DNA of 64,000 nucleotides from the NCBI RefSeq assembly GCF_025999835.1, contig NZ_AP025628.1, forward strand, positions 3,286,001 to 3,350,000, in the 5' to 3' direction. The notes under the pieces are model-generated. The model did no database searches. It worked only from the letters and a program-made list of their open reading frames with translations, and had not been told where the DNA came from. The translations under genes were made by a program, and so were the position numbers. This document shows positions 1 through 64,000 of this stretch, one piece after another. The number at the start of each line of letters is the position of its first letter. Within the stretch, counting starts at the first letter, position 1. The stretch comes from Caldinitratiruptor microaerophilus (GTDB lineage Bacteria; Bacillota; Sulfobacillia; Symbiobacteriales; ZC4RG38).

Positions 1-2
1 TC

Positions 3-392
3 TGCGTCTCCGAAGCGTGCTGGCACCAGCTCCTGCGCCACAGCCGGAAGGTCGACTTCGCCCCGGCGGAGCCGCGCCCGGACGACGGGTGGGTGGTGCC
101 CCCGAACGTCCGCGCCGCAGGGCTCGAGGGGGTGCTGGCCCGGGCGGTGGAGGCCAGCGAGGCGCTGTACCGGCGCCTCCTCGCCGACGCCCCCCTCGCC
201 GCGCCCTACGTCCTCACGGGCGCGCACCGCCGGCGCGCCCGGGCGCGGTTCGACCTCTGGGAGCTGTACCACCTCGTCAACCTGCGCGGCGGCCCGGAGG
301 CGCAGTGGGAGATCCGGGAGGCCATCCTCGACCTGAACGAGCAGGTCCGGCGCGTGCACCCGCACCTCGCACCGACCCGGCGGCGGGCGTAG
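3..392 (+). CDS. thyX: ThyX-like FAD-dependent thymidylate synthase, C-terminal part
   Basis: The gene enters from the left edge, so only about 129 C-terminal residues are visible, with a stop at 390-392. The order of conserved pieces fits ThyX: a helix reading HQLLRH (residues 8-13 of the fragment), a VVPPNV segment, a YVL segment and an AQWEIR motif whose Arg is an active-site residue in ThyX. ThyX methylates dUMP to dTMP using FAD, NADPH and methylene-tetrahydrofolate. The fragment is divergent: the expected signature RHRxxSxNExSxRY is not seen after the RH, so it may be a paralogue with changed chemistry. Its place before rlmB and sigH matches the usual Firmicutes gene order (cysS-mrnC-thyX-rlmB). 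Confidence 0.7.
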   Translation, partial: CVSEACWHQLLRHSRKVDFAPAEPRPDDGWVVPPNVRAAGLEGVLARAVEASEALYRRLLADAPLAAPYVLTGAHRRRARARFDLWELYHLVNLRGGPEAQWEIREAILDLNEQVRRVHPHLAPTRRRA

Positions 393-453
393 GCGCCCCG
401 CATGGCCGCCTGCCCCGGCGCGCATGCTGAAGTCACCGTAAGGAGAATGGATC

Positions 454-1200
454 GTGGCGGAGGAGCACATCGCCGGCCGCAACCCGGTCCTGGAGGCGCT
501 GCGGGCCGGGCGGCCGATCCACCGGCTGCTGGTCGCCCGGGGCGCCGTGGAGGGATCCATCCGCCAGATCCGGGCACTGGCCCGGGAGCGGGGCGTGCCG
601 GTCCAGGAGGTCGACCGGGCGCGGCTCGACGCCCTCGCCGGCGGGGTCCGCCACCAGGGCGTGGTGGCGGTGGCGGCGGTCCGGGAGTACGCCTCGCTGG
701 AGGACATCCTCTCCCGCGCCCGGGCGGCCGCGGAGGATCCGCTCTTGCTCGTCCTCGACGGCATCGAGGACCCGCAGAACCTGGGCTCGCTCCTCCGCAC
801 CGCCGACGCCGTGGGGGTCCACGGGGTGGTGATCCCCGGGCGGCGGGCCGCCGGCCTCACCCCGGCGGTGGCGAAGGTGGCCGCCGGCGCCGTGGAGCAC
901 GTCCCCGTGGCCCGGGTGACCAACCTGCCCAGGGCGATCGCCGAGCTCAAGGAGGCGGGGCTCTGGGTCTGCGGGGCCGCACCCGGCGCCCCGACCGTCT
1001 ACCACGAGGCGCGGCTCACCGGGCCGCTGGCGGTGGTGATCGGCGGGGAGGACCGGGGGCTCAGCCGGCTGGTCGCCGAGGCGTGTGACTTCACCGTGCG
1101 GATTCCCATGCGCGGACACCTGAACTCGCTGAACGCGGCGGTCGCCGGTGCCATTCTCCTCTACGAGGTGCGGAGGCAGCGGGACAAGGGGGCGTCCTGA
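454..1200 (+). CDS. rlmB: 23S rRNA (guanosine-2'-O-)-methyltransferase RlmB
   Basis: 248 aa SpoU/TrmH-family enzyme that methylates the ribose of a 23S rRNA guanosine (G2251 in E. coli numbering) using SAM. Residues 1-75 are the RNA-binding substrate domain (IAGRNPVLEAL, then HQGVVAVAA). The SPOUT knot domain follows, with all three family motifs: motif 1 LDGIEDPQNLGSLLRTA, motif 2 VIGGEDRGLS and motif 3 IPMRGHLNSLNAAVAGAI. The start is a GTG at 454 behind AAGGAG at 440-445. Length is normal for the family. It lies between thyX and the sigH region, as in most Firmicutes. Confidence 0.95.
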   Translation: MAEEHIAGRNPVLEALRAGRPIHRLLVARGAVEGSIRQIRALARERGVPVQEVDRARLDALAGGVRHQGVVAVAAVREYASLEDILSRARAAAEDPLLLVLDGIEDPQNLGSLLRTADAVGVHGVVIPGRRAAGLTPAVAKVAAGAVEHVPVARVTNLPRAIAELKEAGLWVCGAAPGAPTVYHEARLTGPLAVVIGGEDRGLSRLVAEACDFTVRIPMRGHLNSLNAAVAGAILLYEVRRQRDKGAS

Positions 1201-1260
1201 TCCGCCCCGGCCCACGGGCCTCCGCACGGCGCCCAGATCGGCCCGGGGGAGGGAGGCCCG

Positions 1261-2358
1261 GTGGACGGGAGGACCCGGGTCCGTTCCCGGCGACGGCACG
1301 TGGCGCTCGGGGCGGCGATCGCGCTCCTCGCCGCCGTGGCGGGCAGCGCGGTGGCGGCGCGCGCCCTGTCCGGCCGGTGGCCGGCGGGGCGGTGGCCCGG
1401 CCACCCCGGTCGCGGCCGGGGCGGCTGGCTCTTGCTGGTGCCGTACGGCGCCGGAGGACGGTCGGGGGGCCTGCCCGGGAGGCCGCCGGGGGACGTGCCG
1501 GGGACCCCGCCTGACCCCTCGACGGGCGGGGCCGCGGCGCCGGGGCCGCAGGCTCCGGGCGTCGGGGAGGCCGGGGGCAGTTCCGCCCCCGATCTGGCCC
1601 GGCTGCGGCTCCTCGCCCGCTTCGAGACGCCGGTGGTATCGGCCCAGGCAGGGCGGGTGGCGAACATCCGGCTGGCGGCGGCGAAGATCGACGGCCACGT
1701 GGTCCCGCCCGGCGGCGAGTTCTCGTTCAACCGGGTGGTCGGGCCCCGCGACCCGCAATTCGGCTGGCAGGCGGCGCCGGAGCTGTACAGCGGCGAGTTC
1801 GTGGTCGGCTACGGTGGCGGGGTCTGCCAGGTGTCGTCGACCCTCTTCAACAGCGTGCTCCTCGCCGGCCTTCCGGTCACCGAGCGGCACCACCATTCCC
1901 GGCCCCTCACCTACGTCGACCTCGGCCGCGACGCGACGGTGGCCTGGGACGGCCTGGACTTCCGCTTCCGCAACACGACCGCCGGACCCGTCCAGATCCG
2001 GGCCCGGCTCCTGAGCGGGTCTCCGCAGCGGATCGAGGTCGCCCTCTACGGCGCCGTGCGGGTCCCGGCCTACCGGCTGCGGACCCGGGTGGACCGCTAC
2101 ACCCCGCCCGAGATCGCCGAGATCCCGGACTCCAGCCTGCCGGTGGGGCGGCGGCTCGTCGTCGAGGAGGGGCGGCCCGGCTACCAGGTACGGGTGATCC
2201 GCACGGGGCCCGACGGAAGGGAGGAGGTCGTCGCGCGGGCCTTCTACGCGCCCAGGCGTGGCCACGTTGTGGTCGGGACCGCGCTGCTGCCCGCCCCGCG
2301 CGGAGACGCGGGGGCGGCGCCGCTGCCGGTTGCCCCGGCCGCGCCGGACACGGGTTAA
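1261..2358 (+). CDS. VanW family protein, membrane anchored
   Basis: 365 aa. An N-terminal hydrophobic segment (about residues 12-35) is followed by a low-complexity Pro/Gly linker and then a VanW domain from about residue 120. The domain is recognised by PGGEFSFNRVVGPRD, GGGVCQVSSTLFNSVLLAGL and the ERHHHSRPLTYVDLGRDATVAW stretch, a family hallmark. VanW proteins are extracytoplasmic and found near glycopeptide-resistance genes and in many spore formers; the biochemical function is unknown. The GTG at 1261 sits behind GGGGGAGGGAGG. In Bacillus this slot between rlmB and sigH holds a NYN nuclease (yacP), which is absent here. No vancomycin-resistance genes are nearby, so a resistance role should not be inferred. 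Confidence 0.85.
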   Translation: MDGRTRVRSRRRHVALGAAIALLAAVAGSAVAARALSGRWPAGRWPGHPGRGRGGWLLLVPYGAGGRSGGLPGRPPGDVPGTPPDPSTGGAAAPGPQAPGVGEAGGSSAPDLARLRLLARFETPVVSAQAGRVANIRLAAAKIDGHVVPPGGEFSFNRVVGPRDPQFGWQAAPELYSGEFVVGYGGGVCQVSSTLFNSVLLAGLPVTERHHHSRPLTYVDLGRDATVAWDGLDFRFRNTTAGPVQIRARLLSGSPQRIEVALYGAVRVPAYRLRTRVDRYTPPEIAEIPDSSLPVGRRLVVEEGRPGYQVRVIRTGPDGREEVVARAFYAPRRGHVVVGTALLPAPRGDAGAAPLPVAPAAPDTG

Positions 2359-2382
2359 CGCCCACGGATTTGCACTATCCTC

Positions 2383-2437
2383 TTGTTGCTGACGGCAGGG
2401 GAAGTATGGTAGACTCAGGACATGAGAATGATTCTCA
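2383..2437 (+). promoter_or_regulatory. Promoter with a Fur-type operator for the DUF2325 gene
   Basis: A promoter-like pair is visible (TTGTTG at 2383-2388, TATGGT at 2405-2410, 16-nt spacer). Directly downstream is a perfect 7-1-7 inverted repeat TGAGAATGATTCTCA at 2423-2437. This matches the 7-1-7 Fur-family consensus TGATAATNATTATCA at all but one position per half-site. An operator just after the -10 element would block initiation or clearance when bound by a Fur/PerR/Zur-type repressor with its metal. Which family member binds cannot be told from sequence. Confidence 0.6.
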
Positions 2438-2490
2438 GCAAGCCTCCCACGGCGGGAGGCGATCCTGGGCGCAGGAGGGAGGGCGACGGC

Positions 2491-2817
2491 GTGGTCCTGG
2501 TCGTCGGCGGCGACCACCTGGGGTCGATCGCGGAGAACCTGCGCCAGCTCGGTTACGGCGACGTCGTCCACGTGACCGGCCGCAACGAACGGCGGGTGGA
2601 CATCCCGGCCGGTACCCGCCTCATCCTGGTGCTGGTCGATTACGTGAACCACAACCTTGCCCGGTGGGTCAAGGACCAGGCCAAGGCGCAGGGGATCCCG
2701 ACGGTGTTCACCCGGCGGTCGTGGAGTTCCGTCTGCCAGAGCCTGCAGAACTGCGGGCTGCCGTGTATTCACGTCGAAACGTGCCCGCGCGCCTCGCGGA
2801 AAAGGGTGGCGGGTTAG
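2491..2817 (+). CDS. DUF2325 domain protein
   Basis: 108 aa from the GTG at 2491. The reading frame is open back to an ATG at 2422, but I choose the GTG because AGGAGGGAGG lies at 2473-2482 with good spacing and the conserved domain starts immediately (VVLVVGGDHLGSIAENL). The ATG overlaps the Fur-like palindrome and has no Shine-Dalgarno sequence. The protein is a compact Rossmann-like DUF2325 domain with a Cys-rich tail (CQSLQNCGLPCIHVETC) that could bind a metal or thiol partner. Function of the family is unknown. The Fur-like operator hints at a link to metal or redox homeostasis. It is transcribed with, but just upstream of, an independent sigH promoter. Confidence 0.8.
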   Translation: MVLVVGGDHLGSIAENLRQLGYGDVVHVTGRNERRVDIPAGTRLILVLVDYVNHNLARWVKDQAKAQGIPTVFTRRSWSSVCQSLQNCGLPCIHVETCPRASRKRVAG

Positions 2818-2863
2818 GTTTCCCACGAACTTGCATATCCATGTACCGGGCTCCCGCCCTGGC

Positions 2864-2893
2864 TTGACTGGGCGTCTCACGCCGATCTATAAT
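2864..2893 (+). promoter_or_regulatory. Strong sigma-A promoter of sigH
   Basis: TTGACT at 2864-2869 and a perfect TATAAT at 2888-2893 are separated by 18 bp. Transcription would start near 2900, giving a leader of about 150 nt before the sigH start codon. In Bacillus sigH is likewise transcribed by vegetative sigma-A under AbrB control. Confidence 0.75.
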
Positions 2894-2929
2894 GGCGGCA
2901 GTGGTGACCCGGTCAATCCGTTATGCCGT

Positions 2930-2996
2930 GTCTAACTCTCCAACACCAGTGTGTACGTCGGTCTAGCCCTCCAACCCGGTCACGCACTGGTTTTTT
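2930..2996 (+). promoter_or_regulatory. sigH leader: paired direct repeat and attenuator-like hairpin
   Basis: Two imperfect 18-bp direct repeats lie 31 bp apart: GTCTAACTCTCCAACACC at 2930-2947 and GTCTAGCCCTCCAACCCG at 2961-2978. In addition CCAGTGTG (2946-2953) can pair with CGCACTGG (2983-2990, one G-U pair), and the second arm is followed directly by six T (2991-2996). That is the outline of a rho-independent attenuator inside the sigH leader. The long loop (29 nt) makes the hairpin weaker than a classical terminator, so regulated read-through is possible but unproven. Confidence 0.4.
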
Positions 2997-3047
2997 GTGT
3001 ATATTTCGTTTGTTTTACCTCCAGGGGCGCGGGGAGGGGACCCGTTC

Positions 3048-3713
3048 ATGGCGGCTAGCCCGGAGCGCGTTGTCCTGCACGATTACGACAGCATGGTTGA
3101 CGAGGACATCGTGGAGTTCGCCCGGGATGGGTCGACGGTCGCGCTGGAGTTCCTGATCAACAAGTACAAGAACTTCGTTCGGGCAAAGGCCCGGTCGTAC
3201 TTCTTGATTGGTGCCGACCGCGAAGACATCATCCAGGAGGGCATGATCGGGCTGTACAAGGCGATCCGGGACTTTCGCAGCGACAAGCTCACCTCCTTCC
3301 GGGCGTTCGCCGAGCTGTGTATCACCCGCCAGATCATCACCGCCATCAAGACGGCCACCCGCCAGAAGCACATCCCCCTGAACTCGTACGTCTCCCTCAA
3401 CAAGCCCATCTACGACGAGGACTCCGATCGCACGCTCCTGGACGTGATCTCCGGCTCCAAGGTCACCGATCCCGAAGAGCTGATCATCAGCCGGGAAGAG
3501 TTCGGTGACATTGAGGAGAAGATGGGCGAGATCCTGAGCGACCTCGAGTGGAAGGTCCTCATGGCATACCTCGACGGCAAGTCGTATCAGGAGATCGCCC
3601 TCGACCTGAACCGGCACGTCAAGTCCATCGACAACGCCCTCCAGCGGGTCAAGCGCAAGCTGGAGCGCTACCTCGACCAGCGGGCCGGCGCCGTGGAGCG
3701 TGGGCGCGTCTAG
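3048..3713 (+). CDS. sigH: RNA polymerase sporulation sigma factor SigH
   Basis: 221 aa sigma-70 factor of the sigma-30/SigH group. Region 2 contains FLINKYKNFVRAKARSYFLIGADREDIIQEGMIGLYKAIRDF with the typical DREDIIQEGMIGL core-binding segment. Region 4 is the C-terminal helix-turn-helix (LSDLEWKVLMAYLDGKSYQEIALDLNRHVKSIDNALQRVKRKL). SigH directs early stationary-phase and sporulation-initiation transcription. The ATG at 3048 is preceded by GGGGAGGGG at 3031-3039; an upstream in-frame codon at 2997 lies inside the leader and is unlikely. Its presence implies that the organism sporulates or had a sporulating ancestor. Confidence 0.97.
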   Translation: MAASPERVVLHDYDSMVDEDIVEFARDGSTVALEFLINKYKNFVRAKARSYFLIGADREDIIQEGMIGLYKAIRDFRSDKLTSFRAFAELCITRQIITAIKTATRQKHIPLNSYVSLNKPIYDEDSDRTLLDVISGSKVTDPEELIISREEFGDIEEKMGEILSDLEWKVLMAYLDGKSYQEIALDLNRHVKSIDNALQRVKRKLERYLDQRAGAVERGRV

Positions 3714-3726
3714 CACGTGCCTGCAC

Positions 3727-3801
3727 GCCGGTTTAGCTCAGCGGCAGAGCAACCGCCTTGTAAGCGGTAGGTCGTGGGTTCAAATCCCACAACCGGCTCC
3801 A
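3727..3801 (+). tRNA. tRNA-Thr (anticodon TGT)
   Basis: Full cloverleaf with acceptor GCCGGTT pairing AACCGGC (3791-3797), D-arm TTAGCTCAGC, anticodon loop CTTGTAA giving TGT, T-arm GTGGGTTCAAATCCCAC, discriminator T and an encoded CCA (3799-3801). Confidence 0.97.
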
Positions 3802-4566
3802 GTTAGGAAACGGGTTTCGGGGATCACGCCCGGCGGAAAAAGGCCCGATGTCGCGACGGATGTAGCAACGGGGCGCTGTTCCGGTCCGGAAACCCGAAAA
3901 ATGGGGTTCGGTGCCGTTCCCGCCGGCACCGAACCGTAACAGATGGAAACAAGACGGTCCGCAGGTCAGGGCTTCCGTTCCCGCGGCGCTGCCGGAGTAC
4001 GGGCGCGCCTTATTTCGCGTGCCCATAATCGTGTAAGATCCACGTCTACACGATCTCGAACCGCTCGAGGGCAACGCTCACGCGAAAGATCTGCCCACTG
4101 CTCGTGGCCGCGTTGCGGGCAAAGGCGCGTTGGCCCGTCACATTCGACATGAAGAACCGCTACGCTCCCCCCACGGACAATACGGGTGCTCGAACCTGGG
4201 CAAGCCGTCCAATCCGTCCGGGACGCCCTGGCGAGGGCAAGTGAGCGAGCGAGCCGGGGGCGGGTGAAGCGACGGGAGCCTCCTGGCCGCTCTGCCGGCG
4301 CTTGCGGGTGGCGGCCACGCTCCGGACTCTGCTCGTACCCGCGCCCGAACGGGCGGGATCGCCGGACACGGCCGGACGCCCCCTCCCACGGCGATCCCCG
4401 CTTCGCCCGGACCGGCTCATCCCGACCGAGACGCGGCGGCGACGAACAGCTGACTCCCGGCGGCCGGCGCCGGCCTACCGGCGGGACCCAGGGGCCTCTC
4501 CAAGGGCGTCCTGGTCCGCCGGGCGGCGGACTGACCGGCTGCCCGCCGGGTGGAGCACCCACTATC
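3802..4566. other. 765-bp stretch without a recognisable gene
   Basis: Reading frames here on both strands are rich in Arg/Pro/Gly and show no domain I recognise. The only structured element I see is the hairpin at 3905-3935. The gap separates tRNA-Thr from the convergent SEC-C gene. Confidence 0.5.
3905..3935 (-). terminator. Candidate intrinsic terminator on the minus strand
   Basis: A perfect 11-bp inverted repeat, GGTTCGGTGCC (3905-3915) and GGCACCGAACC (3925-3935), with a 9-nt loop. Read on the minus strand it is followed within three bases by five T. It is oriented to end transcripts of the minus-strand SEC-C gene, although it lies about 630 bp beyond the stop codon. Confidence 0.45.
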
Positions 4567-5793
4567 TCACACCGGCTCTCGCACAGGCGGGATTGTGACA
4601 TGGAAGCTGGCGAGATTCTCGAGGCAGTACCGGATGAGCGCGATGGTGCGGTTTCTGTCCGCAGTGGCCGTCCACACGGCTCTCACCCGATCCAGGAGCC
4701 TGTCGTAATCCTGTGGAGGGATCCCGAAACCCCAGCCGGAGGTCATGGCAAACCGGTCCAGTCGCAGGAGACGGGTAACGATGCCCATACCGGGCTCGCC
4801 TGTGCTGACCAGGCCGAAGTCGGCCAGCCGGTAGGTCTCTCTGCCGAGTGACAGCGCATCCCGAATGACAAGGTACTGGGTGGTGACCTGTTCGATGTGA
4901 AACAAGCCCACCCGGGACTCCCCGATCGCCCGGTGCAGGGCGGCAGCCTCCGGGTCGGCCGGGGCGTTACGGGCGCAGAAGTGCACGATCACGGGGCGGC
5001 CGTGGCGGCGGACCTCGTACAAGGCGGTGTCCATGACCAGGCTCTCCTCGTTTCCCGACCGGGTGGCAAGCACCCCGCCGGGTGCCAGGAGGCCGAGCCG
5101 CTTCGCGGCCTCGGCGAATTCGTCCGGCAGCACCTCCTTCAGGGCCAGGCGATAGATCTGGTTGAGTCGCGCTCTGGCCGACCGGTACGCCTCGAGCACC
5201 GGAACGCCGTCGCCTTCCGGTGACTCTGCTGCGGGCAGGCTCAGGCCTGCCGGGGCCGGACCTTCCACGTGCCGCAGTACCTCTACCTGGAGCCGGCCCC
5301 TGGGGAGGGGTCCCAGCGTTTCCTCCAAGGCAGCCCGAATGTGCGCGTGGCGGGGGCGGCTGAGCGTCTGGGCGATCAGCCGGCCGGGCAGTAGCTCAAC
5401 AGTTCCGAAGAACTCACGCCCCGTTCCCTGTTGACCCCGGTAGCGCCAGAAGCAGCGCTGCGGGCTGTCCTCCATGCACGCGAACTCCGGACGCCCGGCC
5501 AACTTCTCACGGACAGTGTCGAAGGTGAGGTGGTTCCACTCCTCGGTGTGGACGATGGCTGGCGCGTAACCGCCCCCGGGGCTGGCCGCGAAAATGCGGC
5601 TGACCCCCAGTGGCAGGCAACACGAGCCGAAGGCCTGGCCCGAGCCGCAGGGGCAGTCCTCTTCCCGGCCGTACGGGATGAAGACGATCTGGGTCATCAC
5701 CCTCGGCTTTCCCGTGGGGTCCGGCTCCATCTCCTCCGTCCGTGTCACGTAGAACCCCGGCCCCTCCGGCACAGAGAGCAACTCTTTACCCAT
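4567..5793 (-). CDS. SEC-C motif protein of unknown function
   Basis: 408 aa. Near the N-terminus is a SEC-C zinc-binding motif, CPCGSGQAFGSCC, with Cys at 47, 49, 58 and 59. This motif occurs at the end of SecA and in many uncharacterised proteins, where it coordinates one zinc and contacts proteins or ribosomes. The rest (residues 70-408) shows no signature that I recognise; it is soluble, with no signal peptide or membrane segment. The ATG at 5793 has a purine-rich region upstream. The gene is monocistronic, with tRNA-Tyr divergent upstream. Function cannot be assigned. Confidence 0.8.
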   Translation of the reverse strand: MGKELLSVPEGPGFYVTRTEEMEPDPTGKPRVMTQIVFIPYGREEDCPCGSGQAFGSCCLPLGVSRIFAASPGGGYAPAIVHTEEWNHLTFDTVREKLAGRPEFACMEDSPQRCFWRYRGQQGTGREFFGTVELLPGRLIAQTLSRPRHAHIRAALEETLGPLPRGRLQVEVLRHVEGPAPAGLSLPAAESPEGDGVPVLEAYRSARARLNQIYRLALKEVLPDEFAEAAKRLGLLAPGGVLATRSGNEESLVMDTALYEVRRHGRPVIVHFCARNAPADPEAAALHRAIGESRVGLFHIEQVTTQYLVIRDALSLGRETYRLADFGLVSTGEPGMGIVTRLLRLDRFAMTSGWGFGIPPQDYDRLLDRVRAVWTATADRNRTIALIRYCLENLASFHVTIPPVREPV

Positions 5794-5994
5794 GCCTACC
5801 TCGTCCCTTCCTTCGAGGACCGCTCACTTCCGCGCGTTTCGATGGAGGTCGTTCTCGCCCATCGACCGGATTCCTTCCCGGAGCCTCCCTGGGGCACGGG
5901 TAGTGCGGTGACCTCGCGTCGGGCCGGGCGATATTCTCTCCAGGCTGAACCAGGCGAACCGCTGCCCGCGTTCCCACTTCCCTCTCAGTTCCTC

Positions 5995-6023
5995 TTGACG
6001 CGAAACCGCCCTTGCCGTAAGAT
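5995..6023 (+). promoter_or_regulatory. Promoter of tRNA-Tyr
   Basis: TTGACG at 5995-6000 and TAAGAT at 6018-6023 with a 17-bp spacer, about 34 bp upstream of the tRNA. A perfect 9-bp stem (6031-6039 with 6043-6051, GAA loop) lies between promoter and tRNA and may guide 5' processing. Confidence 0.65.
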
Positions 6024-6056
6024 ATGGAACGCTGCCGGGGAACCCGGCAGCGTCGT

Positions 6057-6141
6057 GGAGGGGTAGCGAAGTGGCCAAACGCGCCTGACTGTAAATCAGG
6101 TGGCTCTGCCTTCGGAGGTTCGAATCCTTCCCCCTCCACCA
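6057..6141 (+). tRNA. tRNA-Tyr (anticodon GTA)
   Basis: Class II tRNA with a long variable arm. Acceptor GGAGGGG pairs CCCCTCC (6131-6137), the anticodon loop is CTGTAAA, the T-arm contains GGTTCGAATCC, and CCA is encoded (6139-6141). Confidence 0.97.
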
Positions 6142-6155
6142 CGTCCACACGCCAA

Positions 6156-6200
6156 GGGCCGGCGTCCGCGGGACGCCGGCCCGAATTCGTTTTGTTTCGT
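6156..6200 (+). terminator. Intrinsic terminator after tRNA-Tyr
   Basis: GGGCCGGCGTCC (6156-6167) and GGACGCCGGCCC (6171-6182) form a perfect 12-bp stem with a GCG loop, followed by a T-rich tract (TTCGTTTTGTTT). Confidence 0.8.
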
Positions 6201-6463
6201 CCGGCGGAGGGCCCTCCCAGGCCGGCGTCATCGCCGCATCCGGCGTTCGACCCGCGGGATGGACTTCCGCCCGCAGGGACCCCCCATGCGGACGGGGCGG
6301 CCGGGACAGTCTGATTCGTGTAGGGTTCGGTGAGGTCGTCAGGGTCAGGCGCCACCCTGCGCAGCGGCCGGCAGGAGCTTGCCATGACGTGCGAGAAGGA
6401 CACGCTGCTTCGGGCCTGCCGCGACAGGGTGGGCCGGGAAGCGTGCAGAGGAGGTGTTTTTGC

Positions 6464-7234
6464 ATGGCAGGGCAGTTCGCGGGCAAGGTGGCACTGGTGA
6501 CGGGCGGGGCCTCCGGAATCGGCCGGGCGACCGCGCTCGCCTTCGCCCGGGAGGGCGCGAACGTCGTGGTGGCGGACGTGAGCGCCGAGGGCGGCGAGGA
6601 CACGGTCCGCCAGATCAAGGCCGCAGGCGGCGACGCCGTCTTCGTTCGCGCCGACGTGTCGAACTCCGCCGACGTCCAGAACATGGTGAAGGTGACGGTC
6701 GACACCTTCGGCCGGCTCGACTACGCCTTCAACAACGCCGGCATCGAGGGCGCCCTCGCCCCCACCGCCGACTACCCCGAGGACGTGTGGCACCGTGTGC
6801 TGGGCATCAACCTGAGCGGCGTGTTCCTCTGCATGAAGTACGAGATCCCGGAGATGGTCAAGCGGGGCGGCGGGGCGATCGTGAACAACGCGTCCATCCT
6901 CGGGCTGGTCGGCTTCGCCAACGCCCCGGCGTACACGGCGGCCAAGCACGGGGTGGTCGGCCTCACGAAGGTGGCGGCCATGGAGTACGCCCAGCGCGGC
7001 ATCCGCATCAACGCCGTGTGCCCCGGCTTCATCGAGACGCCGATGGTCATGGAGCGCGGGGTTGCAGCCGGCAAGAACCGGGAGGTGTACGAGCAGATCG
7101 CGGCTCTGTCGGCGATGAAGCGGATGGGCAAGCCCGAAGAGATCGCCGCCGCCGTGATGTGGCTCTGCTCGGACGCCGCCTCGTACGTGACCGGGACCGC
7201 CCTCACCGTGGACGGCGCGTACACGGCGCAGTGA
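6464..7234 (+). CDS. SDR family NAD(P)-dependent oxidoreductase
   Basis: 256 aa classical short-chain dehydrogenase. The N-terminal nucleotide-binding motif is TGGASGIG, followed by an acidic VVVADVS end of beta-2 that favours NAD over NADP, then NNAG, the catalytic Ser in NNASILG and the YTAAK pair (Tyr/Lys), and a C-terminal VDGAYTAQ. The substrate cannot be predicted from sequence; 3-oxoacyl-ACP-reductase-like or sugar/alcohol dehydrogenases all share this pattern. The ATG at 6464 has AGAGGAGGTG just upstream, so I prefer it to the open in-frame codon at 6389. It stands alone between tRNA-Tyr and a convergent operon. A second SDR of similar type lies at 37232-37990. Confidence 0.9.
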   Translation: MAGQFAGKVALVTGGASGIGRATALAFAREGANVVVADVSAEGGEDTVRQIKAAGGDAVFVRADVSNSADVQNMVKVTVDTFGRLDYAFNNAGIEGALAPTADYPEDVWHRVLGINLSGVFLCMKYEIPEMVKRGGGAIVNNASILGLVGFANAPAYTAAKHGVVGLTKVAAMEYAQRGIRINAVCPGFIETPMVMERGVAAGKNREVYEQIAALSAMKRMGKPEEIAAAVMWLCSDAASYVTGTALTVDGAYTAQ

Positions 7235-7301
7235 GGTCCCAGCCTCCGGGGGGCGCTGCCGGGCGATCGTGCGGCCGGGGCCCCAGGGCCCCGGCCGCCG
7301 T

Positions 7302-8270
7302 TCACGCCTCTTCCTCATGGACCACTTCCGGTCTCGGGACGGATTCGAACCCCACGGCCGGCGATTCGTTCACGATGAGCCGGAACACGTCGGGCCGGTT
7401 GTAGTGACCAATCACGTCGAAGTCGTATCGGGCCTGGGTGATCTGGTCGAGGTCGAGATCGGCGGTGAGGATCCCTTCCCGGTCGTACAGGGGGCCGGCC
7501 AGGTACTGCCCGAGCGGGCCGAGGATGGCGCTGCCCCCGCGGCACAGGACCTCGGGGCCGGGGCCGAGGTCCTCCCAGTCGGCCGGCATGATCTGCCGGG
7601 TGACGAACTGGTTGCAGGAGAGCACGAAGCACCGGCCCTCGCAGGCGATGTGCTGGATGGTCGCCTGCCAGGTGTCCCGGCAGTCGGCGGTGGGGGCCAG
7701 GTAGATCTCGACGCCCTTGCCGTACATCGCCATCCGGGCGAGCGGCATGTAGTTCTCCCAGCAGATCAGGCCGCCCACGGTGCCGAACTCCGTTCGAATC
7801 GCGGTGAGGGTGGACCCGTCCCCCTCTCCCCAGATCAGCCGCTCGGCCCCGGTCGGCTTCAACTTGCGGTGCTTCCCCAGGAGGCTGCCGTCCGGACCGA
7901 AGTAGAGGAGGGTGCAGTACAGCGTCGACCCCCGGTACGGGCCCGCTCGCTCGATCACGCCCACCGCCACGTAGGCCCCGGTTCGCCGGGCGGCGGCGCC
8001 GATGGCCTCGGTGGCGGGGCCCGGCACGTCGACGGCGTTGTCCCAGTACCGGGCGAAGGCCCGGCGTCCTGCCTCGCTGCGGCTCCCGACCACCGTGCCG
8101 AACGTGAGCCCCCGCGGGTAGGCCGGGATGAACGCCTCGGGGAACACGATGAGCCGGGTGCCCTGTCCGGCGGCCTCCTCGATCAGGCGGACCGTCTTCC
8201 CGACGGTGGCCTCCCGGTCGAGCAGCACCGGAGCGGCCTGCACCACGGCCACGCGAACGCTCGTACCCAT
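7302..8270 (-). CDS. Nitrilase-type carbon-nitrogen hydrolase
   Basis: 322 aa. The catalytic triad of the nitrilase superfamily is visible: Glu45 in FPEAF, Lys136 in HRKLKPT and Cys170 in GGLICWENYMPL. The GERLIWGEGDG-like stretch after the Lys and the CWE context resemble true nitrilases/cyanide hydratases (R-CN to acid and ammonia) more than amidases, so a nitrile hydrolase is likely. The ATG at 8270 is preceded by GGAGGAGG on the minus strand; the frame upstream is open by chance. It is the last gene of a minus-strand run with PAP2 and M24 peptidase genes, with only 44 bp to the PAP2 stop. Confidence 0.88.
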   Translation of the reverse strand: MGTSVRVAVVQAAPVLLDREATVGKTVRLIEEAAGQGTRLIVFPEAFIPAYPRGLTFGTVVGSRSEAGRRAFARYWDNAVDVPGPATEAIGAAARRTGAYVAVGVIERAGPYRGSTLYCTLLYFGPDGSLLGKHRKLKPTGAERLIWGEGDGSTLTAIRTEFGTVGGLICWENYMPLARMAMYGKGVEIYLAPTADCRDTWQATIQHIACEGRCFVLSCNQFVTRQIMPADWEDLGPGPEVLCRGGSAILGPLGQYLAGPLYDREGILTADLDLDQITQARYDFDVIGHYNRPDVFRLIVNESPAVGFESVPRPEVVHEEEA

Positions 8271-8314
8271 GCGGGATCCTCCTCCGGCGTAACGGGATGC
8301 CCGGTGCCGCACGG

Positions 8315-9229
8315 TCAGGCGCCGGGCGATCGCTCCGCTGCTCCCACCGGTGACGGGACCGGGCCGCCGATCCGCCGCAGGAGCCACGGGGCGAGGAGCG
8401 TCGCGGCGAGTGCGACGGCGGCGTAGCGCACGAAGTCCCCGCCGGCGGTGTCCGGCAGCACCGCCTTGAGCCCGGCGCGGGCGGCGAGCACCACGGCGAG
8501 CCCCAGGGCCACCCGCACGACCTGCCAGCCCGGGCGGGGGTGGGGGCGGTAGCCGATCCACGCCTCCTCCAGCACCGTGCCGGGAAGGAACCCGGTCAGG
8601 GCGCCCATGGCGACCGGGAGCTCCTCGGGCTGGATCCGGCCGAGGGCGGGCACCGCCTGGTAGGCGGCGTAGAGCAGGACCGGAATCCCGGCGCCCAGCG
8701 CCGCCCGCAGCCATAGGGGCAGGGCAGACAGCCAGCCGCCGGCCCGGCCGTGGACTCGGATGCCGAGCCAGGCCAGGCCCAGGCCGAGCGCCCACCCGCC
8801 CACGACGTCGGCCGGCCAGTGCACGCCGAGGTACAGCCGGGACACGCCCACCAGGAGGATGACGGCGGCCGCCAGCCCGGCGAACCAGCGGCGGCGCACG
8901 CCGGAGGCGAGCACCGTCCACACCAGCGCGGCGCTCTGCGCGTGGCCGCTGGGGAAGCCGAGGGGGCTGCCGACGTCCACCGGCGCGACCCGGATCCCGC
9001 CGGCCGGCGGGCGGGGCGACGCGACCAGGCCCTTGGCGACGCTGGCGACCCAGATGTTGAAGAGGAGCAGGCCGGTCAAGAGGCGGGTGAAGCGGCGGTC
9101 GGCCGTCCAGTAGAGGATCGGGACCAGCGCCACGAAGACCTGCTCGGAGGAGAGCTTCGACATCAGCGTCCAGAAGCGCTCCCACCCGGGCCCCGGCATG
9201 GTCGCCTGCAGGAAGCGGATGACCTCCAC
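8315..9229 (-). CDS. PAP2 family membrane phosphatase
   Basis: 304 aa integral membrane protein. The three phosphatase motifs are present: KGLVASPRP, GFPSGHAQS and SRLYLGVHWPADV with the catalytic His. Such enzymes remove phosphate from lipid phosphates (undecaprenyl pyrophosphate, phosphatidic acid) at the outer face of the membrane. Several hydrophobic helices flank the motifs, and the C-terminal third (from about residue 180) is an additional membrane region not needed for the core fold. The start codon lies three bases after the stop of the M24 peptidase gene, so the two are co-transcribed. Confidence 0.9.
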   Translation of the reverse strand: MEVIRFLQATMPGPGWERFWTLMSKLSSEQVFVALVPILYWTADRRFTRLLTGLLLFNIWVASVAKGLVASPRPPAGGIRVAPVDVGSPLGFPSGHAQSAALVWTVLASGVRRRWFAGLAAAVILLVGVSRLYLGVHWPADVVGGWALGLGLAWLGIRVHGRAGGWLSALPLWLRAALGAGIPVLLYAAYQAVPALGRIQPEELPVAMGALTGFLPGTVLEEAWIGYRPHPRPGWQVVRVALGLAVVLAARAGLKAVLPDTAGGDFVRYAAVALAATLLAPWLLRRIGGPVPSPVGAAERSPGA

Positions 9230-9232
9230 GGA

Positions 9233-10435
9233 TCAGGTCACCTCGAAGAGGCGCTGCTCCACCGTGCCGAGCACCTCGCCGCCGGTCGGGGTCACGAGGA
9301 TCTCGTCCTCGATCATCGCGGCGCCGACGCCCGGCACGATGAACTTCGGCTCCACGGTCACCACCATCCCGGGGACGAGCTCCTGGTCGGCCCCGGGACC
9401 GAGCACCGGCGGTTCGTCCATCTCGAGGCCCAGCGAGTGGCCGATGTACTGGCCCTGGTTCGGGCCGTAGCCCATGAACCAGTCGGCATACCCGGCCCGT
9501 CCGGCGTGCTTCCGGGCGACCTCCCACAGCTCGGCGGCGCGCCTACCCGGCCGGATGGCGGCGATCACCGCCTGATGAAGTTCCACGAGGCGGTCCCACA
9601 GGTCCTTCAAGCGGGCCGACGGTTTCCCGACGGCGTACGTGCGCGTCATGTCGGCATGGTAGCCTTGCCGGTAGAGGCCGAAGTCGACCACCACGAGTTC
9701 GCCCTCGCCGATCACCCGGTCACTGTAGCCCCACGGCTGCGCGGGCCCGAATCCGACGCCGGTGACGGTGAAGGCCGGACCGGAGATCCGCCAGCCGTTG
9801 GGGCCGCTCGCCACGACCCGCCCCGCCGCTCCGGTGCCGTCCCAGCGCCGGAAGTAGATCTCCGGGCCGGCGCCGGCCCGCATCGCCCGGCCGAGGGCGC
9901 TGGCGGCCACGTCCGACTCCCTCGCGCCGGGCGCCAGGGCTTCGAGGACGCCGGCGTGGACCTCGGCCCACAGCCCGGCTGCGGCGCGCATCGCGGCGAT
10001 CTCGATGTCGTCCTTGACCAGGCGCTGGTTCAGGACCACCGGGGCGACGTTCTCGAGGCGGTATCCGGCGAGGGTCCGGCCCAGGCTCTCGACCAGCGTG
10101 GCGGGCAGGACGTCCTTCTCGATCCCGATCGTCGCCCCCTCACGCGGCAGGAGGCCCCGCTCGGCGAGGTGGTGCCGCATCTGGCCGAAGGACGCAGCGC
10201 CGATCACCTGGGGGAGGAGGCTGTCCTGGCGCACCCACTCCTCGACCCGTCGGGCGAAGAGCACCGGCTCGCCCTCGGCGGGCACCCAGAGGTTGCACGG
10301 TTGCCCCGTCCCGGCATAATAGAAGACGTCACGGGGATGCTGGATCAGTGCCGCTGCCCAGCCGGCCTCCCGCAAGGCGGCCTGCAGCCGCTCGGTGCGC
10401 CGCCGTGCCGCTACCACCGACCGTGTGTCTGCCAT
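9233..10435 (-). CDS. M24 family Xaa-Pro peptidase
   Basis: 400 aa. The N-terminal creatinase/prolidase domain covers about residues 1-150 and the pita-bread metallopeptidase domain follows. All five metal ligands are in place: Asp in VVVDFGL, Asp in YHADMTR, His in YIGHSLGLEMDEPP, Glu in VTVEPKF and Glu in MIEDEILVT. Members cleave X-Pro dipeptides or related substrates with two Mn/Co ions. The ATG at 10435 has GGGGAGG upstream. It is the first gene of a three-gene minus-strand unit with PAP2 and nitrilase, and a palindromic operator lies about 50 bp upstream. Confidence 0.93.
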   Translation of the reverse strand: MADTRSVVAARRRTERLQAALREAGWAAALIQHPRDVFYYAGTGQPCNLWVPAEGEPVLFARRVEEWVRQDSLLPQVIGAASFGQMRHHLAERGLLPREGATIGIEKDVLPATLVESLGRTLAGYRLENVAPVVLNQRLVKDDIEIAAMRAAAGLWAEVHAGVLEALAPGARESDVAASALGRAMRAGAGPEIYFRRWDGTGAAGRVVASGPNGWRISGPAFTVTGVGFGPAQPWGYSDRVIGEGELVVVDFGLYRQGYHADMTRTYAVGKPSARLKDLWDRLVELHQAVIAAIRPGRRAAELWEVARKHAGRAGYADWFMGYGPNQGQYIGHSLGLEMDEPPVLGPGADQELVPGMVVTVEPKFIVPGVGAAMIEDEILVTPTGGEVLGTVEQRLFEVT

Positions 10436-10483
10436 GGCTCACACGCGCCTCCCCTGTGGCCCGGTGGGTGGTACCCTGACCGG

Positions 10484-10503
10484 TTGACCAACCGTTTGGT
10501 CGA
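10484..10503 (-). promoter_or_regulatory. Palindromic operator upstream of the M24 peptidase operon
   Basis: GACCAA-CCGT-TTGGTC at 10486-10501 is a perfect 6-bp inverted repeat with a 4-bp centre; one further pair outside (10484/10503) also matches. Size and form resemble TetR-family operators. It sits 49-68 bp upstream of the ATG at 10435, where it would overlap the promoter. No regulator gene is adjacent, so the cognate repressor would act in trans. Confidence 0.5.
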
Positions 10504-10636
10504 GTGACACAGGATCGGATTCGAGGCGGCGGGCGGCTTCCCCTGCGCGGCGCGAGCGCGGGAACGGCGCGGCGCGCGGCACGGCGGCAGTAGATCCGGC
10601 GCTGGGCGGCGTCCCCCCGGTTGGAGACAAACGGTC

Positions 10637-10664
10637 TGGACAGATCGCCGGAGCGTGATATAAT
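10637..10664 (+). promoter_or_regulatory. Promoter of the tRNA-fMet / tRNA-Thr / rpmG unit
   Basis: TGGACA at 10637-10642 and a perfect TATAAT at 10659-10664 with a 16-bp spacer, about 60 bp upstream of tRNA-fMet. Confidence 0.7.
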
Positions 10665-10725
10665 AGTCACCGGTCTCGGGAACCAGGGCACGCGAGGGCG
10701 TGCCGGGAGGGCATCGGGACCACGT

Positions 10726-10802
<77 letters not shown>

Positions 10803-10803
10803 G

Positions 10804-10879
10804 GCTGGTGTAGCTCAGTAGGTAGAGCACGTCCTTGGTAAGGACGAGGTCACCGGTTCGATCCCGGTCACCAGCTCCA
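10804..10879 (+). tRNA. tRNA-Thr (anticodon GGT)
   Basis: Acceptor GCTGGTG pairs CACCAGC (10869-10875), anticodon loop CTTGGTA, T-loop GGTTCGATCCC, discriminator T and encoded CCA. It begins one base after tRNA-fMet, so both are processed from one transcript. It complements the TGT isoacceptor at 3727-3801. Confidence 0.97.
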
Positions 10880-10939
10880 GCGTTTCGCTTCCGGCCCCGG
10901 AACGGGGCCGGCAGTTGTTCCAGGACGGGGGTGGCCGCC

Positions 10940-11104
10940 GTGGCCGCGAAGGGCAATCGCGTCATCATCACGATGGCGTGCACGGACTGCAAGCAGCGGA
11001 ACTACTCCACGACGAAGAACCGCAAGAACGACCCGGGGCGTCTCGAGCTCAAGAAGTTCTGCCCCACCTGCGGCCGCCACACGCTGCACCGCGAGACCCG
11101 GTAG
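10940..11104 (+). CDS. rpmG: 50S ribosomal protein L33
   Basis: 54 aa. The zinc-ribbon form of L33 is clear: [19 protein letters not shown] followed by [17 protein letters not shown], with two CxxC pairs. L33 sits near the E site of the large subunit. I choose the GTG at 10940, which gives a 10-residue lead before the conserved core and has GGGGGTGG just upstream; a GTG at 10931 would add three residues. It lies between tRNA genes, as in other Firmicutes where rpmG precedes secE. Confidence 0.95.
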
Positions 11105-11144
11105 GGTCGGCGCGAGGCCGCGCACGGGTGCCGAACCGCAGGCG

Positions 11145-11173
11145 TTTACCCGGGGTGCCGTCCATGCTACAAT
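11145..11173 (+). promoter_or_regulatory. Promoter of tRNA-Trp
   Basis: TTTACC at 11145-11150 and TACAAT at 11168-11173 with a 17-bp spacer, 22 bp before the tRNA. Confidence 0.65.
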
Positions 11174-11195
11174 GCGCGGTGGACGCGCACGCCGC

Positions 11196-11271
<76 letters not shown>

Positions 11272-11563
11272 ACTCAAGAAGCCGCGAACCCGCCAGGCTG
11301 TAAGTCTGGCGGGTTGGAATTTATAGGCAGGGGTATGCAGATGTGACTATCTGGGCGGGTTTGCAACCCGTTTGCAACCCTCGTCATTGCAAGTAGTACG
11401 CAACCACCGTCTTCAACCACTTTTAGGATCCTTAAGGTGACGTGCCAGTTACGGGTTTGTGGACACCGGGCTACGAACCGGGAGCGGGCGACCACGGTCA
11501 GCATCAAGACGAACTCGGCGTAAGAGACAAGGGGCCCTGGATAACCCGGGCTCCTTTCTTGTC
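11272..11563. other. Gene-free stretch behind tRNA-Trp
   Basis: No coding region. It holds a 10-bp perfect stem at 11287-11315 (AACCCGCCAG / CTGGCGGGTT, 9-nt loop) close behind the tRNA, which may end its transcript although there is no long T tract. Short direct repeats of TTTGCAACCC occur around 11360-11380. At 11521-11566 there is a long imperfect palindrome listed separately. Confidence 0.5.
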
Positions 11564-11566
11564 TTA
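11521..11566 (-). terminator. 46-nt imperfect palindrome, probable terminator
   Basis: The sequence begins TAAGAGACAAGG and ends CTTTCTTGTCTTA, with a GC-rich inner stem closed by an ATAA loop (about 11541-11544). It overlaps the stop codon of the small minus-strand frame at 11564-11791 and is placed to end transcripts coming from the minus-strand genes up to 14674. Confidence 0.5.
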
Positions 11567-11791
11567 GGGCACCGTTTTTCGTATGAGGACCGGAACCGGT
11601 CCGGCTTCGCCCTCCTTCGAGAAGATATTCACGCGGTAGACGTACTCTTTGCCGTGCCCTACGCTCGTGTCGTTCCACTCGGTCACAGAGGTGGGGAGTT
11701 CGGCCAACAGCTTGAACGACAACCGCGCCACCGAGCGAGCCTCTGGACGCTGGGGGCACGTCGCGCTGGTGATCGCTACTCTTGCCGGCAT
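11564..11791 (-). pseudogene. Fragment resembling the end of a fibronectin type III domain
   Basis: 75 codons ending in a pattern typical of an FN3 last half: LAELPTSVTEWNDTSV, then HGKEYVYRVNIFSKEG. The matching first half of an FN3 domain is not present upstream in any frame, and the N-terminal part of this frame looks random. I read it as the remnant of a truncated extracellular protein gene, or a small gene of unknown role downstream of the 12137-12868 gene. Evidence is limited to this resemblance. Confidence 0.35.
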
Positions 11792-12136
11792 CCACCAACC
11801 GGGTTCACACTCCTTGCCGCGCGGAAGGCCGGTGAGATTTCACTGGTCGCTGCTGCCGACACAGCCTCTCTCCCGAAGGCGGAAAGAGAGTGGCTTGCCT
11901 TATTTCCCCGTTCTGTTCCCAACTCACCCACACACCGCTATGCGCTTCGACATAGCGCGATGCCTTGACAATCGGATTGAACAGTGCGCAGCGTCGTTGC
12001 CGACTGAACGTACGTCCTCCATAGCGTCAAGTAACTCCGACAGCATGACGCGTTTGTTGCCGAGGCCCTTGATGCGTTCTCTGAAGTTGCTGCCCCTCGC
12101 TTCCCGACCATTCCCCGGGGCGACCTTCTTCGCCTT

Positions 12137-12868
12137 TCACTGGGTTTCGGGTTGCTGGGGAATGGGGCGGATGATGATTTCGACTGCCTGGCCGGGTATC
12201 TCCTTGTGGCCTTGTTTGAGAACTGGAACCAGTACGAACCGAGCGGGTAGCGGGGGTGACGCCTCAAAACCGGACGAAAAGGGTACGTCCCCTGTGGGGT
12301 GCTTCCGGCTATAACTCAGGCGGACTTCCGCCACGGCCTTGCCGTTTGCAACCCAGTACCTACCGTCGTCCCACGTGAACGGGCGCATACTCACAGTCGC
12401 GTTTCCGTCCACCACCTTGACGAACACAGGCGGCGTCGGTGCGTTCACTTGTCCGAGATTGCCCCTCGGTGGCCAAAACAGACCTTGCTGGCGCTGGTTG
12501 TTCGCGTCCATGACGTGAATCGGGACAATGAGTCCCCAGGGCTCGACTGTGTACGGCCCGGGAGGAAGCGGCACACCCCATGGTGTGGTGAGAGATGGAA
12601 CAAGAAGCTGCGCTGTGGCCTCCTTACCAGGGTCCCAGGGAGGCGCGGGGGCCAGTGGTATTGGCGGTGGGTCGCCTTCCACCTGGAAGCGAACTTCACC
12701 GTCCCCGAAGCGGTAGACCTTGAACGGCATGTCCGGTTGCGAAGGTTGGGCATAGGACGTGGCGACTGATTCCTCGGTACTGGCCTTGACCCCGCATGCT
12801 GCCGCACCGCTGAACAGTGCGAGAACGAGCCCTGCACCGACGACAGCCACAGCGGGAAGTCCGCGCAT
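12137..12868 (-). CDS. Putative lipoprotein of unknown function
   Basis: 243 aa. The N-terminus has a hydrophobic signal ending in a possible lipobox (SGAAAC, Cys near residue 22), followed by a Ser/Thr/Glu-rich linker; the rest is predicted extracellular with many Pro residues and no domain I recognise. The ATG at 12868 is preceded by GGAGGTG, and that Shine-Dalgarno lies in the loop and 3' arm of a hairpin (12872-12887, GAGCAC-GGAG-GTGCTC on the minus strand), so translation may be controlled. It is the promoter-distal gene of a minus-strand series with 13046-13747 and 13814-14674, all anchored or exported. Confidence 0.65.
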   Translation of the reverse strand: MRGLPAVAVVGAGLVLALFSGAAACGVKASTEESVATSYAQPSQPDMPFKVYRFGDGEVRFQVEGDPPPIPLAPAPPWDPGKEATAQLLVPSLTTPWGVPLPPGPYTVEPWGLIVPIHVMDANNQRQQGLFWPPRGNLGQVNAPTPPVFVKVVDGNATVSMRPFTWDDGRYWVANGKAVAEVRLSYSRKHPTGDVPFSSGFEASPPLPARFVLVPVLKQGHKEIPGQAVEIIIRPIPQQPETQ

Positions 12869-12871
12869 GTT

Positions 12872-12887
12872 GAGCACCTCCGTGCTC
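12872..12887 (-). promoter_or_regulatory. Hairpin enclosing a Shine-Dalgarno sequence
   Basis: On the minus strand GAGCAC and GTGCTC form a perfect 6-bp stem with GGAG as loop; the GGAGGTG ribosome-binding site of the putative lipoprotein gene spans loop and stem, four bases before its ATG. Confidence 0.4.
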
Positions 12888-13045
12888 TCAACATGTACCT
12901 CATCGTTCTTCGTGGACTCTGGGCTCGCGGAGGGTACCAGTCCCACCACGATCTGGATTGAAACGAGCCCGGCGTGAGGCCGTTGCCTGGAGCCGAGACG
13001 GAACACGGGTGGAAGGCTCTCCCTCCCCCTGTGTCCGCTTTCTGT

Positions 13046-13747
13046 TCACGATATTGCCTCTGCAATTTGCAGGACTTCCTCAAGCCCCGGGTTCGCGGCA
13101 TCAACGGTGTGGAGCACGCCGTCGCTGTACAACGTGAGGTGCCACATGTGCTTGGTCCACGGGGGTTCGAGCGGCTTCCCGTCCTCCCCAACTTCGTTGA
13201 AGTCGATCTCGGCCACGGTGCCGGTGCGAAACTCGACCGTTCGTCGGCCGTCATTCAAGATGTCTCGCGCGGTCTGTTCCGACACACGCATCTGTCGAAC
13301 CATCAAGAAGGCTGGTGTGTCGCTTTCACGGTACCAGACCCGTCCGATCCAGCGGTCGCCAGATCCAACATCCATGGACTGGTACAGGGTGCCACCCAGC
13401 AGGCGCATGCGGTTGGCGGCGGCCGAGTGGGCGAGAAAGCCGGACATCGTGACCGGAGGCTTGCCCAGAGCCTTCTCCGCATCCACCCGGCTGATGGGCG
13501 TTTCGGGGAAGCCCTTATAGTGTCGGCGAATGGACTGGGGAACGGATTCGGCCGCATGTGGTTCTGTCGACTTGAGCTGGTCGGGCGCGTCGTCTTCGGC
13601 CGGGGCCGCAGTCCGCGTGGTTGGCTCAGCCTCGAGACGGGAGATGATGCGGGCCGGGGGATAGAGCGTCGCCAGGGCTGCCCCCGTGCCGAAGCTCAGA
13701 GCGCTCATGAGCCCGAACGCAGCGACAGGGCGTACGAACGGGCGCAC
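13046..13747 (-). CDS. Membrane-anchored protein of unknown function
   Basis: 233 aa from a GTG at 13747 that has GGAGGTGG (complement 13754-13760) six bases upstream; an earlier in-frame start at 13783 has no ribosome-binding site. One N-terminal hydrophobic helix (VAAFGLMSALSFGTGAALATLYP, about residues 6-28) is followed by a long hydrophilic, Pro/Ala-rich stalk and a C-terminal globular part (from about residue 95) with WIGRVWYRESDTPAFLMVRQ. No family recognised. It lies in a minus-strand group of three exported proteins. Confidence 0.65.
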   Translation of the reverse strand: MRPFVRPVAAFGLMSALSFGTGAALATLYPPARIISRLEAEPTTRTAAPAEDDAPDQLKSTEPHAAESVPQSIRRHYKGFPETPISRVDAEKALGKPPVTMSGFLAHSAAANRMRLLGGTLYQSMDVGSGDRWIGRVWYRESDTPAFLMVRQMRVSEQTARDILNDGRRTVEFRTGTVAEIDFNEVGEDGKPLEPPWTKHMWHLTLYSDGVLHTVDAANPGLEEVLQIAEAIS

Positions 13748-13813
13748 GGTGGCCACCTCCGCCTTCCCACAGTGCACGTCCACGGGGATCGGTTTCGGTC
13801 CCGAGGAGCCCCA

Positions 13814-14674
13814 CTACGACCTCGCTGGAGAAGAGATCCACGTGGTGAGTGGCAAGGTAACCGGGGGTGCAGTGAGGTCGGGGATGCCGTCACTCGGTAG
13901 CCGTGACCGAAGGGGCGCAGCGTGACGCCTGATCGGATGGAGCAGTCGGTACCATTCCTGCTTCAGCGCTCGCTTCACGGCGGCGTCGAGGGCAGCGTCA
14001 CGCGTAACCACAAACACATTTCCCCGGGTGGTGAACAATTCGGGCGCGTTCGAGTCGATGACACTACTCCACCCGTCGATCTCGACCCTGTATCTGTACC
14101 GCCCCGGATCACTTTCGATCTGGGTGATGCGGATCTTGTCAGCGTCTTCCGCTTCGGGGAAGAAGATTACGTCCAGAATACCCAAGTTGGTCCTCATCCA
14201 GGCCGCTTTGTGGGCGCCACCGGGGAAAAAGGACTCCCACTTGGACCGTGCCACCTCTTCCACCTCAACGCCCTGTTTGGATAGCCTTTCCACGAACTGG
14301 TTGGAGTCCGCCGACAGGAGAGGCGAGGGGTGATCGCTGTGCTCCCAGACTGACGCACCTCGACACCACACCGCGTAGGTTCGAAGGGGCACCCAGAAGA
14401 ACGAGTACGCCCTCACCTTTGCCACCCAGTAGCACGGCGCTTTCGTGATGGGATCTACCGTTCCCGGTGGCAGCGGCATCATGTCTGTCACCCGCATTCC
14501 CCGAGTGAGACCACGCTCGATGGGGTGATCAAGGACCATTCGGGCGAGTCGAACGGCGTCCTCAGCGAACTGGCGTTGTTCGCCTGAGAACCGAGTCACT
14601 CCGGTGGTGAACCGTGGACCCCAGACTCCCACGGCTACGAAAGCCAGCAAAGCTAACGACGCGATCTTCCGCAC
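13814..14674 (-). CDS. Exported or anchored protein of unknown function
   Basis: 286 aa from a GTG at 14674 behind GAGGTGG. The N-terminal hydrophobic segment (KIASLALLAFVAVGVWG) is a signal peptide or anchor. The body contains CYWVAKVRAYSFFWVPLRTYAVWC, with two Cys that could form a disulfide, and a YRYRVEIDGWSSVI strand. No family recognised. It is the first substantial gene of the minus-strand series running down to 12137. Coding quality looks real: the frame is long, has a good start site and low-complexity is absent. Confidence 0.65.
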   Translation of the reverse strand: MRKIASLALLAFVAVGVWGPRFTTGVTRFSGEQRQFAEDAVRLARMVLDHPIERGLTRGMRVTDMMPLPPGTVDPITKAPCYWVAKVRAYSFFWVPLRTYAVWCRGASVWEHSDHPSPLLSADSNQFVERLSKQGVEVEEVARSKWESFFPGGAHKAAWMRTNLGILDVIFFPEAEDADKIRITQIESDPGRYRYRVEIDGWSSVIDSNAPELFTTRGNVFVVTRDAALDAAVKRALKQEWYRLLHPIRRHAAPLRSRLPSDGIPDLTAPPVTLPLTTWISSPARS

Positions 14675-14695
14675 GGCTTGCCACCTCAGCCACTA

Positions 14696-14854
14696 TTACA
14701 CACTGACGCCAAACACGAAAACGGCAATCACCGCCACGGTGAACGCCAGGAGCAGACAGACCAGCGCCACGGTCACCGGGTTCAGACGACCGAGTCCGAT
14801 GAGTTGGGCACCAACATCCGCAATTCGCTCCAGAATGGCTTGCAGGATGTCGAT
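14696..14854 (-). other. Short membrane-helix frame without a standard start codon
   Basis: A reading frame ending at 14696-14698 encodes NPIDILQAILERIADVG, then PVTVALVCLLLAFTVAV and more hydrophobic residues: an amphipathic helix followed by one transmembrane helix. A GGAGG lies upstream, but the codon at the right distance is ATC (14854) and a stop precedes it. Either an unusual start is used or this is a decayed gene. It ends 22 bp before the GTG of the 13814-14674 gene. Confidence 0.3.
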
Positions 14855-15160
14855 TGGATTTCGCCTCCAGCCGCACTGATGCTGTCCAAATTATGATTCA
14901 ACACGATCACGGCTACAAGACGGCCTGTGAACGCGCGGTCAGGGTGGTAGATGAGGCATCCTGACGTACGACACGCTGGTACAGTGGGAGCGCCGGCCAA
15001 GGTCGCGGGCGGTCACCCGGCCCGGTGGTGAAGGGCCAGGCGACGGCGCGACCGACCTGTTCCGTGGGCCGGCGGCGGAGGGGCATAGAGGAAGGTGCGG
15101 CCGTGGGGCTGAACCATAGATTACCGCCCGGAGACCGTTCGAGCCCGGAGGCGAGGGACG
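14855..15160. other. 306-bp gene-free stretch
   Basis: Region between two divergently oriented groups (minus-strand island and the plus-strand broken membrane gene). I see no clear promoter, RNA or gene in it. Confidence 0.4.
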
Positions 15161-15472
15161 TTGGGCCGGCTCGTGGCTCTTCTGGGGGCCGCAGCGCGGG
15201 CGGCGGGGAGCGTCGTGATGGTCTGCTGGGGCGCTCGCGGCGAAGAGCGGACGATGCTTCTTTGGGGGTTCGGCTTCCTGGCCTTGTTCGGCATCGCCGC
15301 GCGGTCCGCGCTCCGGAGGAACTGGTTCCCGGTACAGGTAATCGCGTAGGTCACGGTGGGGCTGTCGCTTCTCGGCGTCATGAGCGTCGGCGCGCTCATC
15401 TTTCCCGGGGCGGTATTGCTGGCCATCGCGTCGTATAGCCATGAATGGGTTATAACGGGAACCGGTGGGTAG
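15161..15472 (+). pseudogene. Small membrane protein gene interrupted by an in-frame TAG
   Basis: A TTG at 15161 has GGAGG nine bases upstream. The frame reads 62 codons with hydrophobic segments (LVALLGAAARAAGSVVMVCW and TMLLWGFGFLALFGIAA), meets TAG at 15347-15349, and continues in the same frame with another membrane segment (VGLSLLGVMSVGALIFPGAVLLAIASY) to TAG at 15470-15472. Three or four membrane helices in one frame across a single stop indicate a nonsense mutation, a sequencing error or, less likely, read-through. Family unknown. Confidence 0.55.
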
Positions 15473-15552
15473 AGGGTTCCTCGTCCCCTTCGGACCTGGG
15501 CGTCGTCACACGGGCCAACCAGACCTTCTGGCATGTGGATGGGGGCAAACCC

Positions 15553-16779
15553 ATGCGTCTCGTGCAGACAGTGCCTTGGGGGCGCCGGATCGTCAGCTTA
15601 TTCGCCATGTTTGTGGTTCTTGTCTCGGCGGCACGTGGGGGTGCCCAGTCAGGGTACACCACCGATAGCAAGCTGGACGCGCACCCAGATGAGCCCGTGT
15701 TCCGAGACGTCCAGGGGCACTGGGCGGAGGCCAGCATTCGCGAAGCCGTGGCAGCCGGCTACGTGCATGGCTACCCGGACGGCACCTTCCGTCCGGATGC
15801 GCCCGTCACCCGGGCCGAACTCCTGGCGCTCACGGTGAAGGCGCTGCAGCAGGCCGGCTACCTGCCGCGGATCCACGTGCCATACGCTGCGGACGAGTTC
15901 GACCCCCAGTTGCGGGAGCACTGGGTGGTGAAGCAAGGGTTCCTACCTCTCGCACTGGCGACAACGCCCGGGGCGGGACAATGGCTCCACCTGGTGGACA
16001 TGGACGCCGCCGCGACCCGGCTGGAGTCCGCGGTCTGGCTTGCGCACATGGCGCGACCAGCTCTGAGGATGCGGCTCTCCATCCTCGACCAACGCCGGGC
16101 GGAGAACTGGTCGGAAGCGGCCCAGGCGGCGGCCCGGAAGGGGATCGAGGATGGAGTCTGGCCGTTTCAGGACGCCGTACCCGCGGAAATCAGACCTTAC
16201 GTGCTGGAGGCGGTTCGCTCTGGCTTGATCGTGGGGCTGCCCAACGGCCGCTTCGGCGGCGATGAGCCCGTCACGCGCGCCCAGTTGGTCGCCATGCTGC
16301 AGCGCATGGCGCCGGTGTCGGCCCTGTCTCACGGAGGTCCTGCCGTGCCGGAGCCTGCGCTCCCCGGACGCGGGCGGGTGGTGGGAGCCCGACTGACCTG
16401 GTCCCATGGTGCCAGTCGAGCGCCGCGTCCCCTCCAGGGCAGCCGGCAAGAGGACTGGCCCGCGTTGAATCGTCTCATAACCGCTCTCAGCGACGCCGCC
16501 CGTTCGGGCGACGTGCTGCCGCCAGAGGGCGTGGGGCGGTTGCCGGTTCCACCGCCACATCCCGTTCATCTGGTTGTGCAATACGCAGACGCCACCCAGG
16601 ATCGGGTGGAATCCGCCGTCCGGTGTGAGGGGGATCCCAGTGGGTCCCGGCGCTGCGCGGCAGAACCCGATTGGATGATCGTGAACGACCGGGTTGTATT
16701 CGCGCCTGCGCTCTGGGAGTACTACCACGGCCAGATGCGCCTGGACATGCCGATGCTCCCCGTGGACGCCGGGAACTGA
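15553..16779 (+). CDS. SLH-domain cell-surface protein
   Basis: 408 aa from the ATG at 15553, which follows GGATGGGGG and begins a clear signal peptide (RRIVSLFAMFVVLVSAARGGAQ). One well-conserved S-layer homology motif lies at about residues 48-95 (VFRDVQGHWAEASIREAV, GYPDGTFRPDAPVTRAELLAL) and a second at about 210-255 (EAVRSGLIVGLPNGRFGGDEPVTRAQLVAML). SLH domains bind pyruvylated secondary cell-wall polymer. The C-terminal 130 residues have no recognised domain. It is one of three SLH proteins in the window, with 46042-49344 and 50825-53488, and is separate from them. Confidence 0.85.
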   Translation: MRLVQTVPWGRRIVSLFAMFVVLVSAARGGAQSGYTTDSKLDAHPDEPVFRDVQGHWAEASIREAVAAGYVHGYPDGTFRPDAPVTRAELLALTVKALQQAGYLPRIHVPYAADEFDPQLREHWVVKQGFLPLALATTPGAGQWLHLVDMDAAATRLESAVWLAHMARPALRMRLSILDQRRAENWSEAAQAAARKGIEDGVWPFQDAVPAEIRPYVLEAVRSGLIVGLPNGRFGGDEPVTRAQLVAMLQRMAPVSALSHGGPAVPEPALPGRGRVVGARLTWSHGASRAPRPLQGSRQEDWPALNRLITALSDAARSGDVLPPEGVGRLPVPPPHPVHLVVQYADATQDRVESAVRCEGDPSGSRRCAAEPDWMIVNDRVVFAPALWEYYHGQMRLDMPMLPVDAGN

Positions 16780-17240
16780 TCACGCCGTCCGTCACCGCCC
16801 ACGGGGCGAACCCCGGTCGGGCGATCATCCGGGCGGACCACGGTTTCCACGTGAGCCGGGCGCAAAACTTTCTGCAGGGAAACGCGGGGCGGATGGCTAA
16901 CTTGTCCCGTAGTCGAAGGCGGCGGGGGTGAGCGCCGCCCCCGCAGGTCGTCTTGCCGCGTCCGCCCCGTCTGTCGCGCCTGGGAATATGCAGTAGTGGA
17001 TAAATGCGGCCGGCCCTGCTATCCTGGTATGTGTACGTGGCCCAGGCCGGTGCGAGCCTGGGCCCACCGGGCAAGCAGGTACGGCCCGCATGCCGCGGCC
17101 CTGGGGGTGGTCACGGGGAGTCCCGCCGGATCGGGAACGGGGCGGGAGGTCGCAGGCTTTCCGGAGGCGAGGCCGGTGCCGGCCGGCAGTGCCTCTTGGG
17201 AAGGATGGGTTGGTCACTTCAGAACGAGGGGGAAGACAGC
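16780..17240. other. 461-bp gap before the oligopeptide transporter operon
   Basis: A GC-rich inverted repeat near 16918-16946 (GGCGGCG with CGCCGCC) close to the end of the SLH gene may stop its transcript; there is no T tract. No convincing promoter hexamers could be fixed for the following operon and no known riboswitch pattern was found. Confidence 0.4.
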
Positions 17241-18947
17241 GTGCGCAGGTGGATTTCCGTTTTCGTGGTGGCGTCGCTCTTGACGCTTGCCGTCGCGGGC
17301 TGCGCCGGCGGTAAACAGCAACAGCCGCAGCAGCAGCCGGGGCAGCAGCAAGCGCAGCAGCAGCCCGAGCAGCCCAAGGAGCAGGTCGTCCGGTTCAACA
17401 ACGGTACGGAGCCGGAGACCATCGACCCCGGCCTCTCGACGGGCATCCCCGAGGCCAACGTGGAGAACCACCTGTTCGAGGGTCTCATGCGGCTTGACGC
17501 CGAGTCCAAGCCTGTCCCCGGCATGGCGGAGCGTTACGAGGTCAAGGACAACGGGACGACCTACGTCTTCTACCTCCGCGACGCCAAGTGGTCGAACGGC
17601 GACCCCGTCACCGCGCACGACTTCGTCTATGCCTGGCAGCGGGTGCTCGACCCGTACACCGCTTCGGAATACGCCTACCAGCTGTACTACGTCAAGGGCG
17701 CGGAGAAGCTGAACACCGTCCCGCTCAAGGATAAGGACGGCAAGGACCGCCCGGAGGCGGACGTCAAGAAGGACATCGAGGCCGCCAAGGCGGAACTGGG
17801 CGTCAAGGCGCTCGACGACAAGACGCTGGAGGTCAAGCTCGAGGCCCCCACCCCGTACTTCCTCAGCGTCGCTGCCTTCCACACGCTGTTCCCGGTGAAC
17901 AAGAAGGCCGTGGAGAGCGGCCCCGACTGGTTCCGCAAGCCGGAGACGATCGTCACCAACGGCCCGTACCTCCTCAAGGAATGGAAGCCGAAGGAAAAGA
18001 TCGTCCTGGTCAAGAACCCGAACTACTGGGCGGCGAACGAGGTCAAGATCGACCGGCTCGAGTTCTACCCGGTCGAGGAAGCGTCCACCGCTCTGACCAT
18101 GTACGAGTCCGACCAGATGGACGTCCTGGATGACGTCCCCGTGGCCGAGATGGACCGGCTCAAGAAGGAGAAGGCCGGTGAGCTGATGATCCGGCCCTAC
18201 CTCGGGACCTACTACTACCTCTTCAACACCACGAAGAAGCCGCTCGACGACCCGCGGGTGCGCAAGGCCCTGAGCCTGGCCATCGACCGCAACGCCATCG
18301 TCACCCAGATCACCAAGGCCGGTCAGATCCCCGCGCTGGCGTACGTGCCGCCCGGCATCCCGGACGTCCAGGGTGACTTCCGCAAGAACGGCGGCGACTA
18401 CTTGAAGGACAACGACGTCGAGACCGCGAAGAAGCTCCTGGCCGAGGCCGGCTACCCGGACGGCAAGGGCTTCCCGAAGCTGACCATCCTCTACAACACC
18501 AGCGAGTCCCACAAGGCCATCGCCGAGGCCATCCAGGAGATGTGGAAGAAGAACCTCGGCATCGAGGTCAACCTGACCAACCAGGAGTGGCAGGTCTACC
18601 TGGACACCCGGACGAAGCTGGGCTATGACATCGCCCGGGCCGGCTGGATCGGCGACTACGTCGACCCGATGACCTTCATCGACATGTTCACCAGCACCAG
18701 CGGCAACAACGACACGGGCTGGAAGAACCCGCAGTTCGACGACCTGGTAAAGCGGGCCAAGGCCACGGGCGACCAGGCCACCCGGATGCAGCTCATGCAC
18801 GAGGCCGAGAAGCTGCTGATGGACCAGGCGGTCGTCATGCCGATCTACTTCTACGTCGAGGTGGACCTGCAGAAGCCCAAGCTCAAGAACGTGATCGTCC
18901 ACCTGGTGGGCGGCCACGACTTCAGCCGGGCGTACTGGGAGAAGTAA
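17241..18947 (+). CDS. oppA: Oligopeptide ABC transporter, substrate-binding lipoprotein
   Basis: 568 aa from a GTG at 17241 behind GAGGGGGAA. A lipoprotein signal ends in LAVAGC, followed by a Gln/Pro-rich linker (about 25 residues of Q and P) that holds the domain off the membrane. The rest is a family 5 extracellular solute-binding protein: FNNGTEPETIDPGLSTG, NHLFEGLMRLD, NGDPVTAHDFVYAWQRVLDP, RVRKALSLAIDRNAIV and the C-terminal QPKL-like end. It captures peptides (or similar substrates) for the OppBCDF importer encoded downstream. A strong hairpin at 18969-19003 separates it from oppB, as is common where the binding protein is needed in excess. Confidence 0.93.
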   Translation: MRRWISVFVVASLLTLAVAGCAGGKQQQPQQQPGQQQAQQQPEQPKEQVVRFNNGTEPETIDPGLSTGIPEANVENHLFEGLMRLDAESKPVPGMAERYEVKDNGTTYVFYLRDAKWSNGDPVTAHDFVYAWQRVLDPYTASEYAYQLYYVKGAEKLNTVPLKDKDGKDRPEADVKKDIEAAKAELGVKALDDKTLEVKLEAPTPYFLSVAAFHTLFPVNKKAVESGPDWFRKPETIVTNGPYLLKEWKPKEKIVLVKNPNYWAANEVKIDRLEFYPVEEASTALTMYESDQMDVLDDVPVAEMDRLKKEKAGELMIRPYLGTYYYLFNTTKKPLDDPRVRKALSLAIDRNAIVTQITKAGQIPALAYVPPGIPDVQGDFRKNGGDYLKDNDVETAKKLLAEAGYPDGKGFPKLTILYNTSESHKAIAEAIQEMWKKNLGIEVNLTNQEWQVYLDTRTKLGYDIARAGWIGDYVDPMTFIDMFTSTSGNNDTGWKNPQFDDLVKRAKATGDQATRMQLMHEAEKLLMDQAVVMPIYFYVEVDLQKPKLKNVIVHLVGGHDFSRAYWEK

Positions 18948-18968
18948 GGCTTCGAGAGACCGGGAGGC

Positions 18969-19003
18969 GGGGAGGTATGCCGGCCCGCCCGGCATACCTC
19001 CCC
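18969..19003 (+). terminator. Intercistronic hairpin between oppA and oppB
   Basis: A perfect 15-bp stem (18969-18983 with 18989-19003) and 5-nt loop, without a T tract. It probably acts as an mRNA-stabilising or processing stem that raises oppA expression relative to the downstream genes, rather than as a full terminator. Confidence 0.6.
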
Positions 19004-19051
19004 TTCCTGGCGTGAGGGAGGAGCCATCGACCCTACCCGGGGGGTGAGGCC

Positions 19052-19975
19052 TTGGGACGTTACGTCGTGCAGCGCCTCGTGACCATGGTGGTCGTGCTGT
19101 GGGTGATCGTCACCCTCACCTTTTTCATGATGCGGGCGATTCCCGGCGGTCCCTTCGCCAGCGAGAAGAATATCCCGGAGGCCGTCCTGCAGAACATCGA
19201 GAGGCGCTACAAGCTGGACCAGCCCCTGTGGAAGCAGTACACGGATTACCTCTCCAACGTGATCGTCTGGGACCTGGGGCCGTCCTTCAAGCTCGAGGGC
19301 GTGACGGTGAACGACATCATCAACCGGGGATTCCCGGTTTCCGCCACCCTGGGCGCGCTGTCCGTCCTGCTGTCCCTGGCCGTGGGGGTTCCCGCCGGCA
19401 TCATCGCCGCGATGCGGCACAACGGCACCGCCGACCGGGTGACCATGGCCCTGACGGTGCTGACGATCTCCGTGCCGAGCTTCATCCTGTCGACGGTCCT
19501 GCAGTACGTCTTCGCCTTCAAGTTGCGCTGGTTCCCTCCGGCCCTGTGGGGCTCGTGGAAGCACATGGTCCTGCCGACCCTCGCGCTCTCGAGCTTCAGC
19601 ATGGCGTGGATCGCCAAGCTGACGCGGTCGAGCCTCCTCGAGGTGATCGGCCAGGACTACATCCGCACCGCCCGGGCGAAGGGGCTGCCGGAGGCGGTCA
19701 TCACCTGGCGCCACATGCTGAAGAACGCGATGATCCCGGTCATCGCTTACTTGGCCCCGCTCACGGCGGCGCTCCTGACGGGGACGTTCGTCATCGAGAG
19801 CATCTTCGCCATCCCGGGGCTCGGCCGGGAGTTCGTGACCAGCATCGCGAATCGGGATTACACCGTGACGCTGGGCGTGACCGTGTTCTACGGGGCCCTG
19901 CTCGTGGGTCTGACCCTCGTGGGCGACCTCCTGACGGCCCTGGTCGACCCCCGGATCCGGCTGGAGGGGGATTGA
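19052..19975 (+). CDS. oppB: Oligopeptide ABC transporter permease OppB
   Basis: 307 aa with six transmembrane helices and a large extracytoplasmic loop after helix 1 (residues 30-95), the usual OppB layout. The N-terminus RYVVQRLVTMVVVLWVIVTLTFFMMR is typical. The EAA loop that contacts the ATPases is present (YIRTARAKGLPEAVITWRHMLKNAMIPVI). The TTG at 19052 follows GGGGGGTGAGG. The stop overlaps the region of the oppC start by one base spacing, indicating translational coupling. Confidence 0.95.
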   Translation: MGRYVVQRLVTMVVVLWVIVTLTFFMMRAIPGGPFASEKNIPEAVLQNIERRYKLDQPLWKQYTDYLSNVIVWDLGPSFKLEGVTVNDIINRGFPVSATLGALSVLLSLAVGVPAGIIAAMRHNGTADRVTMALTVLTISVPSFILSTVLQYVFAFKLRWFPPALWGSWKHMVLPTLALSSFSMAWIAKLTRSSLLEVIGQDYIRTARAKGLPEAVITWRHMLKNAMIPVIAYLAPLTAALLTGTFVIESIFAIPGLGREFVTSIANRDYTVTLGVTVFYGALLVGLTLVGDLLTALVDPRIRLEGD

Positions 19976-19976
19976 G

Positions 19977-20897
19977 ATGGCAGCTGTCCTTCCCCAGACC
20001 AAGTTCGCCCCCGCCCGGGTCCGTGCAGGCGAGGCCGAGCGCATCACCACCCCGCCGATCAGCTTCTGGAAGGACGCGTGGCGGCGGTTCCGGGCCAACC
20101 CGCTGGCCGTGCTGGGCCTGGTGATGCTGGCCGTCATCGCGGTTGCGGCGATCGTGGGCCCCGAGCTCACCCCGTACAGCTACTCCGACCAGAGCCTCCT
20201 GAACCGCGACAAGCCACCGAGCGCCGAGCACTGGTTCGGCACCGACAACCTGGGCCGCGACCTCTTCACCCGCGTTCTCTTCGGCGCCCGGATCTCCCTG
20301 ACCGTCGCGGTGGCCGGCGGCGTGATGCAGGGCATCATCGGGGTGGTCTACGGCGCGGTCGCCGGACTCCGGGGCGGCACGACCGACAACTTCATGATGC
20401 GGATCGTGGACATCATCGACACGATCCCCCTCACCCTGTACGTGATCCTCCTGATGGTGGTCATGGGCCCGGGGATGAAGAGCATCCTCATCGCCATCGG
20501 CATCACGTACTGGACCCGGATGGCCCGGCTCGTCCGGGCGCAGGTCCTCTCCCTGAAGGAACAGGAGTTCATGCTGGCCGCCCGGGCCCTGGGAGCGTCG
20601 ATGAGCCGGCTCATCTGGCGGCACCTCGTCCCGAACACCGTGGGCCCCATCATCGTGGCGCTCACCTTCGAGATCCCGTCGGTGATCTTCACCGAGGCGT
20701 TCCTCTCGTACATCGGCCTCGGCGTCAGCGCCCCGATGGCGAGCTGGGGCGTGCTGGCCTCCGAGGGAGTCCGGTCGTTCCGGTCCTACCCCTGGCAGAT
20801 GACGTTCCCGGCCCTGGCGATCGTGATCACCATGCTGTCCTTCAACTTCGTCGGCGACGGGCTCCGGGACGCCCTGGACCCGAAGCTCCGGCGCTAG
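19977..20897 (+). CDS. oppC: Oligopeptide ABC transporter permease OppC
   Basis: 306 aa partner permease. It has the OppC N-terminal pattern [25 protein letters not shown], the [24 protein letters not shown] segment, and the EAA loop ([23 protein letters not shown]). It starts one base after the oppB stop with CTGGAGGGGG upstream. It forms the membrane channel together with OppB. Confidence 0.95.
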
Positions 20898-20908
20898 GGG
20901 GGCGAGCC

Positions 20909-21913
20909 GTGGCGAACCTGCTGGAGATCGAGAACCTGCACGTCACGTTCCACACCTACGCCGGCGAGGTGCAGGCCGTCCGGGGCGTCGACCTGACGCT
21001 GCGGGAGGGCGAGTCCCTGGCCATCGTGGGCGAGTCGGGGTCGGGCAAGAGCGTCACGATGCTGTCGGTGATGCGGCTCTTGCCCCGGAACGCGACCGTG
21101 ACGGGCCGGATCCGCTTCGCCGGTCGGGACGTGCTCGCCCTGCGGAACTCGGAGCTGCGGCGGGTGCAGGGGCGGGAGATCGGGATGGTCTTCCAGGATC
21201 CGATGACCTCCCTCAACCCGACGCTGACCGTCGGCCTGCAGATCACCGAGAGCCTGCGCTACCACCTGGGGATGGGGAAGCGGGAGGCGGAGGAGCGGGC
21301 CATCGAGCTCCTCAAGATGGTGGGGGTCCCCGCCGCCGAGTCCCGCCTGAACCAGTACCCGCACCAGTTCTCCGGCGGCATGCGGCAGCGGGTGATGATC
21401 GCCATCGCCCTCGCCTGCCAGCCCCGTCTCCTCATCGCCGACGAGCCCACGACGGCACTGGACGTGACGATTCAGGCCCAGATCATGAACCTTCTGAAGG
21501 AATTGAAGAAGAAGCTGAACATGTCCCTGATCCTCATCACCCACGACCTGGGCATCGTGGCCGGGATGGCGGACCGGGTGATGGTGATGTACGGCGGGCA
21601 GGTGGTCGAGCAGGGGCCCGTGCGGGACATCTATTACAATTCCCGCCACCCGTACACGTGGGGCCTCCTGCGCAGTGTCCCCCGGGTCCACGCCTCCCGG
21701 CGCGAGCGCCTGGAGTCGATCCCCGGGTCCCCGCCCAACCTCCTGGCGCCTCCGTCCGGCTGCCCGTTTCACCCGCGCTGCCGGCACGCGATGGTGATCT
21801 GCGAGGAGGAAGCCCCCCAGCTACAGGAAGTGCGGGGGGAGCACCGCTCGGCCTGCTGGCTCCTGCACCCGCAGGCCCCCCGGGTGGAGTGGGAGGAGGC
21901 ACGGGCGCAGTGA
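20909..21913 (+). CDS. oppD: Oligopeptide ABC transporter ATPase OppD
   Basis: 334 aa. Walker A GESGSGKS, signature FSGGMRQR, Walker B LLIADEPT and the H-loop ITHDL are all intact, followed by the OppD/F C-terminal extension ([21 protein letters not shown]) with conserved Cys thought to bind an Fe-S cluster in this subfamily. The true start is the GTG at 20909 ([13 protein letters not shown]); the frame is open further upstream by chance. It hydrolyses ATP as a heterodimer with OppF. Confidence 0.95.
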
Positions 21914-22938
21914 ACGAAGAGCTTGCCACGCACCGCCCGGAACCGGACCGCACCGGCGGGCCCCTCGTCGAGGTCCAGGACCTCAAGATGCACTTCCCGA
22001 TCGTGCGGGGCTTCCCGCTGCAGCGCGTCGTCGGCCACGTCAAGGCCGTCGACGGGGTGAGCTTCGAGGTCTACCCCGGCGAGACGCTCGGCCTCGTGGG
22101 GGAGAGCGGCTGCGGCAAGACCACCGTGGGCCGCACGCTCCTGCGCCTGTACGAACCGACGGCCGGCACGATCCGCTTCGACGGGCGGGACATCACCCGG
22201 CTGCCCGAGCGGGAGTTCTTCCCGTACCGCCGGCAGATGCAGATCATCTTCCAGGACCCGTACGCCTCCCTGGACCCCCGCATGACGGTGGGCGACATCA
22301 TCGGCGAGGCGCTGGACATCCACGGGCTCTACCCCGGCCGCCAGGAGCGGATGGAGCGCATCTACGAGCTGCTCGACATGGTTGGCCTCCTGCCCGAACA
22401 CGCCAGCCGCTTCCCGCATGAGTTCTCCGGCGGCCAGCGCCAGCGGATCGGCATCGCGCGCGCCCTGGCGGTGCAGCCGCGGTTCATCGTGGCCGACGAG
22501 CCCATCTCCGCCCTGGACGTCTCCATCCAGGCGCAGGTCGTGAACCTGCTGGAGGACCTCCAGGCCCAGCTCGGGCTGGCGTACCTCTTCATCGCCCACG
22601 ACCTGTCGATGGTCCGGCACATCTCCCACCGGGTCGCGGTCATGTACCTGGGGAAGATCGTGGAGACGGCCCCGGCCGTCGAGCTGTACGCCCACCCGGT
22701 GCATCCGTACACCCGGGCGCTGCTCTCGGCCGTACCGGTTCCCGATCCGGAGATCGAGGCCTCCCGGGAGACGATCCTCTTGGAGGGCGACCCGCCCAGC
22801 CCGATCAACCCGCCGTCGGGCTGCCGGTTCCGCACGCGCTGCCCCCTGGCCTCGCCCCGGTGCGCCGAGGAGGAGCCGGTGCTGCGGGACGCCGGCGGCG
22901 GCCACCGGGTCGCCTGCCATCACCCCGAGGGGGCGTGA
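21910..22938 (+). CDS. oppF: Oligopeptide ABC transporter ATPase OppF
   Basis: 342 aa. Walker A GESGCGKT, signature FSGGQRQR, Walker B FIVADEPI and H-loop IAHDL, plus the Cys-bearing C-terminal extension ([18 protein letters not shown]). The GTG at 21910 overlaps the oppD stop (GTGA), so the two are translationally coupled. The unusual Ile in ADEPISALD instead of ADEPTSALD is common in OppF. It is the last gene of the five-gene operon; a terminator-like stem follows at 22960. Confidence 0.95.
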
Positions 22939-22959
22939 GTCGCCGTCCCCGTTCGCCCG

Positions 22960-22987
22960 AACCCCGCCGCCACCAGGCGGCGGGGTT
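22960..22987 (+). terminator. Terminator-like hairpin after oppF
   Basis: AACCCCGCCGCC (22960-22971) pairs perfectly with GGCGGCGGGGTT (22976-22987), loop ACCA, 22 bp past the oppF stop. There is no run of T, as for many hairpins in this GC-rich genome. Confidence 0.6.
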
Positions 22988-23061
22988 CTCCGCATATCGC
23001 GGCGCACGTGCCCGTAGACATCGACACGGAGACCTCTCCGGGCCGATGGGGGGCGACGGCC

Positions 23062-23616
23062 ATGGGGCAGGGGCGGTTTCGACTCCCGGACTTCACCCGG
23101 CCGGGTGCGCGCTGGATCGGACTGGGCCTCCTCGCCCTCCTGGTGGGGGCGGTGGGGGCGCGGTTTGGCAAGGCCCGGCCCGCCGAGTCGCCGATGGCGG
23201 CCACCGGGGCGCGCCGTACCGTCTGGGTGGCGGCGGTCGAGTTCAAGGGGACCGCCGACGCCGGCAAGGAGCCGTTCCCCGCCGAGGAGCCTCCGCCGGG
23301 CCAGGGCATCCGGCTCATGCCGCCCCGCCGTGGCAAGTGGGAGACGGAGGCCTACCGCTGGGACCCGGGCCTCATCGTCGCCTACCAGGGCGACGAGCTC
23401 GACCTGCACTTCTGGGGCGTGAACGGCGACGTCCACCCGGCGGAGATCGAGGGCTACGGCCAGCGGTTCACCGTCCGCCGCGGCCGCCTGACCCGGGTCC
23501 GGCTGGTCGCCGACAAGGTCGGCCTCTTCCGCATCGTCTGCCACACCCACACGCCCTCGATGGTCAGTTACCTCCTCGTCCTTCCCCGGTCCGTCGCCAC
23601 GGTGCCGGCGCCGTGA
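23062..23616 (+). CDS. Membrane-tethered cupredoxin-like protein
   Basis: 184 aa from the ATG at 23062 (GATGGGGGG upstream); an in-frame GTG at 23008 is less well placed. One N-terminal transmembrane helix (WIGLGLLALLVGAVGA) anchors a domain with a type-I-copper or CuA-like ligand set: His in VNGDVHPAEI, then CHTHTPSM near the C-terminus (Cys, His, His, Met). The fold resembles the nitrous-oxide-reductase/cytochrome-oxidase-subunit-2 cupredoxin. A role in extracytoplasmic electron transfer or copper handling is likely. No oxidase genes are adjacent, so the partner is unknown. Confidence 0.75.
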   Translation: MGQGRFRLPDFTRPGARWIGLGLLALLVGAVGARFGKARPAESPMAATGARRTVWVAAVEFKGTADAGKEPFPAEEPPPGQGIRLMPPRRGKWETEAYRWDPGLIVAYQGDELDLHFWGVNGDVHPAEIEGYGQRFTVRRGRLTRVRLVADKVGLFRIVCHTHTPSMVSYLLVLPRSVATVPAP

Positions 23617-23831
23617 CCGGTCGCGCGGCCGCGCGGGGATCCGGCGCCAGAGCCGCGTTCGCCGGCGCCGCCTTCCTGACGGGACGCCGGAGCCCTGCCC
23701 GGACTCCGGGGCCGGTGCCGGGTACCGGAGTCCTCGCCGCCGCCGCGCGGTGAGGGCTGCAACACCTCCGGCCGAAGCGCCGCCGCGCAGGCGGGATCCG
23801 CCTGGTCGCTCCCAGGCTTGAGCATGGCGAA
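23617..23831. other. Gene-free stretch before the hairpin repeat
   Basis: Contains a GC-rich stem (GACTCCGG near 23701 with CCGGAGTC near 23726) that may terminate the cupredoxin transcript. Nothing else seen. Confidence 0.4.
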
Positions 23832-24040
23832 GTGCAAATCAGGTACCGCTACGCTTTGGCTTGCGGTGCCTGAACTGCACACGGGACCCTGAGATGCCCC
23901 TCGTGCGGAAGGTTCCGGACCCTCCCGTGAGCGCTGGAGTTCACCATCCGTTGGCGTTCTGTCAACTAGCCTCCACCCTGGGGCAGGTTGTTGTGCAAAT
24001 CAGGCACCGCTAGGGTTTGGCTTGCGGTACCGAATGTGCC
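23832..24040. repeat. Interspersed repeat: two 49-nt hairpins around a 112-nt core (copy 1)
   Basis: The left hairpin at 23832-23880 begins GTGCAAATCAGG and ends CCTGAACTGCAC. A related, less regular hairpin lies at 23993-24040. The 112 bp between them match, in inverted orientation, the 111-bp core at 38484-38594; shared blocks include GTTCACCAT, TTCTGTCAACTAG and GGGGCAGG. So this is one copy of a dispersed element in opposite orientation to the copies near 38.4 kb. No coding potential is evident. Confidence 0.75.
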
Positions 24041-24140
24041 CACCAGGGCTCCCGGGGCGCTCTGGCTGCGCCCAGGGGGCCTCGTACGCGCCGGCGGCAG
24101 GTCCAGCGCCAAAACTGTACCATCCTTATAGAACACTTGC

Positions 24141-24169
24141 TTGACCCGCCACCGGTTTCCTGTTAGACT
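24141..24169 (+). promoter_or_regulatory. Promoter of the SAM riboswitch / metY transcript
   Basis: TTGACC at 24141-24146 and TAGACT at 24164-24169 with a 17-bp spacer, about 25 bp upstream of the aptamer. Confidence 0.75.
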
Positions 24170-24193
24170 GGCGCCAAGCGACAACGGAACCAT

Positions 24194-25701
<1,508 letters not shown>

Positions 25702-25705
25702 GCGG

Positions 25706-27613
25706 TCACATCTGGAAGGCGCCGATCGCCTCCGTCATCCGCCGGCTCATCGCCGTCAGGGACTCGATCGCCCCGGCGATGTCGCCCGCCACCGCCGCCG
25801 ACCCCTGGCTCGCGGCCGACACCTCCCGGGCCGTGGACGCCGTCGTCTCCGCCACCCGGGCGATCCGCTTCACCATCTGCTCGACCTCTTCCATCATGGC
25901 GGCGACCTCCTCGGTGGCCGAGGAGTGCTCCTCCACCTGCGCCACCATCCCCGTCGTCGCCTGGGTGGCCGCCGAGGTGGCCTCCAGCATCCCGTCGGCC
26001 AGGCGGGAGATGCGGGCCGCCTGCTCCCGGGCGCCGTCGACGGCCTTCTGGATGCGCTCCAGCGCCTCCCGGAGCTGGCCCGCCTGCGCCACGCCCTCCT
26101 CGACGCGCCGGGCGCAGCCGCCGACCGCCTCGCTGGCGGCCCCCAGCGCCTCCATCATGGCGGCGAGCACCTCCCGGATGCGGCCGGCGGCCTCCCGGGA
26201 GCGCTCGGCCAGCCCCCGGACCTCGTCGGCGACGACGGCGAAGCCCCGGCCGTGCTCGCCGGCCCGGGCCGCCTCGATGGCGGCGTTCAGGGAGAGGAGG
26301 TTCACCTGGCCGGCGATCTCGTCGATCACCTGCAGGAACTCGGCGACCTGGCGGGCGTGGCCCTCGAGGCTGGCCATCCGCTCGGCGGCCTGGGTGGCCA
26401 GGGAGTACATGGCCTCCAGGCTGCCGGCGGTGGCGGCGGCGACGCCGGCGCCCTCGGCGGAGGTCCGGGCCGTGTGGGCGGAGGCGTCCTCGACCTGGTG
26501 GGCGGTGTCGGCCACGGCCCGGGCGGCGCGCTCGACCTTGTCGAGCTGCTCCATGACCCGGGCGGCCTCCTGGGACTGGACCTGGGTGGAGGTGGCGATC
26601 TGCTCCACGGCCCGGGCGACCTCGGCGAGGCGCTCGGAGGCCTGGGCGACGTCCTCGGACTGCTGCCGGGCGCCCTCGGCGAGGCCGGAGGCGGCCTCGG
26701 AGACCTCGCGGGCGAGGCGGCTGACCTCGGCGGCGTGGCGGCCGAGGAGGCCGGCCTGCTCCTCGACGGTGTGGCTCTCGGTGCGGACGGCGCCGAGGAG
26801 GTGGCGGAGGTGGCCGACCATCTCGTCGATGCTGCCGGCCAGGGCGCCGATCTCGTCCTTGCGCCGCAGGCCCATGCGGACGGTGAGGTCGCCGGTGGCG
26901 ACCCGGCCGGCGACGGCGGCGGCGGCGGCCAGCGGCCGGGCGACCCGGGCCCGGACGATCCAGGCGCTCAGGAGCGTCCACACCGTGGCCACGGCCCCCA
27001 CCACCGGCACCGCCAGGCGGATCTTCCGGACGCTCGCGACGGCCGCCTCGGCGTGATCGGCCTCCACCCGGGCGTAGGCCTGTTGCGCCGACGAGACGGA
27101 ATACGTGATGTTGGTGATCGCATCCATGACCCAGTTCTTGTAGAGCATCAGGGTGCCTTCATTGCCGCGCTCCTGGAACGCGGTGTCGACGTACTCGGGG
27201 ACCTTGGTCAGGTTCTCCACCGCCAGGTCCAGCGTGCGGACGACGTTGTCGAGGCCGGCGCCGGCGGCCGCCTCGCGTTCCTTCCGGATCAGGTCGGAGG
27301 CCAGCTGGAAGCTCGTGAGCATCGACTCCTTCTGGCCCTCCGTGGTGAATTCGCTGATCTGGGTGGCCGTGCGGGCGACCTCCAGGAGGAGCTGGTTCGC
27401 CTGCGTCAGCTGCGCCATCCGCGCCATGTCGGTGCTGCTCCGGCGCGTCTGGTCCACGAGGAGGTTGGAGAGCCAGAACCCGAAGCCGCTCAGCCCCACC
27501 ACCACGAGGATCAGGAAGAAGAACAGGGCCTGGAGCTGGGCGGCGATCGTGAGGGAAGGCAGGCGGAAGACCGGCAGACGGAGCCGTTGCATACGCGCAC
27601 CAACGTGTTGCAT
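25706..27613 (-). CDS. Methyl-accepting chemotaxis protein
   Basis: 635 aa from the ATG at 27613, with a start region rich in G. Topology is classical: transmembrane helix 1 at about residues 28-50, an extracellular helical ligand domain of about 140 residues (four-helix-bundle type, rich in Ala/Glu/Gln), transmembrane helix 2 near 197-217, HAMP, then the MCP signalling domain with the conserved tip [35 protein letters not shown]. No CheR-binding pentapeptide is seen at the C-terminus. Ligand unknown. It ends only 4 bp from the convergent metY stop. Confidence 0.93.
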
Positions 27614-27761
27614 GCGGAGCCCCCCGGACCTTTCGTTGTCGTAACAGATACCATCTCCGTTGTATCGGATTCCCATGGAACCGTCAACCAGCAATCCCGG
27701 TAGGTGGCTCGCGGCCGAGTCGGGTGCGGCGCGAGAGAGCGGGCCGGAGAGCAGGATTCGC

Positions 27762-27790
27762 TTTACACGGGTCTGGCCCTGTGTTACAAT
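27762..27790 (+). promoter_or_regulatory. Promoter of secE-nusG
   Basis: TTTACA at 27762-27767 and TACAAT at 27785-27790 with a 17-bp spacer, about 80 bp before secE. Confidence 0.75.
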
Positions 27791-27868
27791 CAAGTCCGCT
27801 GGCGACAGGCCAGTTTTCTTGTGTTGTGCCCTTCCCGGACTCCACTCCGTGATTGCGAGGTCAGGGTC

Positions 27869-28075
27869 ATGGAAAAGCTGCGCCAGTGGATCGAGGACGC
27901 AAAGAAGTACCTGCGCGAGGTCCGGGGGGAGCTGCGCAAGGTGGTCTGGCCGGACCGCAGGCAGACGACCGTCCTGACCTCGGTCGTCATCCTTTCCAGC
28001 GCCCTGGTGGCCGTGATCATCTGGGCCTTCGACAAGCTGGTCAGCGGGCTCATGCTACTCCTTCTGGGAAGGTAG
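27869..28075 (+). CDS. secE: Preprotein translocase subunit SecE
   Basis: 68 aa, the short Gram-positive form: an amphipathic N-terminal helix ([20 protein letters not shown], with the conserved KVVWP) and one transmembrane helix ([22 protein letters not shown]). SecE clamps the SecY channel. It is followed by nusG after 28 bp, the universal bacterial arrangement. Confidence 0.95.
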
Positions 28076-28103
28076 GTGGCGGGCCCACCCGTGGCCCCGT
28101 CCG

Positions 28104-28637
28104 ATGGAAGGCGAGAAGAAATGGTACGTCGTGCACACGTACTCCGGGTATGAAAACAAGGTGAAGGCGAACCTGGAGAAGCGTGTGGAGTCCATGGGCA
28201 TGCAGGAGAAGATCTTCCGGGTCCTGGTGCCCACGGAGGAAGAGCTCGAGGACAAGGGCGGCGGGAAGAAGAAGATCGTCAAGAAGAAGGTCTTCCCGGG
28301 CTACGTCCTGGTGGAGATGATCATGAACGACGACTCCTGGTACGTCGTCCGGAACACGCCGGGCGTGACGGGGTTCGTCGGTTCGGGCAGCCGCCCGATC
28401 CCCCTCCTGGAGGAGGAGGTCCGGCAGATCCTGGGCCAGGCGAGCGGCGAGGAGATCAAGCACCGCATCACGGTCCAGGTGGGCCAGCACGTGCGGGTGC
28501 GCACCGGCCCGTTCAAGGACTTCATCGGCGTGGTGGAAGAGGTCGAACCCGAGAAGGGGAAGGTCAAGGTCAAGGTCAACATGTTCGGCCGGGAGACGCC
28601 GATCGAGCTGGACCACCACCAGGTCGAGGAACTCTAG
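28104..28637 (+). CDS. nusG: Transcription termination/antitermination factor NusG
   Basis: 177 aa. NGN domain (KKWYVVHTYSGYENKVKANLE, KKKVFPGYVLVEM, WYVVRNTPGVTGFVG) followed by a KOW domain (VGQHVRVRTGPFKDFIGVVEEVEPEKGKVKVKVNMFGRETPIEL). NusG binds RNA polymerase to regulate pausing and links to the ribosome. It has the normal length and lies between secE and rplK. Confidence 0.97.
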   Translation: MEGEKKWYVVHTYSGYENKVKANLEKRVESMGMQEKIFRVLVPTEEELEDKGGGKKKIVKKKVFPGYVLVEMIMNDDSWYVVRNTPGVTGFVGSGSRPIPLLEEEVRQILGQASGEEIKHRITVQVGQHVRVRTGPFKDFIGVVEEVEPEKGKVKVKVNMFGRETPIELDHHQVEEL

Positions 28638-28757
28638 CCCGTCCGCCGCAAGGGCCGCCACATCAGGGAGCTCTGGGGCGCCCCCCGGCGCCCCTGGCTG
28701 TGGGAGGGCGTGCGAGCTCGCCGCCCGCCAATACCACGCGGATGAGGAGGAAGGCCA

Positions 28758-29186
28758 GTGGCCAAGAAGGTAACCGCCGTCGTCAAGCTCGCCCTCCCGG
28801 CCGGGAAGGCGACGCCGGCGCCGCCCGTCGGCCCCGCCCTGGGCCAGCACGGCGTCAACATCATGGCGTTCTGCAAGGAGTACAACGAGCGCACCAAGGA
28901 CCAGGTCGGCCTGGTGATCCCGGTCGAGATCACCATCTACGAGGACCGCTCCTTCACCTTCGTCACCAAGACCCCGCCGACCTCGGTCCTCATCAAGAAG
29001 GCGCTGGGGATCGAGACCGCCTCGGGCGAGCCCAACCGCAAGAAGGTCGGCAAGCTCACCCGGGCGCAGCTCCGGGAGATCGCCCAGATCAAGATGCCCG
29101 ACCTCAACACGACCGACATCGAGGCCGCCATGCGGCTCGTGGCCGGGTCGGCCCGGTCGATGGGGGTCGAGGTGGAGGAAGCCTGA
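28758..29186 (+). CDS. rplK: 50S ribosomal protein L11
   Basis: 142 aa. N-terminal domain with [30 protein letters not shown] (thiostrepton-binding Pro residues) and C-terminal rRNA-binding domain with [23 protein letters not shown] and the SARSMGV end. The GTG at 28758 follows GAGGAGGAA. Part of the GTPase-associated centre. Confidence 0.98.
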
Positions 29187-29270
29187 TCGGGGGCTCGCCC
29201 CCCGACTTGTGGGAGGCCTGCTCCGGCGTGCCGGCCGGACGGCCGACCGTCACCACAAGGAGGGAACGCC

Positions 29271-29978
29271 ATGCCGAAGCACGGGAAGCGTTACCGTGAG
29301 GCCGCACAGAAGATCGACCGGGGCACCCTCTACGACCCCGCCCAGGCCATCGCCCTGGTGAAGCAGGCGGCGCCGGCGAAGTTCGATGAGACCGTCGAGG
29401 TCGCGGTCCGCCTGGGCGTCGACCCCCGGCACGCCGACCAGCAGGTCCGTGGCGCCGTCGTCCTCCCGGGCGGCACGGGGAAGACCCGCCGGGTGCTCGT
29501 CTTCGCGAAGGGCGAGAAGGCGAAGGAGGCGGAGGCGGCCGGGGCCGACTACGTCGGCGCCGAGGACCTCGTCCAGCGGATCCAGGAGGGCTGGCTGGAC
29601 TTCGACGTGGCCGTCGCGACCCCCGACATGATGGGCATGGTGGGCCGCCTCGGCAAGATCCTGGGACCGCGTGGCCTCATGCCGAACCCGAAGACCGGCA
29701 CGGTGACCTTCGACGTCGCCAACGCCATCCGGGAGATCAAGGCCGGTAAGATCGAGTACCGGACGGACAAGGCGGGCATCGTCCACGCGCCGATCGGCAA
29801 GGTGTCCTTCGACGAGGGTCGCCTCCTGGAAAACTTCCGGACCCTCATGGACGCCCTGATCAAGGCCCGGCCGGCGGCGGCGAAGGGACAGTACCTGAAG
29901 AGCATCACGGTGTCCTCGACGATGGGTCCGGGCATCAAGGTGAACCCGGCCCGCGCCGTGGCGGCGCCGGAGCGATGA
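29271..29978 (+). CDS. rplA: 50S ribosomal protein L1
   Basis: 235 aa. Typical segments are [64 protein letters not shown] and [14 protein letters not shown]1 forms the stalk over the E site and represses its own mRNA in many bacteria. The ATG at 29271 follows AAGGAGGG. The genes that normally come next (rplJ, rplL, rpoB) are not in this window. Confidence 0.98.
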
Positions 29979-30362
29979 GCGGAGAGGCCGCCGGGCCCAC
30001 CCCCGGCGGCCTCAGCCTTCCGGCCGGCGGCGGCCGGTCGGCGATGGCCGGCCGGAGGCGGCCGGGCCGCAGCGGCGGTCTCCCGGCAGCCGCGGTCGCC
30101 CTGCCCTGGTGGTCTGACCACCTGGAGGCCGCCCGGAGCGTGCGATTTTGTTTGCGTGGGCACGAACGTGCGCCGACACGACGATAGTTTGCGGATTTTT
30201 AACCCAAGCGCCCTTGATTTTGCATCTCGCCCGTAGTATTCTGAAGGCAACAAGAAGCCCAAACACCTTGCGGTCGTGCAGCCAGCGGCTGGAAGTCTGC
30301 GGGTGCGGGCTCCGGCCTGCCGGTGAGTACACAGGTCGGGTAGAAAAAAGGAGGCACTTGCC
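29979..30362 (+). other. 384-bp gap after rplA with hairpin and promoter
   Basis: A perfect 10-bp stem (29986-29995 with 30002-30011, 6-nt loop) eight bases after the rplA stop probably ends the rplKA message, without a T tract. A promoter for the 53-aa gene is at 30214-30242 (TTGATT, 17 bp, TATTCT). In the expected order this region would hold the L10 leader; I could not match that structure with confidence. Confidence 0.5.
30214..30242 (+). promoter_or_regulatory. Promoter of the 53-aa gene
   Basis: TTGATT at 30214-30219 and TATTCT at 30237-30242 with a 17-bp spacer. Confidence 0.55.
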
Positions 30363-30524
30363 ATGGCCGTTTCCCGTGAGGTCAAGGAGCTTCAGAACCG
30401 CCTGGACGATCTGCTTGAGCGCTGGCTCACCGCCACGCCTGCGGAGCGGGCCCAGCTAGTCCTCGAGAAGATGCGCCTGGAGGAGGCTCTAGAGGCCGCC
30501 AAGCGGCGGGCCAAGGCGAGCTGA
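30363..30524 (+). CDS. 53-aa coiled-coil protein of unknown function
   Basis: The ATG at 30363 is preceded by AAAAGGAGG with correct spacing, and a promoter lies 120 bp upstream, so expression is well supported despite the short length. The product begins [20 protein letters not shown] and continues as a charged, Leu- and Ala-rich pair of helices. It has no Cys, no signal peptide and no membrane segment. It resembles a small dimerising or adaptor helix hairpin. No family recognised. It lies alone between rplA and the queD operon. Confidence 0.7.
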
Positions 30525-30971
30525 GGCGGAAGCTGCCCGCGTACGCTCCCTTGGTGCATCCGGGATACGTGGCCGGTGGCCACAGCGGCAGGGGCAAAAC
30601 TTCCTGCGGCTGTGGCCTCGGCGCGTCTTGAGGCGGCCGGGGGCTGCAGGGGCTCCGGGGCTCTGCGGGCGCGCCCGCGACGGGCGCCGGCGGGTGCAGC
30701 GGGTGCGGCTGGCTTTCCCCCCACGGGTGTGCTACACTGGCCGTGGCGGCAGGGAACCCGGGTGCACGGCGCCCGGGCGATCCCTGCGTCCGCGGTCGCC
30801 GCACACCCGCGTCACCAAAACGGCAGCTCTTCGGGCTGTCAGCGACGCCGGGCAGGAGTAGCCGCCCGGCGTCGGACGTTCGGGCCCCACCCCGGGCGCG
30901 ACACCGGCCGGGGCCGCCCACGGCAGGGTCGCGGCGGGCCGCGCATCCTACACGGCGAGGGGGGCCCGGCG
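30525..30971. other. 447-bp gap upstream of the queD operon
   Basis: Contains a perfect 10-bp stem, GACGCCGGGC (30844-30853) with GCCCGGCGTC (30864-30873). I looked for a preQ1 riboswitch, which often precedes queuosine genes, and did not find the type I pattern (stem, CUA-rich loop, A-rich tail). No clear promoter hexamers were fixed; TACACT near 30732 could be a -10. Confidence 0.4.
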
Positions 30972-31448
30972 GTGCCGGTCCTGCTCGAGGTCACGAAGGT
31001 GTTCACGTTCGACGCGGCCCACCGGATCGACGAGTACGTCGGCAAGTGCCACGACCTGCACGGCCACACCTACCGCCTGGAGCTCACGGTACGGGGGCCC
31101 CGGGATCGCCGGGGTATCGTCGTCGACTTCCTCGACCTGAAAGCGATCTTCAAGGAGTTCTACGAGGCGGTCCTCGACCACAAGTTCCTGAACGAGACCC
31201 TTCCGACCGCGAACACCACGGCGGAGAACATCGCGGTCTGGTTCTTCAACTACTGGGAGCGGTACGTGAGCCCCCGCTACCCCCACGTCTGGCCCGAGCG
31301 CATCCGGCTCTGGGAGACGCCGACCTCCTACGTGACCCTGAGCCGGGCCGACTGGGAGGCCGGCAAGGCCGACGGCGACGCCGGCTGGCCCCCGGCGGAG
31401 GCGGCCCGCGGCGCGGAGGCCGAGGGGGGGCCGGCCCGGTGCGGATGA
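30972..31448 (+). CDS. queD: 6-carboxy-5,6,7,8-tetrahydropterin synthase QueD
   Basis: 158 aa of the PTPS/QueD fold. Zinc ligands His17 (FDAAHR), His30 and His32 (LHGHTYRL) and the catalytic Cys26 in CHDLHGH, the spacing that marks QueD rather than eukaryotic PTPS, are present. It converts 7,8-dihydroneopterin triphosphate to 6-carboxytetrahydropterin, the second step toward 7-deazaguanines. The GTG at 30972 follows GAGGGGGG. The C-terminal 25 residues are a low-complexity Ala/Glu/Gly tail. Its stop overlaps the queE start (ATGA), so the two are coupled. Confidence 0.93.
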   Translation: MPVLLEVTKVFTFDAAHRIDEYVGKCHDLHGHTYRLELTVRGPRDRRGIVVDFLDLKAIFKEFYEAVLDHKFLNETLPTANTTAENIAVWFFNYWERYVSPRYPHVWPERIRLWETPTSYVTLSRADWEAGKADGDAGWPPAEAARGAEAEGGPARCG

Positions 31449-32089
31449 CGGAGATCTTCCTCTCCCTGCAGGGGGAGACGTCGTCGGTGGGGCTACCGAC
31501 CATCTTCGTCCGCACGAACCGCTGCAACCTCCGTTGCACTTACTGCGACACGACGTACGCCTTCTACGGCGGCTACTCCATGAGCATCGACGAGATCATG
31601 GACCAGATCCGCTCCTACGGCTACAAGCGGGTCTGCCTCACCGGCGGCGAGCCGCTCGTGCAGCCCCGGGAGGAACTCCAGGCATTCTTCGATCGCCTCG
31701 CGGAAGAGGGGTACGAGCTGTCGGTGGAGACCGGCGGCTCCATCGACATCGGCCAGTGGCGGCTCCATCGCCCCCGGCAGCGGTGGATCGTGGACATGAA
31801 GGTGCCCTCCTCGGGCGAATCGCACCGCATGTGCTTCCAGAACCTGGAGCAGGTGGCCTACCCGGACGAGGTCAAGTTCGTCTGCGGCAGCGAGGAGGAT
31901 TACCTCTGGTCCCGGCACCTGATCGAGCGGTACCGCCTCCAGGGTCGGGCGCACATCCTCTTCGGGCCGGTCTGGGGGCAGCTGGAGCCCCGCCTCCTGG
32001 CCGGGTGGATCCTGCGCGACCGGCTCGACGCCCGCCTGCAGCTGCAGATCCACAAGATCATCTGGGACCCGGCCGCCCGGGGGGTGTGA
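31445..32089 (+). CDS. queE: 7-carboxy-7-deazaguanine synthase QueE (radical SAM)
   Basis: 214 aa. It begins with the QueE hallmark EIFLSLQGETSSVGLPTIFVR and carries the radical-SAM Cys triplet CNLRCTYC (Cys27, 31, 34) for a 4Fe-4S cluster. Further motifs are CLTGGEPLVQ and ETGGS. It rearranges 6-carboxytetrahydropterin to 7-carboxy-7-deazaguanine (CDG). The ATG at 31445 overlaps the queD stop; a GTG at 31439 is an alternative. CDG would normally go to QueC; here the next genes, 2 bp and 1 bp apart, are a LuxE-like enzyme and a LuxC-transaminase fusion. Confidence 0.95.
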   Translation: MTEIFLSLQGETSSVGLPTIFVRTNRCNLRCTYCDTTYAFYGGYSMSIDEIMDQIRSYGYKRVCLTGGEPLVQPREELQAFFDRLAEEGYELSVETGGSIDIGQWRLHRPRQRWIVDMKVPSSGESHRMCFQNLEQVAYPDEVKFVCGSEEDYLWSRHLIERYRLQGRAHILFGPVWGQLEPRLLAGWILRDRLDARLQLQIHKIIWDPAARGV

Positions 32090-32091
32090 CG

Positions 32092-33180
32092 GTGGAACGG
32101 GAGGTCCTCGCCTTCATCCGGGAGCCGGGGGACGAGGCGGCCTTCGACGACCTCGCCCTGCGGCTGTTCCGCTGGCAGCGGGAGCGCAATCCGGTGCTGG
32201 CCTCCTTCTGGGCCGGCGCCCGGCCCCGGCACTGGCGGGAGGTGCCGCCCCTGCCCGTCGGCGCCTTCAAGCAGGCGGCCGTAGCCTGCGGCGACCCGGC
32301 CCGGGCCGTGGCGGTCTTCGAGACCTCCGGGACCACCCGGGGACCCGAGGTGCGGGGCCGGCACCACTTCTTCACCCTCGACCTCTACGACGCGGCGCTC
32401 CTCCCAGTGTTCGAGCGCTACCTGCTGCCCGACGGCGCCCGGCTGCCGATGTTCATCCTGACGCCGCCGCCGGAGGCGGCACCCCACTCGAGCCTGAGCT
32501 ACTACTTCGGCGTGATCCGCCGGGAACTCGGCGGGCCCGGCAGCCGCTTCTTCTGGGACGGCGGCGCCGGCGACCTCCTCTATGAGGCACTTGCCCGGGC
32601 GCTGCGCGAGGCGGAGGCGGCGGGCACGCCGGTCGTCCTCCTCGGGACGGCCTTCGCCTTCGTGCACTTCTGTGACCGGGCCCGGCAGGAGGGCTGGCGG
32701 TTCCGGCTCCCCCCGGGGTCCCGGGCGATGGAGACGGGCGGCTTCAAGGGGCGCTCCCGGGAGCTGCGCCAGCCCGAGCTGTACGCCCTCATGGCGGAGG
32801 TCCTGGGCATCCCCCCGGCACGCATCGTGAACCAGTACGGCATGACCGAGCTCTCCAGCCAGTTCTACGAGCCGAACCTACGCGACCCCCGGTACGCCGG
32901 CTTCCCCCGCCCGAAGCAGGGCGCCGCCTGGTGCCGGGTCGTGATCCGGGACCCGGAGACCCTGGCCGAGGTGCCCGACGGCGAGGTGGGGCTGATCGAG
33001 GTCGTCGACCTCGCGAACGTGGGCTCGTGTGCCTTCCTGCTCACGCAGGACCTGGGGCGGAAGGTCCCGGGCGGCTTCGAGGTGCTCGGGCGGGTGCCGG
33101 GAGCGGCCCCGCGGGGCTGCTCCATCGCGGCCGACATCGTCCTGGGCGGGAGCGGACGTCACCCGGGGGAGGGCGCCTGA
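32092..33180 (+). CDS. LuxE-type acyl-protein synthetase (carboxylate-activating enzyme)
   Basis: 362 aa from the GTG at 32092, two bases after the queE stop. It belongs to the LuxE/PaaK branch of adenylate-forming enzymes: the phosphate-binding loop FETSGTTRGP, the QYGMTELSSQFYE adenylation motif and a C-terminal RGCSIAAD, whose Cys343 corresponds to the acyl-accepting Cys of LuxE. Known LuxE activates a fatty acid with ATP, loads it on this Cys and passes it to the reductase LuxC. Here the tight operon with queD and queE suggests that the carboxylate substrate may be CDG instead; that is inference. Fatty acid as substrate is the conservative alternative. Confidence 0.85.
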   Translation: MEREVLAFIREPGDEAAFDDLALRLFRWQRERNPVLASFWAGARPRHWREVPPLPVGAFKQAAVACGDPARAVAVFETSGTTRGPEVRGRHHFFTLDLYDAALLPVFERYLLPDGARLPMFILTPPPEAAPHSSLSYYFGVIRRELGGPGSRFFWDGGAGDLLYEALARALREAEAAGTPVVLLGTAFAFVHFCDRARQEGWRFRLPPGSRAMETGGFKGRSRELRQPELYALMAEVLGIPPARIVNQYGMTELSSQFYEPNLRDPRYAGFPRPKQGAAWCRVVIRDPETLAEVPDGEVGLIEVVDLANVGSCAFLLTQDLGRKVPGGFEVLGRVPGAAPRGCSIAADIVLGGSGRHPGEGA

Positions 33181-33181
33181 G

Positions 33182-35884
33182 GTGGACGCCTTCTGGCTCC
33201 CCGGTCTGGCCGGTGTGCCCACCCGCACCCTCCGGGTGGGCCGGGCGGAACTCACCGTGCCGGACCTGACCCCGGCGCACCTGGAGCACCTGAGCACCAC
33301 GCTCCTCGAGAACCGCCGCCGCCACCTCGCCGGGCGGAGGACGGCGGAGATCCTGGCCGCGCTGGAGGCCGTGGCGGCGCGCTGGCGCGACCCCTCTTAC
33401 CCCCTGCGCCGGGCGGCCGAAGAGTGGCTCCCGGCAGTCACGGGCTACGCGCCCGCGATGGTCGCCGAAGGGCTCCGCGCCCAGGTGGAGCGGGCCGCCG
33501 GCCCCGCGCTCCGGGCGCTCCTGGCCGCCGAGCTGCCCGAGGGTGCCCTCGACGGCTTTGTCCCCCACCCCGGCGGCAGCGGGTGGACCCGGGCCTTCGG
33601 GCCGGAGCTGACGGGTTTCGTGTTCAGCGGCAATGTCCCCGGCATCCCGGCCTTTCACCTGGCGACGGGCCTCCTCATCCGGTCCGCCTGCCTGGCGAAG
33701 ACCGCCACAGGGGAGCCGCTCTTCGCCGCGCTGTGGTGCCGCTCCCTGGCGGAGGTCGACCCGGGTCTCGGGGCCTGCGTGGCGGCGGCCTGGTGGCCCG
33801 GTGAGGCCGCCGACCTCCACCAGGCCGCCTTCCGGCGGGCGACGGCCGTCGTGGCCTTCGGCAGCGACCCGAGCCTGGCGGCCCTGCGCCCGCACCTCCC
33901 GCCGGGTTGCCGCTTCGTAGCGCACGGGTCACGCATGAGCCTCGGGGCGATCGCCCGGGAGGCCATGACGCCGGCAGGCCTTCCGGACCTGGCCGGGCGC
34001 GCCGCCCGGGACGTGGCCTTCTACGACCAGCAGGGGTGCGTATCGCCGCACGCCATCTTCGTCGAGGAAGGGGGCGAGCGATCCCCCGCCGACTTCGCCG
34101 CCGCCCTGGCCGCCGCCCTGGAGCGCCTGCAGGGCGTGTGGCCGCGGGCGGCGCTGGGTCCCGAGGACGCGGCGGACATCCAGGTGGCCCGCGGGGAGTA
34201 CCGGTTCGTGCCCGGCGCCCGAATCTGGACCTCGCCCGGCTCCACCGCCTGGAGCGTGGTGTACCTCCCGCAGCCGGGGCTCGAGGCATCGACCCTGGGC
34301 CGCTTCGTCTTCGTCCACCCGGTGCCGGACCTGGCGGCCATCGCCGGCCTGGCGGCTCCCTGGGCCGGGGTGCTCCAGACCTGCAGCTACGCCGGCCCGC
34401 CCGAGCGGGGCCGGGCGCTGGCCGCGGCCCTGGCGCCCCTGGGCCTCAGCCGCCTCTGCCCCGTCGGCCGGGCTCAGGAACCGGCGCCCGCCTGGCACCA
34501 CGACGGCAGCCCCGTGCTCCTGCCGCTCCTGCACTGGTGCGACGTGGAGGCGCCGGTGCAGGGCGCCGTCCGGGAGGAGGACGTGCCCGCTCCGGCCCGC
34601 GGCGGTCCGGCCGGGGGCGACCTGAAGGTCCTGCAGTCCCGCCACCTCCTGCACTCCGAGCACGACTTCCGGATGGCGCGGGAGAAGGGGCCGGTCGTCA
34701 TCGTCCGGGGCGAGGGGTCCACCGTCTGGGACTCGGACGGCCGGGCCTACCTGGACGCGCAGGCAGGGCTGTGCCTGGTCAACGTCGGCTACGGGCGACG
34801 GGAACTGGCCGAGGCGGCGCGCCGGCAGATGGAGGCCCTGCCCTACTACCACACGTACTGGCGCTTCGGCAACGAGCCCGCCGTCCGGCTCGCGGCCCGG
34901 CTGGCCGAGCTGGCGCCGCCCGGGCTGGAGCGGGTGTACTTCACCCCCGGCGGTGCCGAGGCGGTGGAGGTGGGCATCAAGCTGGCGCGGGCATACCACC
35001 GGGCCCGCGGCGAGCCCGGCCGTCACAAGATCCTGGCGTTCCGCAACGCCTACCACGGGTCGACCTACGGCGCGCTGTCCGCCACCGGTCTGGCACCCCA
35101 CCGCGACCCGTTCGGGCCGCTGGTGCCGGGATTCGTGCACGTCGAGCCGGGTGACCTGGCCGCCCTGGAGGCGGCCCTGGCAGCGGAGGGGCCGGAGACG
35201 GTGGCGGCCCTGGTCGCCGAGCCCATCCCGGCCGTCGGCGGCGTCACCGTGCCGCCTCCGGACTACTGGCCCCGGGTCCGGGCGCTTCTGGACCGGCACG
35301 GCGTCCTCCTCGTCGCCGACGAGGTGCTGACCGGCATGGGCCGCTGCGGGACGGTGTGGTGCCTGGAAGGGGTGTACGGGGTCGTCCCGGACATCCTGGC
35401 CACGGCGAAGGGGCTGACGTCGGGCTACCTGCCGCTCGGGGCCACGATCGTCCACCGGCGCATCGCCGGCGCCCTGGAGGCGGCCGACCTCCCCTTCCTC
35501 CACGGCCACACCTACTCCGGGCACCCCGTGGCGTGTGCCGTGGCCCTGGCCGCCGTGGACATCCTCCTCCGCGAGGACCTGCCCCGGCGGGCAGCCGAGC
35601 TGGGCGCACGGCTCATGGACCGCCTCCGGGCCGCGGGCAACCCCCACTTTGCCGACGTCCGGGGCCAGGGGCTCCTCATCGGCGTGGCCCTGCCGTGGCC
35701 GGACGGGACCCAGTTCCGGGTCGAGGAGGCCTGCTTCCGGCGGGGGGTCATCATCGGCGTGTGCCCGTACACCCCCGTCCTGATGCTGACGCCGCCCCTG
35801 ACCATCCGGGAGGAGGAAGTCGACCGCCTCGTCGCCGTCGTCGACGAGGCGGTACGGGAAGTGGGGGCGGGGGCGCCCCGGTAG
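33182..35884 (+). CDS. Fusion of LuxC-type acyl reductase and class III aminotransferase
   Basis: 900 aa from the GTG at 33182, one base after the luxE-like stop. Residues 1-455 are a LuxC reductase: NAD(P)-binding region FVFSGNVPGIPAFHLATGLL and the catalytic Cys286 in YDQQGCVSPHAIFV, which takes an acyl group from LuxE and is reduced to an aldehyde. A linker of about 30 residues follows, then from about 483 a full class III PLP aminotransferase: FTPGGAEAVEVGIKLAR, PLP-contacting Asp713 (VADEVLTGMGR) and Schiff-base Lys743 (TAKGLTSGY). Both halves keep their catalytic residues. The fusion would turn a carboxylate, once activated, into a primary amine without releasing the aldehyde. A shift in frame or assembly error is unlikely because the frame is continuous. 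Confidence 0.9.
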   Translation: MDAFWLPGLAGVPTRTLRVGRAELTVPDLTPAHLEHLSTTLLENRRRHLAGRRTAEILAALEAVAARWRDPSYPLRRAAEEWLPAVTGYAPAMVAEGLRAQVERAAGPALRALLAAELPEGALDGFVPHPGGSGWTRAFGPELTGFVFSGNVPGIPAFHLATGLLIRSACLAKTATGEPLFAALWCRSLAEVDPGLGACVAAAWWPGEAADLHQAAFRRATAVVAFGSDPSLAALRPHLPPGCRFVAHGSRMSLGAIAREAMTPAGLPDLAGRAARDVAFYDQQGCVSPHAIFVEEGGERSPADFAAALAAALERLQGVWPRAALGPEDAADIQVARGEYRFVPGARIWTSPGSTAWSVVYLPQPGLEASTLGRFVFVHPVPDLAAIAGLAAPWAGVLQTCSYAGPPERGRALAAALAPLGLSRLCPVGRAQEPAPAWHHDGSPVLLPLLHWCDVEAPVQGAVREEDVPAPARGGPAGGDLKVLQSRHLLHSEHDFRMAREKGPVVIVRGEGSTVWDSDGRAYLDAQAGLCLVNVGYGRRELAEAARRQMEALPYYHTYWRFGNEPAVRLAARLAELAPPGLERVYFTPGGAEAVEVGIKLARAYHRARGEPGRHKILAFRNAYHGSTYGALSATGLAPHRDPFGPLVPGFVHVEPGDLAALEAALAAEGPETVAALVAEPIPAVGGVTVPPPDYWPRVRALLDRHGVLLVADEVLTGMGRCGTVWCLEGVYGVVPDILATAKGLTSGYLPLGATIVHRRIAGALEAADLPFLHGHTYSGHPVACAVALAAVDILLREDLPRRAAELGARLMDRLRAAGNPHFADVRGQGLLIGVALPWPDGTQFRVEEACFRRGVIIGVCPYTPVLMLTPPLTIREEEVDRLVAVVDEAVREVGAGAPR

Positions 35885-35926
35885 CCGCACGGCCCGGCCC
35901 CCTCCCCGAGGCCGGCCCGTGCGCCG

Positions 35927-37006
35927 TCAAGCCAGCCACTGCCGGACAAGCGTGAGGAACTGCGTTAGCCAGCCATAGATCCGGTCGACCCAGGCGCGCA
36001 GGAGCGGCGTGTCCGTCCCCAGGAACGCGTGGAGTTCCGCCCGGGCCTTGGCCAGCTGGTCGTGGACGCCCTGCCAGTCGACGTTCGCTGCCTTCATCTT
36101 CTGCACCAGGACGACGAGCTCGTCGACCATCTCGTCGCTGAGTCTGACGCCCAGGTCGGCGGCGACGCTCCGAATCAGCCGGCGGATCGACTCGGGGGAG
36201 TTCGACGGGTGCTGCGCCATCCGCTCCTTCAACCGGGTCATGAAGGCGGCGGCCAGGTCGGGGTTGCCCACCGCCCGGGCGAGCCGGATCGTCTGCGCCA
36301 CCTCGGCCGGCGCCACCGCCTTGCGCTCGGGCGCCAGCGCCGTCCCGGCGGCGGTCTCGTATGCCTTCAGGATGCCGGCCAGGGCGGCGGTGCCGGAGAC
36401 ATCGAACGGAGCGGCCACCGTGACCTCGGCGTCCCGGATGCCGGCCGTGGCGAGCGCGTTCTCGTACATGGCCGGGGTGACGGTCGTGATGTGACGCGTC
36501 GTGACCCGGATGCCCGATCCGGACGGCGCCGGCCGCACCAGCACGGACGAGATCGCCCGGGAGCCGATGGTGCGGGCGTCGAAGTGGGCGCCCAGCAGCC
36601 GGTGCTCCTCGGCGTTCGTGACGGTCAGTTCGACGGCTCCCTCCGGGACGGAGAGCAGCGCCGCGAGGGCCGCCTTTTCCCCGGCCGTGAGGTCGGCTCC
36701 CCAGGTCACGACGACCTTCCCCCCGGTGCGGTCACCACCCCCGGCGGCCGCCCCGCCCTTCGCCGCCGCAAGCGCCGTGGACGCCCCGCGCACACCGAGC
36801 CGGGCGTCTGCTTGCACCGCGCTACCGGATACCGCCTGCAGCCTGGCGCCGGAGCCCCCTACCAGCTTCACGCCGGCCCCCAGCGTCGCCCGGGCTCCGA
36901 GGCCGATCCCTGCCCGGCTTCCCGCAGCCCCGGCCGCCACGGGCAGCAGCAGCGCAACGCCGGCCATGGCCGCCGCACTCAACCACCTGCTCGTTCGGCG
37001 GGTCAT
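35927..37006 (-). CDS. DUF1002 family secreted protein (YpuA-like)
   Basis: 359 aa with a signal peptide (MAGVALLLPVAAGAAG) and a low-complexity Gly/Ala region to about residue 95. The DUF1002 domain follows: WGADLTAGEKAALAALL, VTNAEEHRLLGAHFDARTIGSRAISSVLV, then VTPAMYENALATAGIRDAEVTVAAPFDVSGTAALAGI. The family is widespread in spore formers (YpuA of Bacillus); its function is unknown, with links to envelope or germination suggested by its distribution only. It is convergent with the luxC fusion and divergent from the SDR at 37232. Confidence 0.88.
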   Translation of the reverse strand: MTRRTSRWLSAAAMAGVALLLPVAAGAAGSRAGIGLGARATLGAGVKLVGGSGARLQAVSGSAVQADARLGVRGASTALAAAKGGAAAGGGDRTGGKVVVTWGADLTAGEKAALAALLSVPEGAVELTVTNAEEHRLLGAHFDARTIGSRAISSVLVRPAPSGSGIRVTTRHITTVTPAMYENALATAGIRDAEVTVAAPFDVSGTAALAGILKAYETAAGTALAPERKAVAPAEVAQTIRLARAVGNPDLAAAFMTRLKERMAQHPSNSPESIRRLIRSVAADLGVRLSDEMVDELVVLVQKMKAANVDWQGVHDQLAKARAELHAFLGTDTPLLRAWVDRIYGWLTQFLTLVRQWLA

Positions 37007-37231
37007 CTCTCTCAGCCCCCTCTCACTGTGTATCTACGCAGAGGTATCGCAGCCGGAGCGGAAAAGATGTCCGTCGCCGGGGCGCGGCGCAAGGCGGCGC
37101 CGGCGTGTTCGCACCACCGGACACGTGCGATGGGGGCAGGAACCGTGCCCCCGGGGACCTAATTGACGTGTGACAGTGGACGGTGCAGCGAACCTGGCTG
37201 TGAAGCAGCGCCAGTGGGAGGCAAGGCGACG

Positions 37232-37990
37232 ATGCGGCTGGCAGGCAAGAGGGCGCTCGTGACGGGAGCCGGATCGGGCATCGGACGGGCCATCGCGGTG
37301 GCGTTCGCGGCCGAAGGGGCCCGGGTCGGGATCGTGGACGTGGATCCGGCGGGCGGCGAGGAAACCCTGGCAGAGGTGCGCCGGCTGTCCGGCGGGTTCT
37401 TCTTCGCCGCCGACGTCTCCAAGGCGGCGGACGCCGAAGCCATGGTCGCCGCAGCGGTCCGGGAGCTGGGCGGGCTGGACGTGCTCGTGAACAATGCGGG
37501 GGTGGGGGTGGCCGCCACCCTCCACGAGACGTCGCTGGAGGACTGGCAGCGCGTCATCGACATCGACCTGACCGGGGTCTTCCTCGGGTGCAAGTACGCC
37601 ATTCCGGTGTTCCTGAACCAGGGGCACGGCAACATCATCAACATCGCCTCGGTCGCCGGCCTCGTGGGGGTGGCGAACCGGGCGGCGTACAACGCCGCCA
37701 AGGCGGGGGTGGTGGGCCTCACGAAGTCCATCGCGGCCGACTACTCCGCCCGCGGCATCCGGGCCAACGCGATCTGCCCGGGGACCGTCGACTCTCCCTG
37801 GATCCAGAAGATCCTGGCCTCCGACCCGGACGCGGCCGCCACCCGGCGGAAGATGGAGCAGCGCCAGCTCCTCGGGCGCATGGGCAGGCCGGAGGAGATC
37901 GCGCGCCTCGCCGTCTACCTGGCCTCCGACGAGAGCGAGTTCATGACGGGCTCCGCCGTCGTGATCGACGGCGGGATGACCGCCGTCTAG
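37232..37990 (+). CDS. SDR family NAD(P)-dependent oxidoreductase
   Basis: 252 aa classical SDR: TGAGSGIG, an acidic VGIVDVD that favours NAD, NNAG, the catalytic Ser in NIASVAGL, and YNAAK with Tyr and Lys; the C-terminus VIDGGMTAV is typical. It is most like FabG/levodione-type reductases, but the substrate cannot be fixed. The ATG at 37232 follows GGGAGG; upstream in-frame codons lack one. A small membrane frame is convergent downstream. Confidence 0.9.
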   Translation: MRLAGKRALVTGAGSGIGRAIAVAFAAEGARVGIVDVDPAGGEETLAEVRRLSGGFFFAADVSKAADAEAMVAAAVRELGGLDVLVNNAGVGVAATLHETSLEDWQRVIDIDLTGVFLGCKYAIPVFLNQGHGNIINIASVAGLVGVANRAAYNAAKAGVVGLTKSIAADYSARGIRANAICPGTVDSPWIQKILASDPDAAATRRKMEQRQLLGRMGRPEEIARLAVYLASDESEFMTGSAVVIDGGMTAV

Positions 37991-38008
37991 CGCGGGGCGC
38001 CGGTGCGG

Positions 38009-38263
38009 TCAGGCGGCCCCGCCCCGCAGGGCCAGCGCCAGGAGTTTCCCCAGGGAGACGAGGAGCTGCGCCGCGGCGAAGGTCTGGCCGAACGCCGTGG
38101 CGGTGGCTGACCGCAGGATGGACAGGGCGATCACGACCTCCAGGAGCGACCGGGTGGCGGAGTGCGGCGTGTTGCGGGCGTTCTCGACGGCAGCCACCAG
38201 GAGGATCGCGGGCAGTCCGAGGGCGGTCAGCGGCACCTCCTGTGCGGCTTCCACGCGGATCAC
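38009..38263 (-). CDS. Possible small hydrophobic protein
   Basis: 84 codons from a GTG at 38263. The product is hydrophobic and Ala/Leu-rich (ALGLPAILLVAAVENA, SLLEVVIALSILRSA, TFAAAQLLVSLGKLLALAL), compatible with two or three short membrane helices. No family recognised and the ribosome-binding site is not convincing. It may be a small gene whose leader carries the repeats at 38.3-38.6 kb. Confidence 0.4.
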   Translation of the reverse strand: MIRVEAAQEVPLTALGLPAILLVAAVENARNTPHSATRSLLEVVIALSILRSATATAFGQTFAAAQLLVSLGKLLALALRGGAA

Positions 38264-38349
38264 CCTGGCGTGCGCGGGCAGGGGCGCAGGGCACGTGCCC
38301 GGCGCCCCTACACAGTTTGCGTAACGACTTCGCGTCTGGGCATGGGACC

Positions 38350-38643
38350 TGGTTTACGGAACGCCGCCGTACGGTGAACTTCGGCCCGCAAGACGCGCCG
38401 AACCCTCCCGCACGACGGCGTCTCAAGGTCTCGTGTGCAGTTCAGGAACCACGAACCGAAGCGTAGCGGTCCCTGATTTGCACAACAGCCTGCCCCGGGG
38501 TGGAGTCTAGTTGACAGAACCCAAACGTATGGTGAACTCAAGCGCTCGAGGGAGGGTCCGAAACCTCCCGCACGGGGGCGTCTCAAGACCTCGCGTGCAG
38601 ATCAGGCACCGCTAGCCGAAGCGTAGCGGTGCCTGATCTGCAC
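38350..38643. repeat. Interspersed repeat array: cores and two 49-nt hairpins (copies 2 and 3)
   Basis: Hairpins of exactly 49 nt lie at 38435-38483 (begins GTGCAGTTCAGG, ends TGATTTGCAC) and 38595-38643 (a near-perfect palindrome beginning GTGCAGATCAGG). The 111 bp between them match in inverted orientation the 112-bp core near 24 kb. A third, more diverged core lies left of the first hairpin (about 38350-38434), sharing ACGGTGAAC, CCTCCCGCACG and GGCGTCTCAAG with the second. The unit is thus core plus hairpin with a period of about 160 bp. Confidence 0.75.
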
Positions 38644-38942
38644 GTCCCCAGGCTCGAGCCCGACACCCACCACGCGGATCGCGCCCGCGCGGTGGCGTTT
38701 CGACCGGACGTCTCAGCCGCTGACCACCCGACCTGCACCAACGCCGCGGAGGGCGCGGGTACCGAGCCCACGGTTTCGGCTGCCGGCCAAGGCTCCGGCG
38801 CCCCCACCGCGGCGTCGGCGATCACGGCTGTGGCGTCGCCTCCGGGCGCGGCCCCGCGAACGGTCACGGTGCTGCCACCGTGGCGGCGTGCGGAGAGGGA
38901 TACTGGGAAGACGGATCATCGTTTGGGAGAGCCAGATCGTGG
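38644..38942. other. 299-bp gene-free stretch
   Basis: Frames on both strands are Ala/Thr/Pro-rich without a recognised domain, and one overlaps the repeat; I do not call a gene. Confidence 0.4.
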
Positions 38943-39005
38943 CTTCCAAGCTTGACTTCCAAGTTATCTTCCAAGTAACATGACAACTAGCATGTTGCTT
39001 GTAAG
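38943..39005 (+). promoter_or_regulatory. Promoter and 14-10-14 operator of the AlbA-type regulator
   Basis: The pair TTGACT (38952-38957) and TAACAT (38976-38981), spacer 18 bp, forms a promoter. CTTCCAAG occurs three times at 38943, 38956 and 38968, about one helical turn apart. The last copy starts an inverted repeat, CTTCCAAGTAACAT (38968-38981), ten bases, ATGTTGCTTGTAAG (38992-39005). The same 14-10-14 design recurs at 40800-40837. Confidence 0.7.
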
Positions 39006-39017
39006 TTGGTGAGTGGG

Positions 39018-40790
39018 ATGTTGGAAGATGACCTCGCCCAATTGGTGGAGGACCTTCGCCACTTTCGTGCCGACACGAGCCGGGTGGAGGCCAAGAAGGC
39101 GAGTCGCGTGCTCCCCCAACGGTTGTGGGAGACCCTCTCCGCGTTTGCCAATACCCCAGGCGGTGGCGTGATCATCCTCGGTCTCGACGAAGAAGCGGGG
39201 TTCGCGACGGTCGGCGTGGAAGACCCGGGAAAGATCCAGGCCGATGTCGCCTCCCTTTGCGACCAGATGGAGCCTCCACTGCGGCCACTCATCGAACTCC
39301 ACCGGTTCGAGGGGAGAACGATCGTCACGGTGGAAGTGCCGGAGGTTCCCTTCAATCAGAAGCCCTGCTTTTACAAGGGCGCCGGTCTCATGGGGGGCGC
39401 GTTCATTCGTGTGGCAGATGGCGATCGAAGACTGACCCAGTACGAAGTCCAGTTGTTCCTGGACGCGAGAGGACAGCCAACGTACGATCTCGAGCCTGTT
39501 CCTGGTACTACGTTGAAGGACCTCGATGAGGACCTCCTCAAGCAGTTCTTGGGGAATCTTCGCAGGAAAACCGGAACCCCTTATCACGGGTGGGGGGACG
39601 ACCGTCTCCTCCGGGTTTTCCGGGTAATCACGGAGCATGAAGGAGTCTTGACGCCGACCCTGGCCGGCTACCTAACGTTCGGTGTTTATCCACAGGAAGT
39701 ATTTCCCGGCCTGCACTTGACGGTCGTTCGCTACCCCAGCGTTAGAGCCGGAGACACCGGCCCCCATGGCGAGCGTCTCGTCGATAACGTGAAAGTTGAA
39801 GGTAACATCATCACGATGCTCGAGGAAGGGCTTCGTGCGATCCGCAAGAACATCGCGACCCGCGCGGTGATCCGCGGGTTGTTCCGGGAGGACGTGCCCG
39901 AGTACCCATTCGAGTTTCTGCGTGAGGCACTCGTGAATGCCCTCGTCCACCGCGACTACTCCCCCCTTGCCCGGGGTAGCGCCGTGCAGGTGAGGATCTT
40001 CCCCGACCGCATCGAGATCGAGAACCCCGGCGGTCTCTTTGGACCTGTCACAGAGGAGCGTCTGGGGGAGCCAGGGCTCCAGTCCTCCCGCAACGCGTAC
40101 CTGTTGAAGATTCTCGAAGACTTGCCCCAGCCCGGCACCGGGCGAGCCGTTTGCGAGAATCGGGGAACGGGAGTCGTAACGATGCTGGAAGCACTGCGCC
40201 GGGCAGGTATGGAACCCCCTGACTTTCACGATTCCCGAACCACGTTCCGCGTCGTCGTTTCCAACGGGAGCTTGCTCGACGAGGAAACCCTTGCGTGGCT
40301 AAACGGTTTGGCCGGCCTACCGCTACGCGACACGCAGCGGCTCGCCCTGGCCTACGTGCGCCGCCATGACAGGATTCGGCATGCCGAGTATCGGCGCCTC
40401 AATCCCCAGCTTGACTCGGGCGAGGTGAGCAAGGAACTGCGCGAACTCATTGCCTTGGGGCTCCTGGAGCCGCACGGAACCAGGCGCTGGACCTATTACA
40501 CCCTGAAGGATTACACCCCGGAGGAGACCGGAGGGCGTCGCGGGAAGGTTGTGGTGTCTGATCCTCAGGCCCAGCAGGTCACCAGGCCCCGGCGCCCGGA
40601 CAGGCGCGAAGAGATCGTACGAGTACTTCGCCAGCACGGCGCCCTCTCTGCAGCGGAGATCGCCGCCCAGCTCGGCTTGACGCGGCAGGCGGTGCTGAAC
40701 TGGTTGAGCGTCTTGCGTGCGGAAGGTCGGGTGGAGACGACGACGCCCACCGTGCGAAGCCCACACGTCCGTTACCGGGTCAGAGACTAG
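39018..40790 (+). CDS. AlbA_2-domain putative transcriptional regulator / ATP-binding protein
   Basis: 590 aa. The N-terminal Schlafen AlbA_2 domain (residues 1-150) shows EAKKASRVLPQRLWETLSAFANTPGGGVIILGLDE. The middle is a divergent GHKL-type ATP-binding region with FLREALVNALVHRDY, RIFPDRIEIENPGGLFGP and ENRGTGVVTMLEALRRAGM. The C-terminus has a winged-helix region (RREEIVRVLRQHGALSAAEIAAQLGLTRQAVLNWLSVLRAEGRVE). This order matches COG2865-type regulators of unknown signal. The palindromic operator over its promoter suggests autoregulation. The ATG at 39018 follows GGTGAGTGGG. A decayed copy of its own ends lies just downstream. Confidence 0.88.
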   Translation: MLEDDLAQLVEDLRHFRADTSRVEAKKASRVLPQRLWETLSAFANTPGGGVIILGLDEEAGFATVGVEDPGKIQADVASLCDQMEPPLRPLIELHRFEGRTIVTVEVPEVPFNQKPCFYKGAGLMGGAFIRVADGDRRLTQYEVQLFLDARGQPTYDLEPVPGTTLKDLDEDLLKQFLGNLRRKTGTPYHGWGDDRLLRVFRVITEHEGVLTPTLAGYLTFGVYPQEVFPGLHLTVVRYPSVRAGDTGPHGERLVDNVKVEGNIITMLEEGLRAIRKNIATRAVIRGLFREDVPEYPFEFLREALVNALVHRDYSPLARGSAVQVRIFPDRIEIENPGGLFGPVTEERLGEPGLQSSRNAYLLKILEDLPQPGTGRAVCENRGTGVVTMLEALRRAGMEPPDFHDSRTTFRVVVSNGSLLDEETLAWLNGLAGLPLRDTQRLALAYVRRHDRIRHAEYRRLNPQLDSGEVSKELRELIALGLLEPHGTRRWTYYTLKDYTPEETGGRRGKVVVSDPQAQQVTRPRRPDRREEIVRVLRQHGALSAAEIAAQLGLTRQAVLNWLSVLRAEGRVETTTPTVRSPHVRYRVRD

Positions 40791-40799
40791 ACAGCACCG

Positions 40800-40837
40800 C
40801 TTACAAGCAACATCCCAACTCGCATGTTGCTTGCAAG
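40800..40837 (+). promoter_or_regulatory. Second 14-10-14 operator, duplicate of the upstream one
   Basis: CTTACAAGCAACAT (40800-40813), ten bases, ATGTTGCTTGCAAG (40824-40837): a 14-bp inverted repeat with one mismatch, nine bases after the stop of the AlbA gene. It is followed 13 bp later by ATG and a sequence matching the first codons of that gene. Confidence 0.7.
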
Positions 40838-40850
40838 CCGGCAGTGCGGG

Positions 40851-41037
40851 ATGTTTGGAAGAGGACCTCGCCCAGCCGGGCGAGGTCGTTCGCCACCTAC
40901 GTGCCGCCTACGGCGGGGTGGAGACCAGGGAGGCGGGCGCGTGCGTTTCTCCTGGTTCGTCTTGCGTGGGCAGGTCGGGGAGAGACCCGCACATCTGCCG
41001 CAGCAGAGCCCCCGCATCCGCTACCCGCTCCGGGATT
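40851..41037 (+). pseudogene. Decayed, internally deleted paralogue of the AlbA gene
   Basis: From 40851 the DNA matches the 5' end of the gene at 39018; after a one-base insertion it translates LEEDLAQPGEVVRHLRAAYGGVE against LEDDLAQLVEDLRHFRADTSRVE. About 100 bp later the frame SPRIRYPLRD (near 41005-41034) matches the extreme C-terminus SPHVRYRVRD of the intact gene. So both ends survive and about 1.6 kb between them is gone. Confidence 0.7.
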
Positions 41038-41069
41038 GGGGAACAGCGGAGGGCACGCGGATTACGCTA

Positions 41070-41099
41070 TTGACAGGTAAACTATCTGTATTGTTAATT
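41070..41099 (+). promoter_or_regulatory. Candidate promoter upstream of the GGDEF gene
   Basis: A perfect TTGACA (41070-41075) with TTAATT (41094-41099) after 18 bp, in a short AT-rich patch. The leader to the GTG at 41373 would be about 265 nt, in which I see no structure. Confidence 0.5.
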
Positions 41100-41372
41100 C
41101 GTATTGAGCAGGCTCCATCTCCCTCGTGGTAGTGGCGCACAACGCCGCGAGCGAGGCGGCGCCCGCTGGCGGACACGGGAGAGGTTTCGCGTGCGGTCAC
41201 CGGCGTATCGGCCGCCCGCCTTGTACCGGCCGGACAGGGCGCACCGCCGTCACCGCGCGCCTTCGACCAGGGGGCGTCTCAGGTGGGCGGCTGAGGAGAC
41301 GGGAGACCTGCCGGCGCCACGCGTCCGGGTTCGCACTGCACTGCGAGACCACGGTTGACGGGAGTCGGTTGT

Positions 41373-43289
41373 GTGAACTCCACACGGCTGCTGATCGTGG
41401 CGGCGGCCATCGAGATGTTCCAGGGGCTCAGCATCTACGTCTTCCCCCGCGACTTCTGGGCCCCTGTGTATGAGCCTCTACGCCCCTTCTTCCCCCTGAT
41501 CTCCGCCGCCCTCGTCGCCAGCGGGGTCTTGCTCCTGCTGCTGATGCGGTTTCCCCTGAGCGGCGCGGCCGCGCGGGGGCTCGCCGTGCTTCCTGCGGCG
41601 CCGCTGGCGCTTCAAGCCTGGTTCTTCGGGGATGCTGGCGTGTGGGAGGGCACCGTCTTCTACGGGCTCCTGGCGGCCGCGGTCGCCGCCTCGCCGTGGC
41701 TCCCGCCGCCGGCCGGGGAGCCCGCGGACGGCGCGTCCGACCCCGACTTGGCTGCCGCCACCTTCGGCCTGATTCAGGCCGTCACCGGGTTGCTCATGCT
41801 GGTCGCCCCGGGGGCTGTCGCCGACCCCGCCGTCGACCCGATCGGCTCGATGCGGCCCGTCACCGGGCTGCTCGGGCTCGTCGGGGGTGCGGCCCTGATC
41901 GTGCCGGAGCCCCGGCGGGGCTGGGCCCAGCCGCGCAGCCCATGGCGGCAGCTCGCCGGCTCCATCTTCCCGCTACTGGTCATCTACAGCTTCGCCCGGA
42001 TGGGGATCTGGACGGGCGTGGTGGCCTGGGGCGCCTGGGTCCTCGGCCCTCTGACGGGGCTGATGGCCTGGAGCCCGGGCCCACTGGACGACGGGAGGCC
42101 GGCGGCGCAAACCGCCGCTTCCGACTCGCTCGCCTCCACCGAGCGACTGCTGGAGATGTGGACCTGGTTGCTCGCGCTCGTGGTCATCGTCCTCTCCGCC
42201 GTGAACCGGGGCGAGGCCATGATCCAGCCGCTCACCGCCCAGGCGTTCGTGGTCGGCGCGGCGCTCTTCAACTCGACGATGTACTGGGGCCCCGGGCGCC
42301 GTCTGGCCCCGGAGCGGCGCGTGTTCTGGCACCTGGCCTTCCTCACGGTCGCCCTCGGCCTGGGCCTGGCCGGCGCCCGCCGCGTCGACCCCGGCTTCCT
42401 GGCGCTCCTGACCGCCACACCGATTCTCGCCACCCGGGCGCTCGGGTCCGAAGTCGGCAGCCGCATCCTTGGGCTGGGCCTCACCACGGTCGTCGTCGGG
42501 CAGGTGCGCAACTGGGCGCTGAACGGGGCACCGCTGTTCGAGGCCCTCGGGGCCGGAGCAGTCCAGGGCCTGGTGCTGGCGGCGGCGGCTGCGGTGGGCA
42601 TGCGCAGTGCGGCGGAACAGCGGCGCCTCATCCAGGACCTCACGCGGGCGCAGGCGGACCTGCAGAACGCGTATGAGGAGCTGATGGCCCAGCAGGCGGA
42701 GATCCAGGCGCAGCACGAGGAGCTCCAGCGCCGGGCCGAGGCGATGGAGGCCATGCAGGCCCGCATCCTGCACCTGGCCGACCACGACCCGCTCACCGAT
42801 CTCTTGAACCGCCGGCGTTTCCGGGAGGAACTGGACCGGCACCTGGCCGAGGCCGGCCGCTACGGCGAAAACGGGGCACTGCTGTTCCTGGACCTCGATG
42901 GCTTCAAGCGCGTCAACGACACCCTGGGCCACCAGGCAGGCGACGCGCTCCTGGTGGAGGTCAGCCGCGTCCTGCGCGCCGTGCTGCGGGAGACCGACGT
43001 CGTGGCCCGTCTGGGCGGCGACGAGTTTGCCGCTCTCCTGCCCCGCGCGGGCGGCGAGCAGGCGCTGGCCGTGGCACGCCGCATCCTGGCGGCGCTGGCA
43101 GAGCACACCTCCGCCTACGCGGGCGTGCCCGGGGGGATCCGGCTGAGCATCGGCGTTGCGCTGTACCCGGAGCACGGCCTGTCGGCGGAGGAGCTCCTGA
43201 CCCGGGCCGACGCCGCCATGTACCAGGCGAAGGCCGGGCGAGGCCACGCCGCGTGCCTCTACGGCACGGCCCCTGTCCCCCGCCGGTAG
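41373..43289 (+). CDS. Membrane-bound diguanylate cyclase (GGDEF)
   Basis: 638 aa from a GTG at 41373 behind GGGAG. The first 410 residues form an uncharacterised membrane sensor with about ten hydrophobic helices. A coiled coil follows (EEQRRLIQDLTRAQADLQNAYEELMAQ and onward, about 415-475), then a GGDEF domain: DPLTDLLNRRRF, LDLDGFKRVNDTLGHQAGD and the active motif GGDEF at 548-552. The inhibitory I-site RETD (539-542) is intact, so product feedback is expected. It makes cyclic-di-GMP from two GTP. No EAL domain is attached. The gene is monocistronic. Confidence 0.92.
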   Translation: MNSTRLLIVAAAIEMFQGLSIYVFPRDFWAPVYEPLRPFFPLISAALVASGVLLLLLMRFPLSGAAARGLAVLPAAPLALQAWFFGDAGVWEGTVFYGLLAAAVAASPWLPPPAGEPADGASDPDLAAATFGLIQAVTGLLMLVAPGAVADPAVDPIGSMRPVTGLLGLVGGAALIVPEPRRGWAQPRSPWRQLAGSIFPLLVIYSFARMGIWTGVVAWGAWVLGPLTGLMAWSPGPLDDGRPAAQTAASDSLASTERLLEMWTWLLALVVIVLSAVNRGEAMIQPLTAQAFVVGAALFNSTMYWGPGRRLAPERRVFWHLAFLTVALGLGLAGARRVDPGFLALLTATPILATRALGSEVGSRILGLGLTTVVVGQVRNWALNGAPLFEALGAGAVQGLVLAAAAAVGMRSAAEQRRLIQDLTRAQADLQNAYEELMAQQAEIQAQHEELQRRAEAMEAMQARILHLADHDPLTDLLNRRRFREELDRHLAEAGRYGENGALLFLDLDGFKRVNDTLGHQAGDALLVEVSRVLRAVLRETDVVARLGGDEFAALLPRAGGEQALAVARRILAALAEHTSAYAGVPGGIRLSIGVALYPEHGLSAEELLTRADAAMYQAKAGRGHAACLYGTAPVPRR

Positions 43290-43310
43290 ACCGGCGCAGG
43301 CCGCACCGGC

Positions 43311-44570
43311 TCAGGTGTGGGACGCCACCGCGCCGCGACCGGGTCGGGCCGGGCCGGGTGCGCCGGGCCTCGCCGTCGGCCCCGGGGAGCCGGCCTCGCC
43401 CGAGGGCCCCGCCCGCCCCGGCGCGGGCACGAGCAGGCTCAGCACCAGGCCCAGGGCGGGCAGGACGAGCAGGGCCTGGAGCGTGGCCTGGACCCCCCAG
43501 CGGTCGGCCAGGACGCCCAGGGCGGCGGCGCCCAGGCCGCCCATGCCGATCGAGAAGCCCGTGTTGAGCCCCGACGCCACCCCGACGTAGCGGGGCATGA
43601 ACTCCTGGCTCATCACCAGGGTGATGGTGAAGGTCGACACCACGGCGAACCCGGTCGCCGCCAGGATCACGAGCATGAGCCAGCCCTGGGTGTGGAGGAG
43701 GAGCCACTCCAGGGGGAGGAGGGCCGCCATCGAGCCGAGGAGCACGGGACGGGTGCCGACGCGGTCCGCCAGCGGCCCGCCCACCAGCGTCCCGAGGGCG
43801 CCGCTCGCCAGGAAGATGAAGAGCAGCGTGCCGGTGCTGAAGCCGCGGCCGCCGGTTCGCTCGAGGTAGTAGAACGGCAGCAGGCTGATCACGCCGAACT
43901 GGATCCAGGACCGGATGCCCACGATGAGGACGAGGAGGGCCTCGGCGCGCCAGTTGGTCGCCGCCGGGGGGACCGCCGCGGCCGTACCGTTCCTCCGGTC
44001 CTCCATGGCCCTCTCGTGCCGCGCCAGTGCCGGCAGCGCGGCCAGGAGGCCCGCCGCCACCAGGAGGGTCGGCACCAGCACGCCCCGGAGCCCGCCGAGC
44101 CCGAACCACCCCACCAGCCCCAGGGCGACGACCGGGCCCAGGGAGTAGCCGATGTTGCCGCCCACGGAGAAGATCGCCATCCCGGTGGCCCGCCGGGACC
44201 CGGCGACGACCCGCGCCGCCCGGGCGCCCTCCGGGTGGAAGAGGGCCACGCCCAGGCCGCACACGGCGGTGGCTGCCAGCACCCCGCCGTACGTCGACGC
44301 CTGCCCCGCCAGCGCCAGCCCCACCGCCGCCAGCGCCGGCCCGAGCGGCAGGGGCCAGCGCTGGCGCGTCTTATCCGTCCAGTACCCGAAAAAAGGCTGG
44401 ATCACGGAGGAGGTGAGGTTCAGGACCAGGAGGATCGTCCCGACCTGGCTGTAGGTGAGGTTGTAGGTCTGCTTCAGGACGGGGAGGAGGGAGGGCAGCC
44501 CACCCTGGTTCACGTCGGTGATGAGGTGACCGAGGCTGATCAGGAGGAGGCGCCAGAGCGAGAAGCCCAA
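43311..44570 (-). CDS. MFS exporter, fosmidomycin-resistance (Fsr) type
   Basis: 419 aa with 12 hydrophobic helices. The N-terminus SLGHLITDVNQGGLPSLLPVLKQTYNLTYSQVGTILL and the GYWTDKTRQR loop match the Fsr subfamily of major facilitator drug exporters. The substrate is not predictable. The TTG at 44570 has GAAGGAGATG upstream; an overlapping ATG at 44580 is in another frame. A palindrome TACGACTATCGTA at 44718-44730 lies about 150 bp upstream and might be an operator. The C-terminal 35 residues are Pro/Gly/Arg-rich. Confidence 0.88.
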   Translation of the reverse strand: MGFSLWRLLLISLGHLITDVNQGGLPSLLPVLKQTYNLTYSQVGTILLVLNLTSSVIQPFFGYWTDKTRQRWPLPLGPALAAVGLALAGQASTYGGVLAATAVCGLGVALFHPEGARAARVVAGSRRATGMAIFSVGGNIGYSLGPVVALGLVGWFGLGGLRGVLVPTLLVAAGLLAALPALARHERAMEDRRNGTAAAVPPAATNWRAEALLVLIVGIRSWIQFGVISLLPFYYLERTGGRGFSTGTLLFIFLASGALGTLVGGPLADRVGTRPVLLGSMAALLPLEWLLLHTQGWLMLVILAATGFAVVSTFTITLVMSQEFMPRYVGVASGLNTGFSIGMGGLGAAALGVLADRWGVQATLQALLVLPALGLVLSLLVPAPGRAGPSGEAGSPGPTARPGAPGPARPGRGAVASHT

Positions 44571-44922
44571 AGACGGTCATCTCCTTCGGGGCGGCGGCCG
44601 GCTTGCCGGGAAGGTGCCGGCCACGCCCCGTGCGCAAGGACAGCGACTCCCGCTCGGCCGCGGGCGTCGCCACACGGGTCGCAAGAAGACGGGAGCGGCT
44701 GTCACGTGAGGAGATCTTACGACTATCGTAGGGCCGTTTCCTCCCGCCCGCGTCGGCTGAAGTATGGCTGCTCATGGGCACCGTGATCGGGGTGCTCTTG
44801 CTGCCTTACCTGCGAGCGTTGTTCCACGTTGCGGCGTGACGAGTCGTTACACACGTCGTGCACGCGGGTTCAGGCCCGGGCCAGGTGCCCGCGACCGGGG
44901 CCGGGTGCGTCGCGCCGTCTCC
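44571..44922. other. 352-bp gap with a small palindrome
   Basis: TACGA-CTA-TCGTA at 44718-44730 is a perfect inverted repeat, positioned like an operator for the Fsr-type exporter. On the minus strand TAAGAT overlaps it and could be a -10. Nothing else recognised. Confidence 0.4.
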
Positions 44923-45645
44923 TCACGCCCGCGGCCGGCTCTCGCCGCCCGACCGCTTCCGGAGCCCGGGGTGGCCAATCAGCGTGCAGGTCGTGACCCA
45001 GGTGCCGCCGGCGGCGAAACCGGCCACCACGTCGGATGGGTAGTGGACGCCCAGGTAGATCCGGCTGACACCGATGAGGACCGCCACCGCCACGAGTGCC
45101 CCGGCAAGAGGCAGCCGCTGCCACGGTCGGTGGCGGCCGTGCCAGGTCAGGTACGCCAGGTAGCCGTACAGCGCGAAAGCCACCATCGAGTGGCCGCTGG
45201 GGAAGCTGAAACCGCCGGCGCGAACCAGCCAGGGCCCGGGGGGTCGGGCCCGCCCGAACGTCTCCTTCAGGACCGTGTCCAGCACCGCGGCGCCCGCCAC
45301 GCTGGCAAGCAGGGTCAACGCCTCCCGCCCCCGCCCGTGCCGGTGCCAGAGCACCCAGGCCAGGATCGCCGTGAGAGCCGCGGTGGCGGGCACCGACCCC
45401 AACCAGGTGAGGAGCCGCATGAAGGAGGTCACGGCAGGGTGGGCGAGCTGCCCGACCCGCGCGGTGACCGCGCTGTCGAAACGGCCCAGGTCGTTTTCCA
45501 GCAACTCTTCTGCCAGCTTGACGAAGCCGGCGATGAAGACGCCGTTCAACACCAGCCCCATGCTGAGGCTCACGGTGTAGGGGGTCCGCGACGCGAGGCC
45601 TCCGTTCGATGGTCCCTGCCACCTGCCATGATCCTGTCCTGCCAA
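44923..45645 (-). CDS. PAP2 family membrane phosphatase
   Basis: 240 aa with six hydrophobic helices and the three PAP2 motifs KETFGRARP, FPSGHSM and SRIYLGVHYPSDVVAG. The length and organisation are those of small undecaprenyl-pyrophosphate or phosphatidylglycerophosphate phosphatases. The TTG at 45645 is preceded by GGAGCG. It is not closely similar to the PAP2 protein at 8315-9229, which has a long C-terminal membrane extension. Confidence 0.92.
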   Translation of the reverse strand: MAGQDHGRWQGPSNGGLASRTPYTVSLSMGLVLNGVFIAGFVKLAEELLENDLGRFDSAVTARVGQLAHPAVTSFMRLLTWLGSVPATAALTAILAWVLWHRHGRGREALTLLASVAGAAVLDTVLKETFGRARPPGPWLVRAGGFSFPSGHSMVAFALYGYLAYLTWHGRHRPWQRLPLAGALVAVAVLIGVSRIYLGVHYPSDVVAGFAAGGTWVTTCTLIGHPGLRKRSGGESRPRA

Positions 45646-46041
45646 ACGTTGTCGCTCCTTCGGACCCGGCGATCCGTGAGCCTTATGTGTTTACGGCCTT
45701 CGTTTCCCCGGAGAGCTGGCCCCCGGCCGCACAAGGTTTCTTGTCCATACAATAACGCCACCGCACTCCCGGATCAAAAGTTGATGAAGGCGTGCCGGTG
45801 CGGGCGGCTCGGGTAGGCGCGCGCCGCCGAGGTACGTCGCGTGTTGCTTTCGACGGAGGGCGCGGGCCCCCGGCGCCGCGCTCCACCCCACGGCGGGGAT
45901 CGGCGCGCCCGTGACAGGAGGTGGGGAGTCGCGGCGGCCAGGAAGGATATCCCAGCCCCCACGACGAACACGTTGACGCGTATCGGCGGTAAACCGGTTC
46001 ACACCGTCAGTGGCGCGGGGCAGCAGGGGGGCGGTACGTAC
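45646..46041. other. 396-bp gap before the subtilase gene
   Basis: GC-rich inverted repeats occur near 45860-45900 but I cannot match them to a known riboswitch. TACAAT at 45748-45753 could be a -10 for the plus strand. The frame of the subtilase is open through part of this region but has no start with a ribosome-binding site before 46042. Confidence 0.4.
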
Positions 46042-49000
46042 GTGAATCCGCGTTTCACTGGCCACCACACGCTCTCACGTGGTTTGGCGGCAGGGCTGGT
46101 GGCGGTCGCTGCCGTCGCCTTCACGGCATCACCGGCCCTGGCGGGCAGCGGGACGAGCCCGGGTAGGCCGGCCAGACAAGTTGTGACGGCACAGGGCTTC
46201 AGGGGGGCGCCGTACCGGGACGGCGAGGTGATCGTCAAGTTCCGGCCCACGGCCCGGGCAGCCGATGTGGCCTCCGTCCGGGGGCACTTCGGCTTCCGCA
46301 CGATCAAGCGAACCCCCCTGACCGGCGCTGAACTGGTAACGGTGAGCAAGGGGACGGTCGAACAGGTCGTCCAGCAACTGCGGCAGAGCGGCCTTGTGGA
46401 GTACGCGCAGCCCAACTTCATCTACTACCCACGCCTTATTCCCGATGATGCCCTCTTTGGCCAGTTGTGGGGCCTGCAACAGATCGCCGCGCCTGAGGCC
46501 TGGGACATCACGCAGGGCAAACCGGAAATCGTGGTCGCAGTGATTGACGACGGTGTCCAGATCGACCACCCTGACCTCAGTGGAAACATCTGGATTAACG
46601 TTGACGAGGTCCCAGGCAACAACGTCGACGATGACCACAACGGATACGTCGATGACGTGAATGGCTGGGACTTCTTGAACAACGATAACAGCGTGTTCCA
46701 CCCCGGAGACTATCACGGGACCCACGTTGCGGGCACGATCGCGGCCGTGGCGAACTCGCTAGGCGTGGTCGGCGTGGCCCCGCGTGTCAAGATCATGCCC
46801 CTCAAGTTCATCGGACCGGATGGCGGAAACACGATGGACGCCATCCGTGCGATCGAGTACGCTGCTGCCAACGGCGCCCGTGTGATCAACGCCTCGTGGG
46901 GTCACGCCTGCACGGACTCCACCTGTCAAGAGGACTTCGCCCTGCGGGATGCCATCGACCGTGCCAACCTGGTCTTCGTGGCCGCCGCGGGCAACGAGAG
47001 CAAGAACAACGACCTGAACCCTGACTCGCCTTCCGGACTGCCGAGCAGCAAGATCATCTCCGTGGCAGCGGTGAACAGCCAGGGGAACCTCTCTTCGTTC
47101 TCCAATTACGGTGCCACGACAGTGGACGTCGCAGCACCCGGGGAGGACATCCTCAGCACGTACCCGACCACCCCGGACAGCGTTCCAGCGGCCGTCTACG
47201 TCACGGACGCGGTCTACGGGCCTCAGGCCTATTACTTTGCCTTCGCGCTCGAACGCGTGGGAGACGCCGCGACGCGCCAGCAGGTCATGAACGCTGCCCT
47301 GGCCGACCTGGGCCTCGGGCGGGGGAGCAGGGTGCTCCTCGTGGACGACGACAACAGTGAGTACGACGCCGGTTATCCAGACTATTGGTCCGAGTACCGG
47401 AACATGGTCTCGACGGTCACGGATGCGGTGTACCGGACGGTGGCAGGGGATGTGTACGACGGCCCCACGGCCGCCGAGATGCTGTCGTACGATGCCGTGG
47501 TCTGGTTCACCGGCGAGGCGTTCGGAACCCCGACAACGCCCACGCTGACGGTGAGGGACCTTGCCGAACTCAAGACCTACCTGGATGCGGGCGGAAAGCT
47601 GGTTCTCGCCGGAGAGGATCTGGCCCTCGGTACAGCGAGCGATACCCTGTTCACTACTGTCCTGGGTGTAACCGTCGACGAGGACGGCGCCCCGGAAGGA
47701 TCGGCCACGGCTGTGGAAGGACCGACGGGTTCCCCGCTCGCAGGGATACGGCTGCCTGCCTCCCGGGGCGCCCTCTTGTTTTCGGACGGGCTGAATCCGA
47801 CCGGCGCGGGCACCCGGACGGTCATGGTCTACCGGGCCGGCGGATACCAGCCTCTGAACGGCACCTCGATGGCTGCTCCGCACGTATCCGGTGTGGCGGC
47901 ACTGATCCTGAGCCGCAACCCCAACCTGACCCCCGAGCAGGTCATCGACATCATCGAGCGTACCGTGGACCCCCGGCCGTCCCTGGCCGGAAGGACCGTG
48001 ACCGGTGGGACGGTGAACGCTTACCAGGCACTCCTCGCCACCCCGGTGCCGCAGAGCGGCGGCATCGCTGGCGCTGGAGCCGCAGGTGGTGGGGGAGGAG
48101 GAGGGGCCGTCCTGGTGCCCCCGGCTGACGAAGAGGTGATCGAGGTCGGTCCGGACGCTAAGGCCGTCAGTGCCCTGGGCGGTGCCGTGGAATTGGAGAT
48201 TCCCGCCGATACCTTCGCCCCTGGCACGAAGCTGACCGTCCGCAGAGTAGACGAGCCGGCGGAACCTGGGCTCGAGGGCCTGAAGCCCGTCAGCGAAGTC
48301 ATCGAGTTCGACACGGATGGCGCGACGCCCAGCAAGCCGGTCACGGTCGGCGTCCGCTACAAGCCTTCGGAGCTCGCCGGCGTAGACCCGCGCAAGCTGG
48401 GGCTCTACCGGCAGAGCGAACAGAACCCCGACCAGTGGGACTACGTGGGCGGAGCCGTCGACACCGTATCGGGAACCGTCCGGGCCAAGCTGACGCGGTT
48501 CAGCCGTTATGCCGTCATGGCGTACGACCGCACGTTTGCGGACCTCCGGGGCCACTGGAGCCGCGGCGACGTCGAGGTGCTGGTGAGCCGGCATCTGGTT
48601 CAGGGCGTCAACGAGCACGAGTTCCAGCCGGACCGGCCGGTCACCCGTTCCGAGCTGGCCAGGCTCCTCGTCGAGGCGCTGGCACAGGACCCCGAGCGGG
48701 CCGTGACGCTCGAGCGTCCGGCGGCCCCCACCTTCACGGATGTGCCCGAGGACGCCTGGTACTTCCCCTATGTCGAGACGGCAGCCCGCCGCGGGATCAT
48801 CAAGGGGTCGGACGGGCGTTTCCGGCCGGACGACCCGGTGACCCGTGAGGAGATGGCCGCGATGATCCTGCGGACCCTCGGCCAGGAGGCCGCCGCGCAG
48901 GCTGCTGCCAGTCGGATGCTCCCGTTCCGGGACGCCACCGAGGTTGCGGCCTGGGCAAGGGGTTACGTCGCCCTGGCGTTGGAGCGGGGCCTTCTCCAGG

Positions 49001-49344
49001 GTGTCGATGCCTCTTCCCTTGCGCCGAGGGAGCGCGCCACCCGGGCCCAGGCAGCCGCCGTGGTCCTGCGGGCCATGCAGCGCATGGGTCTGATCACGGC
49101 GCCGATCACGTTGACGGGTACCGTGACGGTCAGCGAGATCGAGGGACGGCACCTGGAGCTCGAAGTCACGGCCGGCGGGCAGGTCATCCGGTACGTCCTC
49201 ATGCCCGATACCCGCGAGATCGCCCGGCTGCTCGAGGCGTCCATGGGCAAGACGGTCCAGGTGGTCGGCCTGGTCGAGGACCGGCCGAACATCTACATGC
49301 GCGGCGTGCTGCTGCGGGTGCTGGAGGTGAAGACCCGCAGCTGA
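46042..49344 (+). CDS. SLH-anchored subtilisin-like serine protease (S8)
   Basis: 1100 aa from a GTG at 46042 (GGGGGGCGG upstream). Signal peptide about 1-35, inhibitor-like propeptide about 55-130 (EVIVKFRPTARAADV), then the S8 domain with Asp169 (VIDDG), His224 (HGTHVAG), Asn317 (AAAGNE) and Ser608 (NGTSMAAPHVSG). An extra domain of about 225 residues (373-600) is inserted between the Asn and Ser motifs; it reads like an alpha/beta Rossmann-type or GATase-like fold (RVLLVDDDNSEYDAG, GGKLVLAGEDL). A Gly linker, a ZU5-like beta domain (705-826), three SLH motifs (829-879, 895-945, 958-1012) and a small beta C-terminal domain follow. It would be held in the S-layer. Confidence 0.93.
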   Translation: MNPRFTGHHTLSRGLAAGLVAVAAVAFTASPALAGSGTSPGRPARQVVTAQGFRGAPYRDGEVIVKFRPTARAADVASVRGHFGFRTIKRTPLTGAELVTVSKGTVEQVVQQLRQSGLVEYAQPNFIYYPRLIPDDALFGQLWGLQQIAAPEAWDITQGKPEIVVAVIDDGVQIDHPDLSGNIWINVDEVPGNNVDDDHNGYVDDVNGWDFLNNDNSVFHPGDYHGTHVAGTIAAVANSLGVVGVAPRVKIMPLKFIGPDGGNTMDAIRAIEYAAANGARVINASWGHACTDSTCQEDFALRDAIDRANLVFVAAAGNESKNNDLNPDSPSGLPSSKIISVAAVNSQGNLSSFSNYGATTVDVAAPGEDILSTYPTTPDSVPAAVYVTDAVYGPQAYYFAFALERVGDAATRQQVMNAALADLGLGRGSRVLLVDDDNSEYDAGYPDYWSEYRNMVSTVTDAVYRTVAGDVYDGPTAAEMLSYDAVVWFTGEAFGTPTTPTLTVRDLAELKTYLDAGGKLVLAGEDLALGTASDTLFTTVLGVTVDEDGAPEGSATAVEGPTGSPLAGIRLPASRGALLFSDGLNPTGAGTRTVMVYRAGGYQPLNGTSMAAPHVSGVAALILSRNPNLTPEQVIDIIERTVDPRPSLAGRTVTGGTVNAYQALLATPVPQSGGIAGAGAAGGGGGGGAVLVPPADEEVIEVGPDAKAVSALGGAVELEIPADTFAPGTKLTVRRVDEPAEPGLEGLKPVSEVIEFDTDGATPSKPVTVGVRYKPSELAGVDPRKLGLYRQSEQNPDQWDYVGGAVDTVSGTVRAKLTRFSRYAVMAYDRTFADLRGHWSRGDVEVLVSRHLVQGVNEHEFQPDRPVTRSELARLLVEALAQDPERAVTLERPAAPTFTDVPEDAWYFPYVETAARRGIIKGSDGRFRPDDPVTREEMAAMILRTLGQEAAAQAAASRMLPFRDATEVAAWARGYVALALERGLLQGVDASSLAPRERATRAQAAAVVLRAMQRMGLITAPITLTGTVTVSEIEGRHLELEVTAGGQVIRYVLMPDTREIARLLEASMGKTVQVVGLVEDRPNIYMRGVLLRVLEVKTRS

Positions 49345-49494
49345 AGCGCGCCCAACCCGTCGCGGTGTGAAAGTGGAGGGGGGAAGTTCGCGTCCGAAAG
49401 GCGCGGTGACGGGGAACAAAACCTGGTCCTGCTACGTCAATGATGCCGGTGACCCGGGACAGGGGTGAGCATCGCCGCAAAGGGGGGAGCTCCG

Positions 49495-50658
49495 TTGACG
49501 TGCCAGCACGTGCAGGAGCTCCTGGACTCGTACCTGGACGGCGGGCTCCCATCCCGGGAGGCCTCCCTGGTTTCCCAGCACCTATCGAGTTGCTCCACGT
49601 GCCGGGCGGATCTGGAGTTGTGGAGGGAAATCCGCGCTGCACTGAACCCCCTAGACGTAGAAGTACCGCCCACCTTCCATGCACAGCTCATGGCGCGAGT
49701 CCGAGCGCTGGAACCTGTCCCTGCCCGGCGGGCTCAAACCAGAGTACCGCTGCGTCTTGGGCTGGCAGCGGCGATGGCAGCGGCTGTAGCCGCACTTGTG
49801 ATGATGGATGGACAGGCCCTCCGCCCGTGGGTATCCCGTCCGAATGCGAGGCAGTCGCTCGCCAGTGTTGCCCCGGCGATCAGCGATCAAACTGGATCGT
49901 TGACAGGAACGGTGGTCCCGCCGAACGAGGATACCCGGATTAAGGTACAGAAAAGGGAAGCTTCAAGCGACACTCCACCGGCCGGGCAAAGTCCCGAAGG
50001 AAACCCGACCGGCTTGATTGAGGATCTCGTGGGTGTGGCAGGTCAGCGCACTGGCAGCGAGGTTGCAACCGCTACTGGAAAACCAGCTGCCAACGACTCA
50101 CCCGCGCCGGCACAGTTGCCTGGACAACAGGAGTCGAAGGCAGACGTCGGGTCGCGGCGCACCTTTGTGGCCCTGGGTGCTGGCATTCCTGCTCATCATT
50201 CGAACGCGGTGAAGTACTCGGTCAACGTGGTGGTACAGGTTGCGGACCCGGTAGCGGCAGTAACACAGCTTGAGCGTGTGATCTCGGAGCTGAATGGCGT
50301 GATCTCGTTGGGAGGCCAGCAACCGGGCGGGCAGTGGGAGTACGAGATCTGGGTGCCGGTCAGGTTGGCCAACGTGACCACCGCTGCCGTTTCGAGCCTC
50401 GGCGAACTCAAGAGCAGGCAGGTTTCGATGAAGGACTTCAGCGGCACGATCGCCGAGATCGATAAGCGGATTGCTTATCTGAACGGCCAGATTGGCTGGG
50501 TGCCGGAGGTGGCCAACGACGTCCAGGTCAGAGCAGCGATCGCCGCTTTACGCAAGCGCCGGCAGGAGATCCTGGACAGCACGTCGATGGCGGTGGTTCG
50601 GGTGTCGATGATTTCGGGACCGGTTCATCCGGTAACCGGAGAGGCGCAGGTGACCTAA
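49495..50658 (+). CDS. Zinc-binding anti-sigma-like membrane protein with DUF4349-like domain
   Basis: 387 aa from the TTG at 49495, with GGGGGGAG upstream; a GTG at 49465 is possible. Residues 1-45 are a zf-HC2 (ZAS) anti-sigma motif: Cys3, His29, Cys33 and Cys36 in LTCQHVQELL and HLSSCSTC. One transmembrane helix is at about 86-104. After a low-complexity linker, residues 235-387 resemble DUF4349: VKYSVNVVVQVADPVAAVTQLERVISELNGVI, a coiled-coil region, and MAVVRVSM. ZAS proteins hold an ECF sigma factor in check, but no sigma gene is adjacent. It lies between the subtilase and the S-layer gene. Confidence 0.78.
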   Translation: MTCQHVQELLDSYLDGGLPSREASLVSQHLSSCSTCRADLELWREIRAALNPLDVEVPPTFHAQLMARVRALEPVPARRAQTRVPLRLGLAAAMAAAVAALVMMDGQALRPWVSRPNARQSLASVAPAISDQTGSLTGTVVPPNEDTRIKVQKREASSDTPPAGQSPEGNPTGLIEDLVGVAGQRTGSEVATATGKPAANDSPAPAQLPGQQESKADVGSRRTFVALGAGIPAHHSNAVKYSVNVVVQVADPVAAVTQLERVISELNGVISLGGQQPGGQWEYEIWVPVRLANVTTAAVSSLGELKSRQVSMKDFSGTIAEIDKRIAYLNGQIGWVPEVANDVQVRAAIAALRKRRQEILDSTSMAVVRVSMISGPVHPVTGEAQVT

Positions 50659-50673
50659 CGGCAGCGTGACCCC

Positions 50674-50751
50674 GCGAAAGGGGTGATGTCCGGCAGACCG
50701 TTCACGCGTTGAGGTGTTCCAACGTAGTCACCCGATGCGAAAGGGGTGATG
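50674..50751 (+). repeat. Direct repeat with hairpins in the S-layer gene leader
   Basis: GCGAAAGGGGTGATG occurs at 50674-50688 and again at 50737-50751, 63 bp apart. Each copy can form a short hairpin with sequence just upstream (ACCCC with GGGGT, TCACCC with GGGTGA), with GCGAAA in the loop. They lie between the anti-sigma-like gene and the S-layer gene. Confidence 0.5.
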
Positions 50752-50824
50752 CGCGCGGGAAGCTGTGGCTCCACAAGTGCGACTTGCTAGTAGCAGACCG
50801 AACGAGGGGGTAGTGAGTACAACG

Positions 50825-53488
50825 ATGCGGCTCAAGAAACTGCTCGTGGCCCTGTCCACTGCGGCGTTGGTCCTCGGTACCGTGGCAACCGCCAGTGCCG
50901 CGACGTTCCCGGATGTGGGCGGGACCAAATACGCCGACGCATCTGCTCGGTTGGCCGCTCTCAACATTCTCGCGGGCTTCCCTGACGGGACTTTCCGCCC
51001 GAACGAGCCTGTCACACGGGCGCAGATGGCAGCGATCGCCGTACGCGCCCTGGGCCTTGAGAGCGCCTCGCAGTACGCCAAGATGGACACCAAGTTCAAC
51101 GATGTGTCGGGCGCTCACTGGGCTGCCGGTTACATCAACGTGGCCGTCGATCAGGGTCTCCTGAAGGGTTACCCGGACGGCTCGTTCAAGCCCGAGAACC
51201 AGGTCACGTACGCTGAGGCGCTGGCAATCCTGGTGCGTGCGCTTGGTTACGAGCCCGCCGTGAAGGGCCTGTGGCCGACGAACTACATCGTCAAGGCCTC
51301 CGAACTGGGGCTCTCCAAGGGCGTGGTCGTCGCCGCCAACGCTCCGGCTACTCGCGGCGACATCGCGATCTTCACCGACAACGCACTGGACGTCGACCTC
51401 CTGCAGCAGGTGGCCTTCGGTGATAGCCCGAGGTGGGAGCCGCAGACGGGCAAGACCCTGCTGACGGAGAACCTCGGGCTGACGGTGAAGAAGTCCAGCA
51501 GCACCACGCCGTACATCGTGACCAGCGTGCCGAAGGTCAACCTCAGCGGCCTGTACCCGAACAAGATCACGATCAACGGTACTGAGACCCGGGCGCTGCT
51601 GGAGACGTACAACCCGGACGATCTGCTTGGCCGCGAGATCGACTACTACTACAACAGTGCGGGCGATATCATTGCTGTCAAGGTCAAGACGGACCCGGCG
51701 AACATCATCACGGACACGATTGACAGCACCAGCACCGATGGCTCGAATGCAGCCAACGATGCGGTGGTACTCTCGGGCAACACCAGCAAGACCTATAACG
51801 TGAGCGACGCCAACTTCAAGCTCTACTATAACGGGGTTGAAAAGACCAGCGCGCCGGACAAGAAGACTGCTCTCGATGACGCGGCGAGTGAGAATACGAA
51901 GGGTCCCGCGAAGGCGACCGTGATCCTCGATGGTAACGGAAAGATTCGGTCGATCGAGATCTGGCAGGGCGATAACTCCTGGATCGTGACCTCTGTTGAC
52001 ACAACCAACAAGAAGATCGAGTACCAGGATCGCAACGCAACCAAGGCCATCCAGAGCGTCAAGGACTGGAACATGCGGATCGTCCGAAACGGAAAGCCCG
52101 CCACGCTCGGCGACATCAAGCCTGGCGACGTACTTGAGGTCTATGGCAGCGGCAATTACCGTTATCTCGTGGCGACCGACAATAAGGTGACCGGTAGGGT
52201 GACCGCCATCACTGCTGCGACAGCTGGGATCTCGGACTACAAGCTCCGCGTCGACGGCAAGGACTATGAGCTGAGCACGAAGGCGTATTACAGCACGGAT
52301 AACGGTTCCACCATCACACAACTCGACCCTAACAACGTGACGGACCTTCTGGACGTCGATGCGACGCTTTACCTCAACCAGTTCGGTCAGGTGCGTTACG
52401 TTGAGACCGGTGGGACCGCTGTGGGTACTACCACAGTCAAGGGCGTCGTGCTTGACCTCTTCTCGGCGACCACCGCTGACGGGACGACTTACTACGTGCG
52501 GATCCTCAAGACGGACGGGACGAAGGTGAGCTACGCGTTCAAGGATGTAGACGCGTACATCGACTTCGTGAACGGTCAGAACGACACTCCTACAACCCTC
52601 GCCTCGCTCGGCACGGACAGCGACGACATCAGCAAGGGCGATCTGGTACAGTTGAAGCTCGACAGCCAAGGCAAGGTCGCCGGGATCGACACCGATAGCA
52701 AGTTGCTGCGGGAGGCCGGTGACGGAACCACCGGATACACGGGCGGCACCGCCATCGACAGCAACGGGATCAATTCGGACAACAAGACAATCAAGGTCGG
52801 CGGCCAGACGTACTATGTCACGGACAGCACGGTGTTCATCCAGAACATCCGCAGCAACAAGTTCGATCCCGCGCTGACGACCTGGGAAGCTCTCAAGGGC
52901 GTAAGCGATCCGACCACGGTAAAGGTCGCCCTCAACGACTCGAACAGGGTGCTGAAGGTCGTCGTCATCACCAACGGTGTAACGCTGGCCACGAGCGCCA
53001 AGAGCGCCATGGTAGTTAGCCGTGGTCTTGATGCTGACGGGACCACGCTGACCCTCCTGATCGACGGAGCCACCACGACCTACAAGGTCGACAGCGCCGT
53101 CAGCGCTGCCGTGTACAGCGGACAGAATAGTGGCACCTCGTCGAACTCGGTCAGTGACGTGAATACCCGTGACTTCGTGCGTGTGTCGTTCGGCTCCACC
53201 GGGAAGATCACCAGCATCACGGAACCGACGGTTTCGAGCTCTGTCTACGTCAAGAGCATCGACACCGCGGGCGGGATCATCACGTTCAACAATCAGGCGG
53301 ATCTGGCCGGTAACACCGACACGGCATATAGGTATGACGACAAGACCGTCTTCTTCGACGAGACCGGGAGCGCACCTGCAGCCATCACGATCGGCAACCT
53401 GGGCGCTGGTGACAAGGTCTGGGCGTTTGACCTGAACGGCGACGGTGTCCTCGAGGCTGTCGTGAAGCACGACAACAGCACGCCGTAA
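50825..53488 (+). CDS. Major S-layer protein with N-terminal SLH domains
   Basis: 887 aa. Signal peptide MRLKKLLVALSTAALVLGTVATASA, then SLH 1 (FPDVGGTKYADASARLAAL, GFPDGTFRPNEPVTRAQMAAI, about 28-80), SLH 2 (FNDVSGAHWAAGYINVAV, GYPDGSFKPENQVTYAEALAI, about 90-145) and a weaker third copy to about 195. The remaining 690 residues are Thr/Ser/Asp/Gly-rich beta-strand repeats with almost no Cys, typical of self-assembling surface lattice proteins. The ATG at 50825 is chosen because it starts the signal peptide; a GTG at 50813 is in frame. Less GC-rich codon choice than its neighbours fits high expression. A terminator follows at 53514. Confidence 0.92.
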   Translation: MRLKKLLVALSTAALVLGTVATASAATFPDVGGTKYADASARLAALNILAGFPDGTFRPNEPVTRAQMAAIAVRALGLESASQYAKMDTKFNDVSGAHWAAGYINVAVDQGLLKGYPDGSFKPENQVTYAEALAILVRALGYEPAVKGLWPTNYIVKASELGLSKGVVVAANAPATRGDIAIFTDNALDVDLLQQVAFGDSPRWEPQTGKTLLTENLGLTVKKSSSTTPYIVTSVPKVNLSGLYPNKITINGTETRALLETYNPDDLLGREIDYYYNSAGDIIAVKVKTDPANIITDTIDSTSTDGSNAANDAVVLSGNTSKTYNVSDANFKLYYNGVEKTSAPDKKTALDDAASENTKGPAKATVILDGNGKIRSIEIWQGDNSWIVTSVDTTNKKIEYQDRNATKAIQSVKDWNMRIVRNGKPATLGDIKPGDVLEVYGSGNYRYLVATDNKVTGRVTAITAATAGISDYKLRVDGKDYELSTKAYYSTDNGSTITQLDPNNVTDLLDVDATLYLNQFGQVRYVETGGTAVGTTTVKGVVLDLFSATTADGTTYYVRILKTDGTKVSYAFKDVDAYIDFVNGQNDTPTTLASLGTDSDDISKGDLVQLKLDSQGKVAGIDTDSKLLREAGDGTTGYTGGTAIDSNGINSDNKTIKVGGQTYYVTDSTVFIQNIRSNKFDPALTTWEALKGVSDPTTVKVALNDSNRVLKVVVITNGVTLATSAKSAMVVSRGLDADGTTLTLLIDGATTTYKVDSAVSAAVYSGQNSGTSSNSVSDVNTRDFVRVSFGSTGKITSITEPTVSSSVYVKSIDTAGGIITFNNQADLAGNTDTAYRYDDKTVFFDETGSAPAAITIGNLGAGDKVWAFDLNGDGVLEAVVKHDNSTP

Positions 53489-53513
53489 CTTGCAGCGCCG
53501 GCTCCAGGCGGCA

Positions 53514-53545
53514 GGAAGGCACCCGCGAGGGTGCCTTCCTTGCTT
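53514..53545 (+). terminator. Intrinsic terminator of the S-layer gene
   Basis: GGAAGGCACCC (53514-53524) pairs perfectly with GGGTGCCTTCC (53529-53539), loop GCGA, followed by TTGCTT. A group IIC intron begins directly after it. Confidence 0.85.
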
Positions 53546-53546
53546 C

Positions 53547-54198
53547 GTGCGCCCGGCGTGGGCGTTGGCTCGGTGCGGCCAAGGCAGCACAAGCCCACTG
53601 CCCAAGGCAACTGCGTTGCCCGTGAGGGAACGTGGGGAGGAAGCCGGCGGCCAACCCACCGCCCACGGACCACGAACCGGGGGCGAGGCTGTCCCACTCG
53701 GGTGAACTGGTCAAGGACAGCGAAAGCCTAAGGCTGCCAAGGGGTGGGCCAGTAGATACTGCGGGCGCGGGGAGAAGGTCGGCGCCCGTACCCTGGAGAT
53801 CTGGCGGACATCACACGGGAACCAGATTGGAAACCGCACCTGGCAAGCAACCCGGATCGAGAGGTCCCGCTGAACCGCCAGAAGTTAGCAACAGCCACAG
53901 TACGCACGCCGGGGAGCCGACGGAAGAGGGGCCACGCGGCGGGTAGTGGCCGACATCGGCACGTCCTAAGTGCGCGATTGACAGCAGCCTTCCCCGAACG
54001 GGGACCCGCTTGCGGAAGAGACCGGTGAAGCCCGAGCGGTCCGCAAGATGGTCGAGCACCTCCGGCACGAGCGGACCTGGGAGCCTGTCGGGATGATGGT
54101 GGTCCACCACGGGCTAAGCTCAGCGAACCGCCCGGTGGGGACCCGCATCCCGGGTGGCGTGGGAGGGGAGGGCCGGAGACAGGTCCTCCTATCCCGAT
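53547..54198 (+). mobile_element. Group II intron, bacterial class C, without reverse transcriptase gene
   Basis: The sequence begins GTGCG, the group II 5' consensus, two bases past the terminator tail. It shows stretches I recognise from class IIC introns: GAACGTGGGGAGGAAGCCGG, GGGTGAACTGGTCAAGGACAG, AGATACTGCGGGCG and GGAAACCGCACCTGGCAAGC in domain I, and near the 3' end a domain V (about 54125-54166, AACCGCCCGGTG with CCGGGTGGCGTG) and domain VI ending CTATCCCGAT. IIC introns typically insert behind terminator hairpins, which is the case here. At about 650 nt it lacks the maturase/RT frame (full elements are about 1.9 kb), so it is an internally deleted copy. The exact 3' end is uncertain by a few bases. 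Confidence 0.75.
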
Positions 54199-54298
54199 CT
54201 TCCTGCCGCAGGTAACAGTCGCATATTGGCCAGTCAGTCAGTGGAAGGGACTGATCTCAGCGGCGGCGAAGAGCCTGTTGATCGTAAGGAGGGAGATC

Positions 54299-54880
54299 AT
54301 GCGAGCGAGGCTACGTGGAGTCCGCGCCCGCTGGCTGTTGTATGCGCTGGCAGTCACGGCTGCAGGATGGGGCGCCAGCGCGTGGGCTGGGACCCGCATC
54401 TCCATCGAAGTGAACGGTAAGCCGGTGGCGACCGACGTTGCTCCAATGAACGTGAACGGACGTGTACTTATTCCCATTCGCTTTGTTGCCGAGGCCCTCG
54501 GGGCGGACGTGACCTGGGACGGGGCCACGCAGACGGTTCGGATCCGGACTGCGGGCCGGGACATCCGGTCGGATGAGGGCAATCGGACGCCGGTGTATCA
54601 GCCGAGTTTCGCCTTCCGGAACGTGGCACTGAAAGAGGATGTGCAGGGCGACCTGCACATCACGGGCGAGGTGTTGAACCAATCCGGATCTACCCGCCGT
54701 TACGTAACCGTGCGGGCGAAGTTTTACGACGCTGAGGGCCACGTCAGCGGGGGCACGGACTACCGCCCCGTCCAGCCCGAGACGGTCGCAAATGGCGAGG
54801 CGGCTCACTTCGACCTCACGGTTCCGAGCTACCTGACGGATGCCGCACGGTTCGATCTCCTGGCGGCGTATCTGGACTGA
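54299..54880 (+). CDS. Secreted protein with copper-amine-oxidase stalk domain
   Basis: 193 aa from the ATG at 54299 behind AAGGAGGGAG. A signal peptide (LLYALAVTAAGWGASAWAG) precedes a copper amine oxidase N-terminal-like domain: ISIEVNGKPVATDVAPMNVNGRVLIPIRFVAEALGADVTWDGATQTVRI (about 32-85). Residues 110-193 resemble an FxLYD-type beta domain (LKEDVQGDLHITGEVLNQSG, VTVRAKFYDAEG). Despite the name, such stalk domains are non-catalytic surface modules common in spore-forming Firmicutes. Probably a cell-wall-associated protein; it lies behind the S-layer gene and intron. Confidence 0.85.
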   Translation: MRARLRGVRARWLLYALAVTAAGWGASAWAGTRISIEVNGKPVATDVAPMNVNGRVLIPIRFVAEALGADVTWDGATQTVRIRTAGRDIRSDEGNRTPVYQPSFAFRNVALKEDVQGDLHITGEVLNQSGSTRRYVTVRAKFYDAEGHVSGGTDYRPVQPETVANGEAAHFDLTVPSYLTDAARFDLLAAYLD

Positions 54881-54907
54881 GCCAGGACGGTATCCTTCCG
54901 GCCGTCG

Positions 54908-55264
54908 TTACCGGTGCTTTTTGTGGCGCGAGCCCTTGCCAACCAGTCGCCGGCGCCGGAGGTTCGCCCCTTTGATGGTCAGTACGATGCCGATAGTCAG
55001 CAGTCCGCCGTACGTCACCGGGGCAAGCGGTGAGGGCCGGTGGAAAGCACTGGCCAGCCACGCCCCGGCACCCGACGAGGCCAGTCCGGCGTGCAGGACC
55101 AGGGTGATGATCCACGATTCCGGCAGCATGAGGAGGATCGTGGTCGTCGTGAGGACGATGGCTCCTGCGAGCGTCTTTCGGTTTCGGTGAGCGACATATT
55201 CAAACCAGGCATAGAGCGACGCTACGATTCCGATGAGGACGTAGACTAGAAAGAGCATGGACAC
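54908..55264 (-). CDS. Small integral membrane protein of unknown function
   Basis: 118 aa from a GTG at 55264, with AGGAGG about eleven bases upstream; an ATG two codons later is an alternative. Four hydrophobic segments are visible (MLFLVYVLIGIVASLYAWF, LAGAIVLTTTTILLML, WIITLVLHAGLAS, GGLLTIGIVLTI) and a basic tail. No family recognised. It is convergent with the stalk-domain gene. Confidence 0.6.
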   Translation of the reverse strand: MSMLFLVYVLIGIVASLYAWFEYVAHRNRKTLAGAIVLTTTTILLMLPESWIITLVLHAGLASSGAGAWLASAFHRPSPLAPVTYGGLLTIGIVLTIKGANLRRRRLVGKGSRHKKHR

Positions 55265-55908
55265 GGCGCACGCGCCTCCTGTCGCTGCCAATCTCCTGGG
55301 TGACCATATAGTGTTGGAAGCCCGTTTGGTCAAGGTTTCAGGCTTACGGTCCCCCGGCCGGGTCCGAGACGCCTCTGAGACTTCATGTAGACCGTATTGC
55401 TCCTGCGAGCACGTAGTGGAAGGCGTAGGAGCGCCTACCCGGGAGGGTAACTACAACGGCGGCCTCCCCCGCCTGATCGAGCCCGGATGAGTCAAACCGG
55501 AAGCTGAGCTGGCCGGTGGCACTGTCCCCCCTCGGACGACACGTCGTAGTTGCACGACATGCGCCCCTCCCGAGGCGTGTGGGCACCGGTTTAGCTTACT
55601 GCGCCGGCTCGGGAACTCCTCCCATGGGGGCCCCGGCACCGGCGAGCCCTTCCGTTTAGAACCGGCTCTGGATGAACCCGGCCAGACTCGCGCCGGCAGG
55701 GGACCGAAGAGACCGTCTCTGAGCGCTCCAAGATCGAGAATCGTCGGACCGGGTAGCTTCACCATGCGGTCCCCGGGCGAAGAACCGCCGGGGGTCGCTG
55801 TCTCATGTCCTGAGGGACATCCGGCTGGCATACTGGAAGTGCCGCATTCACTGGCGCAGGCGGCCCGGAATCCGCCGCGAGAGGGGGCCTGTCCACTCGA
55901 AACCTTCC
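55265..55908. other. 644-bp gap
   Basis: No gene recognised. Several inverted repeats occur but none with a clear function. The right end carries the DHA2 exporter promoter. Confidence 0.4.
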
Positions 55909-55937
55909 TTGACCACCCCCGTGGGCGGTCGTACAAT
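55909..55937 (+). promoter_or_regulatory. Promoter of the DHA2 exporter gene
   Basis: TTGACC at 55909-55914 and TACAAT at 55932-55937 with a 17-bp spacer; the start codon is about 65 bp past the expected start site. Confidence 0.75.
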
Positions 55938-56007
55938 TTTGCCTGACTTTCCGACTCACGAAGAAACGGACACTCCGGGGCGCACGGCCCCGGCGAGGGG
56001 GGAGAGG

Positions 56008-57465
56008 ATGGCGGAGCGGCGCGGCGGGGCGTGGGGGGTCGCCGTCCTGGCGGCGATGATCGGCGCCTTCATGGTGATCCTCGACAGCACGATCGTGAAC
56101 GTGGCCCTGCCGACGATGATGCGCGAGTTAGGCGCCGCCACCGACGAGATCGAGTGGGTGCTGACGATCTACATGCTGGTGCTCGGCGTCGTCGTGCCGA
56201 TGTCGGGCTGGCTGGGCGACTTTCTCGGGTACCGGCGCCTCTACGTGCTCTCACTGTTGGTGTTCGTGGCCGGGTCGGCGCTGTGCGGGCTGGCCTGGAG
56301 CACCGGCGCCATGGTGGCGTTCCGGGCGGTCCAGGCCGCCGGCGGCGGCATGATCATGCCGGTCACCATGGCGATGATCTACCGCCTCGTGCCGCGGGAG
56401 CGGATCGGCTCGGCGATGGGCACCTTCGGGCTGGCGATGCTGGTGGCGCCGGCAATCGGCCCGACGCTGGGCGGATACCTCGTCGAGTACGTGAGCTGGC
56501 GCTGGATCTTCACGATCAACGTCCCGGTGGGCATCGCAGGGGTGGCGCTCTCGCTCCTCTTCATCCCGGAGTTCGAACAGGTAGCCGCCGGGCGGTTCGA
56601 CGGGTGGGGCGCCCTCACGGCGGGCGCGGGGCTGTTCTTCCTGCTCTACGCGCTGGCGGAGGGGCCGGCGGCGGGGTGGACGGCGGGGCCGATCCTGGCC
56701 ATGCTCGCCCTCGCCTTCGTCTCCCTGGCGATCTTCGTGTGGCACGAGCTGCGCACGCCGGAGCCGCTCCTCGACCTGCGGCTCTTCACGTACCCGACCT
56801 TCACCCTCGGGAACCTTCACATCGCCCTGATCACCACGGGACTCTTTGCGGCCCTCTTCTACCTGCCGGTGTTCCTTCAGGACGTCCGGGGGATCGGCGC
56901 CCTCGACACCGGACTGCTGCTCCTGCCGCCTGCCGTCGCCTCGGCGGTGATGATGCCGGTGGCGGGGCGGCTCTACGACTGGGCCGGCCCCCGGGCGCTG
57001 GTGCCGGCCGGGACCCTCCTCCTGGCGGCGAGCACGTACCTCTTCCACCGGCTGGCGCTCGATACGCCGCTGGGGGCGATCGTGTGGTGGAGCGTGCTGC
57101 GGTCGGCCGGCATGGGCCTGACGATGATGCCGGCGCAGACCGCCGCGCTGTCGGTGGTGCCCACGGAGAAGATCGGCCGGGCCTCGGCCATCACGAACAT
57201 CGTCAACCGGGTATCCGCCTCGTTCGGTATCGCGCTGCTGACGAACCTGCTGCAGGGGCGGGTCGCCGTGTGGCGGGGCCGGCTGGCGGCGAGCGGGGCG
57301 GGCGCGCCGGCCCCGGTCGCCCTGGGCCGGGAGGCGTTCACGCGGGCGCTCGACGACGTCTTCCTGGTCATGGCCCTCCTGATGCTCCTCGCCGTCATCC
57401 CGGCCGTGGGCTTGCGCAAGGGGGACGGCGGGCGCCGCGCCCCGGCCCACCTGGCGGCGGACTGA
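56008..57465 (+). CDS. DHA2 family (EmrB/QacA) drug:proton antiporter
   Basis: 485 aa with 14 predicted helices. Motif D1 (LDSTIVNVALPTM) and motif A (GWLGDFLGYRRLY), motif B-like RAVQAAGGGMIMP, and motif C (GPTLGGYLVEYVSWRWIFTINVPVG) are present, which identify the 14-helix DHA2 branch of the MFS. It would export hydrophobic or cationic drugs or metabolites; substrate unknown. The ATG at 56008 follows AGGGGGGAGAGG. No regulator or HlyD-type partner is adjacent. Confidence 0.93.
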   Translation: MAERRGGAWGVAVLAAMIGAFMVILDSTIVNVALPTMMRELGAATDEIEWVLTIYMLVLGVVVPMSGWLGDFLGYRRLYVLSLLVFVAGSALCGLAWSTGAMVAFRAVQAAGGGMIMPVTMAMIYRLVPRERIGSAMGTFGLAMLVAPAIGPTLGGYLVEYVSWRWIFTINVPVGIAGVALSLLFIPEFEQVAAGRFDGWGALTAGAGLFFLLYALAEGPAAGWTAGPILAMLALAFVSLAIFVWHELRTPEPLLDLRLFTYPTFTLGNLHIALITTGLFAALFYLPVFLQDVRGIGALDTGLLLLPPAVASAVMMPVAGRLYDWAGPRALVPAGTLLLAASTYLFHRLALDTPLGAIVWWSVLRSAGMGLTMMPAQTAALSVVPTEKIGRASAITNIVNRVSASFGIALLTNLLQGRVAVWRGRLAASGAGAPAPVALGREAFTRALDDVFLVMALLMLLAVIPAVGLRKGDGGRRAPAHLAAD

Positions 57466-57581
57466 ACGGCGGGACAGGGGCGGTCCTATTTCGCGTTGGA
57501 CGCCGCCGGTTGACGGCGACGCCCACGGCGGGAAAACCTCGCCCGGCAAGCCCCCTGGCCCGGGCGGCGGTGTGGTTGCAC

Positions 57582-57950
57582 TTAGCCGGAGACGGGTCGT
57601 GGAGTGCGGGGATCGGAGCGATGCAGCGCCGGCAGTTCGAACTCCTCCGCCAGCTTCTCGAAGCCTTCGAGGATTTCGGCCTCCGATCCGTCCATGAGCG
57701 CGATGCCGCGTCGCTCCAGTTCGGCCACCATGGCCATGTAAGGGATACCGGCAATTTGCGCGGCCTCGCCAAGACTCACTTGCCTCTTCGTATAGAGGAG
57801 AATCGCCCTGTCCAGAGCCTGCTCCTGCATGCCGGCCAGCACCCACTTTTTCAGTAAAGCTGCCTCGGGCACGGCCTCGAGCCGTGCGATCTGAGCGAGG
57901 CGCTGGGCCTCCGCTGACGACAGACGGATGCTTTTGGTCACGCTCTTCAT
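57582..57950 (-). CDS. UPF0175-type antitoxin
   Basis: 122 aa. The N-terminal segment (SVTKSIRLSSAEAQRLAQIA) could be a short ribbon-helix DNA-binding part, and the C-terminal half is the UPF0175 pattern: LDRAILLYTKRQVSLGEAAQIAGIPYMAMVAELERRGIAL. UPF0175 proteins pair with DUF3368 PIN toxins. The ATG at 57950 overlaps the stop of the upstream PIN gene (ATGA), so the two are coupled. Toxin-first order is less usual than antitoxin-first. Confidence 0.8.
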   Translation of the reverse strand: MKSVTKSIRLSSAEAQRLAQIARLEAVPEAALLKKWVLAGMQEQALDRAILLYTKRQVSLGEAAQIAGIPYMAMVAELERRGIALMDGSEAEILEGFEKLAEEFELPALHRSDPRTPRPVSG

Positions 57951-58447
57951 GGGGCTCCCCCTCTGTCCATGTGGTCGAGCGCGGTCATGGCGAGTTGCCA
58001 GAGGGTCGGGCTCGTCACCTTGCGGATTCGCTGCAGGTACCCGCGGACGGCATCGGAGCTGAGGAGACCCGCTGCCCGGATCATCACGCAGAACTCGGGG
58101 ACGCTGATACAGGTGACGCCGTTGCGCCGGCCAAACCAATATGGCTTGGCGTCGTTGATCAGACACACCCACCCACGCTCCCGGGCCAGCGCAAGAGCGT
58201 ACCGTTCCCCGGTCTGATACATTCCGGGCCAAGGTTGGCCGGGCTCGGACAGCTCCATACGGTCGCGACAGAGACGGAAAGCCTGGGCCTGCGGGAAGAC
58301 GTATCCCGAGGCTGGATTCGTATCGATTTCGGCCGCGACGGCTGCCGAGTAGTGGATGTCGAAGAAGTCGAAGAGGTAGGTGAAGACACCGGCCGTCACG
58401 GCGACGGCCCAGAAGCTGGAGTCAAGCGATGCGTCTCGCTTCTTCAC
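57947..58447 (-). CDS. DUF3368/PIN-like toxin
   Basis: 166 aa from a GTG at 58447. The C-terminal half contains a PIN-type acidic pattern: TGERYALALARERGWVCLINDAKPYWFGRRNGVTCISVPEFCVMIRAAG, with Glu of GERxA and Asp of NDAK as likely metal ligands. The first acidic residue expected near the N-terminus would be Asp in SLDSSFWA. PIN toxins are Mg-dependent endoribonucleases. The gene overlaps the UPF0175 antitoxin gene by four bases. The ribosome-binding site is weak (AGGA). Confidence 0.72.
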   Translation of the reverse strand: MKKRDASLDSSFWAVAVTAGVFTYLFDFFDIHYSAAVAAEIDTNPASGYVFPQAQAFRLCRDRMELSEPGQPWPGMYQTGERYALALARERGWVCLINDAKPYWFGRRNGVTCISVPEFCVMIRAAGLLSSDAVRGYLQRIRKVTSPTLWQLAMTALDHMDRGGAP

Positions 58448-58737
58448 GCGTGAATCCTGCCAAATTCGATTCGCCTGGATGCTACCATCATGATACCACG
58501 GCTCCGCTCGCACAGCACCATCGGGATGGTGGCCGCCGCGCCCGCCCTGCCCCCCGGGAACCCGCGACACGCGACTGAGGCCCCCCGGGGGGCCTCAGCG
58601 GCTGACTCGCTGCGGACCGCACGGGCTTCGCCGGCGAAGGCGGCTCGTGGGGACCACTCGGGCGGGCGGAGCGCTGCCGGCCTCCCGTGGCGGCGGCTTT
58701 TCCGGGCCCGGCGAGAGAGCCGGCGCCCGCCGCCGCC
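58448..58737. other. 290-bp gap with a perfect palindrome
   Basis: CTGAGGCCCCCC (58575-58586) and GGGGGGCCTCAG (58587-58598) are exact complements with no unpaired centre, a likely terminator stem between the small minus-strand gene at 58738 and the toxin gene. No coding region recognised. Confidence 0.5.
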
Positions 58738-59025
58738 CTATGGGTCCGAGTGGTGGCCCCAGGACCCCAGCCGCGCCGCGGCCACGATCTCGTCACGCAG
58801 GATGGCCACGATGGTTCCCGCGGGGATCGGCCCGACCGGCCGGGTGAGCAGGAGAGAGATCGCGTTCTGCGCGACGGCCGTCAGGCGGCCGACGAAGACC
58901 CCGTTCACACCGTCGCCCCGGATGACGACGGCCACCGTCTCGCCGACGTCGGCGGTGATGCCGTCCAGGATCACAGTGCATGCTTGGGCGCCCTCGATGG
59001 GGGGAAGGGGCGGGATGCCGTGCAT
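58738..59025 (-). CDS. Small protein, paralogue A of an uncharacterised spore-type family
   Basis: 95 aa from an ATG at 59025 with GGAGGTGA upstream. The core (PPIEGAQACTVILDGITADVGETVAVVIRGDG, GVFVGRL, GPIPAGTIVAILRDEIVAAARL) is shared with the protein at 63106-63471. The alternation of short beta strands recalls an Sm-like or small barrel fold. It has no signal peptide or membrane segment. A promoter with a mother-cell-sigma-like -10 (CATAGGCTA) lies directly upstream and is the same as at the paralogue, so a spore-coat or sporulation role is proposed. Confidence 0.7.
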   Translation of the reverse strand: MHGIPPLPPIEGAQACTVILDGITADVGETVAVVIRGDGVNGVFVGRLTAVAQNAISLLLTRPVGPIPAGTIVAILRDEIVAAARLGSWGHHSDP

Positions 59026-59041
59026 GGGGTCACCTCCGTCT

Positions 59042-59074
59042 TAGCCTATGTCCCGGGCCACGGGGTTGACATAA
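59042..59074 (-). promoter_or_regulatory. Sporulation-type promoter of paralogue A
   Basis: On the minus strand TTATGTCA, 16 bp, CATAGGCTA. The -10 part fits the CATAnnnTA pattern of SigK-type (mother-cell) promoters. The same -35 block, followed by ACCCC, and the same 16-bp spacing occur at 63619-63651. Confidence 0.55.
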
Positions 59075-59119
59075 GCCGGATCCTGCCGGGGTTCCCGTGC
59101 CCGGCGTAGGGCACGCCAT

Positions 59120-59148
59120 GGCCCCCACCCTGCGGAGCGGTGGGGGCC
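59120..59148. terminator. Bidirectional hairpin between two minus-strand genes
   Basis: GGCCCCCACC (59120-59129) pairs with GGTGGGGGCC (59139-59148), 9-nt loop, 18 bp beyond the stop of the PIN gene on the minus strand. No T tract. Confidence 0.5.
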
Positions 59149-59166
59149 GAATGGGGGGGCACCAAG

Positions 59167-59661
59167 TCAGAGCCTGCGGAGCCAGACGGCTCGTTCAGGG
59201 GTGCTCTCGATGAGACGCCGGAACTCTTCGTAGGTGTAAGGTGGCAGGCGCTGACTGGCCTGGCGCATGCGATTCAGTGCTGTGTCGGCTTCGGCGGGTG
59301 AGAGGTGGCCGCTGCGCTGCGCCTCCGCCAGGCGTCGAGCCGCCCGCTCGTCGCAGGCGAGAATCCAGCGGCGCGTCTGAGCGACCGCGAGCGCTTCGCT
59401 CTCTCCCGGATCGAGGCCGGCAGCCAGGAACTGGGCGGCCAGGGCAAGCTCCGCTGGGGCAGGCTCACACACTTGGAGCCAGCCGTGTTCAACTGCACGT
59501 TTCACCTCATGGGCTAACGGCGGAAAGGACGCAACCTCCGTGTGCCCCGTGCGACTGATCATGAGGCGGCCGGCCAGCAGGGCCTGGAGAAGGGAGAAAA
59601 AGCCACCGTGGAGGAAGTACGAGAGCGGGGTCGTGTCGGCGATGACGATGTTAGATGACAT
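59167..59661 (-). CDS. PIN-domain protein of the xre-immA operon
   Basis: 164 aa. PIN nuclease acidic residues are in place: Asp9 in VIADTTPLSYF, Glu in GESEALAVA and Asp in LACDERAARRLAE. It resembles DUF3368-type PIN proteins. The ATG at 59661 overlaps the end of the immA gene by 11 bases, so it is translated with it. In context with an XRE regulator and an ImmA peptidase it is a likely effector (RNase) released by signal-dependent proteolysis of the repressor. Confidence 0.8.
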   Translation of the reverse strand: MSSNIVIADTTPLSYFLHGGFFSLLQALLAGRLMISRTGHTEVASFPPLAHEVKRAVEHGWLQVCEPAPAELALAAQFLAAGLDPGESEALAVAQTRRWILACDERAARRLAEAQRSGHLSPAEADTALNRMRQASQRLPPYTYEEFRRLIESTPERAVWLRRL

Positions 59662-60412
59662 CGTCGACCGCCACCGGGTGCCTCAACTGGAGCGACTCGG
59701 CCGAAACCTTCACCCGTTCCAGTGCCAGACGAAGACGCTTGAAGCTCACTTTACCGGCTTCGTAAGCGTCCACCCAGCGAGCAACATAATCGGGTGGGAT
59801 ATCGGTAGCGTAGTCCGGAACGTACAGACTACCCGGGAGTCCCCACCGCCTGGCCAGGGCGGATGGCGATTCTGCGAGCCATTCGTCCCGCTGCTCCCGG
59901 CGGATGATGCCGAGATTTGCCAGGCGGTACAGGGCAGCCGAGTAACTGAGGCAGTAGGTTTGTTGCAACCGCACGACCTCATGAAGCGAGGGGGCGCTGG
60001 GGTTGAGGGCGTTGCGCTCGAGCCATGCTTCGGCCGCCGTTCGTGGAAGCAGCAACTCGGCAGCAAATGCATTGGCAAACCATTCGAGTTCGTTGCTCTC
60101 CGGCGAGCCGGGTTCAACGGACCCGCAGGCGAAGTACAGGCGGTCCTGGTGGGCCAGGTAGTGGCCGAACTCGTGAGCGGCAGAGAAGTACTGATTTTCC
60201 AGGGCCTTGGCGGAGTCAATCGCCGCGAAGAATTCCTTCCCCTTGCGGCAGAGAACGGCGGCCGTGGACCCCTCGAACGAGAAGGGATACCGGATGACGT
60301 GCAACCCGTCCTGACGAAGGAGCGTAAAGAGGTTGCACAACGGCAGATCGGGCCCTACGCCCAACCGCTGCCTGGCCTTCCCCGCGAGGGTCTGGGGGTT
60401 GAGGCGTGTCAT
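59651..60412 (-). CDS. ImmA/IrrE family metallopeptidase
   Basis: 253 aa. The zinc site is HEFGH (His80, Glu81, His84) in SAAHEFGHYLAHQ, followed by a Glu further on (NELEWFANAFAAELLLP). These peptidases cleave XRE-type repressors in response to stress, phage or mobile-element signals. The ATG at 60412 overlaps the stop of the xre gene (ATGA), and its 3' end overlaps the PIN gene. The three genes form one autoregulated operon. Confidence 0.92.
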   Translation of the reverse strand: MTRLNPQTLAGKARQRLGVGPDLPLCNLFTLLRQDGLHVIRYPFSFEGSTAAVLCRKGKEFFAAIDSAKALENQYFSAAHEFGHYLAHQDRLYFACGSVEPGSPESNELEWFANAFAAELLLPRTAAEAWLERNALNPSAPSLHEVVRLQQTYCLSYSAALYRLANLGIIRREQRDEWLAESPSALARRWGLPGSLYVPDYATDIPPDYVARWVDAYEAGKVSFKRLRLALERVKVSAESLQLRHPVAVDDVI

Positions 60413-60792
60413 CCGCTCTCACCGCCCCAGAGCCTCCGGATGAACAAGTAATCCTCAAGAAACCCGTGAAGCCAGGCCAGCTTCTCCCGATCGGTGTCCG
60501 TAAGGTCTCTCGACCGGAACAACGCGACCACGCCGTCTTCTGCCGAACCGTCGTTCCCCAGAAAGTATTGCACCGGATACCCGTACAGCATGGCGAGCCT
60601 CATGAGCTCCGCCAGCGAGACCGGCCGCTTCCCGTTCTCCAGGTTGGAGACCACGGGCCTCGTGACACCCAGGTACTCCGCCACGGCGTCCTGAGTCTTG
60701 TTCAGTTGCTCACGCACGGCGCGTAGGCGCTGTCCGATCCTGCGCCAGGTGGTCTCTTCTTCGATGGAGGAGCCATGTGGACCGTCCTGCAT
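60409..60792 (-). CDS. XRE family transcriptional regulator
   Basis: 127 aa from the ATG at 60792, which has GGAGGG upstream; the frame is open further but without start signals. A classical HTH_XRE is at residues 20-77 (GQRLRAVREQLNKTQDAVAEYLGVTRPVVSNLENGKRPVSLAELMRLA). The C-terminal tail (ALFRSRDLTDTDREKLAWLHGFL) is probably the part recognised by the ImmA peptidase. A perfect palindrome over its own promoter (60853-60867) is the likely operator. Confidence 0.92.
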   Translation of the reverse strand: MQDGPHGSSIEEETTWRRIGQRLRAVREQLNKTQDAVAEYLGVTRPVVSNLENGKRPVSLAELMRLAMLYGYPVQYFLGNDGSAEDGVVALFRSRDLTDTDREKLAWLHGFLEDYLFIRRLWGGESG

Positions 60793-60838
60793 CACCGCTT
60801 CCCTCCTCGGGTAATCCTGGCTTTCGATTCCTGGGGAC

Positions 60839-60867
60839 ATCATATCACAAATGTAACCGTCGGTTAC
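60839..60867 (-). promoter_or_regulatory. Promoter and operator of the xre-immA-PIN operon
   Basis: GTAACC-GTC-GGTTAC at 60853-60867 is a perfect 6-3-6 inverted repeat. On the minus strand TATGAT (60839-60844) is the -10 element, and the palindrome covers the -35 position, so binding of the XRE protein would repress the operon. Confidence 0.65.
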
Positions 60868-60916
60868 GCAGGCTCCTGCCACGGACGGCGCGGTTCGCCC
60901 GCGACTGCGTGAAACG

Positions 60917-60947
60917 CCCGACGGCCCCCGTGGTGGGAGCCGTCGGG
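60917..60947 (-). terminator. Terminator-like hairpin after the chemoreceptor gene
   Basis: CCCGACGGC (60917-60925) and GCCGTCGGG (60939-60947) form a 9-bp stem 34 bp beyond the stop of the minus-strand gene at 60981; on that strand CGTTTC follows. Confidence 0.55.
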
Positions 60948-60980
60948 AGGCCTCGCGGGTCCCTGGATCGGCCCGCCCGC

Positions 60981-62828
60981 CTACACGGTGAACCGGGCAA
61001 CCTCCTGCTGCAGCTCCCGGGCGATCTTCATGAGGCTCTGCGCGGAGGCGGCGACCTCCTCCGCCGACGCGCTGAGCTCCTCGACGGCGGCGGAGACCTC
61101 CTGGCTGGCGGCGGCGTTCTGCTCGGAGATGGAGCCCACGCGCTCCACCGACCGGGTCACCTGCGTGGCCCCGGCCGCCATCTCCTCCGTGGCGGCCGTG
61201 TTCTGCTCGGTGACGGCGGCGACGACCTCGAAGGCCTTCACGACCCCCTGGGCGTCCGCCTGGGTTCGCCCGACCTGCCGGGCGATCTCCTCGACGTTCT
61301 GGGTGATCCGGTCGACCGTGTCCAGGATCGACTGGAGCGCCTGGCCCGACTCGGCGGCCCGCCGGCCGCTGCCCTCGGCCTCGGACCGGGCGGCCTCCAG
61401 GGACCGGGCGACCTCGGCCGTGCTGGCCTGGATGTTCTGCACGAGCTGGGCGATCTCCCCGGCCGAGGCGGCCGACCGTTCGGCCAGCCGGCGGACCTCG
61501 TCGGCCACCACGGCGAAGCCGCGGCCCTGCTCGCCGGCCCGGGCCGCCTCGATCGCGGCGTTGAGGGCCAGGAGGTTGGTCTGCTCGGCGATCTCGGAGA
61601 TGACCCGGGTGATCTCGCCCACCTGATTCGAGAGCTGCTCGAGGTGGCGCATCCGCTGGGCTGCCTCCCCCACGGCGAGGCGGACGCGCTCCATGCCGCC
61701 GACGGTCTCGCCCACGACCCGGGCGGCCTCCCGGGCGCCGTCCTTGGCGGAGGCGGCGCCCCGGGCCACGCGCTCCGCGTCGGCGGCCATGGCCTCCAGG
61801 GCACGGATGGCCTGCGCGAGGGTCTCGGCGGCCTTCTGCACCTCGCCGGCCGTCTGCTGCGCCCCCGCGGCGATCTGCTGGATCGTCTGCTGCAGCTGGC
61901 CGACCGTCTGCCCCACCTCGCCCAGGGTGCGCGCCTGCTCCTGGGTACCGGACGCCACCTGGCCGACCGCCTCGGCCGTCGACTGCGCGGAGCGGGCGGA
62001 CTGGTCGGCGGCCGTCGACAGCTGCTCCGCGGCCGCCAGCACGGAGGTGGTGGCCGCGGTGATGCGGCCGATGAGGTTGCGCAGGTTGCCGACCATCTCG
62101 TTGAACGCCCGGGCCATCGCGCCGATCTCGTCGCGGGAGCGGACGTCGACATGGTCCGCCGTGAGGTCGCCCGCTGCCAGTCGTGCCGCCGCCTGCGCCA
62201 CCGCCGTCACGGGGCGCGAGATGGCACCGGCCAGAACGGCGGCCAGGGCCACGCCGAGAACGGCGGCGATCACCGAGGCGCCGACCAGGGCCGCCCGGGC
62301 CCGGTCGGCCGTCTGCGTCGCCCGCTGCCGCTCCTCGGTCGCGATCGCCTGCTCGATCTCGATCAGCCGGGCGATCGCGCCGGTCAGGCGGACGCGGGGG
62401 CCCCGCAGGGTGGTGGTGACGAGCTCGACCTTCTCCGCCTCGCCGTAATCGCGTGCGAAGACCGACTGGGCCGCCTGCTGGTACTCGGCCCGGGCCGAGT
62501 CGATCTCATCCAGGATCTGCCTGGCCTCGGACGTCTTCACCACTTCGCGAAGGCGCGCGGCCGCCGCCCCCGCCGCCTGCGTGGCATCCTGGAACTCCCG
62601 GGCGAACCGGTTCTCGCCGGTCACGAGGTAGCTCATCACCGCGCGGATCTGGTCCAGCGTGGCCGATTCCAGCTGGCGGGCCTGGATGATCGCCTCGTCG
62701 ACGTGGTCTGTCAGGTCGACCATGTCCGCCTCCACGGTGACCAGGCTCAGGTACCCGGTCACTGCCACCGCGACGAGGAGGACGACCAGGCCCAGGAAAC
62801 CTGCCAGGATCTTCGTGCCGATCTTCAC
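60981..62828 (-). CDS. Methyl-accepting chemotaxis protein
   Basis: 615 aa from a GTG at 62828 behind GGAGG. Transmembrane helix 1 ([23 protein letters not shown], about 8-30), an extracellular four-helix-bundle-like domain to about 180, transmembrane helix 2 ([22 protein letters not shown]), a HAMP domain ([20 protein letters not shown]), and the signalling domain with the tip [41 protein letters not shown]. Shares architecture with the receptor at 25706-27613 but not its ligand domain sequence. No che genes are adjacent. Confidence 0.94.
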
Positions 62829-63053
62829 GGGGCGGGACCTCCTTTGCGTCCGGGTCCCCGGTCATGGGTCGCTGGTCATGGGTCCCCGGTCATCCGGACG
62901 AGGTTCGAAACGACGGGGCTGGAAGTTCTCGGAAGGCAAGAATACCCGAACTGGAGATCCCTGTCAACGGACCTGCCGGGGAGCGCCCGACGGGTGGTAC
63001 GCCGGGCTTTCACCCGGCTTCGTGCGGGTCCGGGCCTGCCCGGCACGCGGGAC

Positions 63054-63074
63054 GGCCCCCACGGGGTGGGGGCC
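63054..63074 (-). terminator. Hairpin after paralogue B
   Basis: GGCCCCCAC (63054-63062) and GTGGGGGCC (63066-63074), loop of three G, 31 bp beyond the stop of the gene at 63106. No T tract. Confidence 0.5.
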
Positions 63075-63105
63075 GCCCGGGGTGGGGTCTGGGCAGGCGT
63101 GCGGA

Positions 63106-63471
63106 CTAGCGGCTCCGCTCGAGGCGCGCGGCGGCCACGATCTCCTGGCGGCGGATCGCCACGAAGGCGCCGGCCGGGATGGGGCCGGTCGGTTCCGTCA
63201 AGGCGAGCACGATCACGTCGGCCGTGACGCCGGCGAGGCGGCCGACGAAGACGCCGCTCGGGCCGTCGCCGCGGATCACGGCCGCCACGACCTCGCCGAT
63301 GTCGGCGGTGATGCCGTCCAGGATGACGTTGCTGACGACCTGACCGCCCTCGATCGGCGGGAGCGCCTCCTCCGGCTGCTCCTGCCGGCGGCGGGCGGGC
63401 CGCGGTCGAAACGTGACCGGCGGGGACAGTTCGGTCTGGACGGCGACCCCGTCCGCGAAGATGGTGGGCAT
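63106..63471 (-). CDS. Small protein, paralogue B of an uncharacterised spore-type family
   Basis: 121 aa from the ATG at 63471, with GGAGGTG (63480-63486 complement) eight bases away. It shares with paralogue A the core PPIEGG, VILDGITADIGEVVAAVIRGDG, GVFVGRL, GPIPAG and EIVAAARL, and has a 35-residue N-terminal extension rich in Pro, Arg and Gln. No membrane segment or signal peptide. The shared promoter type suggests co-expression in the mother cell. Function unknown. Confidence 0.72.
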   Translation of the reverse strand: MPTIFADGVAVQTELSPPVTFRPRPARRRQEQPEEALPPIEGGQVVSNVILDGITADIGEVVAAVIRGDGPSGVFVGRLAGVTADVIVLALTEPTGPIPAGAFVAIRRQEIVAAARLERSR

Positions 63472-63618
63472 CAAGTCAGCACCTCCACTGTGGGGTCCGA
63501 CGGTGCGGGGGGTCCTGTACGGGATCTGCGGGCGTCAGAGGCCCGCTCCTGTACGGCCGGGCCGGCCGGGCGGCCCGCCGGGGTGCGCGGTTCGGCCGGG
63601 GCGGGGGAGTCCCACGGA

Positions 63619-63651
63619 AAGTATATGCGTGTGCATGGGGGGTTGACATAA
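63619..63651 (-). promoter_or_regulatory. Sporulation-type promoter of paralogue B
   Basis: On the minus strand TTATGTCA, 16 bp, CATATACTT, the same layout as at 59042-59074. The leader to the ATG at 63471 would be about 145 nt and contains no recognised gene. Confidence 0.5.
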
Positions 63652-63887
63652 CGACTGGACCGGCGCGGAAACGCCGGCACCCCCGCCGGGCGGGACGGGG
63701 GGGAATGGCCAATATGAACGACAGCGACCCTCGCTGGTGCCGCGGAGTGAGCTGAGAGCTGAGGTGTCCCGGGTGGACGAGGCCAAGACCTACGTGGTGC
63801 AGATCGCTACGACAAAGGAGCGCCCGGGATAACCTGGCGCCCCTTCGCATGCGTTGGGGTATGCGCCACTTGGGTCTGCGGGACCTA
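63652..63887. other. 236-bp gap
   Basis: No gene recognised. A short plus-strand frame ending near 63832 (SELRAEVSRVDEAKTYVVQIA) has no ribosome-binding site. A GC-rich inverted repeat near 63818-63838 may end the dehydrogenase transcript. Confidence 0.35.
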
Positions 63888-64000
63888 CTACTTGCCAGCC
63901 GGGTGCTCCGGCCGGTCGAGCCCCCACGCCTCCGGGTTCACGGGCGTCGGCGGCCGGCGGCCTGTGAGGGCGGCGACGAGGTTCTCCGCGGCCAGCGTCG
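63888..64000 (-). CDS. D-2-hydroxyacid dehydrogenase, C-terminal end
   Basis: Only the last 37 codons are inside the window; the gene runs off the right edge. They encode TLAAENLVAALTGRRPPTPVNPEAWG and a stop at 63888-63890. The pattern AAENLxAxLxGxxPPxxVNPE is the usual C-terminus of glyoxylate/hydroxypyruvate reductases of the D-isomer-specific 2-hydroxyacid dehydrogenase family. The assignment rests on this short tail only. Confidence 0.6.
   Translation of the reverse strand, partial: TLAAENLVAALTGRRPPTPVNPEAWGLDRPEHPAGK

Follow-up and report, generated by a model that had tools for sequence, protein, structure and literature searches.

Queuosine is canonically made through FolE, QueD, QueE, QueC and QueF, followed by Tgt, QueA and QueG/H, and QueC plus QueF is the only described route from 7-carboxy-7-deazaguanine (CDG) to preQ1 (PMC11130926). 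The Caldinitratiruptor microaerophilus locus analysed here shares the start of this pathway (QueD and QueE, leading to CDG), and the genome carries tgt and queA. It departs from the canonical pathway in lacking QueC and QueF, and the route that we propose avoids the nitrile, using ATP-dependent carboxylate reduction and then transamination. The Lux fatty-acid reductase (LuxE plus LuxC, PDB 7xc6) draws on the same two enzyme families, with acyl-cysteine sites and the same order of steps to an aldehyde, whereas here the LuxE is distant, an aminotransferase follows, the genes are tied to queE or queD, and we propose an aromatic deazapurine acid as the substrate. In PigE (prodigiosin) and PtTamA/PtTamH (tambjamine), as in our locus, a thioester is reduced to an aldehyde and then transaminated, with reductase and transaminase fused. 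These systems differ in acting on fatty or alkyl substrates in secondary metabolism, and the PigE reductase is AAR/GluTR-like (PMC8341465) where ours is LuxC. Going from CDG to preQ1 requires a carboxylate-to-amine change, for which TamA with TamH and PigE are chemical precedents. Finally, salvage of preQ1 or queuine (QueT/QrtT and YhhQ/QPTR transporters) would also account for tgt and queA without QueC and QueF, although queD and queE, both kept here, are dispensable for salvage.

The locus consists of four genes in one run (Table 1), with spacings of -4, +2 and +1 bp. This arrangement is not due to chance, as other genomes and families show it too. The first-pass annotation, made from sequence alone, had described this tight packing and named Cys343, Cys286 and Lys743 as catalytic residues; both claims held, with the reading frames and residues found where it had placed them. 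No preQ1 riboswitch was detected at the Rfam gathering score in the window (the whole 64,000-nucleotide stretch analysed) or in its relatives, nor in a permissive scan of positions 29950-31050, and a scan for sigma-70 promoters and terminators gave no match. The operon contains no DNA-modification or natural-product genes, and luxD and luciferase genes are also absent from it.

Table 1. Features of the C. microaerophilus operon, in positions of the window
Feature	Position	Strand	Evidence
queD, 6-carboxytetrahydropterin synthase	30972-31448	+	GTG start; PTPS 118 bits, TIGR03367 97.1 bits
queE, radical-SAM 7-carboxy-7-deazaguanine synthase	31445-32089	+	TIGR04349 251 bits, Radical_SAM 56.9 bits
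luxE-like carboxylate-adenylating / acyl-protein synthetase, 362 aa	32092-33180	+	PF04443 49.5 bits
luxC::aminotransferase fusion, 900 aa	33182-35884	+	PF05893 236 bits, PF00202 308 bits
Cys343 codon, proposed LuxE acyl-thioester site	33118-33120	+	invariant in 35 relatives
Cys286 codon, LuxC-domain thioester site (FYDQQGC)	34037-34039	+	C in 68/68 LuxC sequences
Lys743 codon, PLP Schiff-base lysine (TAKGL)	35408-35410	+	K in 53/53 cassette aminotransferases

The first two genes belong to the de novo queuosine precursor pathway. QueD scores above the TIGR03367 cut-off (89.25 bits) and carries the active-site motif C-x3-HGH (GKCHDLHGH). For QueE, TIGR04349 is by far the best family, yet the score lies under the model cut-off of 300; the Radical_SAM match is above its cut-off, and the CxxxCxxC motif is found at residues 27-34. 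The LuxE homologue qualifies as an acyl-protein synthetase by its PF04443 score (cut-off 24.9 bits) and its C-terminal acyl cysteine, but is far from the NCBIfam long-chain LuxE (28.7 bits against a cut-off of 550) and only distantly related to chain E of PDB 7xc6 (33.9 bits). Its AlphaFold2 model (pLDDT 89.6) has PaaK and small aryl-acid ligases as its closest folds (Z 23-25); the LuxE of PDB 7xc6 is not among the 50 best structural matches, an absence that is not evidence. The fusion combines a LuxC thioester reductase (residues ~52-448) with a class-III PLP aminotransferase (~499-890, Aminotran_3), and both parts satisfy family membership and possess their catalytic residue, Cys286 aligning with the LuxC site FYDQQ-A-C of PDB 7xc6. 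LuxC and the aminotransferase are separate neighbouring genes in four other genomes (G001, G002, G006 and G007), and two aminotransferase subfamilies, 27-37% alike, each occupy the same slot of this LuxE-LuxC-aminotransferase cassette.

The first-pass annotation had proposed a nitrile-free route from CDG to preQ1, to be refuted if queC and queF were present elsewhere in the genome and the fusion were common in genomes without queDE; the opposite was found. We searched the genome, a single 3.6 Mb contig, for QueC, QueF, tgt and queA. The last two are present and adjacent (560 and 472 bits), while QueF has no match anywhere in the genome and QueC is represented only by two weak matches, so the genome does not qualify for the canonical branch. 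Those two matches were considered as QueC candidates and rejected as PP-loop noise from LarE and ThiI. The TGT of this genome carries GGLSVG, whose Val is as in the preQ1-type GGLAVG and unlike the queuine-salvaging GG[LS][AS]G (PMC11570991).

The survey of other genomes bears on the same proposal. At least three lineages have cassette genes adjoining queE or queD, and the gene order differs among them: queD-queE-luxE-luxC-aminotransferase in three Symbiobacterium-like Bacillota (G001, G002, G006), queE-queD-luxE in a member of another family of the same class (G068), and queE-aminotransferase-luxE-luxC in three Verrucomicrobia (L091, L120, L122). Another Verrucomicrobium (G147) has the genes at two separate loci, queE-aminotransferase in one and luxE-x-luxC-queD in the other. 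All four verrucomicrobial loci among the 80 are linked to queE or queD, and the linkage requires at least four changes on the LuxE tree. It arose more than once, in different orders. Among the 50 genomes with LuxE of the cassette type, TGT is found in 49, QueE in 47, a strong QueC match in 5 and QueF in none, for which no background QueF rate is available in Myxococcota or Gemmatimonadota. True QueF scores 87-105 bits and background FolE at most 31, and control genomes behave as expected in the QueC and QueF profile searches. Weak QueF matches (at most 31 bits) were considered as possible QueF and rejected, the two that were scanned being FolE. Within the class, the comparison of QueF with LuxE (0/9 versus 17/92) was not significant (Fisher p = 0.35).

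The analysis thus shows that the genes are present with their catalytic residues, that linkage to queE or queD recurs and that the C. microaerophilus genome lacks QueC and QueF. We consider it likely that the operon makes preQ1 without the nitrile preQ0, with LuxE, LuxC and the aminotransferase replacing QueC and QueF. This remains a genomic prediction, although a strong one, in which substrate, reaction order and product are inferred, with no substrate evidence and no experiment; the genomics supports the route, and the enzymatic conversion is still inference. In the predicted scheme, QueD and QueE would supply CDG, and the LuxE homologue would use ATP to adenylate its carboxylate and then form a thioester on Cys343. 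LuxC would take the acyl group onto Cys286 and use NAD(P)H to reduce it to 7-formyl-7-deazaguanine, which the class-III aminotransferase would convert to the primary amine, 7-aminomethyl-7-deazaguanine, that is preQ1. Tgt would insert preQ1 into tRNA, and QueA would then elaborate it. Several observations weigh against this scheme: the lack of a preQ1 riboswitch, the non-significant comparison of QueF with LuxE within the class, the QueC-like gene of three Verrucomicrobia with linked cassettes, and the gene contents of G003, G004, G005, G006 and G088 described below. In the literature that was searched (bioRxiv not covered), we found no link between LuxE and queuosine and no mention of 7-formyl-7-deazaguanine.

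There are possible alternative explanations for the operon. The one that survives best, which the first-pass annotation had also raised as a fatty-amine or other amine pathway, is that the cassette converts some other acid, fatty or not, into an amine and shares the queDE operon by accident, with queuosine coming from salvaged preQ1. In one genome (G088) luxE-luxC occurs although tgt, queA and queE are all absent, and therefore the pair has other uses; another (G004) combines luxE-luxC with tgt and queA but lacks queE and a neighbouring aminotransferase, and no queE remnant was found beside its luxE-luxC. The LuxE-LuxC pair alone is thus not exclusive to the queuosine route, and such pairs also come up in the literature on flagellin-glycosylation islands. 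In Myxococcota the aminotransferase-LuxE-LuxC set is not adjacent to queDE within 10 kb. In two genomes of the same order (G003 and G005), tgt and queA are kept while QueE, QueC, QueF and LuxE are all missing, and therefore salvage alone can supply Tgt. Against this explanation stand the repeated origin of the queE/queD linkage, the presence of that linkage at all four verrucomicrobial loci, and the retention of QueE in nearly all cassette genomes while QueF is missing from all 50; a pure salvager, moreover, would have no need of queDE. We retain it as an unlikely rival.

A second alternative, which we regard as very improbable, is that the enzymes do act on CDG, but that 7-formyl- or 7-aminomethyl-7-deazaguanine ends up in a small molecule or in DNA, tRNA queuosine being salvaged. 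In its favor, phages have 7-deazaguanine DNA modifications (PMC6884629), G006 has the whole operon with tgt and queA missing (a MAG, 91% complete), and the three Verrucomicrobia with queE-aminotransferase-luxE-luxC also carry, away from that locus, a QueC-like gene that scores 106-116 bits against PF06508. However, the operon has no genes for either fate, tgt accompanies the cassette in all but one genome, and transamination of 7-formyl-7-deazaguanine yields preQ1 itself. More remote still is a partial replacement, in which a very divergent QueC or QueF undetected by the models is still active, with the LuxE set in an auxiliary role or supplying a side branch: the verrucomicrobial QueC-like proteins retain the PP-loop and Cys cluster while falling under the NCBIfam QueC cut-off (89 bits against 150 in the one scanned), but every QueC-model match in the C. 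microaerophilus genome was identified as another protein, and QueF has no match there in searches whose controls score as expected.

Returning to the nitrile-free route, a bolder reading, towards which we lean only slightly, is that it represents a second, nitrile-free de novo preQ1 pathway across several phyla, for which an aminotransferase was recruited on at least two occasions. The phyla concerned are Bacillota, Verrucomicrobiota, Myxococcota, Gemmatimonadota, Sumerlaeota and others. Pathway surveys sort genomes by the presence of QueC and QueF; if the proposed route is true, many members of the Myxococcota, Gemmatimonadota and Verrucomicrobiota would count as makers of queuosine and not merely users. 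The enzymatic nitrile steps would then be optional, and a LuxE/LuxC pair would serve primary metabolism, a function remote from bioluminescence.

Four plus-strand genes, queD, queE, luxE and a luxC::aminotransferase fusion, form one gapless run in the window. The window's genome, assembled as one contig of 3.6 Mb with 97.9% completeness, also carries mutually adjacent tgt and queA genes, and a genome search found no QueF. Two weak matches to the QueC model (22-23 bits, first 60 positions) were rejected as QueC, the first being LarE (350.7 bits, cut-off 150) and the second ThiI (364.7 bits, cut-off 264.5). With QueD, QueE, Tgt and QueA present and QueC and QueF not found, the pathway therefore has a hole exactly at the QueC and QueF steps. 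The genome's TGT carries GGLSVG, the Val of which agrees with the preQ1-type site GGLAVG; queuine-salvaging TGTs typically have GG[LS][AS]G (PMC11570991). The operon showed no match to a preQ1 riboswitch, to a promoter or to a terminator.

Features of the window and of the compared loci (L numbers)
Sequence	Feature	Positions	Strand	Remark
Window	queD	30972-31448	+	name backed by family scan
Window	queE	31445-32089	+	name backed by family scan
Window	luxE	32092-33180	+	name backed by family scan
Window	luxC::aminotransferase fusion	33182-35884	+	name backed by family scans
Window	DUF1002 protein gene	35927-37006	-	220 bits; directly after operon
Window	SAM riboswitch upstream of PLP-dependent O-acetylhomoserine-sulfhydrylase-like gene	24195-25701		riboswitch 81.9 bits
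Window	Group II intron D1-D4-3 match	53616-53786		59.8 bits
L142	divergent QueC-like protein	8704-9360		intact PP-loop and Cys cluster
L143	divergent QueC-like protein	8816-9475		intact PP-loop and Cys cluster
L144	divergent QueC-like protein	8951-9607		intact PP-loop and Cys cluster
L026	luxE-luxC, then SDR gene	7843-11166		CRISPR-like repeat array nearby
L024	luxE and luxC with intervening gene	99-3664		intervening gene reads as metallo-beta-lactamase-fold hydrolase

Overall, the change from CDG (7-carboxy-7-deazaguanine) to preQ1 (7-aminomethyl-7-deazaguanine) is that of a carboxylate to a primary amine. In the proposed route, LuxE would activate the CDG carboxylate with ATP to a thioester, LuxC would reduce this with NAD(P)H to an aldehyde, and the class-III aminotransferase would turn the aldehyde into the primary amine. 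TamA and TamH follow the same logic in converting fatty acids to amines (PMC9594044), and PigE, a thioester reductase-transaminase fusion, resembles the luxC::aminotransferase fusion (PMC8341465). The catalytic positions named in the first-pass annotation were all correct: LuxE Cys343 is invariant among 35 LuxE relatives, LuxC Cys286 (aligned to the FYDQQ-A-C site of LuxC, PDB 7xc6) is kept in 68/68 LuxC sequences and Lys743 in 53/53 aminotransferases. The LuxE structure model (pLDDT 89.6) has its nearest folds among ligases of small acids and aryl acids, PaaK included (Z 23-25, with an rmsd of about 3), a likeness that leaves an aromatic acid possible without proving it. No result shows the substrate.

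LuxE relatives occur in 9 of the 101 genomes of the class, the window's included. Among these compared genomes (G numbers), three share the order queD-queE-luxE-luxC-aminotransferase, with luxC and the aminotransferase as separate genes: G001 and G002, of the same family, and G006, of a different one; luxE-luxC-aminotransferase begins at a contig edge in G007, and G068, of another family, has queE-queD-luxE. Neither QueC nor QueF was found by score in these five genomes, nor were tgt and queA found in G006 (a 91% complete MAG). Within the class, QueF is present in 17 of the 92 genomes without a LuxE relative and in none of the 9 that have one, a difference that does not reach significance (Fisher p = 0.35).

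Scanning 84,980 species genomes turned up 269 LuxE relatives. Of the best 80 loci, 73 have LuxC next to LuxE, and 54 have an aminotransferase there. All four verrucomicrobial loci among these 80 are tied to queuosine genes. Three (L091, L120, L122) have queE-aminotransferase-luxE-luxC, and G147 has luxE-x-luxC-queD (L125), its QueD scoring above the QueD cut-off, with a separate queE-aminotransferase (L188) whose aminotransferase is 51% identical to that of L122. By chance, about 0.3 neighbourhoods with queE would be expected (80 loci totalling 1.21 Mb, genomes assumed to be about 4 Mb). Linkage to queuosine genes requires at least four changes on the LuxE tree; two of the linked loci, L056 and L057, belong to the query lineage itself and do not count as independent.

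Fifty genomes from this survey were searched genome-wide (G101 and G102 duplicate G002 and G001). TGT was found in 49, a QueE-like match anchored at its start in 47, and QueF in none, the best match reaching 31 bits versus 87-105 for true QueF. Incompleteness cannot explain the missing QueF, because TGT and QueE are nearly always found. Weak QueF matches from G088 and G068, the two scanned, are FolE. Most Myxococcota genomes searched (L060-L135) have two full-length TGT genes, of about 500 and about 460 bits.

G088 has luxE-luxC-SDR, and tgt, queA and QueE were not found there; the LuxE-LuxC pair therefore has other uses. Locus L026, with its SDR gene after luxE-luxC and a genome without tgt, queA and queE, shows a use of this kind. 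G004 has luxE-luxC, tgt and queA, with QueE not found.

The main fact that the CDG-to-preQ1 model leaves unexplained is a set of three QueC-like proteins of full length. Strong QueC matches occur in 5/50 LuxE genomes; two are fragments in Myxococcota MAGs, and the rest are these proteins, all from the three Verrucomicrobia with queE-aminotransferase-luxE-luxC. The only one of them scanned reached 89, short of the QueC cut-off (150.3). Their genes lie away from the luxE locus, and in L143 and L144 adjoin a ubiD-like gene (identity read from sequence).

The aminotransferases fall into two sets, one from the window, G001, G006 and G007 (53-78% identical) and one from Verrucomicrobiota, Myxococcota, UBP4, Eremiobacterota and L127 (42-79%), with 27-37% identity between them. 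From this low identity we infer that the slot after the aldehyde was probably filled twice, by recruitment from different class-III subfamilies.

No paper on a LuxE-LuxC-aminotransferase route was found in the literature searched; preprints and most subscription papers were outside its scope, so prior publication is not excluded. The first-pass annotation would have been refuted by queC and queF elsewhere in the genome, with the fusion common where queDE is absent; this was not met, and its interpretation held. Without complementation or in vitro data, and with the substrate inferred, the route remains a prediction; a nitrile-free conversion of CDG to preQ1 is nonetheless the likely reading, now with independent support beyond that annotation.
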